Shown here piece after piece: positions 1 through 64,000 of a stretch of DNA of 64,000 nucleotides (positions are counted from its first letter, which is position 1; every line of letters starts with the position of its first letter). The notes under the pieces were generated by a model. That model was not told where the DNA came from. It saw only the letters and a list, made by a program, of their open reading frames with translations, and searched no databases. The position numbers were made by a program, and so were the translations under genes. The DNA is from Pseudomonas anguilliseptica (GTDB lineage: Bacteria; Pseudomonadota; Gammaproteobacteria; Pseudomonadales; Pseudomonadaceae). The stretch lies in NCBI RefSeq assembly GCF_021375795.1, contig NZ_JAEIOI010000001.1, forward strand, positions 434,001 through 498,000, in the 5' to 3' direction.

Positions 1-1319
1 GCCTGCATGGCGACGACGCGCTCAACGGCTACATAAGCCTGGAAGTCGAAAATGGCGATCTTGCCGACCTGCGCGCCAGGGATGCCGGCTGCGCCCGTCA
101 GGGCGCCAAGAATATCGCCGGGACGCAGTTTGTCCTTGCGCCCGGCGCCGATGCACAGGGTGATCATCGATGGCTGCAACGGCGCGCCGCCCTGGTGTTT
201 CAGGCTGCTCAGCGGATGCCAGTTGAGTGGCGACTTTTGCAGGGTCTCGATGGCCTGGGCGCGATGGCCTTCGGCTGGTGCGACCAGACTCACGGCCAGG
301 CCCTTTTCACCGGCACGTCCGGTGCGGCCGACGCGGTGAATATGGATTTCCGAATCACGCGCCAGTTCGACGTTGATCACCATGTCCAACGCGTCGATAT
401 CCAGGCCGCGTGCGGCCACATCGGTGGCCACCAGCACGGACAGGCTGCGGTTGGCGAACATTGCCAGCACCTGATCACGGTCGCGTTGCTCCAGGTCACC
501 ATGCAGCGCAGCGGCCGAGATGCCTTTGGCGGTCAGATGGTCGACCACGTCCTGGCACTGCTGCTTGGTAAAGCAGAAGGCCACGCAGGACTGTGGGCGG
601 AAGCTGTTGAGCAGCTTGACCACGGCGTCCAGGCGCTCTTCCGGGGCGATTTCGTAGAAGCGCTGTTCGATCTGCGTGTCGTCGTGCAGGGCCTCGGCCT
701 TGACCTGCTGCGGGTCGCGCATAAAGGCCGCGGCCAGTTGCTTGATCCCGGCCGGGTAGGTGGCGGAGAACAGCAGGGTCTGCCGGCGGCTCGGGGTCTG
801 CCCGATGATGTCGGCGATGCTGTCGTAAAAGCCCATGTCGAGCATGCGATCGGCTTCATCGAGCACCAGGGTGTTCAGACCGTCGAGCTTCAGTGTGCCC
901 TTGCTCAGGTGCTGCTGGATGCGCCCCGGGGTGCCGACGATGATCTGCGCGCCGTGTTCCAGCGAGCCGATCTGCGGGCCGAACGGCACACCGCCGCACA
1001 GGGTGAGAATCTTGATGTTGTCTGCCGAGCGCGCCAGGCGACGCAGCTCCTTGGCCACCTGATCGGCCAACTCGCGGGTCGGGCAAAGCACCAGCGCCTG
1101 GCAGCCAAAATAGCGTGGGTTGAGCGGGTTGAGCAGGCCGATGCCAAAAGCGGCGGTCTTGCCGCTGCCGGTCTTGGCCTGGGCGATCAGGTCCATGCCC
1201 TTGAGCATGACCGGCAGGCTCTGCGCCTGGATCGGCGTCATCTCGGCGTAACCGAGGGACTCGAGGTTGGCCAGCATGGCGGCGGAAAGCGGCAGAGAAG
1301 AGAAAGCGGTTTGAGTCAC
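1..1319 (-). CDS. dbpA: ATP-dependent RNA helicase DbpA (3' end outside window)
   Basis: DEAD-box RNA helicase; DbpA-type enzymes act on 23S rRNA during 50S ribosome assembly. About 439 codons are visible, starting from a GTG (VTQTAFSSLPLS). In order I see the Q motif (MTPIQAQ), Walker A (AKTGSGKT), PTREL, the DEAD box (VLDEADRML), SAT (LLFSATYP), and in the second RecA domain HRVGRTGRAG. The last ~70 visible residues (KDKLRPGDILGALTGAAGIP) match the DbpA C-terminal RNA-binding domain, which distinguishes it from RhlB/RhlE. Family length is ~460 aa, so roughly 20 residues lie beyond the window edge. Transcribed alone, away from priA, with a dispersed repeat upstream of its start. Confidence 0.93.
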   Translation of the reverse strand, partial: MTQTAFSSLPLSAAMLANLESLGYAEMTPIQAQSLPVMLKGMDLIAQAKTGSGKTAAFGIGLLNPLNPRYFGCQALVLCPTRELADQVAKELRRLARSADNIKILTLCGGVPFGPQIGSLEHGAQIIVGTPGRIQQHLSKGTLKLDGLNTLVLDEADRMLDMGFYDSIADIIGQTPSRRQTLLFSATYPAGIKQLAAAFMRDPQQVKAEALHDDTQIEQRFYEIAPEERLDAVVKLLNSFRPQSCVAFCFTKQQCQDVVDHLTAKGISAAALHGDLEQRDRDQVLAMFANRSLSVLVATDVAARGLDIDALDMVINVELARDSEIHIHRVGRTGRAGEKGLAVSLVAPAEGHRAQAIETLQKSPLNWHPLSSLKHQGGAPLQPSMITLCIGAGRKDKLRPGDILGALTGAAGIPGAQVGKIAIFDFQAYVAVERVVAMQ

Positions 1320-1412
1320 GGTGCAGGCCTGCTAAACGAAATGGCGTGCAGTGTAACAGGCTGCGCCCTACGCCCTGACGTTAACAGGCAGCCGGTCGTG
1401 GGCCGGTGCGGC

Positions 1413-1614
1413 TTAGAACCTTATTTATGATCTCGCGAGCTAGAGCCATGCAAGGCAAGAACAGGCGAGGAAGCGGAGTTTACTGGTGTAAATGAGCATA
1501 ACTCGCTTAGCTCGCCCTTCGGGTCGCGCTAAAGCGCGTTAGCCGCAAGCGGCTTGCCGAGCCTGTTTTTAACGCAGTAGGGCCGACGCGCAGCAGATCG
1601 TAAAAAGGTTCTAG
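1413..1614. repeat. Dispersed inverted-end repeat, copy 1 (long form)
   Basis: About 200 bp between the 5' end of dbpA and the 3' end of priA. The ends are inverted: left TTAGAACCTTATTTATGATC, right (reverse complement) TAGAACCTTTTTACGATC. The middle carries GGAAGCGGAGTTTACTGG TGTAAATGAGCAT, identical in copy 2 at 26300-26443. Copy 1 has ~57 extra bases (about 1500-1556) that contain three small stem-loops and are missing from copy 2. The right tip touches the priA stop codon. Confidence 0.8.
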
Positions 1615-3830
1615 AACAGATCGATGGGGTCTACGTCCAGCGACCAACGCACCGCGCGGCCACTGGGCATCTGCTCCAAGGCCAGCATCCAGCTGTTGAG
1701 CAGGCGGTGCAGCGGGGCACGGGCATTGGCCTGGATTAGTAACTGGGCGCGGTAGCGACCGGCGCGGCGCTCCATCGGTGCGGGAATCGGCCCGAGCAGT
1801 TCGATGCCGCTGAGTGCCAACTCGCCGAGCAACAGTTCGGCTTCCGTGCAGGCATTGTCGAGAAAACCTTCGGCCTGGCCGGGTTTGTGCGCTTCGGCGC
1901 GCAGCAGGGCGAGGTGGCAGAACGGCGGCAGGCCAGCGCTGCGGCGCTCACTGAGGGCCTGTTCGGCGAAGGCGAAGTAGCCCTGCTCGGTCAGCTGCAC
2001 CAATAAAGGGTGGTCGGCCAAGTGGCTCTGGATAATCACCTTGCCTGGCTCTTCGGCGCGTCCGGCGCGGCCGGCGACCTGTACGATCAGCTGGGCCATG
2101 CGCTCGCTGGCGCGAAAATCCGCCGAGAACAACCCGCCATCGGCATCGAGAATCGCCACCAGGGTTACGCGCGGGAAGTGGTGACCCTTGGCGAGCATCT
2201 GCGTGCCGACCAGGATGCACGGTTCGCCGCGCTGCACGGTATTGAACAGGCTGGTCATGGCCTCCTTGCGCGAGGTGCTGTCGCGGTCGACGCGCAACAC
2301 CGGCACACCGGGGAAGAGAATCTCCAGGCGTTCTTCGGCGCGTTCGGTGCCTGCGCCAACCGGGCGCAGGTCGACGGTGTTGCATTTCGGGCAGTTGCTC
2401 GGCTGGCGCTCGACGTGGCCGCAGTGGTGGCAACGCAGCTCGCGTGAGCGCTGGTGCACGGTCATCCGCGCGTCGCAGCGTGGGCACTCGGACAACCAGC
2501 CGCAGTCGTGGCAGAGCAGGGTCGGGGCGAAACCGCGGCGGTTGAGGAACACCAGCACCTGCTGGCCGGCTTGCAGGGTTTGGCCGATGGCCTGCTGCAT
2601 GGGCCCGGAGATGCCAGAATCCAGCGGTCGGCTTTTTACATCCAGGCGCAGAAAGCGCGGCTGCTTGGCACCGCCAGCGCGTTCACGCAGATGCAGCAGG
2701 GCGTAGCGGCCGTTGTGGGCGTTGTGCAGGCTTTCCAGCGAGGGTGTGGCCGAGCCCAGCACGATTGGGATGTTCTCCTGATGGGCGCGCACCACCGCCA
2801 GGTCGCGGGCGTGGTAACGCAGACCTTCCTGCTGTTTATAGGAGGCGTCGTGTTCCTCGTCGATGATGATCAGCCCGGGGTTCTGCATCGGGGTGAACAG
2901 CGCCGAGCGGGTGCCGATGATGATATCGGCCTCACCGTCGCGCGCGGCCAGCCAGGCGTCCAGGCGTTCGCGGTCATTGACTGCAGAATGCAGCAGGGCG
3001 ATGCGCGCGTTGAAGCGCTGCTCGAAACGCGCCAGGGTCTGCGGGCCTAGGTTGATCTCCGGGATCAGCACCAGAGCCTGCTTGCCGGCCTCCAGGGTTT
3101 CGCGGATCAGTTGCAGGTAGACCTCGGTCTTGCCGCTGCCGGTCACCCCGGCGAGGAGAAAGGCGTTGAAACTGCCGAACCCTGAACGGATCGCCGCGCT
3201 GGCCGCGCGCTGTTCGGCATTCAGCGGCAGTTCCGGCTGGGCCAGCCAGTTGGCGTGGCGCTCGCTTGGCGCATGGCGGCGCACGTCAATCTGTACCAGG
3301 CCCTTTTCCAGCAGCAGGTCGAGGCTGTCCTTGTTCAGCTGTAATTTGCTCAGCAGTGCATGGGCAACGCCATGGGGGTGCTGGGCCAGGGTTTTCAGCG
3401 CATCGCGCTGGCGCGGTGCGCGGCTCAGGCGTGGGTCGTCCAGTTGTGCACCGGGAGTGACCGACCAGAAGCGCTGTTGGCGCACTTCCGCCGGCTCGCC
3501 CTGGCGCAGCAGCACCGGCAGCGCCCAGCTCAGCGTGTCGCCGAGGCTGTGCTGGTAATACTGCGCGGTCCACAGGCACAGCTTGAACAGTGCGGGCGGC
3601 AGCGGCGATTGGGCATCGAGCAATTGCAGGGCGGGTTTGAGCTTGTCGGCCGGCACGTCGCTGTGCTCTGTGACTTCGATCAATATGCCGATCATCTCGC
3701 GTCGGCCAAACGGCACCCGCAGCCGCGCCCCTGGCTGCAAGGCGCTGCGCGGCACACCGAGCGGGGCACGGTAATCGAACAGGCGGCGCAGCGGCGAGGG
3801 CAGGGCGAGGCGCAGAATCACGTCGGGCAC
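1611..3830 (-). CDS. priA: Primosomal protein N' (replication restart helicase PriA)
   Basis: 3'-5' DNA helicase that binds stalled forks and reloads the replicative helicase. I chose the GTG at 3830 (VPDVILRLALPSPL) rather than an upstream ATG because it follows GGAG by 7 nt and gives 739 aa, the length I recall for pseudomonad PriA. Visible: N-terminal DNA-binding region, Walker A (GVTGSGKTEVY), DEEH box (IIDEEHD), GSATPS, a zinc-binding cysteine cluster (CHDCGWLSECPRC, then CHHCGH and CPKC), and the helicase C domain (VGTQMLAKGHHFP, QVAGRAGRA). It diverges from rpmE across ~155 bp. Confidence 0.96.
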   Translation of the reverse strand: MPDVILRLALPSPLRRLFDYRAPLGVPRSALQPGARLRVPFGRREMIGILIEVTEHSDVPADKLKPALQLLDAQSPLPPALFKLCLWTAQYYQHSLGDTLSWALPVLLRQGEPAEVRQQRFWSVTPGAQLDDPRLSRAPRQRDALKTLAQHPHGVAHALLSKLQLNKDSLDLLLEKGLVQIDVRRHAPSERHANWLAQPELPLNAEQRAASAAIRSGFGSFNAFLLAGVTGSGKTEVYLQLIRETLEAGKQALVLIPEINLGPQTLARFEQRFNARIALLHSAVNDRERLDAWLAARDGEADIIIGTRSALFTPMQNPGLIIIDEEHDASYKQQEGLRYHARDLAVVRAHQENIPIVLGSATPSLESLHNAHNGRYALLHLRERAGGAKQPRFLRLDVKSRPLDSGISGPMQQAIGQTLQAGQQVLVFLNRRGFAPTLLCHDCGWLSECPRCDARMTVHQRSRELRCHHCGHVERQPSNCPKCNTVDLRPVGAGTERAEERLEILFPGVPVLRVDRDSTSRKEAMTSLFNTVQRGEPCILVGTQMLAKGHHFPRVTLVAILDADGGLFSADFRASERMAQLIVQVAGRAGRAEEPGKVIIQSHLADHPLLVQLTEQGYFAFAEQALSERRSAGLPPFCHLALLRAEAHKPGQAEGFLDNACTEAELLLGELALSGIELLGPIPAPMERRAGRYRAQLLIQANARAPLHRLLNSWMLALEQMPSGRAVRWSLDVDPIDLF

Positions 3831-3887
3831 GCAGAGGCTCCAGTGGCAAGGGCGCGATCTTAGCACGCAGGCAAGCGACAGCCGGCC

Positions 3888-3915
3888 TTGCGTCGCTGCG
3901 GTGCTCTGGTATTAT
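3888..3915 (+). promoter_or_regulatory. Candidate sigma-70 promoter for rpmE
   Basis: TTGCGT (3888-3893), a 16-nt spacer, then TGG-TATTAT (-10 at 3910-3915), which is an extended -10 (TGn directly before the hexamer). It lies about 70 nt upstream of the rpmE ATG in the priA/rpmE divergent gap. Pattern match only. Confidence 0.45.
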
Positions 3916-3985
3916 CGCCGGCCTATTTCCGTGCGGTACCTGACAATAGTGTCTGGTGGCGGCACGACAGCCCTGAGGAATCATC

Positions 3986-4201
3986 ATGAAAGCCGATATC
4001 CACCCGAACTATGTAGCCGTCACCGCCACCTGCAGCTGTGGCAACGTGATCGAAACTCGCTCCACCCTGGCCAAGCCACTGAGCCTGGACGTGTGCAACG
4101 AGTGCCACCCGTTCTACACCGGCAAGCAGAAAATGCTGGATACCGGCGGCCGTGTTGATCGCTTCAAGCAGCGTTTCGGCATGTTCGGCGCCAAGCAGTA
4201 A
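3986..4201 (+). CDS. rpmE: 50S ribosomal protein L31
   Basis: 71-aa ribosomal protein of the large subunit. MKADIHPNY start and the zinc-ligand cysteines C-x-C (CSCG) and C-x-x-C (CNEC) identify the zinc-containing (C+) form; pseudomonads often carry a zinc-free paralogue elsewhere. A GAGG sequence 8-9 nt upstream serves as ribosome binding site. Divergent from priA, as in other Pseudomonas. A strong intrinsic terminator follows about 50 nt after the stop, inside the next coding sequence. Confidence 0.97.
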
Positions 4202-4227
4202 GCTTGCGCGCAGCGACGCAGACCCAC

Positions 4228-5028
4228 ATGGTTTGCACCTCGCTACTGAAAAAGGCGTCCCTTGTGGGCGCCTTTTTCGTTTTCGGCGTTTATGCCGGCG
4301 GCGCGCTGGCGTTCTGCCCGGCGCCGGGCAAGCTGCCCAGCGTCAAGGTGCAGCGCGTGGTTGACGGTGACACCCTGCGTCTGGCCGACGGACGCAATGT
4401 ACGTCTGATTGGCATCAACAGTCCCGAACTGGGCCGCCAGGGCCGTTCCGCCGAACCATTTGCCGAAGCCGCACGCAAGCGCTTGCAGGCGCTGGTGGCG
4501 GCCAGTGAGGGGCAGGTGGCCTTGCAGCTTGGCCGGCAAGCCAAGGACCATTACGGGCGCACCCTGGCGCACGCCTATGACAGCCAGGGGCGCAATCTGG
4601 AAGCGCAGCTGCTCGCCGAAGGTCTGGGCTATCGGGTGGCGGTGGCGCCCAATCTGGCGTTGGTGGCGTGTCAGCAAGCCGCCGAGCGTCGTGCAAGAGA
4701 GACGCGTACCGGGCTTTGGCAGCGTTCACCAGTGCAGGCGGCTAAACAGATAGCCCGTGGCGGATTTGCCTTGGTGCAGGGTCGGGTCCAGCGTGTCGAG
4801 CGCAATGGCGGTGGCGTATGGCTGGAAATGGAGGATGCGCTGGTGCTGCATATCGCCCCGCGTGCAGTGGACAATTTTGACCTGCGCGCTGTCCAAGGCT
4901 TGGCCGGGCAGCAGATCGAGGCGCGCGGTTGGGTGGTCGATCGCGCGAAACGCGGCGGCCTGCGTGCCGGGCAGGCGCGCTGGATGTTGCCGTTGACCGA
5001 CAAGAGCATGCTGGAGGTGCTGCCATGA
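4228..5028 (+). CDS. Secreted/periplasmic thermonuclease-family (SNase-like) protein
   Basis: 266-aa protein with an N-terminal signal peptide (MVCTSLLKKASLVGAFFVFG, cleavage probably after ALA) and a staphylococcal-nuclease-like fold: VVDGDTLRL, then VRLIGINSPELGRQG with the catalytic-type Arg, then YGRTLAHAY. I chose ATG 4228 over the TTG at 4204 because it starts the signal peptide cleanly; neither has a convincing ribosome binding site. Its stop overlaps the start of the M48 protease gene (ATGA), so the two are probably co-translated. The codons for the signal peptide also form an intrinsic terminator, presumably for rpmE. Nuclease substrate unknown. Confidence 0.85.
   Translation: MVCTSLLKKASLVGAFFVFGVYAGGALAFCPAPGKLPSVKVQRVVDGDTLRLADGRNVRLIGINSPELGRQGRSAEPFAEAARKRLQALVAASEGQVALQLGRQAKDHYGRTLAHAYDSQGRNLEAQLLAEGLGYRVAVAPNLALVACQQAAERRARETRTGLWQRSPVQAAKQIARGGFALVQGRVQRVERNGGGVWLEMEDALVLHIAPRAVDNFDLRAVQGLAGQQIEARGWVVDRAKRGGLRAGQARWMLPLTDKSMLEVLP
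4249..4280 (+). terminator. Intrinsic terminator of rpmE, inside the next gene
   Basis: AAAAAGGCG (4249-4257) pairs with CGCCTTTTT (4269-4277); an inner CCC/GGG pair extends the stem with one bulged T around a TTGT loop, followed by CGTTTT. It lies within the signal-peptide codons of the nuclease gene. Confidence 0.75.
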
Positions 5029-6464
5029 ACGTGCGTGCATTGCTGCTACTCGTTCTGCTGGGCCAACTTGCCGGCTGTGCGGTTAATCCTGCGACCGGGC
5101 GCAATAATTTCGTGATGATGAGCGAGCAGCAGGAGCTTGACCTCGGGCGCCGCTACAACCAGCAGATCCTCAAGGAAAATCCGCGTTACGCCGACGAGAA
5201 GCTGCAAGCCTATGTGCAGCAGGTGGGCGAGCGGGTGGCGAAGAACAGCCACCGCAATCAACTGGCTTATCAGTTCACGGTGGTGGACAGCCCGGATATC
5301 AACGCCTTTGCCTTGCCAGGTGGCTACATCTATATCCATCGCGGATTGTTGGCCTACCTCAGCTCGGAGGCCGAACTGGCTGCTGTGCTCGGTCATGAAG
5401 TGGGTCACGTTAGCGCGCGGCACAGCGTGCAGCAGCAGAGCCAGTCCACTGCCTGGGGGTTGCTGGGCCAGGCGGTGGCAATTGGTACTGGCGTGGGTGC
5501 CGCTGCCGATGTGACCAGTGTGCTCGGTGGCGCCGTTGTTCGCGGCTATGGCCGCGACATGGAGCTGGAGGCCGACGGCCTCGGTGCGCAGTATCTGGCG
5601 CGTAGCGGCTATGATCCGCAGGCCATGGTCGCCGTGGTCAAGGTGTTGAAGAATCAGGAAGACTTCGCCCGTGACCAGGCTGCCGAGCGCGGCGAAGCGC
5701 AGCCGGCGGGCGGTTATCACGGTTTGTTCGACACTCACCCGGACAATGATCGACGTCTGCAACAGGTGCTGGGCCCTGCACGCGCCCTGGCCACCGGTCA
5801 GCAGGAGGTCAATCGCGAGGGCTTTCTCAAGCGCCTCGACGGCCTGCCTTTTGGCGATTCGGCTGAAACCGGGGTGCGCCGTGGTCAGCGCTTTTATCAT
5901 GCGGATCTGAACTTCACCCTGGCTTTTCCCCAGGGTTGGAACCTACTCAATCGCCCGGATGCGCTGATCGGTCACACTGCCGATCAGCAGGCATTTATCG
6001 CCATGACGCTGGACGACAATCCGCAAAAGCTGGCGCCGGCTGAGCTGCTGCGCCAGCGCGTCGGCGGCCAGCGCCTGGTGGCGGGTGTCGAGTTACAGCA
6101 GGCTGGCCTCACGGGTTACAGTGCGGTGCTGCCGGGTAATGCCGCCAAGCGGATAGCGGTGATCCAGCATGGCACGCGGGCGTACCTGTTCGTTGCGGCG
6201 GTGCGCGGGCAGGCCTCGCTGGAGAGCCAGGATGCGCAGTTTCTCAGCGTGATCAAGAGCTTTCGCCCGATGACCGCTGCCGAATACATGCAGGCGCAGC
6301 CGCAGCGGCTGCAACTGGTCAAGGTAAAGCCGGGTCAGACCCTGGAAAGTCTGGCCAAGGACAGCCCTCTGGCGGGGGATGCAGTGAAGGCTCTGCGCTT
6401 GCTCAACAACCTCTACCCCAGCGGCCAGCCTCGCCCCGGTGATTGGCTCAAAGTCGTACGCTAG
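5025..6464 (+). CDS. Lipoprotein M48-family metalloprotease with C-terminal LysM-like region
   Basis: 479-aa envelope protease. The start at 5025 overlaps the upstream stop (ATGA) and gives a lipoprotein signal MNVRALLLLVLLGQLAGC with lipobox LAGC (Cys18). The zinc motif HEVGH is at residues ~124-128 and the third ligand lies in the ELEAD sequence near residue 180, as in peptidase family M48. The last ~50 residues (VKPGQTLESLAKDSPL...RPGDWLKVV) look like a LysM-type module. Related enzymes (BepA, LoiP types) degrade misassembled outer-membrane proteins; a similar role is inferred, not shown. Probably co-translated with the nuclease. Confidence 0.88.
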   Translation: MNVRALLLLVLLGQLAGCAVNPATGRNNFVMMSEQQELDLGRRYNQQILKENPRYADEKLQAYVQQVGERVAKNSHRNQLAYQFTVVDSPDINAFALPGGYIYIHRGLLAYLSSEAELAAVLGHEVGHVSARHSVQQQSQSTAWGLLGQAVAIGTGVGAAADVTSVLGGAVVRGYGRDMELEADGLGAQYLARSGYDPQAMVAVVKVLKNQEDFARDQAAERGEAQPAGGYHGLFDTHPDNDRRLQQVLGPARALATGQQEVNREGFLKRLDGLPFGDSAETGVRRGQRFYHADLNFTLAFPQGWNLLNRPDALIGHTADQQAFIAMTLDDNPQKLAPAELLRQRVGGQRLVAGVELQQAGLTGYSAVLPGNAAKRIAVIQHGTRAYLFVAAVRGQASLESQDAQFLSVIKSFRPMTAAEYMQAQPQRLQLVKVKPGQTLESLAKDSPLAGDAVKALRLLNNLYPSGQPRPGDWLKVVR

Positions 6465-6565
6465 GGCCTGCGTGCGTATCCGGACTCGTCAGTCTTGTGC
6501 AGCTGTATACAACTTGCGTATCCTCGCCGCCTGCCTGTTCAACACCCCCAAGCGGAAAAGCCACC

Positions 6566-7834
6566 ATGTCTGATTTGAAAACAGCCGCTCTTGAATATCA
6601 CGCCAATCCCCGTCCGGGTAAGCTGAGTGTCGAGCTAACCAAGCCCACCGCAACCGCGCGCGACCTGTCCCTGGCTTACAGCCCCGGCGTCGCCGAGCCT
6701 GTGCGCGAAATTGCGCGCGACCCGGAGCTGGCATACCGCTACACCGGCAAAGGCAATCTGGTGGCAGTTATTTCCGACGGTACCGCGATTCTCGGCCTGG
6801 GTGACCTCGGCCCTCTGGCGTCCAAGCCGGTGATGGAAGGCAAGGGTGTGCTGTTCAAGCGCTTTGCCGGCATCGATGTATTCGACATCGAAGTCGAGTC
6901 TGAAAGCCCTCAGGCATTTATCGACACCGTTCGCCGTATCTCGATCACCTTTGGCGGGATTAACCTGGAAGACATCAAGGCACCCGAGTGCTTTGAAATC
7001 GAGCGCACACTGATCGAACAGTGCGACATTCCGGTGTTCCACGATGACCAGCACGGCACCGCCATCGTGACCGCAGCGGGCATGCTCAACGCCCTGGAAA
7101 TCGCCGGCAAGACCCTGCCGGACGCCAAGATTGTCTGCCTGGGTGCTGGTGCTGCGGCCATCTCTTGCATGAAATTGCTGGTGAGCATGGGTGCGAAGGT
7201 CGAGAACATTTACATGATCGACCGCAAGGGCGTGATCCACGCTGGTCGTGACGATCTGAACCAGTACAAGGCGGTGTTTGCCAGCGAAACTAGCAAGCGC
7301 ACCCTGTCTGATGCACTGGATGGTGCAGATGTATTTGTCGGCCTGTCCGGTGCCAACCTGCTGGCTCCTGAAGACCTCAAGCGTATGGCGGCCAACCCGA
7401 TCGTGTTTGCCTGCTCCAACCCGGACCCGGAAATCAAGCCGGAGCTGGCGCGTGAAGTGCGCAGCGATGTGATCATGGCCACCGGTCGTTCCGATTACCC
7501 GAATCAGGTCAACAACGTGCTTGGCTTCCCGTTCATCTTCCGTGGTGCGCTGGACGTCCGTGCGACCCGCATCAACGAAGAGATGAAGATTGCAGCCGCT
7601 CTGGCCCTGCGTGATCTGGCCAAGCTGCCCGTGCCGCAGGAAGTCTGCGACGCGTACGGTGGCATCGCTCTGTCGTTCGGCCCTGAGTACATCATTCCGA
7701 AGCCGATGGATCCGCGTCTGATCACCGTGGTTTGTGATGCGGTGGCCAAGGCCGCTATCGAGAGCGGTGTGGCGACCTTGCCGTATCCGAAGCACTACCC
7801 GCTGCAGTCGGTTAACGACGTGTTCAGCGGCTAA
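6566..7834 (+). CDS. maeB: Malic enzyme (NADP-dependent type, short form)
   Basis: Oxidatively decarboxylates malate to pyruvate, supplying NADPH. 422 aa from ATG 6566 ([20 protein letters not shown]). Visible: [11 protein letters not shown] in the malic N-domain, [20 protein letters not shown] with conserved acidic metal ligands, [11 protein letters not shown], and the dinucleotide fold [10 protein letters not shown]. coli MaeB carries an extra C-terminal phosphotransacetylase-like domain that is absent here; the protein ends after the malic enzyme core. Monocistronic, closed by a strong terminator. Confidence 0.93.
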
Positions 7835-7843
7835 GCCTGCGAA

Positions 7844-7877
7844 CAATAAAAAACCCGCTGCGGCGGGTTTTTTATTG
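7844..7877 (+). terminator. Intrinsic terminator after maeB
   Basis: CAATAAAAAACCCG pairs with CGGGTTTTTTATTG around a short loop, ten bases after the stop. The A- and T-flanked stem could work in both directions, so it may also serve mrcA, which converges from the right. Confidence 0.9.
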
Positions 7878-7936
7878 TGTGCTTATCCGTCTGAGCATTC
7901 GAGACGAGCGGGGCACGCGTCTATGGCGGTGGTGAC

Positions 7937-10351
7937 TTAGAACAGGTCGAGTGGCGCAGCCTCGTCTGCTGGCAGTGGGCTGCCAGGGATGCTCATGCCT
8001 GGGTCGAACTCTCCCATAGGCGGTGGCGAATCTTCGCTCTTGAAGAGCTCGAAGTAGGCGTCCGGTGTATCCGGTGTCGCAGCGCGCCCGCTGTGTGGGT
8101 CTACGCGCAGGGTCAGCAGGCCTTCGGGCTCGGGCAGCAGATGGCTGGGTTTGTCCTTCAGCGCCGCGCCCATGTAGCTCATCCAGATGGGCAGTGCCAC
8201 GGTGCCACCGTATTCGTTGCGACCAAGGCTTTCCGGCTGATCGAAACCAGCCCATACGGTGGTGATGTAGTCGGCGTTGTAACCGGAGAACCAGCTGTCT
8301 TTGGATTCGTTGGTGGTGCCGGTTTTCCCTGCCAGGTCATCCCGGCCCATGGCCATGGCGCGGCGGCCGGTGCCGCGCTTGATCACGTCCTGCAGCATGC
8401 TGGTCATGATGTAGGCGGTACGACCATCAATGATCTGTTCGGCCAGGATCGGCTCGGCTGGCAGTGGTTGATCGCCAACGATTAATGTGGCGCTGCTCTG
8501 TTGGGCACGCAGTTCAATGCCGGCGGGGGTTTGTGCCGGGTTGGCGTTGAACAGCTGCTTGCCGTTACGGTCTTCAATGCGCTCGATCAGATAGGGCTCG
8601 ACCTTGTAGCCGCCATTGGCAAAGGTGCTCCAACCTTCGGCGATCTCCATCGGCGTCAGGCTTGCGGTGCCTAGAGCCAGGGAGAGGTTGGGTGGCAGAT
8701 CCTTGCGTTCAAAACCGAAGCGCTCGATGTAGCTCAGCGTACTGTTGATGCCGAGATCTTGCAGCAGCCGGATCGAAACCAGGTTGCGCGAGCGGTATAG
8801 CGCTTCGCGCAGGCGAATCGGGCCGAGGAAGGTGTTGTTGTCATTCTTCGGTCGCCAGACCTGCGACAGCGCATCGTCGGCGAACACGATCGGTGCATCA
8901 TTCACCAGTGTCGCGGCGGTGTAGCCTTTGTCCAGAGCAGCGCTATAGACGAAGGGCTTGAAACTCGAGCCTGGCTGGCGTTTGGCCTGAGCCGCACGGT
9001 TGTAGTTGCTCTGCTCAAAGGAGAAACCGCCGACCAGGGCGCGAATGGCGCCATTGTTCGGATCAAGCGACACCAGGGCGCTCTGTGCGGCGGGCAACTG
9101 AACAAAACGCAGGCTGCCGTCATCCTGGCGCTGCACGCGGATTAGGTCGCCAATCTGGCTGACGTCCGCAGGCTGCTGTGGGCGTGGGCCAAGGCTGTTG
9201 GTGTTGAGGAAGGGGCGTGCCCATTTCATGCTGTCCCAGGCCACTGCCTGTTCTTCGCCATTGCGCAACAGTACCAGGATGCCGCTCTTTTCCACGCTGG
9301 TGACGATGGCCGGCTCCAGGCCGCCCAGGGATACCTGTTTGCTCAGTTCGCTGAGCCAATTTTCCTTGGTCATGCCCGGCAGGCGGCTTTCCGGGCCGCG
9401 GTAGCCATGGCGCTGATCGTAGGCAATCAAGCCTTCGCGCACCGCGCTGTTGGCGGCGATTTGCAGATCACTGGGCACCGTAGTGGTGACGTTGAAGCCT
9501 TCGGTATAGGCCTCGCTGCCAAACCGACCGACCATCTCTGCGCGGGCCATCTCGGCAATATAAGGCGCAACCAGTTCCGGGGCCGGAACGTGATAACTGA
9601 CGTTGATCGGTTCTGCCAGGGCTTCGTCGTAGCGCTGTTTGTCGATTCGGCCAAGGTTGTACATACGCCCGAGAATCCAGTCGCGGCGCTCAAGTGCGCG
9701 GGTTGGATTGACCAGCGGGTTGAAGCGCGACGGCGCCTTGGGTAGGCCAGCAATCATGGCCATCTGAGCCAGGCTGGTGTCACGAATCGACTTGCCGTAA
9801 TAAACTTGGGCGGCTGCTTCGATACCGTAAGCACGGTTTCCCAGGTAAATCTTGTTCACATAAAGTTCAAGAATTTCGTTCTTACTGAGTTCCCGTTCAA
9901 TTTGCAGTGCAAGAAGTATCTCGTTGATCTTGCGAGAGAAACTTCGCTCGCTGGTAAGGAAGAAGTTCTTCGCTACCTGCATGGTGATGGTGCTGCCGCC
10001 CGATTGGATCTGCCCGCTTTTCACGATTTGCGTTGCAGCGCGCATCAGGCTGGTAAGGTCAACGCCATAATGGTTGGCAAAGTTGTCGTCTTCGGCAGCG
10101 AGCAGCGCACTGATGAAATCCTGAGGAATGTCTGCAAAAGCGATAGGCGAGCGGCGCATTTCGCCAAATTCGGCGATCAGCTTGGCATCACTGCTGTAGA
10201 CCCTCAGTGGGATCTGCAGCTGGATGCTGCGCAAAGATTCGACGGATGGAAGGCTAGGGCTAAGATAGAGGAAGGCCCCGCTGAAACTGAGTACCAAGCC
10301 ACAAAAAACGGCGAGGCAGGACCAGCAGAAAAAACGCAAAAGACGCATCAA
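7937..10351 (-). CDS. mrcA: Penicillin-binding protein 1A (bifunctional peptidoglycan synthase)
   Basis: Class A PBP (ponA in Pseudomonas) that polymerises and cross-links peptidoglycan at the inner membrane. 804 aa. One N-terminal membrane anchor (residues ~5-30). The glycosyltransferase family 51 domain has EDDNFANHYGVD and GGSTITMQVAKN. Then an OB-like insert and the transpeptidase domain with SxxK (GSSFKPF), SRN (YRSRNLVS) and KTGT (GKTGTTNESKDSW). It starts at ATG 10351 or the next ATG codon. Divergent from pilM, the arrangement I recall in other pseudomonads. Confidence 0.96.
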   Translation of the reverse strand: MMRLLRFFCWSCLAVFCGLVLSFSGAFLYLSPSLPSVESLRSIQLQIPLRVYSSDAKLIAEFGEMRRSPIAFADIPQDFISALLAAEDDNFANHYGVDLTSLMRAATQIVKSGQIQSGGSTITMQVAKNFFLTSERSFSRKINEILLALQIERELSKNEILELYVNKIYLGNRAYGIEAAAQVYYGKSIRDTSLAQMAMIAGLPKAPSRFNPLVNPTRALERRDWILGRMYNLGRIDKQRYDEALAEPINVSYHVPAPELVAPYIAEMARAEMVGRFGSEAYTEGFNVTTTVPSDLQIAANSAVREGLIAYDQRHGYRGPESRLPGMTKENWLSELSKQVSLGGLEPAIVTSVEKSGILVLLRNGEEQAVAWDSMKWARPFLNTNSLGPRPQQPADVSQIGDLIRVQRQDDGSLRFVQLPAAQSALVSLDPNNGAIRALVGGFSFEQSNYNRAAQAKRQPGSSFKPFVYSAALDKGYTAATLVNDAPIVFADDALSQVWRPKNDNNTFLGPIRLREALYRSRNLVSIRLLQDLGINSTLSYIERFGFERKDLPPNLSLALGTASLTPMEIAEGWSTFANGGYKVEPYLIERIEDRNGKQLFNANPAQTPAGIELRAQQSSATLIVGDQPLPAEPILAEQIIDGRTAYIMTSMLQDVIKRGTGRRAMAMGRDDLAGKTGTTNESKDSWFSGYNADYITTVWAGFDQPESLGRNEYGGTVALPIWMSYMGAALKDKPSHLLPEPEGLLTLRVDPHSGRAATPDTPDAYFELFKSEDSPPPMGEFDPGMSIPGSPLPADEAAPLDLF

Positions 10352-10420
10352 GATTTTTGGATTTCCAGATAAAAGAACGAGTTAAGCCGAACACAAGGTT
10401 AAAAGAGAAAAACTGATCAC

Positions 10421-10426
10421 ATTATA
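10421..10426 (-). promoter_or_regulatory. Candidate -10 element for mrcA
   Basis: On the minus strand the bases read TATAAT exactly, about 70 nt upstream of the mrcA start. No good -35 hexamer sits 16-18 nt further upstream, so this is tentative. Confidence 0.35.
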
Positions 10427-10451
10427 AGCGGTTTTTTTGCTGGGTAGCCAT

Positions 10452-10480
10452 TTGCGCTTCTGTCAAGACTGTTATTTAAT
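10452..10480 (+). promoter_or_regulatory. Candidate promoter for pilMNOPQ
   Basis: TTGCGC (10452-10457), 17-nt spacer, TTTAAT (10475-10480, five of six -10 matches), about 50 nt before the pilM GTG. The intergenic region is AT-rich, so chance matches are likely. Confidence 0.35.
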
Positions 10481-10505
10481 GTGAAAAAACATAAATAGTC
10501 CGTAA

Positions 10506-11596
<1,091 letters not shown>

Positions 11597-11597
<1 letters not shown>

Positions 11598-12169
11598 TGG
11601 CGCGGATTAACCTACTCCCTTGGCGCGAGCAGTTGCGCGAAGAGCGCAAACAACGGTTTCTGGTAACGCTTGCTGGGGTCTTCATTGTTTCCGCAGGTGC
11701 TGTTTTCTTGGGGGATCAATATCTTGGTGGGGCAATAGAGCAGCAAAATTCTAGAAATGAGTTTATTAGCAGAGAAATTGCTCTTCTAGATGCTCGCATA
11801 AAAGAAATCAGTGAGCTCAAAACGCGTAGGGAGCAGTTGCTGGAGCGTATGAAGATTATTCAGGACCTTCAGGGGAATCGCCCAATTATCGGTCGAGTAT
11901 TTGATCAGTTGGTGAGGACTCTTCCTGATGGTGTTCATTTCACTGCCGTTAAAATGACTGGGAAAAATATTGCGATTGTCGGGGCAGCTGAGTCCAATAA
12001 CCGTGTTTCTAATCTGATGCGCAATCTTGATTCTTCTGATTGGCTGACTGCTCCGAATCTAACTGAGGTCAAGTCTGTGACCGCCGGTGCGGTGGATCAG
12101 GCGAATGTGTTTACACTCAGTGTTCAGCAAACTCAGCCTGGCGCTGATGTGCAGGAGGCTAAGCAATGA
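11597..12169 (+). CDS. pilN: Type IV pilus assembly protein PilN
   Basis: Bitopic inner-membrane protein; 190 aa. The conserved cytoplasmic INLLPWR motif (residues 4-10), known in the family to dock into PilM, is present. One membrane helix follows (residues ~22-40), then a coiled coil (RIKEISELKTRREQLLERMK) and a periplasmic domain that pairs with PilO. From within this gene onward the codons become clearly AT-rich. Overlaps pilM by one base and pilO by four. Confidence 0.95.
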
Positions 12170-12789
12170 GTTTAAATGATTCGCTGGAAAGCCTGCGGAA
12201 AATTGATATCAATGATTTGGATTTCAACAATGTTGGCTCATGGCCGGTAGCTGTTAAGTTTATTGCTGGTGTAATAGTTTTCGTGGCTGTTTTGGCTCTT
12301 GGATATAATTTTCACCTGAAAGATTTGCAGTTACAGCTAGAAGCGCAGCAGGCTCAGGAATTGTCGCTTAAAGAGCAGTTTTCAAGTAAGGCATTCCAGG
12401 CTGCTAACCTAGAGGCCTACAAGGAACAGATGCAGGAAATGGAGGTTTCCTTTGGTGCGCTGCTCAAACAGTTACCCAGTGATACTGAGGTTCCTGGGCT
12501 TCTTGAGGATATTACAAGGACTGGTCTAGGTAGTGGGCTTGAGTTTGAGGAAATAAAGCTTTTGCCTGAAGCTGTTCAGCAGTTTTACATTGAGTTGCCT
12601 ATCCAGATAAAAGTTGTCGGCTCCTATCATGATCTTGCGACTTTTGTCAGTGGCGTGGCAAGTTTGCCAAGGATCGTAACTCTCCATGACTTTGAGCTTG
12701 TTCCCGTTGAGGTTGGTGGCGTGAGTACGCTAAGAATGAGTATCTTGGCTAAGACGTATCGTTATAATGATAAGGGGATTGTTAAATGA
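12166..12789 (+). CDS. pilO: Type IV pilus assembly protein PilO
   Basis: Partner of PilN in the periplasmic alignment subcomplex. 207 aa: short cytoplasmic start, one transmembrane helix (residues ~29-47, VKFIAGVIVFVAVLALGYNF), a coiled-coil stretch rich in Gln/Glu/Leu, then a ferredoxin-like periplasmic domain. Its start and stop both overlap neighbours by four bases. AT-rich codon choice like pilN, pilP and pilQ. Confidence 0.95.
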   Translation: MSLNDSLESLRKIDINDLDFNNVGSWPVAVKFIAGVIVFVAVLALGYNFHLKDLQLQLEAQQAQELSLKEQFSSKAFQAANLEAYKEQMQEMEVSFGALLKQLPSDTEVPGLLEDITRTGLGSGLEFEEIKLLPEAVQQFYIELPIQIKVVGSYHDLATFVSGVASLPRIVTLHDFELVPVEVGGVSTLRMSILAKTYRYNDKGIVK

Positions 12790-13310
12790 GAGGGCATCTC
12801 CTTTTTCTTACTATGTTTTGTCTTTTACTTGGTGGTTGTGGTTCGGGTAGTGACTTTTCTGATCTGCAAGCATTTATGGATGAGGTTCGTGCGCGACCTA
12901 AAGGTGCAATCGAACCTATGCCAAAATTTCAGCCTTATGAGAGTTTCACCTACAGCGCGGCATCCATGCGCAATCCTTTTCAGCCACCAGTAAAGCTTGA
13001 TCTGGCAAGTCGTCCGAAGGGGTCGCCAGATGTTAAGCCGGATGAGTCAAGAACTAAGCAGTTTTTGGAAGATTTTAATATTGAGACATTCCAGATGGTT
13101 GGGACTCTTTCCAATGGAGCTGGGGTTTTTGCGCTAATTAGTGGTGCGAGTGGCGTGCATCGTGTGCGCGTAGGGGATTACTTGGGGCGTAATCATGGTC
13201 GGATTATGTCTATAGATGAGGCCAAAATAGATGTCGTTGAGATTGTCCCCGATGGTGAGGGTGGCTGGTTAGAGCGCCCGCGCAGTCTCTCTCTCAAGGA
13301 GCGCTCTTAA
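12786..13310 (+). CDS. pilP: Type IV pilus inner-membrane lipoprotein PilP
   Basis: 174-aa lipoprotein that connects PilN/PilO to the secretin PilQ. Signal MRGHLLFLTMFCLLLGGC with lipobox LGGC (Cys18), an unstructured segment including the conserved SMRNPFQPP sequence, and a C-terminal beta-rich HR domain (FQMVGTLSNGAGVFALI...HRVRVGDYLGRNHG). Overlaps pilO by four bases; pilQ follows after 15 nt. Confidence 0.95.
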   Translation: MRGHLLFLTMFCLLLGGCGSGSDFSDLQAFMDEVRARPKGAIEPMPKFQPYESFTYSAASMRNPFQPPVKLDLASRPKGSPDVKPDESRTKQFLEDFNIETFQMVGTLSNGAGVFALISGASGVHRVRVGDYLGRNHGRIMSIDEAKIDVVEIVPDGEGGWLERPRSLSLKERS

Positions 13311-13325
13311 TAGAGTGAAACAGAT

Positions 13326-15470
13326 ATGAAGAAAAATAATTGGTCTGCCCAGTGGGATTTTTCAATGAATAACTACTTTTCACGCTTTACTTTATCTTTA
13401 GTTACTATTTTTTTATCGCAACAGCTAGTTGCTGCAGACTTGCAGTCTCTCGATGTGGCCGCTTTGCCAGGTGATCGGGTTGAGTTGAAAATCACTTTCG
13501 ATGAGCCGGTATTGGCTCCTCGGGGCTACACCATTGAGCAGCCGGCACGTATTGCTCTTGATTTGCCTGGGGTATCGAGCAAGCTGGGTGTTAAGAATAA
13601 AGAGCTAGGTGTAGGTAATGCGCGTAGCGTAACTGTTGTTGAGGCTAAGGATCGGACAAGGCTGATTATTAATCTGACCAATTTGGCTCCTTACAGTACT
13701 CGGGCCGAAGGTAATGTTCTATTTATTGTGGTGGGCGAAAGCGCATCTAGCTTGGCTGCCACGGCTCAGCCAGCGACGGCTGTGAGTGCTTACGCGGCGG
13801 CGCCTGCGAAGCAATATGCTCCTAGAGAGCGTGCAATCAAAGCCATAGATTTTCAGCGGGGCGAGCAGGGCGAAGGTAATGTAGTTATTACTTTGTCTGA
13901 TGCAACCTTAAGTCCTGATATTCAGGATCAGGGAGGGAAAATTCGACTGGGTTTTGCAAAGACTCAGTTGCCAGAGTCCTTGCGTGTTCGTTTGGATGTT
14001 AAGGATTTTGCAACTCCTGTGCAGTTTGTTAGTGCTGCAGAGTCTAGTGGGCAAGCAAGCATAGTGATTGAGCCAAGTGGTAGTTATGACTATCTCGCTT
14101 ATCAGGCGGATAATAAACTGACACTAAGCATTAAGCCGCTGACTCAGGATGAGGTGGAGCGTCGTAAAAGCGAGAGTTTTGCCTACAGTGGTGAGAAGCT
14201 GTCCCTTAACTTTCAAGATATTGACGTGCGCTCAGTTCTTCAGTTGATTGCTGATTTTACTGACTTGAACTTGGTCGCTAGTGACACTGTCAAAGGTAAT
14301 ATAACCCTGCGTCTGCAGAATGTTCCTTGGGATCAAGCGCTTGATCTGGTTCTTAAAACTAAAGGCTTGGATAAGCGGAAAGTAGGTAACGTCTTGCTGG
14401 TTGCTCCGGCAGACGAAATTGCCGCTCGTGAGCGCCAAGAGCTGGAGGCGCAAAAGCAGATAGCTGAGCTAGCTCCTTTGCGTCGTGAGCTGATTCAGGT
14501 TAACTACGCTAAAGCTTCTGATATGGCTAAGTTGTTTCAGTCTGTAACAAGTGCTGATGGCGTGAGTGATGATCGTGGTTCAATTACTGTAGATGATCGT
14601 ACTAACAGTATTATTGCATATCAAACGCAAGATCGCCTTGATGAGTTGCGGAGGATTGTCGCGCAGTTAGATGTTGCTGTCCGTCAAGTTATGATTGAGG
14701 CTCGTATTGTTGAGGCGAATGTTGATTATGATAAGGCGTTGGGTGTCAATTGGCGTGGTGCAAGCGTGGGTGACACCAGCTACGTGATCAGTGGGCGTGG
14801 TGGCAACAGGGTTGGTGCGCCAGGGTATGGTCAGAATATTCCAAACGTGCAAAATCCTACTCCTTCCTTAGGGAACTTTGTTGATATGGGTGCTGCTGGT
14901 GCTACATCAGGATTTGGTATTGGTTTTATAACGAATAATGCCATTCTTGATCTTGAACTTTCAGCAATGGAAAAGACGGGTAATGGTGAGGTTGTATCTC
15001 AGCCGAAAGTTGTTACTGCTGATAAAGAGACTGCAAAAATACTGAAGGGTTCTGAAGTTCCATATCAGGAGGCTAGTTCTAGTGGGGCAACGAGTACTTC
15101 GTTTAAAGAAGCTGCGCTGTCTCTTGAGGTGACTCCTCAAATTACTCCGGATAATCGGATCATTATCGAAGTTAAGGTCACTAAGGATGCGCCAGATTTC
15201 TCTCAGGCTGCATCTACTGGTGGTGTGCCGTCAATTTCAAAGAACGAAGTTAATGCTAAGGTTCTTGTTTCTGATGGTGAAACGATTGTAATTGGTGGTG
15301 TGTTTACTAATACGCAGTCGAAGTCAGTTGATAAGGTGCCTTTCCTTGGCGATGTTCCATATATTGGTCGGTTCTTCAAACGCGATCTAGTTCAGGACAA
15401 GAAGTCAGAACTTCTGATCTTCCTCACTCCGCGCATCATGAACAACCAAGCCGTCGCGGTGAGTCGTTGA
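13326..15470 (+). CDS. pilQ: Type IV pilus secretin PilQ
   Basis: Outer-membrane secretin through which the pilus fibre exits. 714 aa from ATG 13326; a second ATG at 13365 ([13 protein letters not shown]) starts directly at the signal peptide and is a realistic alternative. Domains in order: two AMIN domains that bind peptidoglycan ([16 protein letters not shown] first), STN/N0 ([20 protein letters not shown]), secretin N1 repeat, and the secretin core ([37 protein letters not shown]). AT-rich compared with aroK downstream. aroK starts 4 bases after its stop. Confidence 0.96.
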
Positions 15471-15474
15471 TTCA

Positions 15475-15993
15475 GTGCGAAACTTGATCCTTGTAGGCCC
15501 GATGGGGGCAGGTAAGAGCACCATCGGGCGTTTGCTTGCTAAAGAGTTGCGGTTGCCGTTCAAGGACTCTGATAAAGAGATTGAGCAGCGCACCGGCGCG
15601 GATATTCCTTGGATCTTCGATGTTGAAGGTGAGCAGGGTTTTCGCGAGCGTGAGCAGGCGGTGATCGCTGATCTTTGTGATGCGGGCGATATGGTGTTGG
15701 CGACTGGCGGTGGTGCGGTTATGCGTGCTGAAAACCGTGACGCCCTTAAGCGCGGTGGCTATGTGGTTTATTTGCATGCTTCTGTTGAGCAGCAGGTGGA
15801 CCGTACTTCTAGAGATCGCAATCGACCGTTGTTGCGTGCGGCAGATCCGGGCAAGGTTTTGGCAGACCTGCTTGCGATTCGTGACCCGCTTTATCGTGAG
15901 ATTGCCGATATCGTGGTGGAAACCGACGAGCGTCCGCCTCGTCTGGTGGTGCAAGAGATCCTGGAGCGTCTTGAGGCGCTTTCTTCCCGTTAA
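15475..15993 (+). CDS. aroK: Shikimate kinase
   Basis: Phosphorylates shikimate at the 3-OH using ATP, step five of the shikimate pathway. 172 aa from a GTG ([16 protein letters not shown]). P-loop GPMGAGKST, shikimate-binding DSD and the ATGGGAV glycine motif, and the LID-region arginines in RDRNRPLL are all visible. Placed between pilQ and aroB as in other gammaproteobacteria. Codon use returns to GC-rich here. Confidence 0.96.
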
Positions 15994-16042
15994 AGCGCAG
16001 GCTGAACTGCGCTATCCTAGCCCCCTTTGTAACCTGGGGGCT
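15994..16042 (+). promoter_or_regulatory. Tandem hairpins in the aroK-aroB gap
   Basis: Hairpin 1: AGCGCAG (15994-16000) with CTGCGCT (16007-16013), 6-nt loop. Hairpin 2: AGCCCCC (16019-16025) with GGGGGCT (16036-16042), 10-nt loop. Both stems are perfect. The second ends three bases before the aroB ATG and contains the only G-rich stretch that could act as its ribosome binding site. They fill the whole 51-nt gap. Confidence 0.6.
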
Positions 16043-16044
16043 TT

Positions 16045-17148
16045 ATGCAGACTCTTCATGTCGATCTTGGTGAACGCAGCTACCCGATCTATATCGGTGC
16101 CGAGCTGTTAGCGCGTGCGGACTTGCTGGCTGCCCATATAGTGGGGCGGCAAGTCGCAATCGTGACCAATGAGACAGTCGCTCCTCTTTATCTGGCCGCG
16201 CTTGAGCGGTCGCTCGCGGGCTATACCGTTACCTCGGTGATTCTTCCTGATGGTGAAGGCTACAAAACCTGGGAAACCCTGCAGCTGATTTTTGATGGGC
16301 TATTGGGGGTGCGGCATGATCGGCGCACAACAGTGATTGCCTTGGGTGGCGGTGTAATTGGTGATATGGCGGGTTTTGCTGCTGCCTGTTATCAGCGTGG
16401 CGTAAATTTTATCCAGGTGCCAACAACGCTGCTGTCGCAGGTCGATTCATCCGTTGGCGGCAAAACCGGTATCAACCACCCGCTGGGTAAGAACATGGTC
16501 GGCGCGTTTTACCAGCCGCAAGCTGTGTTGATTGATACGGGCACGTTGGTTACGTTGCCGGCTCGTGAGTTGTCTGCTGGTCTTGCCGAAGTAATCAAGT
16601 ACGGCCTGATATGTGACGAGCCTTTTCTGTCATGGCTCGAGGAGCATATGCCTGCGTTGCGTGCGCTTGATCCGCGGGCGTTGACCGCTGCAATTGCTCG
16701 CTCCTGTGCGGCCAAAGCACGTGTGGTGGCGGCCGATGAGCGTGAGTCCGGGGTGCGTGCCACCTTGAACCTCGGGCATACCTTCGGCCATGCCATAGAG
16801 ACGCACCAGGGGTACGGTGTCTGGCTGCATGGCGAGGCGGTTGCCGCTGGCACGATCATGGCGTTGGATATGTCTGAGCGCTTGGGCTGGATTACGGCTG
16901 CAGAGCGTGAGCGTGCAGTGCGTTTATTTGTCGCAGCGGGTTTGCCTGTGGTGCCGCCGCAAGATATGACGGCCGAGGATTTTATGGGGCATATGGCGGT
17001 CGACAAGAAAGTCCTCGATGGTAAGTTGCGTTTGGTGTTGTTGCGTGGCTTGGGCGAGGCGGTGGTAACCGGTGATTTTCCCCGGGAAATTTTGAATGCC
17101 ACGCTGAGCGCAGATTATGCGGCGCAGCTGGCTCAGCTTAAAAACTAA
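16045..17148 (+). CDS. aroB: 3-dehydroquinate synthase
   Basis: NAD- and zinc-dependent enzyme converting DAHP to 3-dehydroquinate, step two of the shikimate pathway. 367 aa. Visible: [32 protein letters not shown] (NAD binding), [12 protein letters not shown], and zinc ligands including the histidines in [11 protein letters not shown]. The start at 16045 follows a stem-loop that may control translation. In an operon with aroK upstream and a SPOR protein 10 nt downstream. Confidence 0.97.
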
Positions 17149-17158
17149 CGAGTGGCCC

Positions 17159-18742
17159 ATGACAAGTTTGCATGCTGACGAGGCGTTTCTCGATCACTAC
17201 CAGTTCACCCATGATCCCTTCGCATCCCGGGTGCCAGGGTTCAAATTCTTCCCGGCGCAGCGCAAGCCGGTATTGGGACAGCTGCATCACCTGGCGCGAT
17301 ACAGTCAGTTGTTGCTGGTGGTCAGTGGCCCGGATGGCAGCGGTAAGACGTTGCTGCGCCAGGCGCTGGTTGCGAGCACCAACAAGCAGGCCGTGCAGAG
17401 TGTTGTGGTTTCTGCGAAGGGCGCTTCTGATCCTGCGAGCATTCTGCGTCAGGTTGCTCAGGGCTTGCAGGTGCAACGTCCAGAGTTGCCGGCGATTTTG
17501 GCCCAGGTCGGGCAGTTGGCGCTGACTGGGCAGGAAGTCTATGTGCTGGTTGATGATGCCGAGGATCTCAGTGACGCCGCGTTGACCAGTCTGCTGACTC
17601 TGGCGGGTGGCAATGCCGAGGGGCGTCCTCACGTTTTCCTGTTTGCCGAGTCGCAGCTGTTGCCGCGCCTTGAGCAGGTTGCGGCAGGCGATGAATGTTT
17701 CCATGTCATTGAGTTGCAGCCCTATAGCGAAGACGAGACCCGCGAGTACATGGCGCAGCGTCTGGAAGGGGCTGGGCAGGGTATTGAAGTCTTCAGTGAT
17801 GATCAGGTCGCCGACATTCATGATCAGTCCGCCGGCTGGCCGGGTGCGATCAACCAGGTTGCTCGCGAAACGCTGGTGGATTCAATGCTGGCGCGGCGCG
17901 GTGCAGTGGGGCGTGGAGGGTTTGCCTTTAGTTTGCCGCGCAACCATCTATTGGCGCTGTGCGTCGTCGCTGTGGGTGTTCTCGCCGCCTGGTTTATGCA
18001 GGGGCGTGTGGTTGAGGATGCTGAGGCGCCAGTGATTGCACAGTTGCCGCTGGGTGGCGACGCTGCGCCTCCTGCTGTGGTGGCGGGCGCGGCAGCACCT
18101 GCTGCGCCTGCGGTTGCACCTGCTATTCAGTTTGAGGGTGCCAACCAGCCGTTGCCGCTGCCTTTGGTGGGTGAGGCGCAGCCGGTCATTCGTGAGCCTC
18201 TGGCTCAGGCTGCTGGATTGAGTGGCGCGGAAGAGGCTGATGTTGCAGGGGTGCCATCTACTCCTGAGTTGGTTGCTGAGGCAGCGCCAGCGCGCCCTGC
18301 AGCGATTCCGGGTGTGCCGGCTACGCCGGTTGCGCCTGCTGTCGCTGAGCCTGTAAAGGTTGCGCCTCCGGTTGCTCCGGTGGTGAAGCCTGCTGCGCCG
18401 GTTGCAAAACCGCAGGTATCGACCCCTCCTGCCAAACCGGCGACTTCGGCTGTTGGTGGTGATTGGTATGCAGCTCAGGCTGGCTCGCGTTTTACCCTGC
18501 AGATACTCGGTGCTCGTCTGGAAAGTGGCGCGCAGGCTTTTGTAAAAGCCCATGGTGCGGATTACCACTATTTCAAGAAGCAGCATCAGGGTAAGCCGCT
18601 GTACGTAGTGACCTATGGTAGCTTTGCAACCCGTGAGGCAGCTCAGGCGGCCTTGCGCACCTTGCCTGCCAAGGTGCAGGCTGGTAAGCCGTGGCCACGC
18701 AACTTTGCCGGCATTCAGCAAGAGATTGCCCAGGCACGCTAG
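17159..18742 (+). CDS. DamX-like AAA ATPase with C-terminal SPOR domain
   Basis: 527-aa bitopic membrane protein, the usual neighbour of aroB. I chose ATG 17159 (MTSLHADEAFLDHY) over earlier codons inside aroB. N-terminal ExeA-like AAA domain with Walker A GPDGSGKT (residues ~57-64) and Walker B-like VYVLVDDAEDL. One transmembrane helix (LALCVVAVGVLAAWF, near residue 270). A long Ala/Pro/Val-rich linker follows, then a SPOR domain over the last ~85 residues (FTLQILGARLESGAQAF...LYVVTYGSFATREAAQ) that binds denuded septal peptidoglycan. DamX in E. coli affects cell division; that role is inferred here. E. coli DamX lacks an intact ATPase core. Confidence 0.87.
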   Translation: MTSLHADEAFLDHYQFTHDPFASRVPGFKFFPAQRKPVLGQLHHLARYSQLLLVVSGPDGSGKTLLRQALVASTNKQAVQSVVVSAKGASDPASILRQVAQGLQVQRPELPAILAQVGQLALTGQEVYVLVDDAEDLSDAALTSLLTLAGGNAEGRPHVFLFAESQLLPRLEQVAAGDECFHVIELQPYSEDETREYMAQRLEGAGQGIEVFSDDQVADIHDQSAGWPGAINQVARETLVDSMLARRGAVGRGGFAFSLPRNHLLALCVVAVGVLAAWFMQGRVVEDAEAPVIAQLPLGGDAAPPAVVAGAAAPAAPAVAPAIQFEGANQPLPLPLVGEAQPVIREPLAQAAGLSGAEEADVAGVPSTPELVAEAAPARPAAIPGVPATPVAPAVAEPVKVAPPVAPVVKPAAPVAKPQVSTPPAKPATSAVGGDWYAAQAGSRFTLQILGARLESGAQAFVKAHGADYHYFKKQHQGKPLYVVTYGSFATREAAQAALRTLPAKVQAGKPWPRNFAGIQQEIAQAR

Positions 18743-18766
18743 CTGATACACTTCAGCGCTTGTGCT

Positions 18767-18798
18767 GACCGGTTGGTCGTTACCACGACCTTCCGGTC
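18767..18798 (+). terminator. Candidate terminator/hairpin after the aro operon
   Basis: GACCGG-tt-GGTCGT, loop TACC, ACGACC-tt-CCGGTC: a long symmetric stem with one internal TT/TT mismatch, 25 bases after the SPOR gene stop. The T-rich tract afterwards is weak (TTATCCTTCGTTTTC). Confidence 0.5.
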
Positions 18799-18847
18799 TT
18801 ATCCTTCGTTTTCGCGACATATGTTTTCAAGGCTTCGTCACTAAGAT

Positions 18848-18876
18848 TTGTGACGGCCTAGGTGGGTATGTACAAT
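18848..18876 (+). promoter_or_regulatory. Candidate sigma-70 promoter for gltBD
   Basis: TTGTGA (18848-18853), exactly 17 nt, TACAAT (18871-18876), about 105 nt before the gltB start. Four and five of six consensus matches; the best promoter-like pattern in the gap. Confidence 0.5.
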
Positions 18877-18982
18877 GACTACCCTTTCGCCTGCGCAAAG
18901 CTGGGGCTTAGTCCTGCGCGTATGGTAAGTGGTTGAATTAGAAAGTAATTGCCTTGTGATAGGCCGTCTGGTGAGAGTCCCT

Positions 18983-21900
18983 ATGAAAGCAGGTTTGTAC
19001 CGTCCTGATGAGTTCAAGGATAACTGCGGCTTCGGCCTTATCGCCCATATGCAGGGTGAGGCTAGCCATCACCTGCTGCAGACTGCGATTGAAGCCCTGA
19101 CATGCATGACCCACCGTGGCGGGATCAACGCCGACGGTAAGACCGGCGACGGTTGCGGTCTGCTGATTCAGAAGCCTGATGCTTTCCTGCGTGCCATGGC
19201 CCAGCAGCACTTTGCCGTCGAACTGCCCAAGCAGTACGCCGTCGGCATGGTGTTCCTCAACCAGGATCCGGTGAAAGCCGAAGCAGCCCGCGAAAATATG
19301 AATCGCGAGATTCTTGCGGCCGGCCTGAGCCTGGTCGGCTGGCGCAAAGTGCCAATCGACACCAGCGTACTCGGCCGTCTGGCGCTTGAGCGTCTGCCGC
19401 AGATCGAGCAGGTGTTTATCGGCGGTGAAGGCCTGTCCGATCAGGAATTCGCGATCAAGCTGTTCAGTGCCCGTCGTCGTTCCTCGGTGGCTAACGCCGC
19501 TGACAGCGATCACTACATCTGCAGCTTTTCGCACAAGACCATCATCTACAAAGGCCTGATGATGCCGGCCGACCTGCAGCAGTTCTACCCGGACCTGGGT
19601 GACGAGCGTCTGCAGACCGCCATTTGCGTATTCCATCAGCGCTTCTCCACCAACACCCTGCCGAAATGGCCGCTGGCGCAGCCGTTCCGCTTCCTCGCGC
19701 ACAACGGTGAAATCAACACCATCACCGGTAACCGCAACTGGGCTCAGGCGCGTCGCCTGAAGTTCGCCAACGACCAGATCTTCGATCTGGAAGAGCTTGG
19801 CCCGCTGGTTAACCGCGTGGGTTCCGACTCCTCGAGCATGGACAACATGCTTGAACTGATGGTCACCGGCGGTATCGACCTGTTCCGTGGCGTGCGCATG
19901 ATTATTCCGCCAGCCTGGCAGAACGTCGAAACCATGGACGCCGATCTGCGTGCGTTCTACGAATACAACTCCATGCATATGGAGCCTTGGGATGGTCCGG
20001 CCGGGGTGGTACTCACCGACGGTCGCCATGCCGTGTGCCTGCTCGATCGTAACGGTCTGCGTCCGGCGCGCTGGGTCACCACCAAGAATGGTTACATCAC
20101 CCTGGCCTCGGAAATCGGCGTGTGGAACTACGCCCCCGAAGACGTCGTGGCCAAGGGCCGCGTAGGCCCAGGGCAGATTCTCGCAGTGGACACCGAAACC
20201 GGGCAGATCCTCGGCAGCGACGACATCGACAACCGCCTGAAGTCGCGTCATCCCTATAAGCAGTGGATGCGCAAGAGTGCCCAGCGCATTCAGGCGACCT
20301 TGGAAGACCGCGACCACGGTTCGGCGTTCTACGACGTCGACCAGCTCAAGCAGTACATGAAGATGTATCAGGTCACCTTCGAAGAGCGTGATCAGGTGCT
20401 GCGTCCGTTGGGCGAACAGGGCCAGGAAGCGGTCGGCTCCATGGGCGACGACACGCCGATGGCCGTGCTTAGCCAGCGCGTGCGCTCGCCGTATGACTAC
20501 TTCCGTCAGCAGTTCGCCCAGGTTACCAACCCGCCGATCGACCCGCTGCGTGAAGCCATCGTCATGTCGCTGGAGATCTGCCTTGGTGCCGAGCGCAACA
20601 TCTTCGAAGAGTCGCCTGAGCACGCTGCACGGGTGATTCTCAGCAGCCCGGTGATCTCGCCGGCCAAATGGCGTGCGCTGATGAACCTGGATCGCCCGGG
20701 CTTCGAGCGTCACCTGATCGACATGAACTACGACGAGTCGATTGGCCTGGAAGCTGCTGTACGCAATATGGCTGATCAGGCCGAAGAAGCGGTGCGTGCC
20801 GGTAAAGTGCTGCTGGTTCTGTCCGACCGCCACATTGCTCCCGGTAAGTTGCCGGCCCACGCCTCGCTGGTGACCGGTGCGATTCACCACCGCCTGACCG
20901 AAAAAGGCCTGCGCTGCGACTGCAACATTTTGGTCGAAACCGCGACTGCTCGTGATCCGCATCACTACGCGGTGCTGCTCGGCTTCGGCGCTTCGGCGGT
21001 GTATCCGTTCCTCGCTTACGAAGTGCTGGGCGACCTGATTCGTACCGGCGAAGTGCTGGGCGATCTGTATGAAGTGTTCAAGCACTACCGCAAAGGCATT
21101 TCCAAAGGCCTGCTGAAGATCCTGTCGAAGATGGGTATCTCCACCGTAGCGTCCTACCGCGGTGCGCAGCTGTTTGAAGCTGTTGGCTTGTCCGATGAAG
21201 TCACCGAGCTGTGCTTCCGTGGCGTGGCCAGCCGCATCAAGGGTGCGCGTTTCGTCGATATCGAAGCCGAGCAGAAACTGCTGGCGGGCGAAGCCTGGAA
21301 CAACCGCAAAGCGATCCAGCAGGGCGGTTTGCTCAAGTTCGTCTACGGCGGTGAATACCACGCCTACAACCCGGATGTGGTCAACACCCTGCAGGCCGCT
21401 GTTCAGCAGGGCAGCTACGAGAAGTTCAAGGAATACACCACGCTGGTTGATACCCGCCCGGTGTCGATGCTGCGCGACCTGCTCAAGCTCAAGCTGGCTG
21501 ATCAGCCGCTGGCGCTGGATCAGGTTGAGCCGATGAGCGAGATTCTCAAGCGCTTCGACTCCGCTGGTATTTCCCTCGGCGCGCTGTCGCCTGAAGCCCA
21601 TGAAGCGATTGCCGAAGCGATGAACCGCCTGGGCGCGCGCTCCAACTCCGGTGAGGGCGGTGAAGACCCGGCCCGCTATGGCACCGTACGCAGTTCGAAG
21701 ATCAAGCAGGTGGCTACCGGCCGCTTTGGTGTGACCCCGGAATACCTGGTCAACGCCGAAGTGCTGCAGATCAAGGTCGCCCAGGGCGCCAAGCCCGGCG
21801 AAGGTGGCCAGCTGCCCGGCGGTAAGGTCAACGGCCTGATTGCGCGTCTGCGTTACGCCGTGCCCGGTGTGACCCTGATTTCGCCGCCGCCGCACCATGA

Positions 21901-23431
21901 CATCTACTCCATCGAAGACCTGGCGCAGCTGATCTATGACCTCAAACAGGTCAACCCGGCGGCACTGGTGTCGGTCAAGCTGGTGGCAGAGGCCGGTGTC
22001 GGCACCATCGCCGCCGGTGTGGCCAAGGCCTACGCCGACCTGATCACCATCTCCGGTTACGACGGTGGTACCGGCGCATCGCCGCTGACCTCGATCAAGT
22101 ACGCCGGTGCGCCGTGGGAACTCGGCCTGGCCGAAACCCACCAGACCCTGCGCGGTAACGACCTGCGTGGCAAGGTGCGGGTGCAGACCGACGGTGGTCT
22201 GAAAACCGGCCTCGACGTGATCAAGGCCGCCATCCTCGGCGCCGAAAGCTTCGGCTTCGGTACGGCGCCGATGATCGCCCTGGGTTGCAAATACCTGCGC
22301 ATCTGCCACCTGAACAACTGCGCCACCGGCGTGGCCACGCAGAACGACAAGCTGCGCAAGGATCACTTCATCGGCACCGTCGAAATGGTGATGAACTTCT
22401 TCACCTATGTCGCCGAAGAAACCCGCGAGTGGCTGGCCAAGCTGGGCGTGCGCAGCCTGGAAGAGCTGATCGGGCGTACCGACCTGCTCGAAGTGCTGCC
22501 GGGCGAGACCGCCAAACAGGGCTATCTGGACCTGACCCCGCTGCTGGGCAGCGACCACATTCCGGCGGACAAGCCACAGTTCTGCCTGGTCGAGAAGAAC
22601 CCGCCGTTCGACGAAGGCCTGTTGGCCGAGAAGATGGTCGAGTTGGCTAAGCCGGCGATTGAGGCGGCCAGCGGTGGCGAATTCGATCTGGATGTCTGCA
22701 ACTGCGACCGCTCCATCGGTGCCCGTGTTTCCGGCGAAATCGCCCGCAAACACGGTAACCAGGGTATGGCCAATGCGCCGATCACCTTCCGCTTCAAGGG
22801 CACTGCGGGCCAGAGCTTCGGCGTGTGGAACGCCGGCGGCCTGAACCTGTACCTGGAAGGCGACGCCAACGACTACGTCGGCAAGGGCATGACCGGCGGC
22901 AAGCTGGTGATCACCCCGCCGAAAGGCAGCCCGTTCAAGACCCAGGACAGCGCCATCATCGGCAACACCTGCCTGTACGGTGCCACTGGCGGCAAGCTGT
23001 TCGCCGCGGGTACTGCGGGCGAGCGTTTCGCCGTGCGTAACTCCGGTGCGCACACTGTGGTGGAAGGCACGGGCGACCATTGCTGCGAGTACATGACCGG
23101 CGGCTTTGTCTGCGTGCTGGGCAAAACCGGCTACAACTTCGGCTCGGGCATGACCGGCGGTTTCGCCTACGTGCTGGACCTGGATAACAGCTTCTACGAC
23201 CGCGTTAACCACGAGCTGGTGGAAATTCAGCGGATCAACAATGAGTCGATGGAGGCTTACCGTAGCCACCTGGAGCGCGTACTCGCCGAGTACGTCCAGG
23301 AAACATCGAGTGAGTGGGGCGCGACCCTGCTGGAAAACCTGGACGACTACCTGCGCAAGTTCTGGCTGGTCAAACCGAAGGCGGCAAGCCTGAAGTCGTT
23401 GCTCTCCAGCACCCGTGCCAACCCGCAATAA
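18983..23431 (+). CDS. gltB: Glutamate synthase (NADPH) large subunit
   Basis: Transfers the amide of glutamine to 2-oxoglutarate. I chose ATG 18983 ([18 protein letters not shown]), giving 1482 aa, rather than the codon at 18929. The catalytic cysteine is the one in NCGFG (Cys15), exposed after removal of a short propeptide. Domains: class II glutaminase (~15-430), central domain, FMN synthase domain ([11 protein letters not shown]), the 3Fe-4S cysteines ([12 protein letters not shown]), and the C-terminal beta-helix (GXXGXXXG repeats). gltD follows after 34 nt. Its antisense strand has a long open frame that I regard as a compositional shadow. Confidence 0.97.
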
Positions 23432-23456
23432 GAATGCGCCTGAAGTGGTTTGATGA

Positions 23457-24969
<1,513 letters not shown>

Positions 24970-24993
24970 GGCCGCGACAAATTGACCCTATAG

Positions 24994-25029
24994 ACAAAAG
25001 GCACGGCACTCGCCGTGCCTTTTGTTTTT
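24994..25029 (+). terminator. Intrinsic terminator of gltBD
   Basis: ACAAAAGGCACGGC pairs perfectly with GCCGTGCCTTTTGT around ACTC, followed by TTTT. It lies about 110 bases after gltD, beyond the inserted repeat; the 150 bases from here to hemE show nothing else I can name. Confidence 0.9.
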
Positions 25030-25179
25030 GGGTCTGCGAAAATGTCCGCACTTTTTCTGCGCCACGGTGCGCGGTGCGCCTGCGATCCGGGAGCCCGCCC
25101 GGAGGAGGGGGACGCCGCATGGCGGGGTCCGCATACTTTCCGCCGTGAAGTTTCCCTGCTGATTTCCAGGAATCCTGCC

Positions 25180-26247
25180 ATGTCCACCCTGAAGAACGAC
25201 CGCTTTCTCCGTGCTCTGCTCAAGCAACCTGTCGACGTCACCCCCGTGTGGATGATGCGTCAGGCCGGTCGTTACCTGCCGGAGTACCGCGCTACCCGCG
25301 CCAAGGCCGGGGATTTCGTCAGCCTGATGAAGAACCCTGAGCTGGCCTGTGAGGTCACCATTCAGCCGCTGGATCGTTACCCGCAGCTGGACGCGGCGAT
25401 TCTGTTCTCCGACATCCTGACCATCCCCGATGCCATGGGCCAGGGCCTGTATTTTGAAACCGGCGAAGGTCCGCGTTTCAAGAAGGTCATCAGTTCTATG
25501 GCCGATATCGAGGCGCTGCCGATCCCCGATCCGGAGCAGGACCTGGGGTACGTGATGGACGCCGTGCGCACCATTCGCCGCGAGCTAAATGGCCGTGTGC
25601 CGCTGATCGGCTTTACCGGCAGCCCCTGGACGTTGGCCACCTACATGGTCGAAGGCGGCTCCAGCAAGGATTTCCGCAAGTCCAAGGCCATGCTTTACGA
25701 CAACCCGCAGGCCATGCATGCGCTGCTCGACAAGCTGGCGCAGTCGGTGACTGCCTACCTCAACGGGCAGATCAAGGCCGGTGCGCAGGCCGTGCAGATT
25801 TTCGACTCCTGGGGCGGCTCGCTGTCTGCGGCGGCGTATCAGGAGTTCTCCCTGCGCTATATGCAGCAGATCATCGACGGCCTGATTCGCGAGCACGATG
25901 GGCGCCGTGTGCCGGTGATCCTGTTCACCAAGGGGGGCGGTCTGTGGCTGGAATCCATGGCGGACAGCGGTGCCGAAGCCCTGGGCCTGGACTGGACCTG
26001 CGATATCGGCAGCGCCCGTGCCCGCGTCGGCAGCAAGGTGGCGTTGCAGGGCAATATGGACCCGAGCGTGCTGTACGCCAACCCGGCGGCAATTCGCGCC
26101 GAGGTGGGGCGTATTCTCGCAGCCTATGGTCATGGCAGCGGCCAGGTGTTCAACCTTGGCCACGGCATCACCCCGGAAGTCGACCCTGAGCATGCGCGCG
26201 CCTTCTTCGAGGCGGTGCATGAGTTGTCCGCGCAGTACCACCAGTAA
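25180..26247 (+). CDS. hemE: Uroporphyrinogen decarboxylase
   Basis: Decarboxylates uroporphyrinogen III to coproporphyrinogen III in haem synthesis. 355 aa from ATG 25180 ([16 protein letters not shown]), preceded by AGGA; the open frame extends upstream but without family similarity. Visible signatures: [32 protein letters not shown] and the C-terminal [16 protein letters not shown] perfect terminator follows. Single-gene unit. Confidence 0.97.
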
Positions 26248-26256
26248 GCCCAGCAC

Positions 26257-26288
26257 AAAACAAAGGCCGCATCAGCGGCCTTTGTTTT
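26257..26288 (+). terminator. Intrinsic terminator of hemE
   Basis: AAAACAAAGGCCGC and GCGGCCTTTGTTTT form a perfect 14-bp stem with an ATCA loop, nine bases after the stop. Confidence 0.93.
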
Positions 26289-26299
26289 ATCTACGTTTC

Positions 26300-26443
26300 T
26301 TAGAACCTGACTCGGATCTCGCGAGCTAGAGCGAGACAAGGCAAAAATGGCCGAGGAAGCGGAGTTTACTGGTGTAAATGAGCATTCCGAGGCCATTTTT
26401 AACGCCGTATCGCCGACGCGCAGCAGAACCGTGGCAGGTTCTC
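26300..26443. repeat. Dispersed inverted-end repeat, copy 2 (short form)
   Basis: About 144 bp between the hemE terminator and the cytochrome gene. Ends: left TAGAACCTGACTCGGATC, right (reverse complement) GAGAACCTGCCACGGTTC. An inner stem pairs AAAAATGGCC with GGCCATTTTT around the shared GGAAGCGGAGTTTACTGG core. Compared with copy 1, the end sequences differ in parallel, which keeps the pairing. The right tip overlaps the cytochrome stop codon. Confidence 0.8.
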
Positions 26444-26771
26444 AGGGCTTACGCAAATCGCGTACGGTCTTTACCAGTGCCAGCTGTTCGGCTTCGCTGA
26501 GCTTCTCGGCGTAACCGGGCATGGCGCCTGGGCCTTCCTGAATGGCTTCGAGAATATCGCTGTCGCTGTTGTTGTCCTGCCACTTGGCCTTGCTCAGGTT
26601 CTGCGCAAAGAACAGCCAGCCGCGCAGGGTGTTGGCGCGGCCGTCTGCAGCGTGGCATTTGACGCAATGTTGGCGGTACAGCTGCTGGCCGTCCACTTCA
26701 GCCTGCGCGGGCAGGCTGCCGAACAGCGTCAATGCCGCAAGCAAACCGAGCAGCGCGGGCTTATTTGACAT
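26442..26771 (-). CDS. Small periplasmic c-type cytochrome
   Basis: 109 aa. Cleavable signal peptide (LLGLLAALTLFGSLPAQA), then a class I single-haem cytochrome c with haem site CVKCH (residues ~36-40) and a likely axial Met in GAMPGY. Mature size ~85 residues. Its start overlaps the end of the upstream secreted-protein gene by 11 bases, suggesting coupled translation. Electron partner unknown. It sits at the boundary between core genes and the aryl polyene operon. Confidence 0.85.
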   Translation of the reverse strand: MSNKPALLGLLAALTLFGSLPAQAEVDGQQLYRQHCVKCHAADGRANTLRGWLFFAQNLSKAKWQDNNSDSDILEAIQEGPGAMPGYAEKLSEAEQLALVKTVRDLRKP

Positions 26772-27204
26772 TGGCCAGGTTCCCTTTGAGAGCCACGCCT
26801 GCCATCACCGCACCGGCATGGCATTCGTATTTCTGGCTGTCCTTGTACTCGACGTTCTTGTAGTTGCTGGCCAGGTCGACCACGGCATTGGCGCCGGCGG
26901 CCTTGGCGGCGTTCTGGAAGCGGATCAGCGCCGATTGCAGGGCCCAGCTGCAGGCGGCTTCATCGCTTTTGTTGAATGCGTTAGTTTTCTGGCTGGTGGT
27001 CACGCCGGATTTGATCACGCTGACCGAGCCGGCCGGTTTGTTGCCGGCCAGGTAGAACTTCACGCTGCCGTCGAGGCGACCGGCATTCAGGGCTTCCTGT
27101 ACGGCGGTCTCGAAGGGCAGGAAGTGAGCGGTGTCACGGGCCTGGCTGACGGCGGGGAACAGGCTGATGCAGGCTGCTGCGAGAATCCAGGATTTGGCGT
27201 TCAT
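26761..27204 (-). CDS. Secreted hypothetical protein
   Basis: 147 aa from ATG 27204, chosen because AAGGAG lies 8 nt upstream and a signal peptide follows at once (MNAKSWILAAACISLFPAVSQA). The mature part has two cysteines (EAACSW, KYECHAG), which may form a disulfide, and a motif AAGANAVVDLASNYKN. Similar short proteins in Pseudomonas carry the label excinuclease ATPase subunit, but no ATPase motif is visible and that label looks wrong. Overlaps the cytochrome gene, so the two may work together; function unknown. Confidence 0.75.
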   Translation of the reverse strand: MNAKSWILAAACISLFPAVSQARDTAHFLPFETAVQEALNAGRLDGSVKFYLAGNKPAGSVSVIKSGVTTSQKTNAFNKSDEAACSWALQSALIRFQNAAKAAGANAVVDLASNYKNVEYKDSQKYECHAGAVMAGVALKGNLANVK

Positions 27205-27296
27205 GGGTCGCTCCTTGTTATGAGGCTTTTCTGGGAACTGCTTGTGAGTTGCGTAAAAGGTGTTATCAGCACACACCAGTGTAATCCAGCTGTTTT

Positions 27297-28532
27297 TTAG
27301 CTCCAGCGTTTGAAGATCAGCGATGTATTCACGCCGCCAAAGGCGAAGTTGTTGTTCATCACGTACTGGTGGCTCATCTGGCGGAACTCGCCGCGCAGAT
27401 AGTCCAGTTCACCACAGGCTGGATCGATATTTTCCAGATTCAGCGTGGGTACATAGTTGTCCTGGTTCAGCATTTCGATACTGAACCAGGACTCCAGTGC
27501 GCCACAGGCACCCAGGGTGTGGCCAAAGTAGCTCTTCTGCGAGCTGATCGGCATCTGGTTGCCGAACAGCTCCTGGGTCGCCAGGGTTTCGGCGACATCG
27601 CCCTGGTCGGTGGCGGTGCCGTGGCCGTTGACGTAGCCGATGGCCGAGGGGACTAAGCCGGCATCCTGCAGCGCCAGTTCCATCGCCCCACGCATGGTGG
27701 CCTGCACCGGTTTGGTGGCGTGCTGGCCATCGGCGTTGCAGCCAAAGCCGACGATCTCGGCGTGGATGGTCGCGCCCCGCGCCAGTGCATGTTCCAGCTC
27801 TTCCAGCACCAGAATGCCGGCGCCTTCACCGATTACCAGGCCATCACGGCCACTGTCGTAAGGGCGCGGCGAGGTGTGTGGGGCATCGTTTTTCAAGCTG
27901 GTGGCGTACAGCGCATCGAAGACCATGGCCTCAGTCGGGCACAGCTCCTCGGCGCCACCGGCGAGCATCATTGGCAGGCGGCCGAACTTGATCGCTTCAT
28001 AGGCGTAGCCGATACCCTGGCTGCCACTGGTGCAGGCGCTGGAGGTGGGAATCAGGCGGCCCTTGAGACCGAAAAAGATGCTGATATTGGCCGCGGTGGT
28101 GTGCGGCATCATGCGGATATAGGAGTTGGCGTTAAGGCCGTCGGCAACCGAGTTGAGCAGCATATTGCCGAACGCCTTGATCTCGTCGGTGCTGCCGGTG
28201 GACGAGCCGCAGGCCACGCCCATACGGCCATCCTGAATGCGCTCATCGCCTAGCAGGCCGGCGTGTTCCAGGGCGCGCTCGGCGGCGTAGACGGCCAGTT
28301 TCGACACGCGGCCCATGCTGCGGGTCTGCTTGCGGTTCCAGTGCTTGGGGGTGACGAAATCATCCACTGGGCCGCCGAGGCGGGTGTTCAGTTCGCTGAA
28401 CCTATCCCACTCATGCATGTAGCGAATGCCGCTTTTGCCGGCTTTGAAATTCGCTTCAATCGTTGACCAGTCGCTGCCCAGCGAGGTCACCCCGGCCATG
28501 CCGGTGACTACAACCCGTTTGCAACCGTTCAT
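27297..28532 (-). CDS. apeR: Beta-ketoacyl-ACP synthase of the aryl polyene pathway (ApeR-like)
   Basis: FabB/FabF-type ketosynthase, 411 aa from ATG 28532, whose A is shared with the stop of the preceding ketoreductase (TGATG). Catalytic triad intact: Cys in SSACTSGSQG, His in NGHGTATDQGD, His in SYFGHTLGACG. Ends with the family motif NNNFAFGGVNTSLIF. In E. coli APE clusters the third ketosynthase (ApeR) is the last gene, as here; it is thought to act early in chain initiation, which is inference for this protein. Last gene of the 18-kb operon. Confidence 0.9.
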   Translation of the reverse strand: MNGCKRVVVTGMAGVTSLGSDWSTIEANFKAGKSGIRYMHEWDRFSELNTRLGGPVDDFVTPKHWNRKQTRSMGRVSKLAVYAAERALEHAGLLGDERIQDGRMGVACGSSTGSTDEIKAFGNMLLNSVADGLNANSYIRMMPHTTAANISIFFGLKGRLIPTSSACTSGSQGIGYAYEAIKFGRLPMMLAGGAEELCPTEAMVFDALYATSLKNDAPHTSPRPYDSGRDGLVIGEGAGILVLEELEHALARGATIHAEIVGFGCNADGQHATKPVQATMRGAMELALQDAGLVPSAIGYVNGHGTATDQGDVAETLATQELFGNQMPISSQKSYFGHTLGACGALESWFSIEMLNQDNYVPTLNLENIDPACGELDYLRGEFRQMSHQYVMNNNFAFGGVNTSLIFKRWS

Positions 28533-29278
28533 CAGCACAACCCACCGTTCACCGCGAGGACCTGGCGGGTAATGTAAGCCGCCTCCTCGGACATCAGAAA
28601 ATTCACCGCGCCGGCCACTTCTTCCGGGGTGCCCATGCGAGCGGCCGGGACCATCTTGAGGATTTCCTCGACCGGAACGTCAGCATCGAGGATTTCGGTG
28701 TCGATAAGCCCCGGCGCCACACAGTTGACCGTGATCTTGCGCTTGCCCAGCTCAATCGCCAAGGCCTTGGCCGCGCCGATGATGCCGGCCTTGGAGGCGC
28801 TGTAGTTGACCTGGCCGCGGTTGCCGATCAGCCCGGAGACCGAGGTGATGCAGACGATGCGGCCCGGTTTGCGGCGGCGAATCATCGGCATGGTCAGTGG
28901 GTGCAGGACGTTGTAGAAGCCGTCGAGGTTGGTGCGCATAACGATGTCCCAGTCCTCGTCACTCAGTGCCGGGAAGGCGCCATCGCGGGTCAACCCTGCA
29001 TTACACACGACCCCATAGTACGCGCCGTGCTGCTCGACATCGGCTTCCAGCGCCGCACGGCAAGCAGCGCGGTCGGATACATCGAATTGCAGGATGCGTG
29101 CCTGCTGGCCTAGCGCCTCGATCTGCGCCTGCACCGCTTCGGCTTCATCGCGGCGCGAACGGCAATGCAGCACGATGTCATAGCCGCTTTTGGCCAGGCG
29201 CAAGGCAATCGCCCGGCCGATGCCACGGCTGGAGCCGGTGACCAGAATGGTTTCACGCGTGGCCGTTGTTTGGTTCAT
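28532..29278 (-). CDS. apeQ: 3-oxoacyl-ACP reductase of the aryl polyene pathway (ApeQ-like)
   Basis: Short-chain dehydrogenase, 248 aa. Cofactor motif TGSSRGIGRAIA near the N-terminus, NAG (VVCNAGLTRDG), catalytic Ser (ITSVSG) and YxxxK (YSASKAG), FabG-like throughout. It would reduce each 3-oxo group during polyene extension using NADPH. I chose ATG 29278 because it overlaps the stop of the dehydratase gene (ATGA); the open frame extends upstream in another gene. Confidence 0.91.
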   Translation of the reverse strand: MNQTTATRETILVTGSSRGIGRAIALRLAKSGYDIVLHCRSRRDEAEAVQAQIEALGQQARILQFDVSDRAACRAALEADVEQHGAYYGVVCNAGLTRDGAFPALSDEDWDIVMRTNLDGFYNVLHPLTMPMIRRRKPGRIVCITSVSGLIGNRGQVNYSASKAGIIGAAKALAIELGKRKITVNCVAPGLIDTEILDADVPVEEILKMVPAARMGTPEEVAGAVNFLMSEEAAYITRQVLAVNGGLC

Positions 29279-29739
29279 GACGGGGACCCTTGAAATTCTT
29301 CCTGAAGATAACTGGCCACTTGCGGTGGGCGGAATACGTTGAGGCGTGCGCTGGCCTCGATGTCGGGGCCGCGCAGGTGGCACTCGAACACGCCCATGCC
29401 GTTGTCGTCCTGCAACGAGCGGCTGGCGTGGATATGCAACACGGCGCCGGCTGGAAAGCGCTCGACGCTGCATTGGTAATTGCGCGTGCCGAGCAGAAAG
29501 CCCAGCTCCACCGGCTGATCCAGCAGGCGCGCCTGGCAGCCGGCATAGGCGGCCACGCTCTGCGCCATCAACTCGATGCCGACCCAGGCGGGCAGGCTGC
29601 CGTCTGCCTGGCTGAACAGATTGCCGTCGCGCACGGTGAGCTGGGTTTCGATGTCTTCGTCACCAAAGCGCAGCACCTGATCGATCAGGATCATGTCGCC
29701 GGCATGGGGAATCAGTTCGGCGATTGGCCATTGGCTCAT
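29275..29739 (-). CDS. apeP: 3-hydroxyacyl-ACP dehydratase, hotdog fold (ApeP-like)
   Basis: 154 aa. Hotdog-fold dehydratase: His in LIPHAGDMILID and Glu in GIELMAQSVAAYAG form the likely catalytic pair, as in the family. It would remove water from 3-hydroxyacyl-ACP to give the conjugated double bonds of the pigment. It pairs with a second dehydratase domain fused to the ligase at 41420-43090. ATGA overlaps at both ends. Confidence 0.88.
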   Translation of the reverse strand: MSQWPIAELIPHAGDMILIDQVLRFGDEDIETQLTVRDGNLFSQADGSLPAWVGIELMAQSVAAYAGCQARLLDQPVELGFLLGTRNYQCSVERFPAGAVLHIHASRSLQDDNGMGVFECHLRGPDIEASARLNVFRPPQVASYLQEEFQGSPS

Positions 29740-30971
29740 CGTGGCTCTCCTGCTTCACCCGGCTCTTCACCCAAGAGCAGGCTGATATTGTTGCCGCCAA
29801 AGGCGAACGAGTTGCTCATCAGTCGGCGTGGGCGGTTGCCGCTCAGCGGTGCGCCGGGTTGCACCAGGTTGAGTGCCGGCAGTGCCGGGTCGGCCTGACC
29901 GTCCCAGATATGCGGCGGCAGCAACTGCTGCGGATTGAACTCACTCAGGGTCAACCAGCAGAAGGCCGCTTCCAGCGCCCCGGCCGCGCCGAGCGTATGG
30001 CCAACCATGGGCTTGCTCGATGAACAGGCCACGCCATGGGGGAAGATGGCCTGCACCGCCTGGCTTTCCATGGCGTCGTTGTGGGTGGTGGCAGTGCCAT
30101 GCAGGTTCAGATAATCGACCTGCTCCGCCCTGATGCCTGCCGCAGCCAGAGCTTTGCGCATGGCGGCCTGAGCCCCCAGGCCATCGGGCTGCGGTGCGGA
30201 AATATGGTGGGCATCGGAGGTCGCGCCGCCGCCGAGCAGGGCGATGGGCACGGTAGAGCCTGCGGGTTCAGTGCTCAGGCGCTCTTTGGTCATAAGAAAC
30301 AGCGCCGCGCCCTCGCCGATATTGATGCCGTTCCGGTTGGCGGAAAACGGGTTGCAGCGTTCGGCCGAGACCGCTTCCAGGGCGGAGAAACCATTCAGGG
30401 TCAGGCGGCACAGGCTGTCCACGCCGCCGCAGATCACTGCATCGCACACGCCCAGGTCAAGCAGGCGCTGGGCGCTGAGCAGCGCGCGGGCGCCCGAGGT
30501 GCAGGCGGTGGAAATGCTGAAGCACGGCCCGCTGAGGCCCAGCCAGTCACTGAGGAAGTTTGCCGGCTCGGCCAGTTCTTGCTGGGCGTAATCATAGGAT
30601 GCCGGCAGCGCCCCCTGTTTAAGGTACTGGCCGATGCCCTGGCTGGCTTCTTCGATGCCTGAGGTGCTGGTGCCGAGCACTACGCCGATGCGCTCGGCAC
30701 CGAAGCGGTTGATGGCCGCGCGCAATTCACCCTCGATTTCCAGGGCGGCCGCCAGCAGCAGCTGATTGTTGCGACTCGGCGGATGGCCCGGCAGGGCCGG
30801 CAACTCTGGCAGCTCGCCAGGTACGGCGCCGACGGTCAGCGTGTGCTCGGTCACCCAGCCGTTTTGCTGGTGCATGCCGCTGGTGTCGCCAGCAAACAGC
30901 GCGGCTGCGACCGCCTGTTTGCCTTGGCCGAGGGCACAGTTGAGGCCCAGGGCTGAGAGGTATGCGGCCAT
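29736..30971 (-). CDS. apeO: Beta-ketoacyl-ACP synthase, main elongating enzyme (ApeO-like)
   Basis: 411-aa ketosynthase with Cys in STACTSGARA, His in LHGTATTHNDAMES and His in KPMVGHTLGAAG, ending SNSFAFGGNNISLLL. In the E. coli system ApeO forms a heterodimer with the chain-length-factor protein ApeC; the partner here would be the product of 44927-45658. The shared base at its start (TGATG with the lipoprotein gene) shows tight coupling. Confidence 0.9.
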   Translation of the reverse strand: MAAYLSALGLNCALGQGKQAVAAALFAGDTSGMHQQNGWVTEHTLTVGAVPGELPELPALPGHPPSRNNQLLLAAALEIEGELRAAINRFGAERIGVVLGTSTSGIEEASQGIGQYLKQGALPASYDYAQQELAEPANFLSDWLGLSGPCFSISTACTSGARALLSAQRLLDLGVCDAVICGGVDSLCRLTLNGFSALEAVSAERCNPFSANRNGINIGEGAALFLMTKERLSTEPAGSTVPIALLGGGATSDAHHISAPQPDGLGAQAAMRKALAAAGIRAEQVDYLNLHGTATTHNDAMESQAVQAIFPHGVACSSSKPMVGHTLGAAGALEAAFCWLTLSEFNPQQLLPPHIWDGQADPALPALNLVQPGAPLSGNRPRRLMSNSFAFGGNNISLLLGEEPGEAGEPR

Positions 30972-31471
30972 CAGGGTGCCTTATCGTCAGGGAGGGCGCT
31001 GACCTGATAGATCAGATCAAGCGAGCGCTCCAGGGTGAAATCCAGCGGCGCACGGTAACTGATTCGCCACTGCGGGTTAAGCCGGCGCGTGCCATCGGTG
31101 TCCAGTTGCCAGTTGCCCCCAGGGTAGTGACTGGGCAGTTGCGCGCTGGGCGTAAGGGCGAACAGCAGGGCGGCGAACAGTTCGCGGGCTTCGGCGTTGG
31201 GTGGTAAGAGGCCGTCGCTGTGCCATGCGCCATCACGCAGCATCTGCCGCGCCAGCGGCACGCCGAGCGGGTCGAACAGCGAGGCGCGCAACCCCTGTGG
31301 TTCGTCCTGCAGCACCAGCCACCAGGTGTGCTGGTTGGCGGCCTGCTGGCGCTGCACCTGCAGGGCCAGTGGCAGCGGCGCGGTCAGGCTGGGTGACTGG
31401 GCTGGCAGTGGCGTCTGCACGGCGCAGGCCGCGAGCAGCAGGCAGCAGCCGATAAGCCAGGCGCGGCGCAT
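30971..31471 (-). CDS. DUF3261-type outer-membrane lipoprotein of the APE cluster (ApeN position)
   Basis: 166-aa lipoprotein, MRRAWLIGCCLLLAACAVQ with lipobox LAAC. I chose ATG 31471, which shares a base with the methyltransferase stop; an ATG at 31480 is also possible. The rest is beta-rich (WWLVLQDEPQGLRASLFDPLGVPLARQ) with no catalytic motif. Small lipoproteins of this kind recur in APE clusters and are thought to help place the lipid in the outer membrane together with the LolA-like carrier; the precise role is unknown. Confidence 0.8.
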   Translation of the reverse strand: MRRAWLIGCCLLLAACAVQTPLPAQSPSLTAPLPLALQVQRQQAANQHTWWLVLQDEPQGLRASLFDPLGVPLARQMLRDGAWHSDGLLPPNAEARELFAALLFALTPSAQLPSHYPGGNWQLDTDGTRRLNPQWRISYRAPLDFTLERSLDLIYQVSALPDDKAP

Positions 31472-32196
31472 CAGGTGCATGGTTCCAGCGGCTTGCGCGC
31501 CACCACGTTGACCAGGGTTTCGTTGCGTTGGCCAACCGGTTTGGCTTTCATCAGGCCCCAGCGTTCCAGCAAGCCAAAGTCCTTGGAGCGGCTCCACCAC
31601 AAATAGGGGTAGGAGATATTGTCGGCGGCAAATTCGAAGCCCTGATCGCGCAGCATAGCCAGATAGCCTTCGGCGCTTTTCTGCACATGCATGGGGTGGC
31701 GGAACAGCCAGCGGATCACCCAGGTGTCGATATAGTACTGGGTCGATTCGGCAAACAGCAGGTAACCGCCTGGCTTGAGCACGCGCCAGAACTCGGCCAG
31801 GGCCTGCTCCTGCTCGACCAGGTGGTGGAAGGTCTGGTGACAGAACAGCAGGTCAACGCTGGCATCGGCCAGGTCGATGGCCGCGCAGTCGCTGGTGAGC
31901 AGCTGCACCTCCAGGCCCAGCCGCTCTGCCTCGGCGCGCGAGCAGTCGAGGCTGTGCGGGTCGGCATCCAGACCGATCATTCGCGCAGGTGCAAACGCTT
32001 CATTGAGCAAGCCGAAGGACTTGCCCTGGCCGCAGCCGGCATCCAGCAGCACCGGCGCTTCTGGCAGCGGACCGTCAAACAGGCCGCGCAGGTCATTGAT
32101 CGCCACGCGCAGCACATGGTGCTGCCAGACGTGGCTCTGCAGGAACCAGAAACCGAAACGGGTTTCCTCGACGTAGCTGGTGGCCGGGTTGTTCAT
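31471..32196 (-). CDS. SAM-dependent class I methyltransferase
   Basis: 241 aa from ATG 32196, chosen because it follows the flavoenzyme stop by 11 nt. Rossmann-fold motif I LLDAGCGQGKSFG, acidic residue at the end of strand 2 (IGLDADPHSL), DLLFCHQTFHHL and RVLKPGGYLLFAES are typical. It may methylate a ring hydroxyl of the aryl head group; several known aryl polyenes carry methyl or methoxy groups. Substrate not deducible from sequence. Confidence 0.82.
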   Translation of the reverse strand: MNNPATSYVEETRFGFWFLQSHVWQHHVLRVAINDLRGLFDGPLPEAPVLLDAGCGQGKSFGLLNEAFAPARMIGLDADPHSLDCSRAEAERLGLEVQLLTSDCAAIDLADASVDLLFCHQTFHHLVEQEQALAEFWRVLKPGGYLLFAESTQYYIDTWVIRWLFRHPMHVQKSAEGYLAMLRDQGFEFAADNISYPYLWWSRSKDFGLLERWGLMKAKPVGQRNETLVNVVARKPLEPCT

Positions 32197-32207
32197 GGAT
32201 GTCCTTA

Positions 32208-33452
32208 TCAGTTGCTGGCGCAGAGCTCGGCGAGCACCCGCAGGCGGCGGCGCGGCTCGGCGACATAGGGGTTGTTCTGGTCCCAGGCGTAGCCGGCGAG
32301 GATCGAGCTGATCATGCGGCGGATCTCCGGCTGGGCCTTCTCGAAATAGATCACGTCCTGGAAGCTGCCGTCGTACCAACCTTCGACATACACGCGGAAA
32401 GTGTCGACGCCGCGTTTGAGCGGAATGGCAAAGTCCTGCTCCCAGTCCACCGCTTCGCCGCTGAGTTGGCGGTGCAGCAGGCCGGCGGCCATGCTCGCCG
32501 AGCGCATGGCGATGGTCACCCCAGAGCTGAACACCGGGTCGAGGAATTCCGCCGCGTTGCCGAGCAGGGCAAAGCCTGGGCCATGCAGGGTTTTCACGTT
32601 GGCCGAGTAGCCGCCGATGGTGCGCGCCGGGGTGTCCCATACGGCATTTTTCAGCACCTTGTGCAGGCTGGGAGTCTCTTCGATAAATTGCTTCAAGCAG
32701 GCGTCCAGATCCTCTGGGCGACCCTCATAGCGGGTGGCATCGGCGACGACGCCCACCGAGCAGCGACCGTTGCTGAACGGGATGGTCCAGAACCACACGT
32801 CGCGCAGGGTCGGGTGAGTGGTGATGAGAATCTTCTCACGGTCGAAGCCAGTGCCTTCGCTGCGGTCTTCGACGTGGGTGAACACCGCCTGACGCACCGG
32901 GAAGTTCGACGGTGTGTCGAGGTCGAGCAGGCGCGGCAGCACACGGCCGTAGCCACTGCCATCGAGGACGAAGGCGCATTCGACCTGGTATTCGTGGCCA
33001 TCGGCGAGGCGGCGTACCGAGAGGCGCGGGCAGTCACCGCTGAAATCGACGGCGAAGATTTCTTCTTCATAGCGGATTTCCACGCCTTGCAACTCGGCCT
33101 GGTCGGCCAGCAGCTTGTCGAAATCGGCGCGCAGCACCTGATAGGTCGAGCCTTGACCTTTGGTGAAGGTGTCGCGGAAATCGAACTCGGTGTAACGCTC
33201 GCCCCAGCCAAAGGCTGCGCCATGTTTGGTCTGGAAGCCCGCTGCGCGCACCGCATCGAGCATCCCGGCTTCTTCGACGAAGTCCAGACAGTGCGACAGC
33301 AGGCTCTCGCCGATCGAGAAGCGCGGGAAGCGCTGGCGCTCCAGCACCAGCACGTCATGGCCGTTGCGCTTGAGTAGCGCGGCGGCAATCGCGCCGGACG
33401 GGCCGGCACCGATGACTACGACTTGGCGTTGTTCGACTTCAAGAGACTTCAT
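32208..33452 (-). CDS. FAD-dependent halogenase-like/monooxygenase-like enzyme
   Basis: 414 aa. N-terminal FAD motif VVVIGAGPSGAIAAALL, GESLL(SH) after strand 2, and WFWTIPFSNGR near the middle, which fits the WxWxIP signature of flavin-dependent halogenases; LLGNAAEFLDPVFSSG is the second FAD/halogenase-family motif. It could halogenate or hydroxylate the aryl ring. Xanthomonadins, a related pigment class, are brominated, so halogenation is plausible, but related proteins with this motif may lack the activity. Overlaps the upstream antiporter-like gene by 14 bases. Confidence 0.78.
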   Translation of the reverse strand: MKSLEVEQRQVVVIGAGPSGAIAAALLKRNGHDVLVLERQRFPRFSIGESLLSHCLDFVEEAGMLDAVRAAGFQTKHGAAFGWGERYTEFDFRDTFTKGQGSTYQVLRADFDKLLADQAELQGVEIRYEEEIFAVDFSGDCPRLSVRRLADGHEYQVECAFVLDGSGYGRVLPRLLDLDTPSNFPVRQAVFTHVEDRSEGTGFDREKILITTHPTLRDVWFWTIPFSNGRCSVGVVADATRYEGRPEDLDACLKQFIEETPSLHKVLKNAVWDTPARTIGGYSANVKTLHGPGFALLGNAAEFLDPVFSSGVTIAMRSASMAAGLLHRQLSGEAVDWEQDFAIPLKRGVDTFRVYVEGWYDGSFQDVIYFEKAQPEIRRMISSILAGYAWDQNNPYVAEPRRRLRVLAELCASN

Positions 33453-34596
33453 GACGGCTTCTGACCTCGTTCAGGGCGTGGGTGGCTGGGCGGGTGCCAA
33501 GCAGGGCTGGCAACAGTGTGGAAAACAGACTCGTCAGCAGCAAGCTGAAATACACCAGGGTGTCGATCAGCTGCAATTGCAACAGCAGGTTGAGGAAGAC
33601 GATTTCGGTCAGCCCGCGAATATTCAGGAACAGGCTCTCCTGCCATTTGATCCGGCTGGAGGCCGCCGGGTCAGCCCAGTGCAGGCCCAGCCAGCTGCCG
33701 AGGATCTTGCTCAGTACCGGCAGCACCAGCAGCGCGCCGAGGTAGAGCCAGGAGTAGTGTGCGCCGATGTTGTGGAAATCCACGCGCAGCACGCCGTAGG
33801 TGAGAATCAGCGGCACCGCCAGGCCATTGAGCAGCAGTTTCCAGTGGCGCGCCGGCAGGGGCAGCAGGAAGGGTTGCTTGAGCCCGGCCAGGCACAGCAT
33901 GTAGGCGATACCGAAGACCAGGGCGTTGAGCCCCAGTTGCTGGAACAACAGCATCAGGGCGAAGAACGGCAGGCTGTAGAACAAGCCATGGCGCAGCTTC
34001 AACGCACGCAGCAGTACCGGCAGGCCGGCGGCCAGCAGTGGCCAGAGCAGGGTCGTTGGGTGGCTGCTGCCCTGCGCCAGGCCGAACAGGCTCCAGCACA
34101 TGACGTCCATCAGAATCGCCGCATGCAGCAGGCGTTTGGTGGCGGCCGCCGGGTAGCCGATGCTGTGCAGGAACAGGTACAGCACCGGGATCGCGGTGAT
34201 CGAGAACAGCAGGCCGATGCCCACAGCGCTCAGCCAGTTGCGTTCACCGGGTAGCAGCCACAGCGAGCAGGCCAGGCCGGCGAGCATGGGTATGAGGAAA
34301 CTCGGCAGAGCGATTTTCAGGCTGGCGCTGTCCAGCTCCAGATCGATCACATCGCTGAGGATATAGCCCAGCAGCAGGGCAAAGCACAGACCGTAACTCA
34401 GGTTCAGCCAGTCCGGGGCGAGCAGGTCGGAGGCCGTAAGCTGCCAGTGCGGTTCGACCCAGAACAGCAGCAAGACCGGGATCGCCAGGCTGGCAACCAG
34501 CAACTGGCCGACGATGGGGATCAATCGTTTGCCGCCAACGATGGCCACCAGGGCGTAGAGCGCCAGGGCCAGTAGCCAGAAGCCGAGTACCGTCAT
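33439..34596 (-). CDS. Polytopic membrane protein, cation:proton antiporter-like
   Basis: 385 aa from ATG 34596, which overlaps the transporter stop (ATGA). About ten to eleven hydrophobic segments are visible, beginning MTVLGFWLLALALYALVAIVG. The overall pattern, including the NIRGLTEIVFLN segment, resembles the membrane half of CPA2/KefB-type antiporters, but there is no cytosolic nucleotide-binding domain. I do not recall this gene in the E. coli APE cluster, so its position inside the overlapping operon is notable. Whether it moves ions or a pathway intermediate is unknown. Confidence 0.65.
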   Translation of the reverse strand: MTVLGFWLLALALYALVAIVGGKRLIPIVGQLLVASLAIPVLLLFWVEPHWQLTASDLLAPDWLNLSYGLCFALLLGYILSDVIDLELDSASLKIALPSFLIPMLAGLACSLWLLPGERNWLSAVGIGLLFSITAIPVLYLFLHSIGYPAAATKRLLHAAILMDVMCWSLFGLAQGSSHPTTLLWPLLAAGLPVLLRALKLRHGLFYSLPFFALMLLFQQLGLNALVFGIAYMLCLAGLKQPFLLPLPARHWKLLLNGLAVPLILTYGVLRVDFHNIGAHYSWLYLGALLVLPVLSKILGSWLGLHWADPAASSRIKWQESLFLNIRGLTEIVFLNLLLQLQLIDTLVYFSLLLTSLFSTLLPALLGTRPATHALNEVRSRHEVS

Positions 34597-36938
34597 GCTG
34601 CAGCTCCTGCTGTGGCAGGTCGTTGGCTGCCGGCCCAGGGCGCGAGCAGGAAGCAGAACAGCAGGCCCAGGCTGATCGCCAGGCCGAAGTTGGCAATCGC
34701 CGGAGTGTCGCTGATCAGCAGCAGGCCGAACGACAGCCAGCTGGTCAGCGCCGAGAGCAGGGTGCCGAGCAGGCTGATCGCCGGGCCGCCGATGTTTTCG
34801 CGCATAAGGATGGCGTAATCGACGCCGATGGCGGTGATCAACAGCAGGCCAAACAGGCTGAACAGGGTTAGCGGCTGGCCCAGCCAGCCGAGGCAGGCCA
34901 ATGCCGCCAGTGCCGCCAGCAGCGGCAGGCAGACCACCCGCAACGCGCCACCGAGGCCGAACGGCAGGCATAGCAGCAAGAGGATCGCCACGCTGGAGAT
35001 GAGTTTTAATTCTGCGGCGCTAAGTTGGGTGGCGCTGAACAGTGCGTTGAGTTCGCTGATCCGGTCCACCAGTTGCACCCCCGGCAGGCCCTCGACCAGC
35101 GGTTTGAGTTCGGCACTGTTGCTGAGCCCTTGCAGGCTGACCAGGCCGGCCACACCCTCGGCATTGGTGCCCAGCCATAGCGGCCGCCAGGCCTCACCCA
35201 GCGGGCTGGCCAGGGCTTGTTCCAGGCTGGCCGGGTTGTTCTGTTGCAGCGCCTGCAATTCGTTCTGCAGTGCGGCAGGCGGGACGCCCAGGTCGAGCAG
35301 CGGCTGCCAGTGCTGCGGCAGTTTGCCAAGCGCCGCGCGCAACGCCTGCAACTGGCTGTCGGGGGCGACCAGTTGGCTGAGGGCGCGATAGTCACGCAGC
35401 TGACCGTTGCGCACTGCCTGATCCAGGCGCTGACTCAACGCCGCCTGGCGCTCCAGCAATTGCTGCGGATGCGTCGCGCGCACCAGAAAAAACTGGCTGG
35501 TGGGCTGTTGGCCGGTCAGCTCGGCAATGCGCTGGGCCTCGGCCAACAGTTGCGGCTCCTGGCCCAGCCATTGGCGCAGATCATTTTGCGTGTGCAGCTG
35601 CCACAGCCCGCCGGCGCAGAACAGCAAGAGCAGCGCCAGCAGCGGCGCGCTACCTATCTTGCCGAGCAGGCGTGCCCGGCCGGCCAGCAGGCGTTGACTA
35701 AAACTCAGCAGCTGCGGTGATGGGCTTAGCCGCAGGCCACGCAGCCAGGCTGGCAGCAGGCACACCGAGCACAGATAAGCGGCAATCAGCCCGGCGGCGG
35801 AGAACAGTGCGACCTGGGTCAGCGCCGGAAACGGGGTAAAGGCCAGCGCCAGGTAGCCGATCAGGTTGGTGCCCAGGCTCAGACTCAGGCCCGGCAAGGT
35901 GGCGCGCAGTGCGCCCCAGCTGCTCCAGCCATCTGTGCCCTCGGCGTTGCTCCAACTCTTGCTTAAGTAATGTTGCGGATAGTCCGCAGCGACCCCGACC
36001 AGGCTGGCACCGAGTACCAGGGTCAGCGCGTTGATCTGGCCGAACACCAGCACGCAGGCGGTGCAGCCGGCGAGCAAGGCCATGCCGATGGGCAACAGAC
36101 TGACCAGCACCCGCACCCGGCGGAAGGCCAGCAGCAACAGCAGCAGGGTGCCGAGGGTGGCGCCGCCACCAATCAGGCTGATTTCGCGGGTCGCTTTGGT
36201 CTGCCCGGCGGCGGCATACAACACGCCGCCCGCTGCCAGCAGTTGGCCGCCGGCGGTTTCGACTTGTGCGCGGGTCGCGGCGACCTGGGTGGCAATCAGC
36301 GGCGGCTCCTGCATATCAAACGCGCTGCCCTGGGCGCTGGCGCGCAGCAGGGCCCAGGTCATAGCGGATTCTTCCAGCAGCAGCGCGCCGCTGCTCAGGT
36401 CGGCCTGGATGCGGCTGCCGGGGTTCAGCGCCTGTTGCGCGCGTGCGCCCAGGCCCAGCCAGTCCTGCTCGATGGGCAGCAGGCTGAAACCGCCGAAGGT
36501 GTCGAACAACTGGCCGGCGCGTTGTTCAATCAGCTGCTGCGGTTGCTCCAGCAGCAGTTGACGATCTGCCGCCGACAGCAGACTCAGGCGGTTGCTACGC
36601 AGGTAGTCGCGCAGTACAGCGAGGTCGCTGTCGACGCTCCACTGCACTTGGGCGAAGCGGCCGCTGCCGCGCCATTGCTCGCCCACCTGCTGCACCAGGG
36701 CAATCGCCTGGTCACGCTGCGGGTGGCCGATCAATAGCAGCAGGTCGCGGTTTAGCGGCTCCTGCATACGCTGTTCGGCTTGCTGCACTAGGGCATCGCC
36801 GCTGCCGGCAGGCAACAGCGCGAGCATATCCGCCGCCACGGGCGGGCCGTTGCGCCATTGCCAGGCGGCGAGGATCAGCAGGGCCGTGAGCAGCAGCAGA
36901 AAACCGCGCGGCAGCCAGCGTTCACTGAGCAAAGTCAC
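34593..36938 (-). CDS. MMPL/RND-family exporter of the APE cluster (ApeM position)
   Basis: 781-aa membrane transporter with the duplicated RND architecture: one N-terminal helix, a large periplasmic loop, five or six helices, then the same again. Signature sequences sit in the predicted helices: VGVAADYPQHYLS in the first half and IGVDYAILMREN in the second, matching the GxxxDY proton-relay position of MMPL proteins. Probably extracts the lipid-linked polyene from the inner membrane and passes it to the LolA-like carrier. Overlaps the carrier gene by 17 bases and the antiporter-like gene by 4. Confidence 0.88.
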   Translation of the reverse strand: MTLLSERWLPRGFLLLLTALLILAAWQWRNGPPVAADMLALLPAGSGDALVQQAEQRMQEPLNRDLLLLIGHPQRDQAIALVQQVGEQWRGSGRFAQVQWSVDSDLAVLRDYLRSNRLSLLSAADRQLLLEQPQQLIEQRAGQLFDTFGGFSLLPIEQDWLGLGARAQQALNPGSRIQADLSSGALLLEESAMTWALLRASAQGSAFDMQEPPLIATQVAATRAQVETAGGQLLAAGGVLYAAAGQTKATREISLIGGGATLGTLLLLLLAFRRVRVLVSLLPIGMALLAGCTACVLVFGQINALTLVLGASLVGVAADYPQHYLSKSWSNAEGTDGWSSWGALRATLPGLSLSLGTNLIGYLALAFTPFPALTQVALFSAAGLIAAYLCSVCLLPAWLRGLRLSPSPQLLSFSQRLLAGRARLLGKIGSAPLLALLLLFCAGGLWQLHTQNDLRQWLGQEPQLLAEAQRIAELTGQQPTSQFFLVRATHPQQLLERQAALSQRLDQAVRNGQLRDYRALSQLVAPDSQLQALRAALGKLPQHWQPLLDLGVPPAALQNELQALQQNNPASLEQALASPLGEAWRPLWLGTNAEGVAGLVSLQGLSNSAELKPLVEGLPGVQLVDRISELNALFSATQLSAAELKLISSVAILLLLCLPFGLGGALRVVCLPLLAALAALACLGWLGQPLTLFSLFGLLLITAIGVDYAILMRENIGGPAISLLGTLLSALTSWLSFGLLLISDTPAIANFGLAISLGLLFCFLLAPWAGSQRPATAGAAA

Positions 36939-37602
36939 GCTGCTCCTGCTCAGTCAGGGCATTGCCGGCCTGGCTATCCGGCAAGCGCAGCACGCTGTAA
37001 TCGCCCTGTGTTTCATGCAGTTCTATGCGTTGCACCAGCGCGCCGCCATCAATCTGGATACGGCTGAAAATCTGCTTGAGCAACACCGAGTTCGGCACCA
37101 GACGCAGTTGCCAGGCCTCGGCGGTGCCGCTTAATTGCAGCTCAAAATCTCGTGCCAGACCGCTGTGGTCGCCCTTGAGTACAGCGAGAAATAGCCGGCT
37201 CTGCTGGGCGGCGACATCCTGTCCCGGCTGTTGTTGCCAGCCGCTCGGCGTGCGTTTGGCGATGCCTTGGCTGTCGATGCGGTAATCCTGTTTGAGCGGG
37301 CTGTGCAGCTGCCAGAGCAGGCCGAGGTCGCGGCTCAGGGCAAACTGGCCACGACTGGTCAGCGGCTGCGGCAGGGCGCGCAGGTGTTTTTCCTGAATCA
37401 GTGGGCCGCGCACCACCGCAGGTTTGGCCAGCTGGGCGCTGAGTTGGTCGAGGTCGAAGGCGTGAGCCTGGGTGGTCAGCAGCAGGCTTAGCGTCAGGCC
37501 TATTGTCGCGGTGAGTTTACGCTTGGGTTGCGCCCCCTCGGGCGCGTCACTTTTTCTTGCTTGCCCAAGAAAAAGTAACCAAAAAGAAGGGCACCCCGAC
37601 AT
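36922..37602 (-). CDS. LolA-like outer-membrane lipid carrier (ApeL position), start inside a repeat
   Basis: Periplasmic carrier of the LolA family. The mature part begins FDLDQLSAQLAKPAVVRG and includes RGPLIQEKHL. A signal peptide (KRKLTATIGLTLSLLLTTQAHA) is clear, but no ATG or GTG lies just in front of it: the sequence upstream belongs to a dispersed repeat at 37527-37812. The nearest in-frame ATG is 37602, inside the repeat, giving 226 aa with ~27 extra residues (MSGCPSFWLLFLGQ...) before the signal. Alternatively translation begins at a rare codon near 37530. Insertion of the repeat probably removed the original start. Confidence 0.75.
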   Translation of the reverse strand: MSGCPSFWLLFLGQARKSDAPEGAQPKRKLTATIGLTLSLLLTTQAHAFDLDQLSAQLAKPAVVRGPLIQEKHLRALPQPLTSRGQFALSRDLGLLWQLHSPLKQDYRIDSQGIAKRTPSGWQQQPGQDVAAQQSRLFLAVLKGDHSGLARDFELQLSGTAEAWQLRLVPNSVLLKQIFSRIQIDGGALVQRIELHETQGDYSVLRLPDSQAGNALTEQEQRDFAQ

Positions 37603-37812
37603 CCGGGTCTCGCTGCGCTCGACTTCCCTCGCTCCATCGCTGTTCCAGAGGCCCGCCGCGAAGGGCCATCCCTGGCCCATCGCGGCTCTCGCGGCACCCA
37701 TGCCGCTCAACCTCTTCCACAGCGATTGCGCTCGGCCTTCTGACGGGTACGGTCCCCGCTCCAACATTTTTGTTGGGCAGGAGCTGAGCGCGCGGCTTAA
37801 TCCGGCCCAAAG
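37527..37812. repeat. Dispersed ~290-bp pseudomonad repeat inside the APE operon
   Basis: The block between the LolA-like and thioesterase genes has a different character from both. It includes GCGCCCCCTCGGGCGCG, the long palindrome ACTTTTTCTTGCTTGCCCAAGAAAAAGT, and GCCCGCCGCGAAGGGCCATCC. I recognise this sequence type as one scattered through Pseudomonas genomes. No transposase is encoded. Boundaries are approximate: just after the thioesterase stop on one side and just before the signal-peptide codons of the LolA-like gene on the other. All other junctions in the operon overlap or are at most 11 bases. Confidence 0.8.
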
Positions 37813-37817
37813 ACTGT

Positions 37818-38243
37818 TCACGCCAACACCTTCTCAACCGCCTCAATCAACACCTTGGGCGAAGCGAACTGCATCTCCCGCGTCGCGATTTCCACGGCGA
37901 CCTGCACGCTGCTGCCACGGGTCATGCGGTCACCGGTTGCTGCATCGCTGATCAGGTAGTTGATCTTCAGGCGGTTCTCCCACTCCACCAGATCGGCGCG
38001 CACGATGATCTGCTGGCCGAACTGTGCGCCACGGATATAGCGCAGTTGCAGGTCGATCACCGGCCAGGCGTAGCCAGCGTCACGCATCTGCACGTAGTTG
38101 TGGCCGAGCTTGTCGAGCAGGGCGCAACGCGCTTGTTCGAAGTATTTGACGTAGTGGCCGTGCCAGACCACTTCCATCATGTCGACGTCGAAGAACGGCA
38201 CCTGCAGTTCGATTTCCGCCTGCAATACGCCCTTGCTACGCAT
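37818..38243 (-). CDS. 4-hydroxybenzoyl-CoA-type thioesterase (ApeK position)
   Basis: 141-aa hotdog thioesterase. The family motif with catalytic Asp is clear: FFDVDMMEVVWHGHYVKYFEQAR. The ATG at 38243 lies in the final codons of the ammonia lyase gene (8-base overlap). It may release the finished polyene acid from its carrier protein or clear stalled intermediates; the choice between these is inference. Confidence 0.86.
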   Translation of the reverse strand: MRSKGVLQAEIELQVPFFDVDMMEVVWHGHYVKYFEQARCALLDKLGHNYVQMRDAGYAWPVIDLQLRYIRGAQFGQQIIVRADLVEWENRLKINYLISDAATGDRMTRGSSVQVAVEIATREMQFASPKVLIEAVEKVLA

Positions 38244-39777
38244 AGAGCCTCCAGTGCTGTTCGCGGATGCGGGTCAGGCACAGGCGCAGCTCGGCTTCCA
38301 GGGCGCGGTCTTCGATCACTGGGTGGAAGTCCACGGCCAGTTGCTCGCGCATGGCGGCGACCGGCGCAGGGATATCGCTCTTGCCGTCGCGCTGGCGCAG
38401 CCACACGCCCTGGTTGGCGGCCAGCAGCGTGGCGGCGGCGACCTGTTCGGTCAGCTCCAGGCTGCGCAGGGCGTCGCGGGCGGCGATGGTGCCCATGCTC
38501 ACCTTGTCCTGGTTGTGGCATTCGGTGGAGCGCGAGAACACGCTGGCCGGCAGGGTGTTTTTCAGCGCTTCGGCGGTCCAGGCGCTGGTGCCGATCTGCA
38601 CGGCCTTGAAGCCGTGGTTGATCATTGCGCTGACGCTCGGCGCGCCGGACAGGTTGCTCGGCAGGCCGTGGTTGTAGCGGGTGTCGACCAGCAGGGCGAG
38701 CTGGCGGTCGAGCAGGTCGGCGACGTTGCCCACCAGGTTCTTCAGGCTGTCCATGGCGAAGGCGATATGCCCGCCGTAGAAGTGCCCGCCGTGCAGCACG
38801 CGTTCTTCTTCGGCGTCGATCAGCGGGTTGTCGTTGGCGCTGTTCAGTTCGGTTTCGATGAACTGGCGCAGCAGGCCCAGGCTGTCGGCCAGCACGCCCA
38901 GTACATGCGGGGCGCAGCGCAGCGAGTAACGGTCCTGCAGGCGGTGCAGTGGCGCGGTCGGCGCGTCGATGGCCAGGTCCTGGCGCAGCCAGGCGGCGAC
39001 CTGCATCTGACCCGGATGCGGTTTGGCGGCGAACAGGCGCTCGTCGAAGTGCTCCGGGTTGCCTTCCAGCGCCACCACATTGAGTGCGGTGATGCGCGTG
39101 GCCAGCTTGAGCAGGTAATCGGCGCGGGAGAACGCCTGGCAGGCCAGGGCGGTCATCACCGCAGTGCCATTCATCAGCGCCAGGGCTTCTTTCGGGCGCA
39201 GCACCAGCGGCGTCCAGCCCAGCTCGTTGTGCACGTCGATGGCGCTGCGGCGTTCGCCGTTGAACAGCACTTCACGCTCACCGGACAGGGTGGCGGCAAC
39301 GTAGGACAGCGGCGTGAGGTCGCCACTGGCGCCGACCGAGCCTTCTTCCGGGATCAGCGGCAGCACGTCGTATTCGAGAAACGCTTGCAGGCGCTCGAGC
39401 AGCTCCACGCGTACCCCGGAAACCCCGTGGCACAGCGACTGCAAGCGTGCGGCGAGCACGGCGCGGGTGCTGGCTTGATCCAGCAGCTTGCCCAGACCGC
39501 AGCCGTGGAAGGTGTACAGATGACGCGGCAGCGCCTCGACCTGATGCAGCGGCACGGCCACCACGCAGGAGTCGCCATAGCCGGTGGTGACGCCGTAGAT
39601 CACCCCTTCCTTGTCCAGCAGGCTGTCGAGAAAACGTGCGCCTTTGGCGATTTTTTCGCGGTAGGCGGCATCGCTTTGCAGCTGCGCCGGGGCGCTGCGG
39701 CTGGCCAGGGCGACGACCTGCTCGATGCGCAGGGGCTGTTCGCCAAACACGATGGGATCAGGCTGATGTGTCGTCAT
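38236..39777 (-). CDS. MIO-dependent aromatic amino acid ammonia lyase (HAL/TAL-like)
   Basis: 513 aa from ATG 39777, chosen with GGA upstream; an ATG two codons earlier is possible. The Ala-Ser-Gly triad that cyclises to the MIO cofactor is at residues 150-152 (GSVGASGDLTPL), and catalytic Tyr61 is in YGVTTGYG. The pair that governs ring selectivity reads Phe90-His91 (LYTFHGCG), where I recall Ser-His in histidine lyases and His-Leu in the R. sphaeroides tyrosine lyase. Given the pathway, it probably makes cinnamate or 4-coumarate as aryl starter; histidine specificity cannot be excluded from sequence. Confidence 0.85.
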   Translation of the reverse strand: MTTHQPDPIVFGEQPLRIEQVVALASRSAPAQLQSDAAYREKIAKGARFLDSLLDKEGVIYGVTTGYGDSCVVAVPLHQVEALPRHLYTFHGCGLGKLLDQASTRAVLAARLQSLCHGVSGVRVELLERLQAFLEYDVLPLIPEEGSVGASGDLTPLSYVAATLSGEREVLFNGERRSAIDVHNELGWTPLVLRPKEALALMNGTAVMTALACQAFSRADYLLKLATRITALNVVALEGNPEHFDERLFAAKPHPGQMQVAAWLRQDLAIDAPTAPLHRLQDRYSLRCAPHVLGVLADSLGLLRQFIETELNSANDNPLIDAEEERVLHGGHFYGGHIAFAMDSLKNLVGNVADLLDRQLALLVDTRYNHGLPSNLSGAPSVSAMINHGFKAVQIGTSAWTAEALKNTLPASVFSRSTECHNQDKVSMGTIAARDALRSLELTEQVAAATLLAANQGVWLRQRDGKSDIPAPVAAMREQLAVDFHPVIEDRALEAELRLCLTRIREQHWRLYA

Positions 39778-40696
39778 CTTCATTCCAGAACGGGTAGAAA
39801 TTGAACCATTGCAGGGGCGCACTCAGGCAGCGCTGGGCCAGGCGGTCGGCATAACGCTGGGTGCATTGGCGGATCGTTTCATCGCGCTCGCTGCGCTTCC
39901 ACGGCAGGCGCTCGATAAAGGGTTCGAGGATCACCTGGTAGCGGCCATTGATCTTCAAGCAGCTCATCAGGTTGACCGGGCATTGCAGCAGCCCGGCCAG
40001 CAGCCAGGGGCCTTGTGGGAAGTCCGCCGGCTGGCCGAGAAAATCCACGCTGACTTTGCGGCTGCCCTTGAGCGGTACGCGGTCGCCGGCAATCGCCAGC
40101 CATTCGCCACGTTCCAGTCGCTCGGACAATTGCAGCATGATTGCCGCGTCCAGTTCGCTGACCTGGATCAGGCGCATATGGCTGGCCCCGGCGTCGGCCA
40201 GCAGGCGGTTGAACTGTTCGGCATGTTTGGTGTGCAGCAGCACGTTCATCTGCACCCGCGCGCCGACTTCGGCCAGGGCGCGGCAGACTTCCAGGTTACC
40301 CAGATGTGCGGCCACCAGAATCTGCCCGCGGTTCTGCCGTTGCAGTTGGCCGCAGAGGTCGTCGGGGTCGATCAGGTCGACCTGCTCCAGGCCGAGGCGG
40401 CCGCTCCATACGTCGAGCTTGTCGAGCAGGGTATCGGCGAAGCTCATGAATTGGCGGAAGACCGAGAGCCGGGTCGGCTTCAGCTCGGCGCGCCCGCTCC
40501 AGGCCGCCAGGTTGCTCTGGTAGTGGCGGATGCTACGCCGCGCCTTGGCGCCGAACAGGTAGAAATACAGCACGATCAGATACAGCAACGGGCTGATCAG
40601 GCGACGGCCCAGCACACGTGCCAGCCAGGCGGTGAATTTCATCAGGATAAAACTGCCGCGCTCGCGCTGGCTGGCCCAATGGCGTTGATCACTCAT
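39758..40696 (-). CDS. LpxL-like lysophospholipid/lipid acyltransferase (ApeJ-type, acyltransferase part)
   Basis: 312 aa with an N-terminal membrane segment (LISPLLYLIVLYFYLFG) and the HxxxxE motif of lauroyl/myristoyl transferases (AHLGNLEVC), followed by GDRVPL. I chose ATG 40696, which overlaps the glycosyltransferase stop (ATGA). As I recall, E. coli encodes a glycosyltransferase-acyltransferase fusion at this position; here they are two genes with a four-base overlap. Likely attaches an acyl or polyene acyl chain to the sugar-lipid carrier; inference. Confidence 0.82.
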   Translation of the reverse strand: MSDQRHWASQRERGSFILMKFTAWLARVLGRRLISPLLYLIVLYFYLFGAKARRSIRHYQSNLAAWSGRAELKPTRLSVFRQFMSFADTLLDKLDVWSGRLGLEQVDLIDPDDLCGQLQRQNRGQILVAAHLGNLEVCRALAEVGARVQMNVLLHTKHAEQFNRLLADAGASHMRLIQVSELDAAIMLQLSERLERGEWLAIAGDRVPLKGSRKVSVDFLGQPADFPQGPWLLAGLLQCPVNLMSCLKINGRYQVILEPFIERLPWKRSERDETIRQCTQRYADRLAQRCLSAPLQWFNFYPFWNEDDDTSA

Positions 40697-41427
40697 GCCC
40701 GCCACCTGTGCCAGAGAATCAGTGGGGCGCGCACTAACATGCCGAAGAACAGCTTGGCGTGCATCTTGGAAATCAGCGCGTTGTCGAGCCACAGGCGAAA
40801 GTGCGAGAGGCCGTCCAGCGGGTAATGCACCTTGGTTGGCAGCCAGTGCATCGGCTGATTGCGCCAGGCCAGGCGCACCAGTACCTCGGTGTCGAAATCC
40901 ATGCGTTTGCCGATGTTTACCGCGTCGATCAGCGCCAGAGTGGCGGGCAGCGGGTAGACACGAAAGCCGCACATGGAGTCGCGGATACTCAGCGACAGGG
41001 TGTTGATCCACACCCAGATGTGGGTCAGGTAGCGCGCATAGAGGCGGCCTTTCGGCACGCTGTCGTCGTACTGTGGGTAGCCGCAGATCAGTGCGTGTGG
41101 TGCGGTTTGCGAGGCATCGATAAAGCGCGGCAGATCGCTGAGGTCGTGCTGGCCATCGGCGTCTACCTGCAGCGCATGGCTGAAGCCTAGCCGCGCCGCC
41201 TCACGCAGCCCGGCCATCACCGCGCCGCCCTTGCCCTGGTTGACTGGCAGACGGACGAGGTGGGTGTCGGGTTGTGCGGCCAACTGATCCATCACCGCTG
41301 CGCAGCTGCTGCTGGATGCGTCATCAACCAGCACGCAGGGCAGGCCGGCCGCATGCAGCGCGGCGACCACCACGGGTAGGGCGTGTTCGTGGTTGTAGAC
41401 CGGGATTACCGCGCAGGGCTTATGCAC
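40693..41427 (-). CDS. Family 2 glycosyltransferase
   Basis: 244 aa. GT2 motifs: CAVIPVYNHEHALP at the N-terminus, VDDASSSS, GKGGAVMAGLREA, and the metal/nucleotide-sugar DxD site in LQVDADGQHDLSDL. No long transmembrane tail. Probably links the aryl polyene to a sugar-containing lipid head, forming the glycolipid anchored in the outer membrane; donor and acceptor are unknown. Overlaps the ligase gene by eight bases. Confidence 0.85.
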   Translation of the reverse strand: MHKPCAVIPVYNHEHALPVVVAALHAAGLPCVLVDDASSSSCAAVMDQLAAQPDTHLVRLPVNQGKGGAVMAGLREAARLGFSHALQVDADGQHDLSDLPRFIDASQTAPHALICGYPQYDDSVPKGRLYARYLTHIWVWINTLSLSIRDSMCGFRVYPLPATLALIDAVNIGKRMDFDTEVLVRLAWRNQPMHWLPTKVHYPLDGLSHFRLWLDNALISKMHAKLFFGMLVRAPLILWHRWRA

Positions 41428-43090
41428 TGGCAGCCCCCAGCAAAATCCGCCCGGAGGAGCAGGCGGCCTCGCCGTTGCGGAAAGCGAAGTACAGCTTGCC
41501 GCGCGCGGCGTCGAAACGCAGGGTCAATTGCAGACGGTCACCGGGGCGCACCAACTGCTGGAATTTCAGCACTTCCATGCCGCTGAAGCGTGGCGGCAGA
41601 TCCTTGATCAGCTGTCGCGCCAGCTGCTGCGCCCAGTCGATTTGCACCACGCCGGGCAGCACCGGGGTCTGCGGGAAGTGCCCGCTAAAATGCGCCAGGT
41701 CCAGCGGTACATCCAGTTCCAACTGCCATTCGCCGTCCTGCTCGACGGCCGAGTTGGGTTCGACCTGGGTCGGCCGTGGCGCTGCCAGCACGGCTTCGAC
41801 GGTGGCCTGGGGCAGTTTGCCCTGGCTGGTGTAGGGCAGCTGCGCCAGCAGACGCCAGCGGCGGGGCAGGGCGATGGCTTCGCAATGCTCGGCCAGGTGA
41901 CGGCGCAGGGTTTCGGTAACAGTCTTGCGGCCCTGGTTGCGCAGGGCGTGCAAGCCGGCCGGGCTCAGGGCAACCAGGGCGCCGAGGTAGGCACGGCCTT
42001 CCTGCACCACACCCAGGCGTGCATCGCTGAGCCATTCGTGGCTGCTCAGCGCCTGTTCGAGCATGGGCAGGGAAATGCGTTTTTCTTCCAGCTTGATGAT
42101 GCGGTCCAGGCGGCCGCGCAGGGCAAAGCGGCCATCGGCCTGCAGCTCCACCGCATCGGCAGTCTGCTCGCGGTGGCCGGCAGGCAGATACGGCGAGGTC
42201 AGGTGCAGCGCACCTTCGGCGTTTTGTCCCAATACGATGCCGGCAAACGGCGTCCACAGTTCCCCGCCCTGACGCCAGGCGATACCGCCGGTTTCCGAGC
42301 TGCCGTAGATTTCCGTGGGCCATTGGCCAAGCAGCGTGTGCAACTCGGTGGCGGTTTCACCTGGCAGCGCGCCGCCTGAGGAAAACACCTGGCGCACCGC
42401 GCGCAGCGCCGGCCAGTTGAGGTTGTCGCCCATTCTTTTTAATAGCGCGGGGCTGGCCACCCAGGCGAAAGCCGTGCCGGTTGCCAGGCTTTCGCGCTGC
42501 AAATCTTCGGGGAACGGTTGGGCGCGGCGCAGGAACGCGCGGCCGGCGCAGAGTGGCCACAGCACGCGAAACAGCAGGCCGTAGATATGCTGAGTGGCGA
42601 CGCTGCCGAGAATGGTCGCGTCGCCCAGTTGCGCGCCCCACAGCTGTTCCAGCGCCTCGACTTCATTGGTCAGTTGGCGCAGGGACTTGTCGATCAGCTT
42701 GGCTTCACCGCTGGAGCCGGAGGTGCACAGGGTCAACCTGCATTGGTCGAGCTCCAGCGTGGCTGGTGGCAATGCGACACTTTCTGGATTTAGCAGGTCA
42801 TCCAGGTTGTCCAGCCACAGGTCGCACTGGCTGGCCATGCGCTGGCGGGTTTGCGGCTGGGCATCGGCCGGCAGCAGCACGGCAATCCCGGCGCGCCAGG
42901 CGGCGAGCAGGGCAATCGCCAGTTCGCCGGCGTCGTCCAGATACAGGGCCAGACGCTGCACGCTACGCGCTTGCAGCTCAGCGGCCAGGCGCAGAGCGTG
43001 CTGGCGCAGCGCTGGCTGGTCCATATCCGGGGTTGCCGGGCGACCGCTGTGGGCTTTGTCGAGCAGGTGCTCGAGGGGCAGCCAGTTCAT
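41420..43090 (-). CDS. Acyl-ACP ligase fused to a FabZ-like dehydratase domain (ApeH-ApeI fusion)
   Basis: 556 aa, two domains. Residues ~1-440 are an adenylate-forming ligase: CTSGSSGEAKLIDKS (phosphate loop), YGSSETGGIAW, GRLDRIIKLEEKRIS and the final Lys in TSQGKLPQ. It would activate the aryl acid starter for loading onto a carrier protein. Residues ~460-556 are a hotdog domain with the FabZ-like HFSGHFPQTPVLPGV motif; the usual catalytic Glu position reads Asp (VQIDWA). In E. coli the two functions are, as I recall, separate genes apeH and apeI. Confidence 0.86.
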   Translation of the reverse strand: MNWLPLEHLLDKAHSGRPATPDMDQPALRQHALRLAAELQARSVQRLALYLDDAGELAIALLAAWRAGIAVLLPADAQPQTRQRMASQCDLWLDNLDDLLNPESVALPPATLELDQCRLTLCTSGSSGEAKLIDKSLRQLTNEVEALEQLWGAQLGDATILGSVATQHIYGLLFRVLWPLCAGRAFLRRAQPFPEDLQRESLATGTAFAWVASPALLKRMGDNLNWPALRAVRQVFSSGGALPGETATELHTLLGQWPTEIYGSSETGGIAWRQGGELWTPFAGIVLGQNAEGALHLTSPYLPAGHREQTADAVELQADGRFALRGRLDRIIKLEEKRISLPMLEQALSSHEWLSDARLGVVQEGRAYLGALVALSPAGLHALRNQGRKTVTETLRRHLAEHCEAIALPRRWRLLAQLPYTSQGKLPQATVEAVLAAPRPTQVEPNSAVEQDGEWQLELDVPLDLAHFSGHFPQTPVLPGVVQIDWAQQLARQLIKDLPPRFSGMEVLKFQQLVRPGDRLQLTLRFDAARGKLYFAFRNGEAACSSGRILLGAASA

Positions 43091-43632
43091 TCATGTCTCC
43101 TTACGTGCTGGCGCACCAGCCACTCACCGGCAAACAGCAGGCCCATCAGGCCATACGCGATCAGCCCGGTATACAGGGTCCACCAGCTCAGCGGTGCCCA
43201 GAAATTCAGCGCCACCACCACCAGGCCGTTGAGCAGAAAGAAAGCGGCCCAGACCTGCGTCACGGTGCGCGTGTAGCGCACGGCCACTTCCGGCAGCTGC
43301 GGTTCGCTCAGGCGTGCCAGGCGCTCGATCAGCGGCGGGCCGAACTTCAGGCTGAGGCCGAACAACGCCAGCAACAGGCCGTTGAGCAACACTGGGTACC
43401 AGCGCAGCAGTGCCGGCTCGCCGGCCAGGCCGAGCAGCAGGCAGAAGCTCAGGGCCATGGCGGTCATCCAGCGGTTGCCGGGCTTGCCCCATTGCGTCAG
43501 CGCCCGGGCCAGCCACAGGCCGCCAAGGCAGACGGCAAACAGCTGCGGCGAGAGGTGCTCCATGCCGTAATACACGGCAAAGGGGTAGAGCAGCCCGGCC
43601 AGCAGCAGGAGCAGGCCAAATAGGCGACTCAT
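43087..43632 (-). CDS. Small polytopic membrane protein (COG4648-like, ApeG position)
   Basis: 181 aa with about five or six hydrophobic segments (LFGLLLLLAGLLYPFAVYYG first; ALSFCLLLGLAG; WWTLYTGLIAYGLMGLLFAG last). No enzyme motif. A conserved membrane protein of this kind stands between the carrier-protein genes and the ligase gene in other APE clusters. Function unknown. Overlaps the ACP gene by one base and the ligase gene by four. Confidence 0.8.
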   Translation of the reverse strand: MSRLFGLLLLLAGLLYPFAVYYGMEHLSPQLFAVCLGGLWLARALTQWGKPGNRWMTAMALSFCLLLGLAGEPALLRWYPVLLNGLLLALFGLSLKFGPPLIERLARLSEPQLPEVAVRYTRTVTQVWAAFFLLNGLVVVALNFWAPLSWWTLYTGLIAYGLMGLLFAGEWLVRQHVRRHE

Positions 43633-43892
43633 TATTCGCTGGCTGGGGCGTTGACCAGTTGCAGCACCGCCTCGACCACATCACCAACGGTGCGCACTGC
43701 CTTGAACTCTTCGGCCGCAAGCTTTTTACCGGTCTGACGCTTGATATGGTCGATCAGGTCGACCGCATCAATGCTATCGATCTCAAGGTCCTGATAGAGG
43801 TTCGCTTCCGGTGTAATACGTTCGGGCTCCAGCTCGAACAGCTCGACCAGGGCGTCGCGCAGGGTGTCGAAAATCTCTTCACGGGTTTGCAT
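43632..43892 (-). CDS. apeF: Acyl carrier protein 2 (ApeF-like)
   Basis: 86-aa acidic helical carrier protein. The phosphopantetheine serine lies in LEIDSIDAVDLIDH (near residue 40). Second of two tandem carrier proteins, 11 nt after the first, and distinct enough in sequence that they may hold different intermediates, for example starter and growing chain. Which does which cannot be read from sequence alone. Confidence 0.9.
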   Translation of the reverse strand: MQTREEIFDTLRDALVELFELEPERITPEANLYQDLEIDSIDAVDLIDHIKRQTGKKLAAEEFKAVRTVGDVVEAVLQLVNAPASE

Positions 43893-43903
43893 CGGCGGCT
43901 TCC

Positions 43904-44164
43904 TCAGGCGGTTTGTTGCGATGACACGAATGCCGCCAGGCTGGCTACGTTGGCAAAGTGCTTGCGGGTGTCTTTGGCTTCGGCGTCGATCTTGATGCCG
44001 AAACGTTTCTGGATCGCCAGGCCGAGTTCCAGGGCGTCTACCGAGTCCAGGCCCAGGCCTTCACCGAACAGGGTCAGGTCGGCGGCGATATCCTCTGCGG
44101 CCATGTCTTCGAGGCCCAGGGCGTCGATGATCAGGTTTTTAATTTCCAGCTGCAAATCGCTCAT
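43904..44164 (-). CDS. apeE: Acyl carrier protein 1 (ApeE-like)
   Basis: 86 aa from ATG 44164 (MSDLQLEIKNLIIDALGLED). Phosphopantetheine serine in GLGLDSVDALELGLAI. Starts 26 bases inside the end of the acyltransferase gene. Together with the next carrier protein it forms the tandem ACP pair typical of aryl polyene clusters. Confidence 0.9.
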   Translation of the reverse strand: MSDLQLEIKNLIIDALGLEDMAAEDIAADLTLFGEGLGLDSVDALELGLAIQKRFGIKIDAEAKDTRKHFANVASLAAFVSSQQTA

Positions 44165-44954
44165 CTTCGGCGAGCTCCTTAATAAAGTGTTGGTGCAGTA
44201 CATCATTGAGTTTGCGGGACGCAATCGGCGCTGGCCCCAGTGCATTGAACTGTTGTGGGTCGATATCCTCGCCTACCCGAAGGCGGAAGTGAAAGCGACG
44301 CGACGGAATGCTGTACCAGGGCTCGGCCTTGGTCAGGGTGGTGGGCGTGACGCTGATTACCACCGGGGTGACAACGCGTGCGCCGCGCAGGGCAATGGCC
44401 GCTGCGCCACGGTGAAATTCCGGGTGCTGGCCCGGCGTGGTGCGCGTGCCTTCCGGGAAAATCACCAGGGTCTGGCCGCTCTGCAGGGCGCTGGCGGCTT
44501 CGTCGAGCATGTCCATGCTGCCGCTGTTGCTGATGTAACCGGCGGCGCGGATCGGTCCGCGCATGCTCGGGTTGTCCCACAGGCTCTGTTTGACCACGCA
44601 GTTGGCATCACGAATAAAGGCGATCAGCACCACCACGTCGATCAGTGACGGGTGATTGGCAATCACCATCTGGCCTGGCTGGCCGAGACGCTCGATGCCT
44701 TCGACTTCGTAGGTCAGCACGCCGCTGCGGTACATAAAACGTACGAACAGGTAGAAGGTCTTGCTCACCACGGCGCGCGCGCGGGTACGCCGAACCAGGC
44801 TGTCACCCGGCAGCAGGGCCAGCAGCGGGAAGATCAGTACGCGCAGCAGCACCCCGCCGATGCCGAACAGGCTGAAACTCAGGGCCGTAGCGATCAGCCG
44901 CCACCAATAGGGCGCGCTGTACCGGCTCAGACCTTGTTGCGAGACCAGGTCCAT
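44139..44954 (-). CDS. PlsC-type 1-acylglycerol-3-phosphate acyltransferase (ApeD position)
   Basis: 271 aa from ATG 44954 (MDLVSQQGLSRYSAPYWWRL). Membrane segments near residues 20-50, then the acyltransferase box HxxxxD (NHPSLID) and the substrate motif FPEGTRT. It could acylate a glycerolipid that later bears the polyene. Overlaps the upstream chain-length-factor-like gene by 28 bases. Confidence 0.85.
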   Translation of the reverse strand: MDLVSQQGLSRYSAPYWWRLIATALSFSLFGIGGVLLRVLIFPLLALLPGDSLVRRTRARAVVSKTFYLFVRFMYRSGVLTYEVEGIERLGQPGQMVIANHPSLIDVVVLIAFIRDANCVVKQSLWDNPSMRGPIRAAGYISNSGSMDMLDEAASALQSGQTLVIFPEGTRTTPGQHPEFHRGAAAIALRGARVVTPVVISVTPTTLTKAEPWYSIPSRRFHFRLRVGEDIDPQQFNALGPAPIASRKLNDVLHQHFIKELAEDERFAAGN

Positions 44955-45658
44955 TGGCGGTTCTTCCAGTGATGTTGCAGGGTGGTCTGGTCGCTGCACA
45001 GGGCGCGTACCAGGTTGAGCGCGTGCGGCCATTCGCTGCGGACGCCGTCGCCCCGGCTTAGCTGCAACTGCCAGTCTTCGCCCGGGGTCAGCAGCAGGCC
45101 AACCGCATAGGGAAACGGCACGTCATCGATAAACGGCGCGTACAGCGCGGGCGGGGTTTCTTCGGCAATCACCAGCAACACTGCCGGTGCGCCGTCGTGG
45201 AGCATGCCGCAGGCTTCCAGTACGGCGTTTTCCAGGCCGTCGCCGGCACCGGCAATGGCGGTCATTTCGCTGTGATCGCCACGCTGGATCGACCACAGGC
45301 CGATGATCGCGTTGTGTACCGAGAGGCTGAATTGGGTCGGCGACAGCGGCTCGTCGTGTGCCAGATCGCTGAGGATGGTCAGGGTGCGCGGGGTTTCGCC
45401 GTGGCGGCTGGCAAACACCATGGGCAGTTGCGGGTGCGCTTCGGCCAGCGGCCAGGCGACGTGAAAGGCCATACGTGCCAGGCGGCTCAGGCGCCGGCGT
45501 TGCATGGCGGGCAGGGCGCTGACATCCGGCTGTTCGCCGGCATCCGTCAGGCACAGCGGAGCCTGATGCCAGGCGCACCAGTCAGCCGTGCTGTCCAGGC
45601 CAGGGGCCCAGGCACGCCATTGTTCGATCCTGAAGTGTGTCACGCGCTGCGCGTCCAT
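44927..45658 (-). CDS. apeC: Chain-length-factor-like beta-ketoacyl synthase fragment (ApeC-like)
   Basis: 243 aa from ATG 45658; a GTG at 45643 (VTHFRIEQWRAWAPGL) is equally reasonable, and longer starts (45754, 45787) would lie at or upstream of the candidate promoter. The sequence resembles the Ketoacyl-synt_2 family: only about half the length of a ketosynthase, without the Cys-His-His triad. In E. coli ApeC pairs with ApeO as a chain length factor. First gene of the operon, divergent from the ParA-like gene. Confidence 0.75.
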   Translation of the reverse strand: MDAQRVTHFRIEQWRAWAPGLDSTADWCAWHQAPLCLTDAGEQPDVSALPAMQRRRLSRLARMAFHVAWPLAEAHPQLPMVFASRHGETPRTLTILSDLAHDEPLSPTQFSLSVHNAIIGLWSIQRGDHSEMTAIAGAGDGLENAVLEACGMLHDGAPAVLLVIAEETPPALYAPFIDDVPFPYAVGLLLTPGEDWQLQLSRGDGVRSEWPHALNLVRALCSDQTTLQHHWKNRQWTWSRNKV

Positions 45659-45719
45659 GTCGGCTACAGCCAGCCGCAACCAGCGTGGGGCTTGGCAGCA
45701 GGTGTGGCGAAGTGCTGGC

Positions 45720-45748
45720 ATTATCCAGACCACGCGGGTCGTGCGCAA
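45720..45748 (-). promoter_or_regulatory. Candidate promoter of the aryl polyene operon
   Basis: On the minus strand TTGCGC (45748-45743), exactly 17 nt, GATAAT (45725-45720, five of six -10 matches). It would start transcription ~55 nt before the ATG at 45658 and supports that start. No clear operator palindrome and no regulator gene adjacent. Confidence 0.4.
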
Positions 45749-45870
45749 ATCCATGGCGCCGGGTTCTGACCATCGGCGACAGGTCAAGTGCCGAAAATCT
45801 CGCCCTTGTCACGTAGTTTGCATAGAATTCGGGACCATTTCGGGGTTAATGCGGGTCAGGGAGGTGTTTC

Positions 45871-46641
45871 ATGCGGCGCGTGATCTTCAATCAGAAGGGC
45901 GGTGTGGGTAAGTCCAGCATCGCCTGCAACCTGGCCGCGGTGAGTGCCTCGCAGGGCTATCGCACCCTGTTGATCGACCTGGATGCCCAGGCCAACTCGA
46001 CCCATTACCTTACCGGCCTGACCGGCGAGGAAATCCCCATGGGCATCGCCGAGTTCTTCAAGGGCACGCTGTCATCCGCGCCGTTCGGCAAGAAAGGCAG
46101 CGTGGATATCTACGAAACGCCGTTTGAAAACCTGCATGTGGTCACCGCCACCGCCGAGCTGGCTGATCTGCAGCCCAAGCTGGAGCAGAAGCACAAGATC
46201 AACAAGCTGCGCAAACTGCTCGAAGACCTCAGCGAAGACTACGAGCGGATCTACCTGGATACCCCGCCGGCCTTGAACTTCTACACCGTGTCGGCGCTGA
46301 TTGCGGCCGACCGCGTGCTGATTCCCTTTGACTGCGACAGCTTCTCGCGTCAGGCGCTGTACGGCTTGCTGCGCGAAATCGAAGAACTCAAGGAAGACCA
46401 CAACGAAGGCCTGGAAGTTGAAGGCATTGTGGTCAATCAGTTCCAGCCGCGTGCCAGCCTGCCGCAGCAACTGCTCGATGAGCTGATCGCCGAGGGCCTG
46501 CCGGTGCTGCCGGTCAACCTGATGAGTTCGGTGAAGATGCGCGAGTCGCACCAGGCCTGCACGCCGCTGATCCATCTGGACCGTAGCCACAAGCTGACCC
46601 AGCAATTTGTCGAGCTGCACGACCTGCTTAACGCCAATTGA
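45871..46641 (+). CDS. ParA/MinD-family ATPase
   Basis: 256-aa deviant Walker A ATPase: [40 protein letters not shown] 45871 has GGGAGG about 8 nt upstream. No parB-like gene is nearby and it is not part of the main chromosomal parAB near the origin; orphan ParA proteins of this type exist at the same place in P. aeruginosa as I recall. They position cellular cargo in related cases; the cargo here is unknown. Confidence 0.88.
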
Positions 46642-46654
46642 GCGTTAGCCCGTA

Positions 46655-46687
46655 AATAAAAAAAGCTGCCTAGGCAGCTTTTTTATT
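46655..46687 (+). terminator. Intrinsic terminator of the ParA-like gene
   Basis: AATAAAAAAAGCTGCC and GGCAGCTTTTTTATT around TA, 13 bases after the stop; A- and T-flanked, so possibly bidirectional. Confidence 0.92.
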
Positions 46688-46697
46688 GGCTGGTTCA

Positions 46698-46739
46698 GAG
46701 CCAGTTTTCATGCAGCAGGGCCGACGCGCAGCAGATCGT
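46698..46739. repeat. Dispersed inverted-end repeat, copy 3 (right-end remnant)
   Basis: AGTTTTCATGCAGCAGGG CCGACGCGCAGCAGATCGT matches the right end of copy 1 (1566-1601) almost base for base; the left part and core are missing. It touches the stop codon of the universal stress gene, the same relation copies 1 and 2 have to their neighbours. Confidence 0.65.
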
Positions 46740-47539
46740 CAGCGAACGACGTAAATGTCGCAGGGCGCCTTATGTAGGAAGTGTTGCGCCAGGCTGCCGA
46801 GCAATGCTTGCGACAGTGCGCTGCGGCCGTGGCTGCCGAGTACCAGCAGTTCGATATTGTGGCTTTTCAGGCGCGCTTGCAGGCAACGCAGAATGCCGCC
46901 CTGTTCCACCGAATGGCTCAAGGTCGGGCCTTTTTCCGGCAGGTTCTGCGCTTCATCTTCGAGCAGCTGGTTGATCAGCGCTTTCTGCGTGGCCAGTTGC
47001 GCTTCGACCTGCTTGGGCGTGCCCTTGTTCGGTTCGAACACATGCAGGGCATGCAGGTCGGCGGTTTCCGGCAGCAGGCGATAGGCCTGGCCGAGGGCGC
47101 TGCAGGCGCACAGGGAGAAGTCGATGGCGGCCAAGGCGCGCTCATACGGACGGAAATCGTTACGTGCCACCAGCAGCAGCGGCACCGGGCAGTTGCGCGC
47201 GATGCGGTCGAGGCTGGTGCCGGAGAAGAAGTCATGGCGCTGGTGATGGCCGCCGAGTACCAGCAGGTCGCAGTCCAGCTCGCTGAGCTGCTGCAGCACC
47301 ACTTCCGAAGGCTTGATGCCACTGCGAATCAGCAGTTGGCTGCCGGGCGGTGCGTACTGGGTGATGCTGCGATCTAGGGCCTGTTTGGCAAGCTCATGAT
47401 CTTGACTGCTTTTGCTCGGATCGAGCACGTGGAGGATGGTCAGTTTGGCGTTGAACTGCTTGGCCAACTGGGTGGCGCGGCACAGGGCCATGTCGGCCGT
47501 GTCGCGCAGGTCGTGGGCAATAAGGATGTGACTGGGCAT
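46739..47539 (-). CDS. Tandem universal stress protein (UspA family)
   Basis: 266 aa from ATG 47539 (MPSHILIAHDLRDTADMALC). Two Usp domains, residues ~1-140 and ~145-266. Each ends in a nucleotide-binding-type glycine motif: LVLGGHHQRHDFFSGTSLDRI and LVLGSHGRSALSQALLGSLAQ. Tandem Usp proteins respond to respiratory and starvation stress in Pseudomonas; specific role unknown. Monocistronic. Confidence 0.9.
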   Translation of the reverse strand: MPSHILIAHDLRDTADMALCRATQLAKQFNAKLTILHVLDPSKSSQDHELAKQALDRSITQYAPPGSQLLIRSGIKPSEVVLQQLSELDCDLLVLGGHHQRHDFFSGTSLDRIARNCPVPLLLVARNDFRPYERALAAIDFSLCACSALGQAYRLLPETADLHALHVFEPNKGTPKQVEAQLATQKALINQLLEDEAQNLPEKGPTLSHSVEQGGILRCLQARLKSHNIELLVLGSHGRSALSQALLGSLAQHFLHKAPCDIYVVR

Positions 47540-47627
47540 GGTCGGCGTTCTCCTGCCGATGCATGTCGGCACATTTATTGTGACCTCGAGTCATAGCTGG
47601 ACTTTTGACCCAGGGCAAGGTCAGGCG

Positions 47628-48071
47628 TCAGCGCGTGCGTAATTGGTACAGGCCGCGACTCTGAGCCACTACTTCACCACTGTCGTCGGTCAGCTGCAAC
47701 TCTAAAACGTACTCCGCTTTACCCTCTTCTGTTGCCTGTTTTTGCAGTTGCTCGATTTGCGCCTCACTCAGGCTCGCTTCGACCTGTATATCACCGGTGG
47801 CCGGGCGGCGAAAACGCAGGTTCATTTCCTTGACGATGGGGTAAAAGCGCTGAGTATCGAAGCTGGTGAGAAACAATGCCCCGCCAGGAATTTCTGCCAG
47901 GGTGAACAGCGCGCCGGCGTACATGCTGCCGATATGGTTCTGGTTACCCGTCAGCGGCATGCGCAGACGCACATGACCCACTTCCAGCACATCGGCCTTG
48001 AGCCCGCTGCGCTGGACAAAGGCGATCTGTTCTTCGGTGAGCTGGCGCACCAGTTCAGTAGGCAGCGGCAT
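47628..48071 (-). CDS. Hotdog-fold protein, PaaI/YiiD-type putative thioesterase
   Basis: 147 aa from ATG 48071, preceded by GGAG at 7 nt; the codon at 48083 is a weaker alternative. Hotdog features: NHIGSMYAGALFTLAEIPGGALF, with the His/Asn region and central helix typical of the DUF4442/YiiD C-terminal family, and FRRPATGDIQVEASLSEAQ. Likely acts on acyl-CoA or acyl-ACP thioesters; substrate unknown. Confidence 0.78.
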   Translation of the reverse strand: MPLPTELVRQLTEEQIAFVQRSGLKADVLEVGHVRLRMPLTGNQNHIGSMYAGALFTLAEIPGGALFLTSFDTQRFYPIVKEMNLRFRRPATGDIQVEASLSEAQIEQLQKQATEEGKAEYVLELQLTDDSGEVVAQSRGLYQLRTR

Positions 48072-48165
48072 GGTCGGCTCCACAGTTATGGGTGTGTAGC
48101 CAGCCTAAAGGTTGGTCGTGAGCTCGGTAATGACCGCGGTGCCGTGGACGGATTGACCGATTCGC

Positions 48166-48600
48166 TCAAATGCCCTGCTGGCGCAACCAGCCAAGCAGCT
48201 GCGGCAAGGGCAGGGCACCGCTCTGTCGGGCCACTTCCACACCGCCTTTGAGCAGGATCAGGGTTGGGATCGAGCGAATGCCCATTTCTGCCGACAGTTG
48301 CGGGTTGGCCTCGCTGTCCAGTTTGCTCAGGCGGCAGCGGCCTTGCAGCTGCGCGGCGGCTTGTTCATAGATCGGCGCAAAGCTGCGGCACGGGCCGCAC
48401 CAACTGGCCCAGACATCAATCAGCAGTGGCAGGTCGCCCTTGTTCTGCGCATCGAAGTTGGCCTGGGTCAGCTCGAAGGGTGTGCTGGGCAGCACCTCGG
48501 CCTTGCAGCGGCCACAACGCGGCGTATCGCCCAGGCGCTCGGCGGGAATGCGGTTAAGGCCGTTGCAGTGCGGGCAGGGGATCAGCAGAGGGTTGGGCAT
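48166..48600 (-). CDS. trxC: Thioredoxin 2 (zinc-containing)
   Basis: 144-aa cytoplasmic thioredoxin. N-terminal zinc module CPHC...CGRC (residues ~9-32), then the thioredoxin fold with active site WASWCGPCRSF and the cis-proline at IRSIPTLILLKGG. TrxC is part of the OxyR-controlled peroxide response in E. coli. The Shine-Dalgarno GGAG 6-9 bases upstream of its ATG lies inside a perfect 11-bp stem, which could restrict translation. Confidence 0.94.
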   Translation of the reverse strand: MPNPLLIPCPHCNGLNRIPAERLGDTPRCGRCKAEVLPSTPFELTQANFDAQNKGDLPLLIDVWASWCGPCRSFAPIYEQAAAQLQGRCRLSKLDSEANPQLSAEMGIRSIPTLILLKGGVEVARQSGALPLPQLLGWLRQQGI

Positions 48601-48602
48601 GG

Positions 48603-48639
48603 GCGACTCCAGAGGCGGTTATCCCTTATCTGGAGTCGC
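48603..48639 (-). promoter_or_regulatory. Hairpin burying the trxC ribosome binding site
   Basis: GCGACTCCAGA (48639-48629) and TCTGGAGTCGC (48613-48603) form a perfect 11-bp stem around a 15-nt loop; only CC separates it from the trxC ATG. The GGAG Shine-Dalgarno is within the 3' strand of the stem. Alternatively it is a DNA operator palindrome. Confidence 0.65.
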
Positions 48640-48660
48640 TTGCGCGGATATCAAGGGTGA

Positions 48661-49938
48661 TCAGCCCGCGGCAGCGTCCAGCGCCTGGGTCAGGTCGGCG
48701 AGGATGTCGTCGCTGTGCTCGATACCGATCGACAGGCGCACCATGTCACGCGGCACGCCGGCACGCTCCAGTTCTTCGTCATTGAGTTGACGGTGAGTGG
48801 TCGAGGCCGGGTGACAGGCCAGCGACTTGGCGTCGCCGATATTCACCAGGCGCACCACCAGCTTGAGCGCATCGATAAAGCGCGCGCCGGCTTCCTGACC
48901 GCCGACAATGCCGAACGAGAGGATCGCTGCCGGCTTGCCGCCGGTATAGCGCACGGCCAGATCATGCTCGGGGTGATCCGGCAGACCGGCATATTTCACC
49001 CAGGCCACCTGCGGATGGTTTTGCAGGTAGTGGGCGACCTTCAGCGCGTTCTCGGTGTGTCGCTCCATACGCAGGGCCAGGGTCTCCAGGCCTTGCAGAA
49101 TCAGGAAGGCATTGAACGGCGACAGCGCCGCGCCGGTGTTGCGCAGCGGCACCACGCGGCAGCGACCGATGAAGGCGGCGGGGCCGAAGGCTTCGGTGTA
49201 GGTCACGCCGTGATAGGACGGGTCGGGGGTGTTGAGCAGCGGGAAGCGTGCCTTGTTGTCGGCCCAGGGAAATTTGCCGGAGTCGACGACGATGCCACCG
49301 ATGCTTGTGCCGTGGCCGCCGATGTACTTGGTCAGTGAGTGCACGACGATGTCTGCGCCGTGTTCGAAGGGGCGGCAGAGTATCGGCGTAGCCACGGTGT
49401 TGTCGACGATCAGTGGCACGCCATGGCGGTGCGCAGCCGCAGCCAGAGCCGCCAGATCGACGATATTGCCAGCCGGGTTACCGATGGATTCGCAGAACAC
49501 CGCCTTGGTGCGCTCGTCGATCAGCGCCTCCAGGGCAGCGATGTCGTCATGGGCGGCAAAGCGGGTCTGGATGCCGAAGCGCGGCAGGGTGTGGGCCAGC
49601 AGGTTGTAGGTGCCGCCGTAGAGCTTGGCCACCGAGACGATGTTGTCGCCGGCTTCGGCCACAGTCTGGATCGCGTAGGTGATCGCCGCCATGCCGGAGG
49701 CCACGGCCAGTGCGCCGACGCCGCCTTCCAGTGCTGCCACGCGCTCTTCGAGCACGGCGTTGGTCGGGTTCATAATTCGCGAATAGATATTGCCGGCGAC
49801 TTTCAGGTCGAACAGATCGGCACCGTGCTGGGTGTCGTCGAAGGCAAAGGAGCTGGTCTGGTAGATCGGCACCGCCACGGCCTTGGTGGTCGGGTCAGGG
49901 CTATAGCCGGCGTGGATGGCCAGGGTTTCCAATTTCAT
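48661..49938 (-). CDS. metY: O-acetylhomoserine sulfhydrylase (aminocarboxypropyltransferase)
   Basis: PLP enzyme forming homocysteine from O-acylhomoserine and sulfide. 425 aa. Cys/Met-metabolism family: SSFAFDDTQHGADLF at the N-terminus, substrate region YSRIMNPTNAVLEER, PLP-binding VHSLTKYIGGHGTS with the Schiff-base Lys, and the C-terminal SLACHPASTTHRQL. ATG 49938 follows AAGGAA. Usual neighbour of trxC in Pseudomonas as I recall. Confidence 0.93.
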   Translation of the reverse strand: MKLETLAIHAGYSPDPTTKAVAVPIYQTSSFAFDDTQHGADLFDLKVAGNIYSRIMNPTNAVLEERVAALEGGVGALAVASGMAAITYAIQTVAEAGDNIVSVAKLYGGTYNLLAHTLPRFGIQTRFAAHDDIAALEALIDERTKAVFCESIGNPAGNIVDLAALAAAAHRHGVPLIVDNTVATPILCRPFEHGADIVVHSLTKYIGGHGTSIGGIVVDSGKFPWADNKARFPLLNTPDPSYHGVTYTEAFGPAAFIGRCRVVPLRNTGAALSPFNAFLILQGLETLALRMERHTENALKVAHYLQNHPQVAWVKYAGLPDHPEHDLAVRYTGGKPAAILSFGIVGGQEAGARFIDALKLVVRLVNIGDAKSLACHPASTTHRQLNDEELERAGVPRDMVRLSIGIEHSDDILADLTQALDAAAG

Positions 49939-49990
49939 GCGCGCGTTCCTTCAGGGCAGATTGAAAGGTTCGCAGCATGGAGAAAGCAGC

Positions 49991-50029
49991 AAGGCCCGGT
50001 CAATGCGCTGGAGCAATGAAACGGGCCTT
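49991..50029 (-). terminator. Candidate hairpin/terminator after the transporter gene
   Basis: AAGGCCCG (50029-50022 region) and CGGGCCTT (49998-49991) with a 23-nt loop lie between the transporter stop and the metY start. No T tract of good length follows, so it may instead be a metY leader structure. Confidence 0.4.
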
Positions 50030-50061
50030 GGGTTAGATCGATGTGTTTGCAGCTTATGCCG

Positions 50062-51864
50062 TCAGATTGGCGTTAGCGGGAAAAACCAGGGGATGATCAC
50101 TGTAGCGACGCCCCACAACAGCAGGTTGAGCGGAATGCCGATCTTCATAAAGTCGGTAAAGCGATAGCCACCGGCGTTGTAGACGAAGGTGTTGGTCTGG
50201 TAACCGATCGGGGTGGCAAAGCTGGCGCTGGCGGCGAACATCACCGCGACCACGAAGGCGCGCGGATCGACACCCAGATGCTGAGCCATGCCGATGGCGA
50301 TGGGCGTCACCAGCACCGCTACCGCGTTGTTTGACAGCACCTCGGTGAGAATGGACGTGAACAGGTAGATAAACGACAGCATCAGCAGCGGGCCGGCCCA
50401 GGGCAGCCAGCCCATGACGTTCTCCACCATCAACTTGACCAGGCCGACCTTGTCCATGGCGATGCTGATGGCCAGCATGCCGAAGATCAGGCTGAGGATC
50501 TTCCAGTCCACGGCCTTGTAGGCGTCTTCCACATCCAGGCAGCGGGTCGCCAGCACGGTGACTGCGCCGATGATTGCCAGACCCTCAATGGGCATTACGC
50601 CAAACGCGGCCAGCAGCATCACCGCCAGGGTGGCGATGATCGCAATCGGCGCCTTGTCACGGCGGAATGCGCGCTCCTGCACGTTGTTGAGGCTGATCAG
50701 TTCGCCGTTGTCGGCGAAGCGCTTGATCTGTGCCGGCGTGCCTTCAACCAGCATCACGTCACCGAACTGCAACTGGAACTCGTCCAGGTTGCCGGAAACA
50801 TTCTCGTCCTGGCGGTGCACGGCCAGCACGGCGATGCCGTAGCGCGCAGTCAGGTCGAGGTCGCGCATGGGGCGGTTACTGTAGCGCGAGTTGCGCCCGA
50901 CGATAGCCTCGGCCAGCACCACGTCGTGGCTGCTGATGGTCTCGAAGGCTTCGCTGCGGTTGAAGCTGAGGTGGCCGCTGCCGCGCAGTTCGACCACGTC
51001 TTTGACCTGGCCGTGGATCACCAGTTGGTCACCGGCCATCAGCAGCGTGTCATGGGCGGGCTCGGTGAATTCTTCCTGGTCACGGAAGATCTTCAGCACT
51101 TGCAGGCCACTGCCGCCATTGAGGTTGGCCTCGCTGAGGGTTTTGCCGATCATCGGTGAGTCGTGCGGTACCAGCAACTCGCTCATAAAGGTGCGCTCAA
51201 GATCTGGGCGCAACTGCTTGGACAGGGTTTCACGCTCAGGCAGCAGGCGATGGCCGATGGTCAGCAGGTAGGCCATGCCGAAGGCGGCCATGACCAGCCC
51301 GGCGCCGGTAATCTCAAAGATGCCGAAGGGTTCCAGGCCAGCCTTGCGCGCGACACCGTCGACCAGAATATTGGTCGAGGTGCCGATCATCGTCAGGGTG
51401 CCGCCGAGAATGGTGGCGTAGGACAGCGGAATCAGCAGTTTTGACGGCAGTGTGCCGGCACGGCGGGCCAGGGAAATCGCCACCGGGGTGAGAATGGCCA
51501 CCACCGGGGTGTTGTTCAGGCAGGCGGAAATCACCAGGGCGGTGACGGTCAGCCCGGTGAGCACACGAATCGGGCTGGTGCCAACCAGATCACCCAGCCA
51601 GTTACCCAGGGCGTCAATACAGCCGGTGCGCTCCAGTGCCGCAGAGAGCACGAACATGCAGGCGATGGTTACCGGCGCCGAGTTGCTCAACACGCTGAGC
51701 ACTTCCGCAGGTGTCAGCAACTGGGTAATCAACAGCGCCGCCACGGCGATGGCGGCGACGATGTCCGGGCTCCACTTCTCACGCACAAAGGCGTAGAGCA
51801 CCCAGACCAGCAGGGCGCCGACAAACAGCAAGGGCAGGGGCAATGAATCCCAGAACATGGACAT
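50062..51864 (-). CDS. SLC13/DASS-family anion transporter with two RCK_C (TrkA-C) domains
   Basis: 600-aa inner-membrane transporter. The first ~210 residues contain five or six helices and the SNSAPVTIACMF and SACLNNTPVVAILTP motifs; two cytosolic TrkA-C-like domains follow (residues ~220-300 and ~305-390). The second membrane half includes EVLSNNAVAVLVTPIAIG and ATPIGYQTNTFVYNAGGY. The repeated SxN/NxxP motifs are the substrate and sodium sites of the DASS family. Substrate could be sulfate, a dicarboxylate or another anion; metY next door suggests sulfur but that is only proximity. Confidence 0.88.
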   Translation of the reverse strand: MSMFWDSLPLPLLFVGALLVWVLYAFVREKWSPDIVAAIAVAALLITQLLTPAEVLSVLSNSAPVTIACMFVLSAALERTGCIDALGNWLGDLVGTSPIRVLTGLTVTALVISACLNNTPVVAILTPVAISLARRAGTLPSKLLIPLSYATILGGTLTMIGTSTNILVDGVARKAGLEPFGIFEITGAGLVMAAFGMAYLLTIGHRLLPERETLSKQLRPDLERTFMSELLVPHDSPMIGKTLSEANLNGGSGLQVLKIFRDQEEFTEPAHDTLLMAGDQLVIHGQVKDVVELRGSGHLSFNRSEAFETISSHDVVLAEAIVGRNSRYSNRPMRDLDLTARYGIAVLAVHRQDENVSGNLDEFQLQFGDVMLVEGTPAQIKRFADNGELISLNNVQERAFRRDKAPIAIIATLAVMLLAAFGVMPIEGLAIIGAVTVLATRCLDVEDAYKAVDWKILSLIFGMLAISIAMDKVGLVKLMVENVMGWLPWAGPLLMLSFIYLFTSILTEVLSNNAVAVLVTPIAIGMAQHLGVDPRAFVVAVMFAASASFATPIGYQTNTFVYNAGGYRFTDFMKIGIPLNLLLWGVATVIIPWFFPLTPI

Positions 51865-51949
51865 CCTTAGCGTCGAATCTCGTGTGAGGTATCGGGCGCG
51901 CCAGTTCAGACGGGGCGGCCACGCAAGGCGGAGAAGATAAGGGTTGCTG

Positions 51950-51964
51950 CTTAGAGAGTCTAAG
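51950..51964. promoter_or_regulatory. Short palindrome in the transporter/racemase gap
   Basis: CTTAGA-gag-TCTAAG, a perfect 6-bp inverted repeat in the 231-bp divergent gap (51865-52095), about 90 nt from the transporter start. It could be an operator half-site pair; the rest of the gap shows nothing I can identify. Confidence 0.3.
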
Positions 51965-52095
51965 AATGTTTGGAAAGGTTTATATGCCTTTTCGATTTAA
52001 TAGATAAGGCTGTACCGGCCGCTCTGGCGCGCACTGTGCCTGTGCGCCTAACCGGTGGCGGATTAGGCTGCGGTCTTTGCGCAGCGGAGGTGGAT

Positions 52096-52790
52096 ATGCG
52101 TCAGCTAGGTATTCTGGGCGGGATGAGCTGGGAATCCACGGCCAGCTATTACCGCTTGCTCAATCAAGGCGTGCGCGAGCAACTGGGTGGCCTGCATTCG
52201 GCCCCGTTGTTGTTGCACTCCGTGGACTTCGCCGAGATCGCTGAACTGCAGCGCCGCGCCGACTGGCAGGCAGCGGGTGAACTACTGGCCAGGGCTGCGC
52301 AGGGCTTGCAGCAGGCCGGCGCAACGGCCTTGCTGTTGGCGACCAACACCATGCACAAGGTCGCGCCGGCATTGGAAGCGGCGGTGCAGATACCGCTGTT
52401 GCATATCGGTGACGCGGTTGCCCAGGCCCTGCAACGCCAGGGTGTGCGCCGTGCGGCTTTGCTGGGCACGCGCTTCACCATGCAGGAAGACTTCTACCGC
52501 CAGCGCCTGGCCGAGCGTTTCGGTATTGAAGTGATCACCCCGGACGCCGCGCAGATGGCGGAGATCGACCGGGTGATCTTTGCCGAGCTGTGCCAAGGCC
52601 AGTTTCTGCCGCAAGCACGCGACTTCTATCTGAACTGCCTGCGCAGCCTGCACGCGCAGGGTGCCGAAGTGGCCATTCTCGGCTGCACCGAAATCGGTTT
52701 GCTGCTCGATGGGCTGGATGCGCCGCTGCCACTGCTCGACAGCACCGAGCTGCATGTGGCCATGGGGCTGGAGTGGCTGCTGGGTGGTGT

Positions 52791-52794
<4 letters not shown>
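52096..52794 (+). CDS. Aspartate/glutamate racemase family protein (YgeA-like)
   Basis: 232 aa from ATG 52096 with GGAGG 5-9 bases upstream. Asp/Glu racemase fold: LGILGGMSWESTASYYRLLN and the two catalytic segments. The first reads LLLATNTMHKVAPAL, with Thr where racemases of the two-cysteine type have Cys; the second keeps Cys (AILGCTEIGLLL). This Thr/Cys arrangement is known from E. coli YgeA, which acts mainly on L-aspartate and L-glutamate, so one-sided activity is predicted. The last bases GTG-TAG belong to a palindromic repeat. Confidence 0.86.
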
Positions 52795-57782
<4,988 letters not shown>

Positions 57783-57862
57783 AGTGGTGATCGTAAGGCC
57801 CGAGAGGATGCTGAGTTTAACAGGCGGCCGCACAAACGCTGACCGCTGTTTCAGCTTCCTCG

Positions 57863-59608
57863 TCAGAGAAAGAGTGCCGGGCCCGGTCGGCTGCCTTCGG
57901 GGAATCTGACGCCGACTTTGCGGATCTTGTTCCCTTCCATCGCGGCGACGGTCCAGGTCAGGCCTTGCCACTGCACCTGGTCGCCGATCACCGGCTCGCC
58001 ACCAATTTCATGGGCGATAAAGCGGCCCAACGCTTGCTGGCCATCAATCTCGCCCAGTTGCAGGCCATACAGCGCGGCCACGGCCGCCAATTCAGCATCG
58101 CCTTCGAGAACGAAATCACCAAAGAAGCGCAGGTCCTGACCGCGTTTGGGCGCCTGACTGAACAGTCTGCCCAGTGCGGTCAGGTCATGCTCATGGCCGA
58201 CGACACAGAGCAAATCGCCCGCCTCCAGGGTGGTGCTGCCGGAGGGGTGGAGCAGCTCTTTGCCACGGAACAGGGCCGCAATACGGGTGCCTTCGGGCAT
58301 GTTCAATTCACGTAGGGCGGCGCCAATACACCATTTCTCCGCGCCGAGGCGGTAGATAAACAGCTCCCACTGGCTGGTCGGGTGCACTTCCAGGCCGGCA
58401 CGCGATACCGGCGCGGGCTCTGGTGGGACGGTGACGCGCAGCAATTTGGCGGCAAACGGCAGGCTGGTGCCCTGCAGCAGCAGTGAGACCAGCACGATAA
58501 AGAATGCCACGTTGAAAAACAGCTGGGCGTTGGGCAGGCCAGCCATCAGCGGGAACACAGCGAGGATGATCGGCACTGCGCCGCGCAGCCCAACCCAGGC
58601 GATAAAGGCCCGCTCGCGGTCATGGAAGGCGCGGAATGGCAACAGGCCGATGAAGATCGACAGCGGCCGAGCAAACAGGATCATCCACAACGCCAGGCCC
58701 AGTGCGGGCAGGGCGATCGGCAGCAGTTCGTGAGGCGTGACCAGCAAGCCGAGGACCAGGAACATGCCGATCTGCGCCAGCCAGGTCAGGCCATCAAGCA
58801 TGTGCAGGATGCCGTGGCGCGAGCGGATCGGGCGGTTGCCCAGCAGCAGGCCGCACAGGTAAATCGACAGAATGCCACTGCCACCGACGGCCGTGGTGAT
58901 GGCAAAGATGATCAGGCCGCCGCTGACCACCAACAGGGGGTAAAGGCCGTTGGCCAGCTCCATGCGGTTGATCAGGTTAAGCAGCAGCCAGCCACCGCCA
59001 AGCCCGAACAGCGTCCCGATGCCAAACTGCTGCAGCAGTTGCACCAGCAGATCCCAGGTCAGGCCGTCCTGGCCGCTGGACAGGATGGCGATCAAGGTGA
59101 CTGTGAGGAACACCGCCATCGGGTCGTTGCTGCCCGATTCGATTTCCAGGGTCGCGCTGACCCGTTCGTTAAGGCCGCGTCCGCCAAGCAGGCTGAATAC
59201 CGCTGCGGCATCGGTGGAGCCGACGATGGCACCGATCAGCAGGCCTTCCATCCAGCTCAGGTTGAATAGCCAGGCAGCAGCAATGCCGGTCAGCCCGGCA
59301 GTAATCAGCACACCCACTGTAGCCAGCGATAGTGAGGGCCATAAGGCCACGCGGAAGCTCGATACCCGTGTGCGCATACCGCCGTCGAGCAGGATGATGG
59401 CCAGCGCCAGGTTGCCGACCAGATAGGCCAGTGGGTAGTTATTGAAAACGATGCCGCCAGGGCCGTCAGTGCCGGCGAGCATGCCGACGCCGAGAAAGAT
59501 CACCAGGATGGGGATGCCGAAGCGCGAGCCGAATGCGCTGACCAGGATGCTCATTGCTACCAGCACGCCACCGATCAAAAACAGGTTATTGATGGTGCTG
59601 GCATCCAA
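57863..59608 (-). CDS. nhaP2: Potassium/proton antiporter NhaP2 (CvrA) family
   Basis: 581 aa from a TTG at 59608 ([14 protein letters not shown]). I prefer it to the ATG at 59641 because AGGAG lies 9 nt before the TTG and the resulting N-terminus matches my memory of P. aeruginosa NhaP2 (MDAATIN). CPA1-type membrane domain of ~12 helices: [36 protein letters not shown] (ion site), [14 protein letters not shown] cytosolic TrkA-C domain and a CorC-like tail form the last ~190 residues. Controls K+ efflux; the neighbour is an MscK-type channel. Confidence 0.9.
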
Positions 59609-59694
59609 AGTGACGTACTCCTGGCGGGCTCGGTAATGCATGGTTATGCATGGCGCGTGCCAGGGATTCTAACCTGCCGCCTTGGCTTTCTGTC

Positions 59695-59725
59695 AAAAAA
59701 ACGCCCGGCATGGGCCGGGCGTCTT
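59695..59725 (-). terminator. Intrinsic terminator of the acyl-CoA dehydrogenase gene
   Basis: On the minus strand ACGCCCGGC, loop CCAT, GCCGGGCGT, then TTTTTT, 21 bases after the stop at 59746. Confidence 0.9.
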
Positions 59726-59745
59726 GTAACAACATGCTGGGCGCG

Positions 59746-61548
59746 TTAGAACCAGGCGTCCTGCATGCCCAGACAAGTGTCGTCGCGGGCTTCGAGGATG
59801 GCCAGGTCGTGGTGGCAGCTCGGCACTTCCCAGGTCAGGAAGTAGCGCGCGGCCTGCAGCTTGCCTTTATAGAAGTCGGCATCGGCGGCGTTGCCGCGCG
59901 CCAGGCCTTCTTCAGCGCGAATCGCCTGTTCCAACCAGCGCCAGCCGATCACGGTATGGCCGAACACCTTGAGGTACAGCGCCGAGTTGGCCAGGCCTTC
60001 GTTGACCTTGCCGCTCATCAGGTCGCCCAGCAGCGCCAGGGTCACGCTTTGCAGGCGTGCCAGCAGTTGCTCCAGCGGCTGGCGCAGGGCTGTCAGCGAG
60101 GCATGGGCTTCGGCGCGCTGGCAGGTGCCGTGGATCAGCTTGAGTAGTTGCTTGAGCGCCGCGCCGCCGTTCATCGACACCTTGCGGCCCAGCAGGTCGA
60201 GTGACTGGATGCCGTGGGTGCCTTCGTGGATCGGATTGAGGCGGTTGTCGCGGTAGTACTGTTCCACCGGGTATTCGCGGGTGTAGCCGTGGCCGCCGAG
60301 AATCTGGATGGCCAGTTCGTTGGCCTTGAGGCAGAACTCCGAGGGCCAGGATTTGACGATCGGGGTGAGCAGATCGAGCAGTTCCAGGGCGGTCTTGCGC
60401 TGCTCCTCGGTCTCCAGGGTCTGGGTGTCGTCGAACAGTCGCGCGGCATATAGGCCGAGGTCGAAAGCGCCTTCCACATAGGCCTTCTGGGTCAGCAGCA
60501 TGCGGCGTACGTCCGCGTGCTCGACGATGGAAATCTGCGGGCTGCTCGGGTCCTTGCCATCGGCGTGGCGGCCTTGCGGACGGTTGCGTGCATAGTCCAG
60601 CGAGTACAGGTAGCCGGCGTAGCCGAGCATGATGGCGCCCATGCCGACGCCGATGCGCGCCTCGTTCATCATCTGGAACATATAGCTCAGGCCGTGGTGC
60701 GGCTTGCCCACCAGATAGCCGACGCAATCGTCGTTATCGCCGAAGTTCAGCGCGGTGGAGGTGGTGCCGCGCCAGCCCATCTTGTGGAACAGACCGGCCA
60801 GCAGGGCGTCGTTGCGCTTGCCCAGTGAGCCATCTTCATTGACCAGGAATTTTGGCACGATAAACAGGCTGATGCCTTTCACGCCGGGCGGTGCGTCCGG
60901 CAGCTTGGCCAGCACCATGTGCACGATGTTCTCCGAGATCGGCTGATCGCCGCCGGAGATAAAGATCTTGTTGCCCTTGATCCGGTAGTTGCCATCGGCG
61001 TGCGGTTCGGCCTTGGTGCGGATGTCCGAGAGTGAGGAGCCGGCGTGCGGCTCGGTCAGGGCCATGGTGCCAAAGAAGCGGCCATCGATGATCGGCTGCA
61101 GATACTTGCGCTTCTGCTCATCATTGCCGAAGGCTTCGATCAGGTTGGCCACGCCCATGGTCAGCATCGAGTAGGAGCTGGTGGCGATGTTGGCCGACTG
61201 AAAGTGAGCGAAGCAGGCTTGCGACAGCAGGTTGGGCAACTGCATGCCGCCATGTTCGAAGTCGCGGGTGGCGTTAAGGAAGCCGGCGTCGTGGAAGGCG
61301 CGCAGGGCCGGTTCGACTTCCGGGATCAGCACCGCGGCACCGTCCACGTACTGCGGCTCGTGTTCGTCGTTCTTGCGGTTGTGCGGGGCGAACAGCTCTT
61401 CGGCAATACCGCGGGCGGTGCCGATGGCGGCGTCGAAGGTTTCGCGGTTGTGCTCGGCGAAGCGCTCGCGCTGGGTCAGGCCTTCGGCGTCCAGCACTTC
61501 ATACAGCTCGAAGGCCAGGTTGCGGGAACTGAGCAGGGACTCGGACAT
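59746..61548 (-). CDS. Acyl-CoA dehydrogenase (~600-aa type)
   Basis: 600-aa flavoprotein of the long acyl-CoA dehydrogenase class found in Pseudomonas (about 200 residues longer than the mitochondrial type). FAD/substrate motifs include TMALTEPHAGSSLSDI, GNKIFISGGDQ, and the catalytic-base region YTREYPVEQYYRDNRLNPIHEG. ATG 61548 (MSESLLSSRNLAFELYEVLD). Likely oxidises fatty acyl-CoA in beta-oxidation; chain-length preference is not evident. Confidence 0.9.
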   Translation of the reverse strand: MSESLLSSRNLAFELYEVLDAEGLTQRERFAEHNRETFDAAIGTARGIAEELFAPHNRKNDEHEPQYVDGAAVLIPEVEPALRAFHDAGFLNATRDFEHGGMQLPNLLSQACFAHFQSANIATSSYSMLTMGVANLIEAFGNDEQKRKYLQPIIDGRFFGTMALTEPHAGSSLSDIRTKAEPHADGNYRIKGNKIFISGGDQPISENIVHMVLAKLPDAPPGVKGISLFIVPKFLVNEDGSLGKRNDALLAGLFHKMGWRGTTSTALNFGDNDDCVGYLVGKPHHGLSYMFQMMNEARIGVGMGAIMLGYAGYLYSLDYARNRPQGRHADGKDPSSPQISIVEHADVRRMLLTQKAYVEGAFDLGLYAARLFDDTQTLETEEQRKTALELLDLLTPIVKSWPSEFCLKANELAIQILGGHGYTREYPVEQYYRDNRLNPIHEGTHGIQSLDLLGRKVSMNGGAALKQLLKLIHGTCQRAEAHASLTALRQPLEQLLARLQSVTLALLGDLMSGKVNEGLANSALYLKVFGHTVIGWRWLEQAIRAEEGLARGNAADADFYKGKLQAARYFLTWEVPSCHHDLAILEARDDTCLGMQDAWF

Positions 61549-61630
61549 GGGTGTACCTCCGGTTGCGATGCAGCGAGTCTAAGCAGGCGCGCGCGTGGCT
61601 CCCAGCACTATCAATAAGCGTGATAGAGGC

Positions 61631-62674
61631 TTAGCGAGTAAAGCCCAGGGCCAGCTCTGCGGTCAGCTCTGCGGCGCCTATAGCCTTGCAGCCGCTGACA
61701 TTCTGCCCCGCCCACAGCGGTGAGAAGTCGCCGCTGCCCAGGCTTTCCGCTTTGGCCCGCAGCGGGGCAATGGCCGCCGTCGCCAGCGGGAAGGTGGGTG
61801 CCAGCGGGCTGAGCGGGCCCAGCTCGCGCATCACTCGGTTGACGATACCACGTGCCGGACGGCCGCTAAACAGATTGGTCAGCGTCGTGTGCTGTGCTGC
61901 CGGGCTATGCAGGGCAGCACGGTGAATGGCGCTGGTGCTGGCTTCATCACAGCACAGGTAGGCGGTACCGATTTGCACCCCGGCCGCACCGAGGGCCATG
62001 GCCGCGCGAACACCTTGCGCATCGGCAATGCCACCGGCAGCAATCACCGGCACGCGCACCGCCTGGACGATCTGCGGTAGCAGGGCGAAGGTGCCGAGCT
62101 GGCTGCTCAGCTCATCGCTGAGGAACATGCCGCGATGGCCGCCGGCTTCCAGGCCCTGGGCGATGATCGCGTCCGCGCCGTTGGCTTCGAGCCACAGTGC
62201 TTCCGCCACCGTGGTTGCCGAGCTGAGCACTTTGGCTCTGCACGCCTTGACCCGTGCTAACAACTCGGCCGAGGGCAGGCCGAAGTGGAAACTCACCACG
62301 GCGGGTTTGAATTCATCCAGCAGATCAGCCATCTCGGCACTGAACGGCTGGCGGCCAGGGCCGCTGGCGATGGTCGCGGGGTCAATGCCGAGTTTGGCGT
62401 AGAAAGGGCTTAGCGCCTCGCGCCAGGCCGCTTCGCGAGCAGCATCGACGGCTGGTGGGGTGTGGCAGAAGAAGTTCAGGTTATACGGCTTGCTGGTTTT
62501 CTCGCGCAGCGCCTGCAGTTCCTTGCGCAAGCCGGCGGCGTCGAGCATGGCGCAGGGCAGCGAGCCGAGCGCACCGGCATTCGATACGGCGGCGGCCAAA
62601 CCGTGCAGCTGCACGCCGGCCATCGGTGCCTGAATCAGCGGCAGCTCAACGCCAAAAAGATTTTGCAGTGACAT
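61631..62674 (-). CDS. Nitronate monooxygenase (2-nitropropane dioxygenase family)
   Basis: 347 aa TIM-barrel FMN enzyme. Motifs: IQAPMAGVQLHGLAAAVSNAGALG at the N-terminus, VVSFHFGLPS, IIAQGLEAGGHRG, VPVIAAGGIADAQGVRAAMALGA and GVQIGTAYL, all typical of the class I group with a His near residue 130. Oxidises nitronates such as propionate-3-nitronate in characterised members. Gene 83 bases from the acyl-CoA dehydrogenase gene and in the same direction, but with no visible functional tie. Confidence 0.9.
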   Translation of the reverse strand: MSLQNLFGVELPLIQAPMAGVQLHGLAAAVSNAGALGSLPCAMLDAAGLRKELQALREKTSKPYNLNFFCHTPPAVDAAREAAWREALSPFYAKLGIDPATIASGPGRQPFSAEMADLLDEFKPAVVSFHFGLPSAELLARVKACRAKVLSSATTVAEALWLEANGADAIIAQGLEAGGHRGMFLSDELSSQLGTFALLPQIVQAVRVPVIAAGGIADAQGVRAAMALGAAGVQIGTAYLCCDEASTSAIHRAALHSPAAQHTTLTNLFSGRPARGIVNRVMRELGPLSPLAPTFPLATAAIAPLRAKAESLGSGDFSPLWAGQNVSGCKAIGAAELTAELALGFTR

Positions 62675-62771
62675 GTCGGTTCTCCCTTGCCAGGCGGATC
62701 AGCCGCCACCGTACTGATCCATCAGGCACCTGGCAAACTGGTAAACTGCCCGGCCACAGGAGTCCGCCCAC

Positions 62772-63620
62772 ATGAACTACCGCCACGCCTTCCATGCCGG
62801 CAACCATGCCGATGTGCTGAAACACTACGTCCTCACTCGCCTGATCGCCCTGCTGTCACGCAAGGAGGCGCCGTTCGCCTACCTCGACAGCCATGCTGGT
62901 ATCGGCCTGTATGACCTGCGCGGTGACCAGGCCAGCCGCACCGGTGAGTGGTTGGAAGGCATCGCCCGGCTGTGGCAGGCCAGCGACGTGCCGGACCCGC
63001 TGCTGGACTATCTGGAAGTGATTCGGGCGATGAACCCGGATGGCGAGCTGCGCCATTACCCCGGCTCACCGGAATTGGCGCGGTTGTTGACCCGTGAACA
63101 AGACCGCCTGCACCTGAACGAGAAACACCCGGAAGACGGCCGCCTGCTCAAGGAAAACATGCACGGCGACCGCCGCGTGGCCGTGCACCTGGGCGAAGGC
63201 TGGTATGTGCCGCGCGCCCTGTTGCCAACCCGCGAAAAGCGCGCGCTGCTGCTGATTGATCCGCCGTTCGAGCAGGTCGATGAGATGGAACGCTGCGCCC
63301 AGTCGTTGAGCGAAGCCATCAGCCGCATGCGCCAGGCGGTGGTGGCGATCTGGTACCCGATCAAGGACCTGCGCCAGCTCAGCCGCTTCTACCGCGACCT
63401 GCAAAAAAGCAAAGCGCCCAAGCTGCTGCGCGTCGAACTCTACGTACACCCCACCGACGAAGCCGCGCGGCTGAACGGCTCCGGCCTGGTGATCAGCAAC
63501 CCACCATGGGGCCTGGACGACGAACTCAAGCAGATCCTGCCGTGGCTAGCCGACCTGCTGGGGCAAAGCCAGGGCGGCTGGCGGCTGGATTGGCTGATTG
63601 AGGAGAACAGCGGCGGCTAG
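62772..63620 (+). CDS. rlmJ: 23S rRNA (adenine-2030-N6) methyltransferase RlmJ
   Basis: 282 aa. N-terminus MNYRHAFHAGNHADVLKHYVL is the RlmJ signature; LDSHAGIGLYDLRG is the SAM site and LIDPPFEQVDEM carries the DPPF catalytic motif of N6-adenine methyltransferases. It modifies A2030 of 23S rRNA. Divergent from the nitronate monooxygenase gene. Its TAG stop shares the palindrome CTAG with the stop of the gene on the other strand. Confidence 0.94.
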   Translation: MNYRHAFHAGNHADVLKHYVLTRLIALLSRKEAPFAYLDSHAGIGLYDLRGDQASRTGEWLEGIARLWQASDVPDPLLDYLEVIRAMNPDGELRHYPGSPELARLLTREQDRLHLNEKHPEDGRLLKENMHGDRRVAVHLGEGWYVPRALLPTREKRALLLIDPPFEQVDEMERCAQSLSEAISRMRQAVVAIWYPIKDLRQLSRFYRDLQKSKAPKLLRVELYVHPTDEAARLNGSGLVISNPPWGLDDELKQILPWLADLLGQSQGGWRLDWLIEENSGG

Positions 63621-64000
63621 CGGCTGTTGCTCGGCTCGACGAAGTACGTCAGCTGCTGGCGCGGATTGAGGTACTCCAGCGCCTCGCGCGGCAGCTGGGT
63701 CGGGCGCAGGCAGGCGGCGATACCCAGGCGCGGCTCCTGTTCCAGGTCGAGGATCAGCGCCTCGTGCTTGGGCACGGAGGCGTCGTAGACAATCAGCGTC
63801 GGTTTCAGCGGTTGGCTCGGGTTCATGCCGAGGATCAGGCCGTAGCGCTGGTCGTCCAGTTGCACCAGGCTGCCGGGCGGGTAGATGCCCATGCAGCGGA
63901 TAAAGGCCTTCAGCGCCACCGCATCGAAGCGCGCACTGTATTGCTTGAACATCAGCGCCAGGGCTTCGTGGGGGCTGAGGCCATCGCGCGGGTTGAGCGG
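63617..64000 (-). CDS. C-terminal part of a probable HD-GYP-type phosphodiesterase (5' end outside window)
   Basis: About 127 codons in one frame, ending at 63617. Reading starts in LNPRDGLSPHEALALMFKQ and includes FDAVALKAFIRCMGIYPPGSLVQLDDQRYGLIL. That PPGSLVxL sequence after a helical domain is the usual tail of HD-GYP proteins, which hydrolyse cyclic di-GMP. The HD and GYP motifs themselves lie beyond the window, so this is by the tail only. Overlaps rlmJ by four bases, tail to tail. Confidence 0.7.
   Translation of the reverse strand, partial: PLNPRDGLSPHEALALMFKQYSARFDAVALKAFIRCMGIYPPGSLVQLDDQRYGLILGMNPSQPLKPTLIVYDASVPKHEALILDLEQEPRLGIAACLRPTQLPREALEYLNPRQQLTYFVEPSNSR

Follow-up and report, generated by a model that had tools for sequence, protein, structure and literature searches.

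An ammonia lyase gene within an aryl polyene cluster

The window analyzed here, a 64,000-nucleotide stretch of the 4.04 Mb genome of Pseudomonas anguilliseptica, contains a minus-strand gene cluster spanning positions 27297 to 45787, whose genes were identified with Pfam, NCBIfam and tblastn (Table 1). The cluster comprises, in order, a chain length factor, an acyltransferase, acyl carrier proteins (ACPs), a membrane protein, a ligase fused to an ApeI-like dehydratase, a glycosyltransferase, a further acyltransferase and an ammonia lyase. It continues with a thioesterase, a LolA-like protein, an MMPL-type transporter, a hydrophobic protein, a halogenase-type flavin protein and a methyltransferase. 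Next come a small protein, named only from its position, which is that of the DUF3261 gene, and ApeO, ApeP, ApeQ and ApeR. Going by the genes alone, the presence of the aryl polyene (APE) core genes together with an ammonia lyase and an acyltransferase corresponds to the APE Vf-type gene set.

Table 1. Genes of the APE cluster, with positions in the window.
Feature	Position	Strand	Basis
Ketosynthase, ApeR-like	27297..28538	-	
Ketoreductase, ApeQ-like	28532..29278	-	
ApeP-like dehydratase	29275..29739	-	
Ketosynthase, ApeO-like	29736..30971	-	
SAM methyltransferase; 5' end approximate	31471..32211	-	
Flavin protein, halogenase type (WxWxIP)	32208..33452	-	Pfam, motif
Hydrophobic protein between transporter and flavin gene	33439-34608	-	no Pfam or NCBIfam match
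Thioesterase (ApeK-like); ATG overlaps lyase gene end	37818..38243	-	
MIO-type aromatic amino acid ammonia lyase, 513 aa	38236..39777	-	Pfam, residue count, relatives
Acyltransferase (Lip_A_acyltrans); stop overlaps lyase start; 5' end approximate	39758..40690	-	Pfam
Glycosyltransferase family 2 (ApeJ-like)	40693..41427	-	Pfam
AMP-binding ligase fused to ApeI-like dehydratase; candidate aryl-acid loader	41420..43090	-	
Acyl carrier protein; matches annotated E. coli ACP	43632..43892	-	
Second ACP-like frame	about 43904-44170	-	read by eye
Ketosynthase-like chain length factor (ApeC-like); 5' end approximate	44927..45787	-	

The flavin protein matches Pfam Trp_halogenase at 80.9 bits, and its WFWTIP sequence fits WxWxIP, which we take to be the flavin halogenase motif. 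This motif is kept in all 99 flavin-protein tblastn matches with an E value of 1e-40 or better, and the presence of such a protein hints that the pigment may be halogenated. In the fetched stretches of six lyase-bearing clusters (L133, L136, L137, L140, L141 and L142), tblastn found no match to the flavin protein. The hydrophobic protein has a tblastn match in 52 of 80 named loci, these being the best 80 of a longer list.

Ammonia lyases in Pseudomonas and Aliivibrio fischeri-type APE clusters are already in print, and the lyase described here is a member of this known kind. In one study, an ammonia lyase and an acyltransferase are characteristic of Pseudomonas APE clusters, after MIBiG entry BGC0000837 (eLife; PMC8719888), and the P. 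donghuensis genome paper describes an APE cluster that has an ammonia lyase and resembles that of A. fischeri (PMC5851621); the APE Vf cluster type is thus already described as including an ammonia lyase. We see no categorical difference between the Pseudomonas cluster and the published description of APE Vf of A. fischeri ES114 (BGC0000837). The E. coli APE cluster (apeA-R), as annotated in two genomes, agrees with the present cluster in its core genes and their arrangement, in keeping with the gene table of PMC8253772. It differs in having no lyase between the acyltransferase part and the thioesterase and no halogenase-type flavin gene, and its acyltransferase is part of the glycosyltransferase gene, whereas here it is a separate gene. 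A search of E. coli DNA with the lyase gene gave no match.

The lyase has the predicted fold and the catalytic residues of the MIO family

The lyase reading frame runs on the minus strand from an ATG at 39777 to a stop at 38236 and encodes 513 amino acids with no internal stop. An earlier note on this DNA had these limits right, though it omitted the strand, and it had correctly placed the gene between the acyltransferase and thioesterase genes. The lyase gene overlaps both of these neighbors: its ATG comes ahead of the stop codon of the acyltransferase gene, and its own stop codon comes after the ATG of the thioesterase gene, an arrangement that suggests coupled translation on both sides.

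The protein scores 518 bits against Pfam Lyase_aromatic (PF00221; cut-off 27.3), which assigns it to the MIO-dependent aromatic amino acid lyase family. In this family, an Ala-Ser-Gly triad cyclises to form the MIO electrophile. Counting residues located the triad at Ala150-Ser151-Gly152, and Tyr61, which we take to be the catalytic base, where the earlier note had put them, consistent with a predicted MIO-type lyase. The selectivity pair, Phe90-His91, likewise lies at the positions claimed, and the enzyme also has N203, Q281, Y284, R287, F333, E419 and Q423. Eight NCBIfam models match the lyase, hutH, PAL, FlxA and TAM among them, and none does so at its cut-off. Scores fell short for hutH (378 bits against 539), PRK09367 (387 against 524), FlxA (295 against 700) and the PAL model TIGR01226 (308 against 519), the last of which, at 680 positions, is longer than bacterial enzymes.

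The AlphaFold model of the lyase has a mean pLDDT of 87, with low values for residues 147-152, the MIO loop, and 417-420. The predicted fold matches MIO enzymes over its full length. The tyrosine aminomutase of S. globisporus (SgTAM) comes first (Z 42.5, rmsd 2.1, 491 aligned), with phenylalanine lyase (PAL; Z 41.7) and histidine lyase (HAL; Z 41.5) rows close behind. Since all three lie within about one unit of Z, the fold does not single out a substrate.

Lyases of APE clusters form a separate subfamily

We collected 151 distinct full-length relatives from 174 full-length loci, with identities of 56-97%. The selectivity pair is Phe-His in 147 of them and Tyr-His in the other four, so that His91 is invariant. 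The Ala-Ser-Gly triad, Tyr61 and the aromatic-His pair are kept in every one, a retention far beyond chance, and Asn203, Gln281, Tyr284, Arg287, Phe333, Glu419 and Gln423 are equally unvarying. The nearest named lyases, from P. peli, P. guryensis, P. guineae and their relatives, are 93-97% identical. Beyond the subfamily, the next MIO lyases in the relatives search drop to 38% identity or less; among plasmid records, one Pseudonocardia enzyme reaches 43% and the other rows listed reach at most 39%. On these sequence grounds, the lyases of APE clusters are a well-separated MIO subfamily.

The Pseudonocardia plasmid enzyme (L178, 11926-13551) is the nearest relative seen outside the APE subfamily. 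It has a Phe-Leu pair, yet the same STECHNQDKVSMG motif, and its gene lies near two ketosynthase-type genes, an ACP gene and an acyltransferase gene.

The lyase gene travels with APE genes

Among 369 genomes sampled from the class, 16 including the host's own carry the lyase at 56% identity or more; each of these also has ApeP. ApeP exceeds its cut-off in 36 of the 369, and the overlap between the two genes has a hypergeometric probability of 1.8e-18, a figure that ignores relatedness. Passing the ApeP cut-off does not establish that a cluster is complete: among the 20 lyase-less regions, L248 has no other match and L235 has one. Within the genus, 29 of 35 genomes encode a lyase 81-91% identical to the query; these 29 and the host's own genome have ApeP, and the remaining six have neither gene.

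In 74 of the 80 named loci, nearly all from Pseudomonas, 16 cluster genes occur in identical order, and in 79 the acyltransferase, lyase and thioesterase genes adjoin, the exception being L054, which lacks the acyltransferase; as the best 80 of a longer list, these loci are not informative on breadth. Five other loci depart from this pattern: contig ends truncate L075 and L110, the flavin gene has no match in L084, and in L048 and L056 the best match of the ApeR query is located elsewhere. We viewed 28 further places, of which 16 were regions in relatives from the class and the order, 10 were genomes of a single family (probably Alteromonadaceae) and two were named plasmid records. In all 28 the thioesterase adjoins the lyase among APE genes. 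The 10 genomes, drawn from 55 lyase-bearing ones in that family, all have ordinary APE clusters. Gene order is not rigid, as L130 and L134 have no acyltransferase in front of the lyase; the stretch fetched for L131 does not include the cluster's second half.

The genome that contains L131 (5.1 Mb, two contigs) has a split APE cluster, with the lyase half near 2.98 Mb and ApeP near 3.04 Mb.

Lyase and cluster can be lost independently

One of the 80 named loci overturned the generalization that the lyase only ever occurs inside APE clusters. In P. guineae (L054, 9956-11542), an intact lyase frame, 94% identical to the query, remains where the cluster is gone from both sides. Of the thioesterase, a piece that matches its beginning is left, the other 14 genes tested all lack a match, and the sequence contains no runs of N. 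Across the 4.1 Mb P. guineae genome, no orthologue of ApeO (best match 37% identical) or of the ligase (only short and weak matches) was found. Similarity to P. peli extends from about 50 bases before the lyase start to about 110 bases past its stop, and the genes beyond, a ParA-like gene among them, are the ones that border the cluster at other loci. The pairwise dN/dS of the lone lyase against six relatives is 0.04-0.10, not above that of cluster-borne copies (0.02-0.16). An intact lone gene with such values could indicate that the lyase serves some purpose other than the pigment, or that the cluster was lost very recently. Two separate losses that spared the lyase would be recent and accidental, or else would point to a benefit of the lyase on its own.

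The converse also occurs. On a tree of 42 cluster ligases, the presence or absence of the lyase needs four changes, compared with 11.3 for shuffled labels; the tree covers 29 of 31 lyase-bearing loci and 13 of 22 lyase-less ones, the rest having no full ligase in their stretch. One gain followed by three losses is the natural reading, and well-supported branches force only two changes. Three lyase-less APE clusters, L232, L242 and L245, are nested within the lyase-bearing part of the tree. In L232 and L242 the thioesterase directly follows the acyltransferase, and in the fetched region of L245 no thioesterase was seen. These three clusters suggest that the pathway can run without the lyase. 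The lyase can therefore be dropped from the cluster, and can also be kept without it.

Tyrosine is the first-choice substrate and coumarate the probable starter

Computation showed an MIO fold, the family's catalytic residues, placement within the operon and a close association with APE genes. Building on these results, we propose that the enzyme is the lyase of an APE Vf-type cluster and converts L-tyrosine to trans-4-coumarate as the starter of the pigment, a reading to which we assign a probability of roughly 0.6. The lyase would deaminate an aromatic amino acid, for which L-tyrosine is the likeliest candidate, to give trans-4-coumarate. The cluster's AMP-ligase would then load the coumarate onto an ACP, and the type II ketosynthases would extend the loaded acid into the polyene; use of the lyase product as the starter is suggested by gene placement and by precedent.

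Two characterized enzymes provide that precedent. FlxA of Chitinophaga pinensis likewise starts an aryl polyene, flexirubin; according to PMC3992019, it has Gln at motif 2 and a HAL-like motif 1, kcat/KM values are 7728 for Tyr and 7.7 for Phe, a 1010-fold specificity for Tyr, and His gave no product. By its model score FlxA belongs to another subfamily. AltA of Pseudoalteromonas piscicida, also gammaproteobacterial, supplies coumarate as the polyene starter of the alterochromide pathway, and coumarate rescues its deletion, according to a review (PMC5577590). The alterochromide pathway ends in an NRPS, and none was recognized in the Pseudomonas cluster. These precedents make tyrosine, yielding 4-coumarate, the first choice and phenylalanine the second. 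A full-text search, with most subscription journals outside its coverage, returned no report of a measured substrate for a lyase from a proteobacterial APE cluster.

The residues themselves give a mixed picture. An alignment of the kind the earlier note had called for placed Phe90-His91 opposite Phe-Leu in the Anabaena PAL (AvPAL), His-Leu in the R. sphaeroides tyrosine lyase (TAL) and Ser-His in both SgTAM and the host's own HutH, so the comparison residues cited in that note hold. Phe90 and Glu419 match PAL (AvPAL has Glu-Gln at the second site) and not the R. sphaeroides TAL, whose His-Leu pair is absent here; His91 is like that of SgTAM, and Gln423 is compatible with both tyrosine and phenylalanine enzymes. 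SgTAM is 37% identical to the lyase, with Ser at the first switch position, His at the second and Asn where the lyase has Glu419. The Phe-His pair is less telling of the substrate than had been implied, given the Ser-His of SgTAM and the HAL-like motif of FlxA; since FlxA is a tyrosine lyase with a HAL-like motif at that place, the pair cannot decide between tyrosine and phenylalanine. The FlxA authors regard specificity as unpredictable from sequence alone (PMC3992019).

A less probable reading is that the lyase uses phenylalanine to provide a cinnamate starter, any hydroxyl group being added to the ring later. Two PAL-like residues would fit, Phe90, which occupies the first switch position, and Glu419, and the cluster has a gene of flavin-dependent monooxygenase or halogenase type. 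However, His91, which a tyrosine enzyme (SgTAM) shares, is invariant in the subfamily, and the aryl heads known from APE, flexirubin and alterochromide pigments are phenolic. The flavin protein, moreover, has the halogenase-type motif and finds no match in the six lyase-bearing stretches named above.

Coumarate as the starter must also be weighed against 4-hydroxybenzoate made by UbiC, which the host encodes. Here the lyase would act on tyrosine or phenylalanine, and its product would be shortened first or used for something else. E. coli-type APE synthesis, in clusters that lack the lyase, starts from 4-hydroxybenzoate, by prediction in E. coli itself (PMC8253772), and the lone intact lyase of P. 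guineae would suit a role apart from the pigment. We nevertheless judge this reading improbable, because the lyase is seen only with APE genes except in P. guineae and its gene overlaps both neighbors, and because five of the 16 lyase-bearing class genomes have no UbiC match (one of them is only 85% complete). We rejected UbiC as a discriminator between the two kinds of cluster: among genomes with ApeP, it is found in 11 of the 16 that carry the lyase and 10 of the 20 that do not, with no signal (Fisher p 0.32).

An MIO aminomutase yielding a beta-amino acid is highly improbable: although the first structural match is a tyrosine aminomutase, lyases follow close behind and share the fold with mutases, no user of a beta-amino acid was recognized among the identified cluster genes, and no aminomutase model matched at its cut-off.

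Histidine is, on sequence evidence, an unlikely substrate, and a histidine ammonia lyase is the reading to which we give least credence. His91 corresponds to the second residue of the Ser-His pair, and PRK09367 and hutH score 387 and 378 bits, but both scores lie below the cut-offs given above. Motif 2 carries Glu in HAL and Gln in TAL or PAL (PMC3992019); the lyase aligns Gln423 with the Glu of HutH and so has Gln as in TAL and PAL, with neither the Glu nor the Ser-His of HutH. The host has a separate HutH, which scores 731 bits against the hutH cut-off of 539 and is encoded on another contig beside urocanase (hutU) and a GntR-UTRA regulator. The earlier assignment of the gene to an aromatic lyase of the APE operon, as opposed to histidine breakdown, stands on Gln423, the separate hutH-hutU pair and the APE association.

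Starter chemistry across APE clusters

A 4-hydroxybenzoate starter is predicted for E. coli, and ApeH of Xenorhabdus doucetiae has been shown in vitro to act accordingly (PMC8253772). The earlier note proposed a starter different from that of E. coli, a contrast weakened by the UbiC of the host and by the failure of UbiC to distinguish APE genomes that carry the lyase from those that do not; E. coli was its sole comparison, although the lyase of APE Vf is described in the papers cited above. The contrast is further weakened in that the two starters can lead to one structure, as by our reasoning coumarate extended by n rounds equals 4-hydroxybenzoate extended by n+1 rounds, both giving the skeleton Ar-(CH=CH)n-COOH. 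If the lyase does make the starter, starter chemistry would differ in a large share of clusters, represented by 16 of the 36 genomes with ApeP among those sampled from the class.

More speculatively, and with doubts that outweigh our confidence, the separate subfamily might have a substrate code of its own, an aromatic-His pair with Glu419-Gln423, unlike those of TAL, PAL and HAL. Proteobacterial APE clusters might then fall into two starter classes, hydroxycinnamate where the lyase is present and hydroxybenzoate where it is not, indistinguishable by product structure, and the lyase might outlive the cluster, as in P. guineae, through a second use of its product.

A structural paper on Acinetobacter baumannii models a 4-hydroxybenzoyl starter (PMC8358021). 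One A. baumannii record (L180, 11992-13527) carries the lyase inside an APE cluster, despite the 4-hydroxybenzoyl starter assumed for the species.
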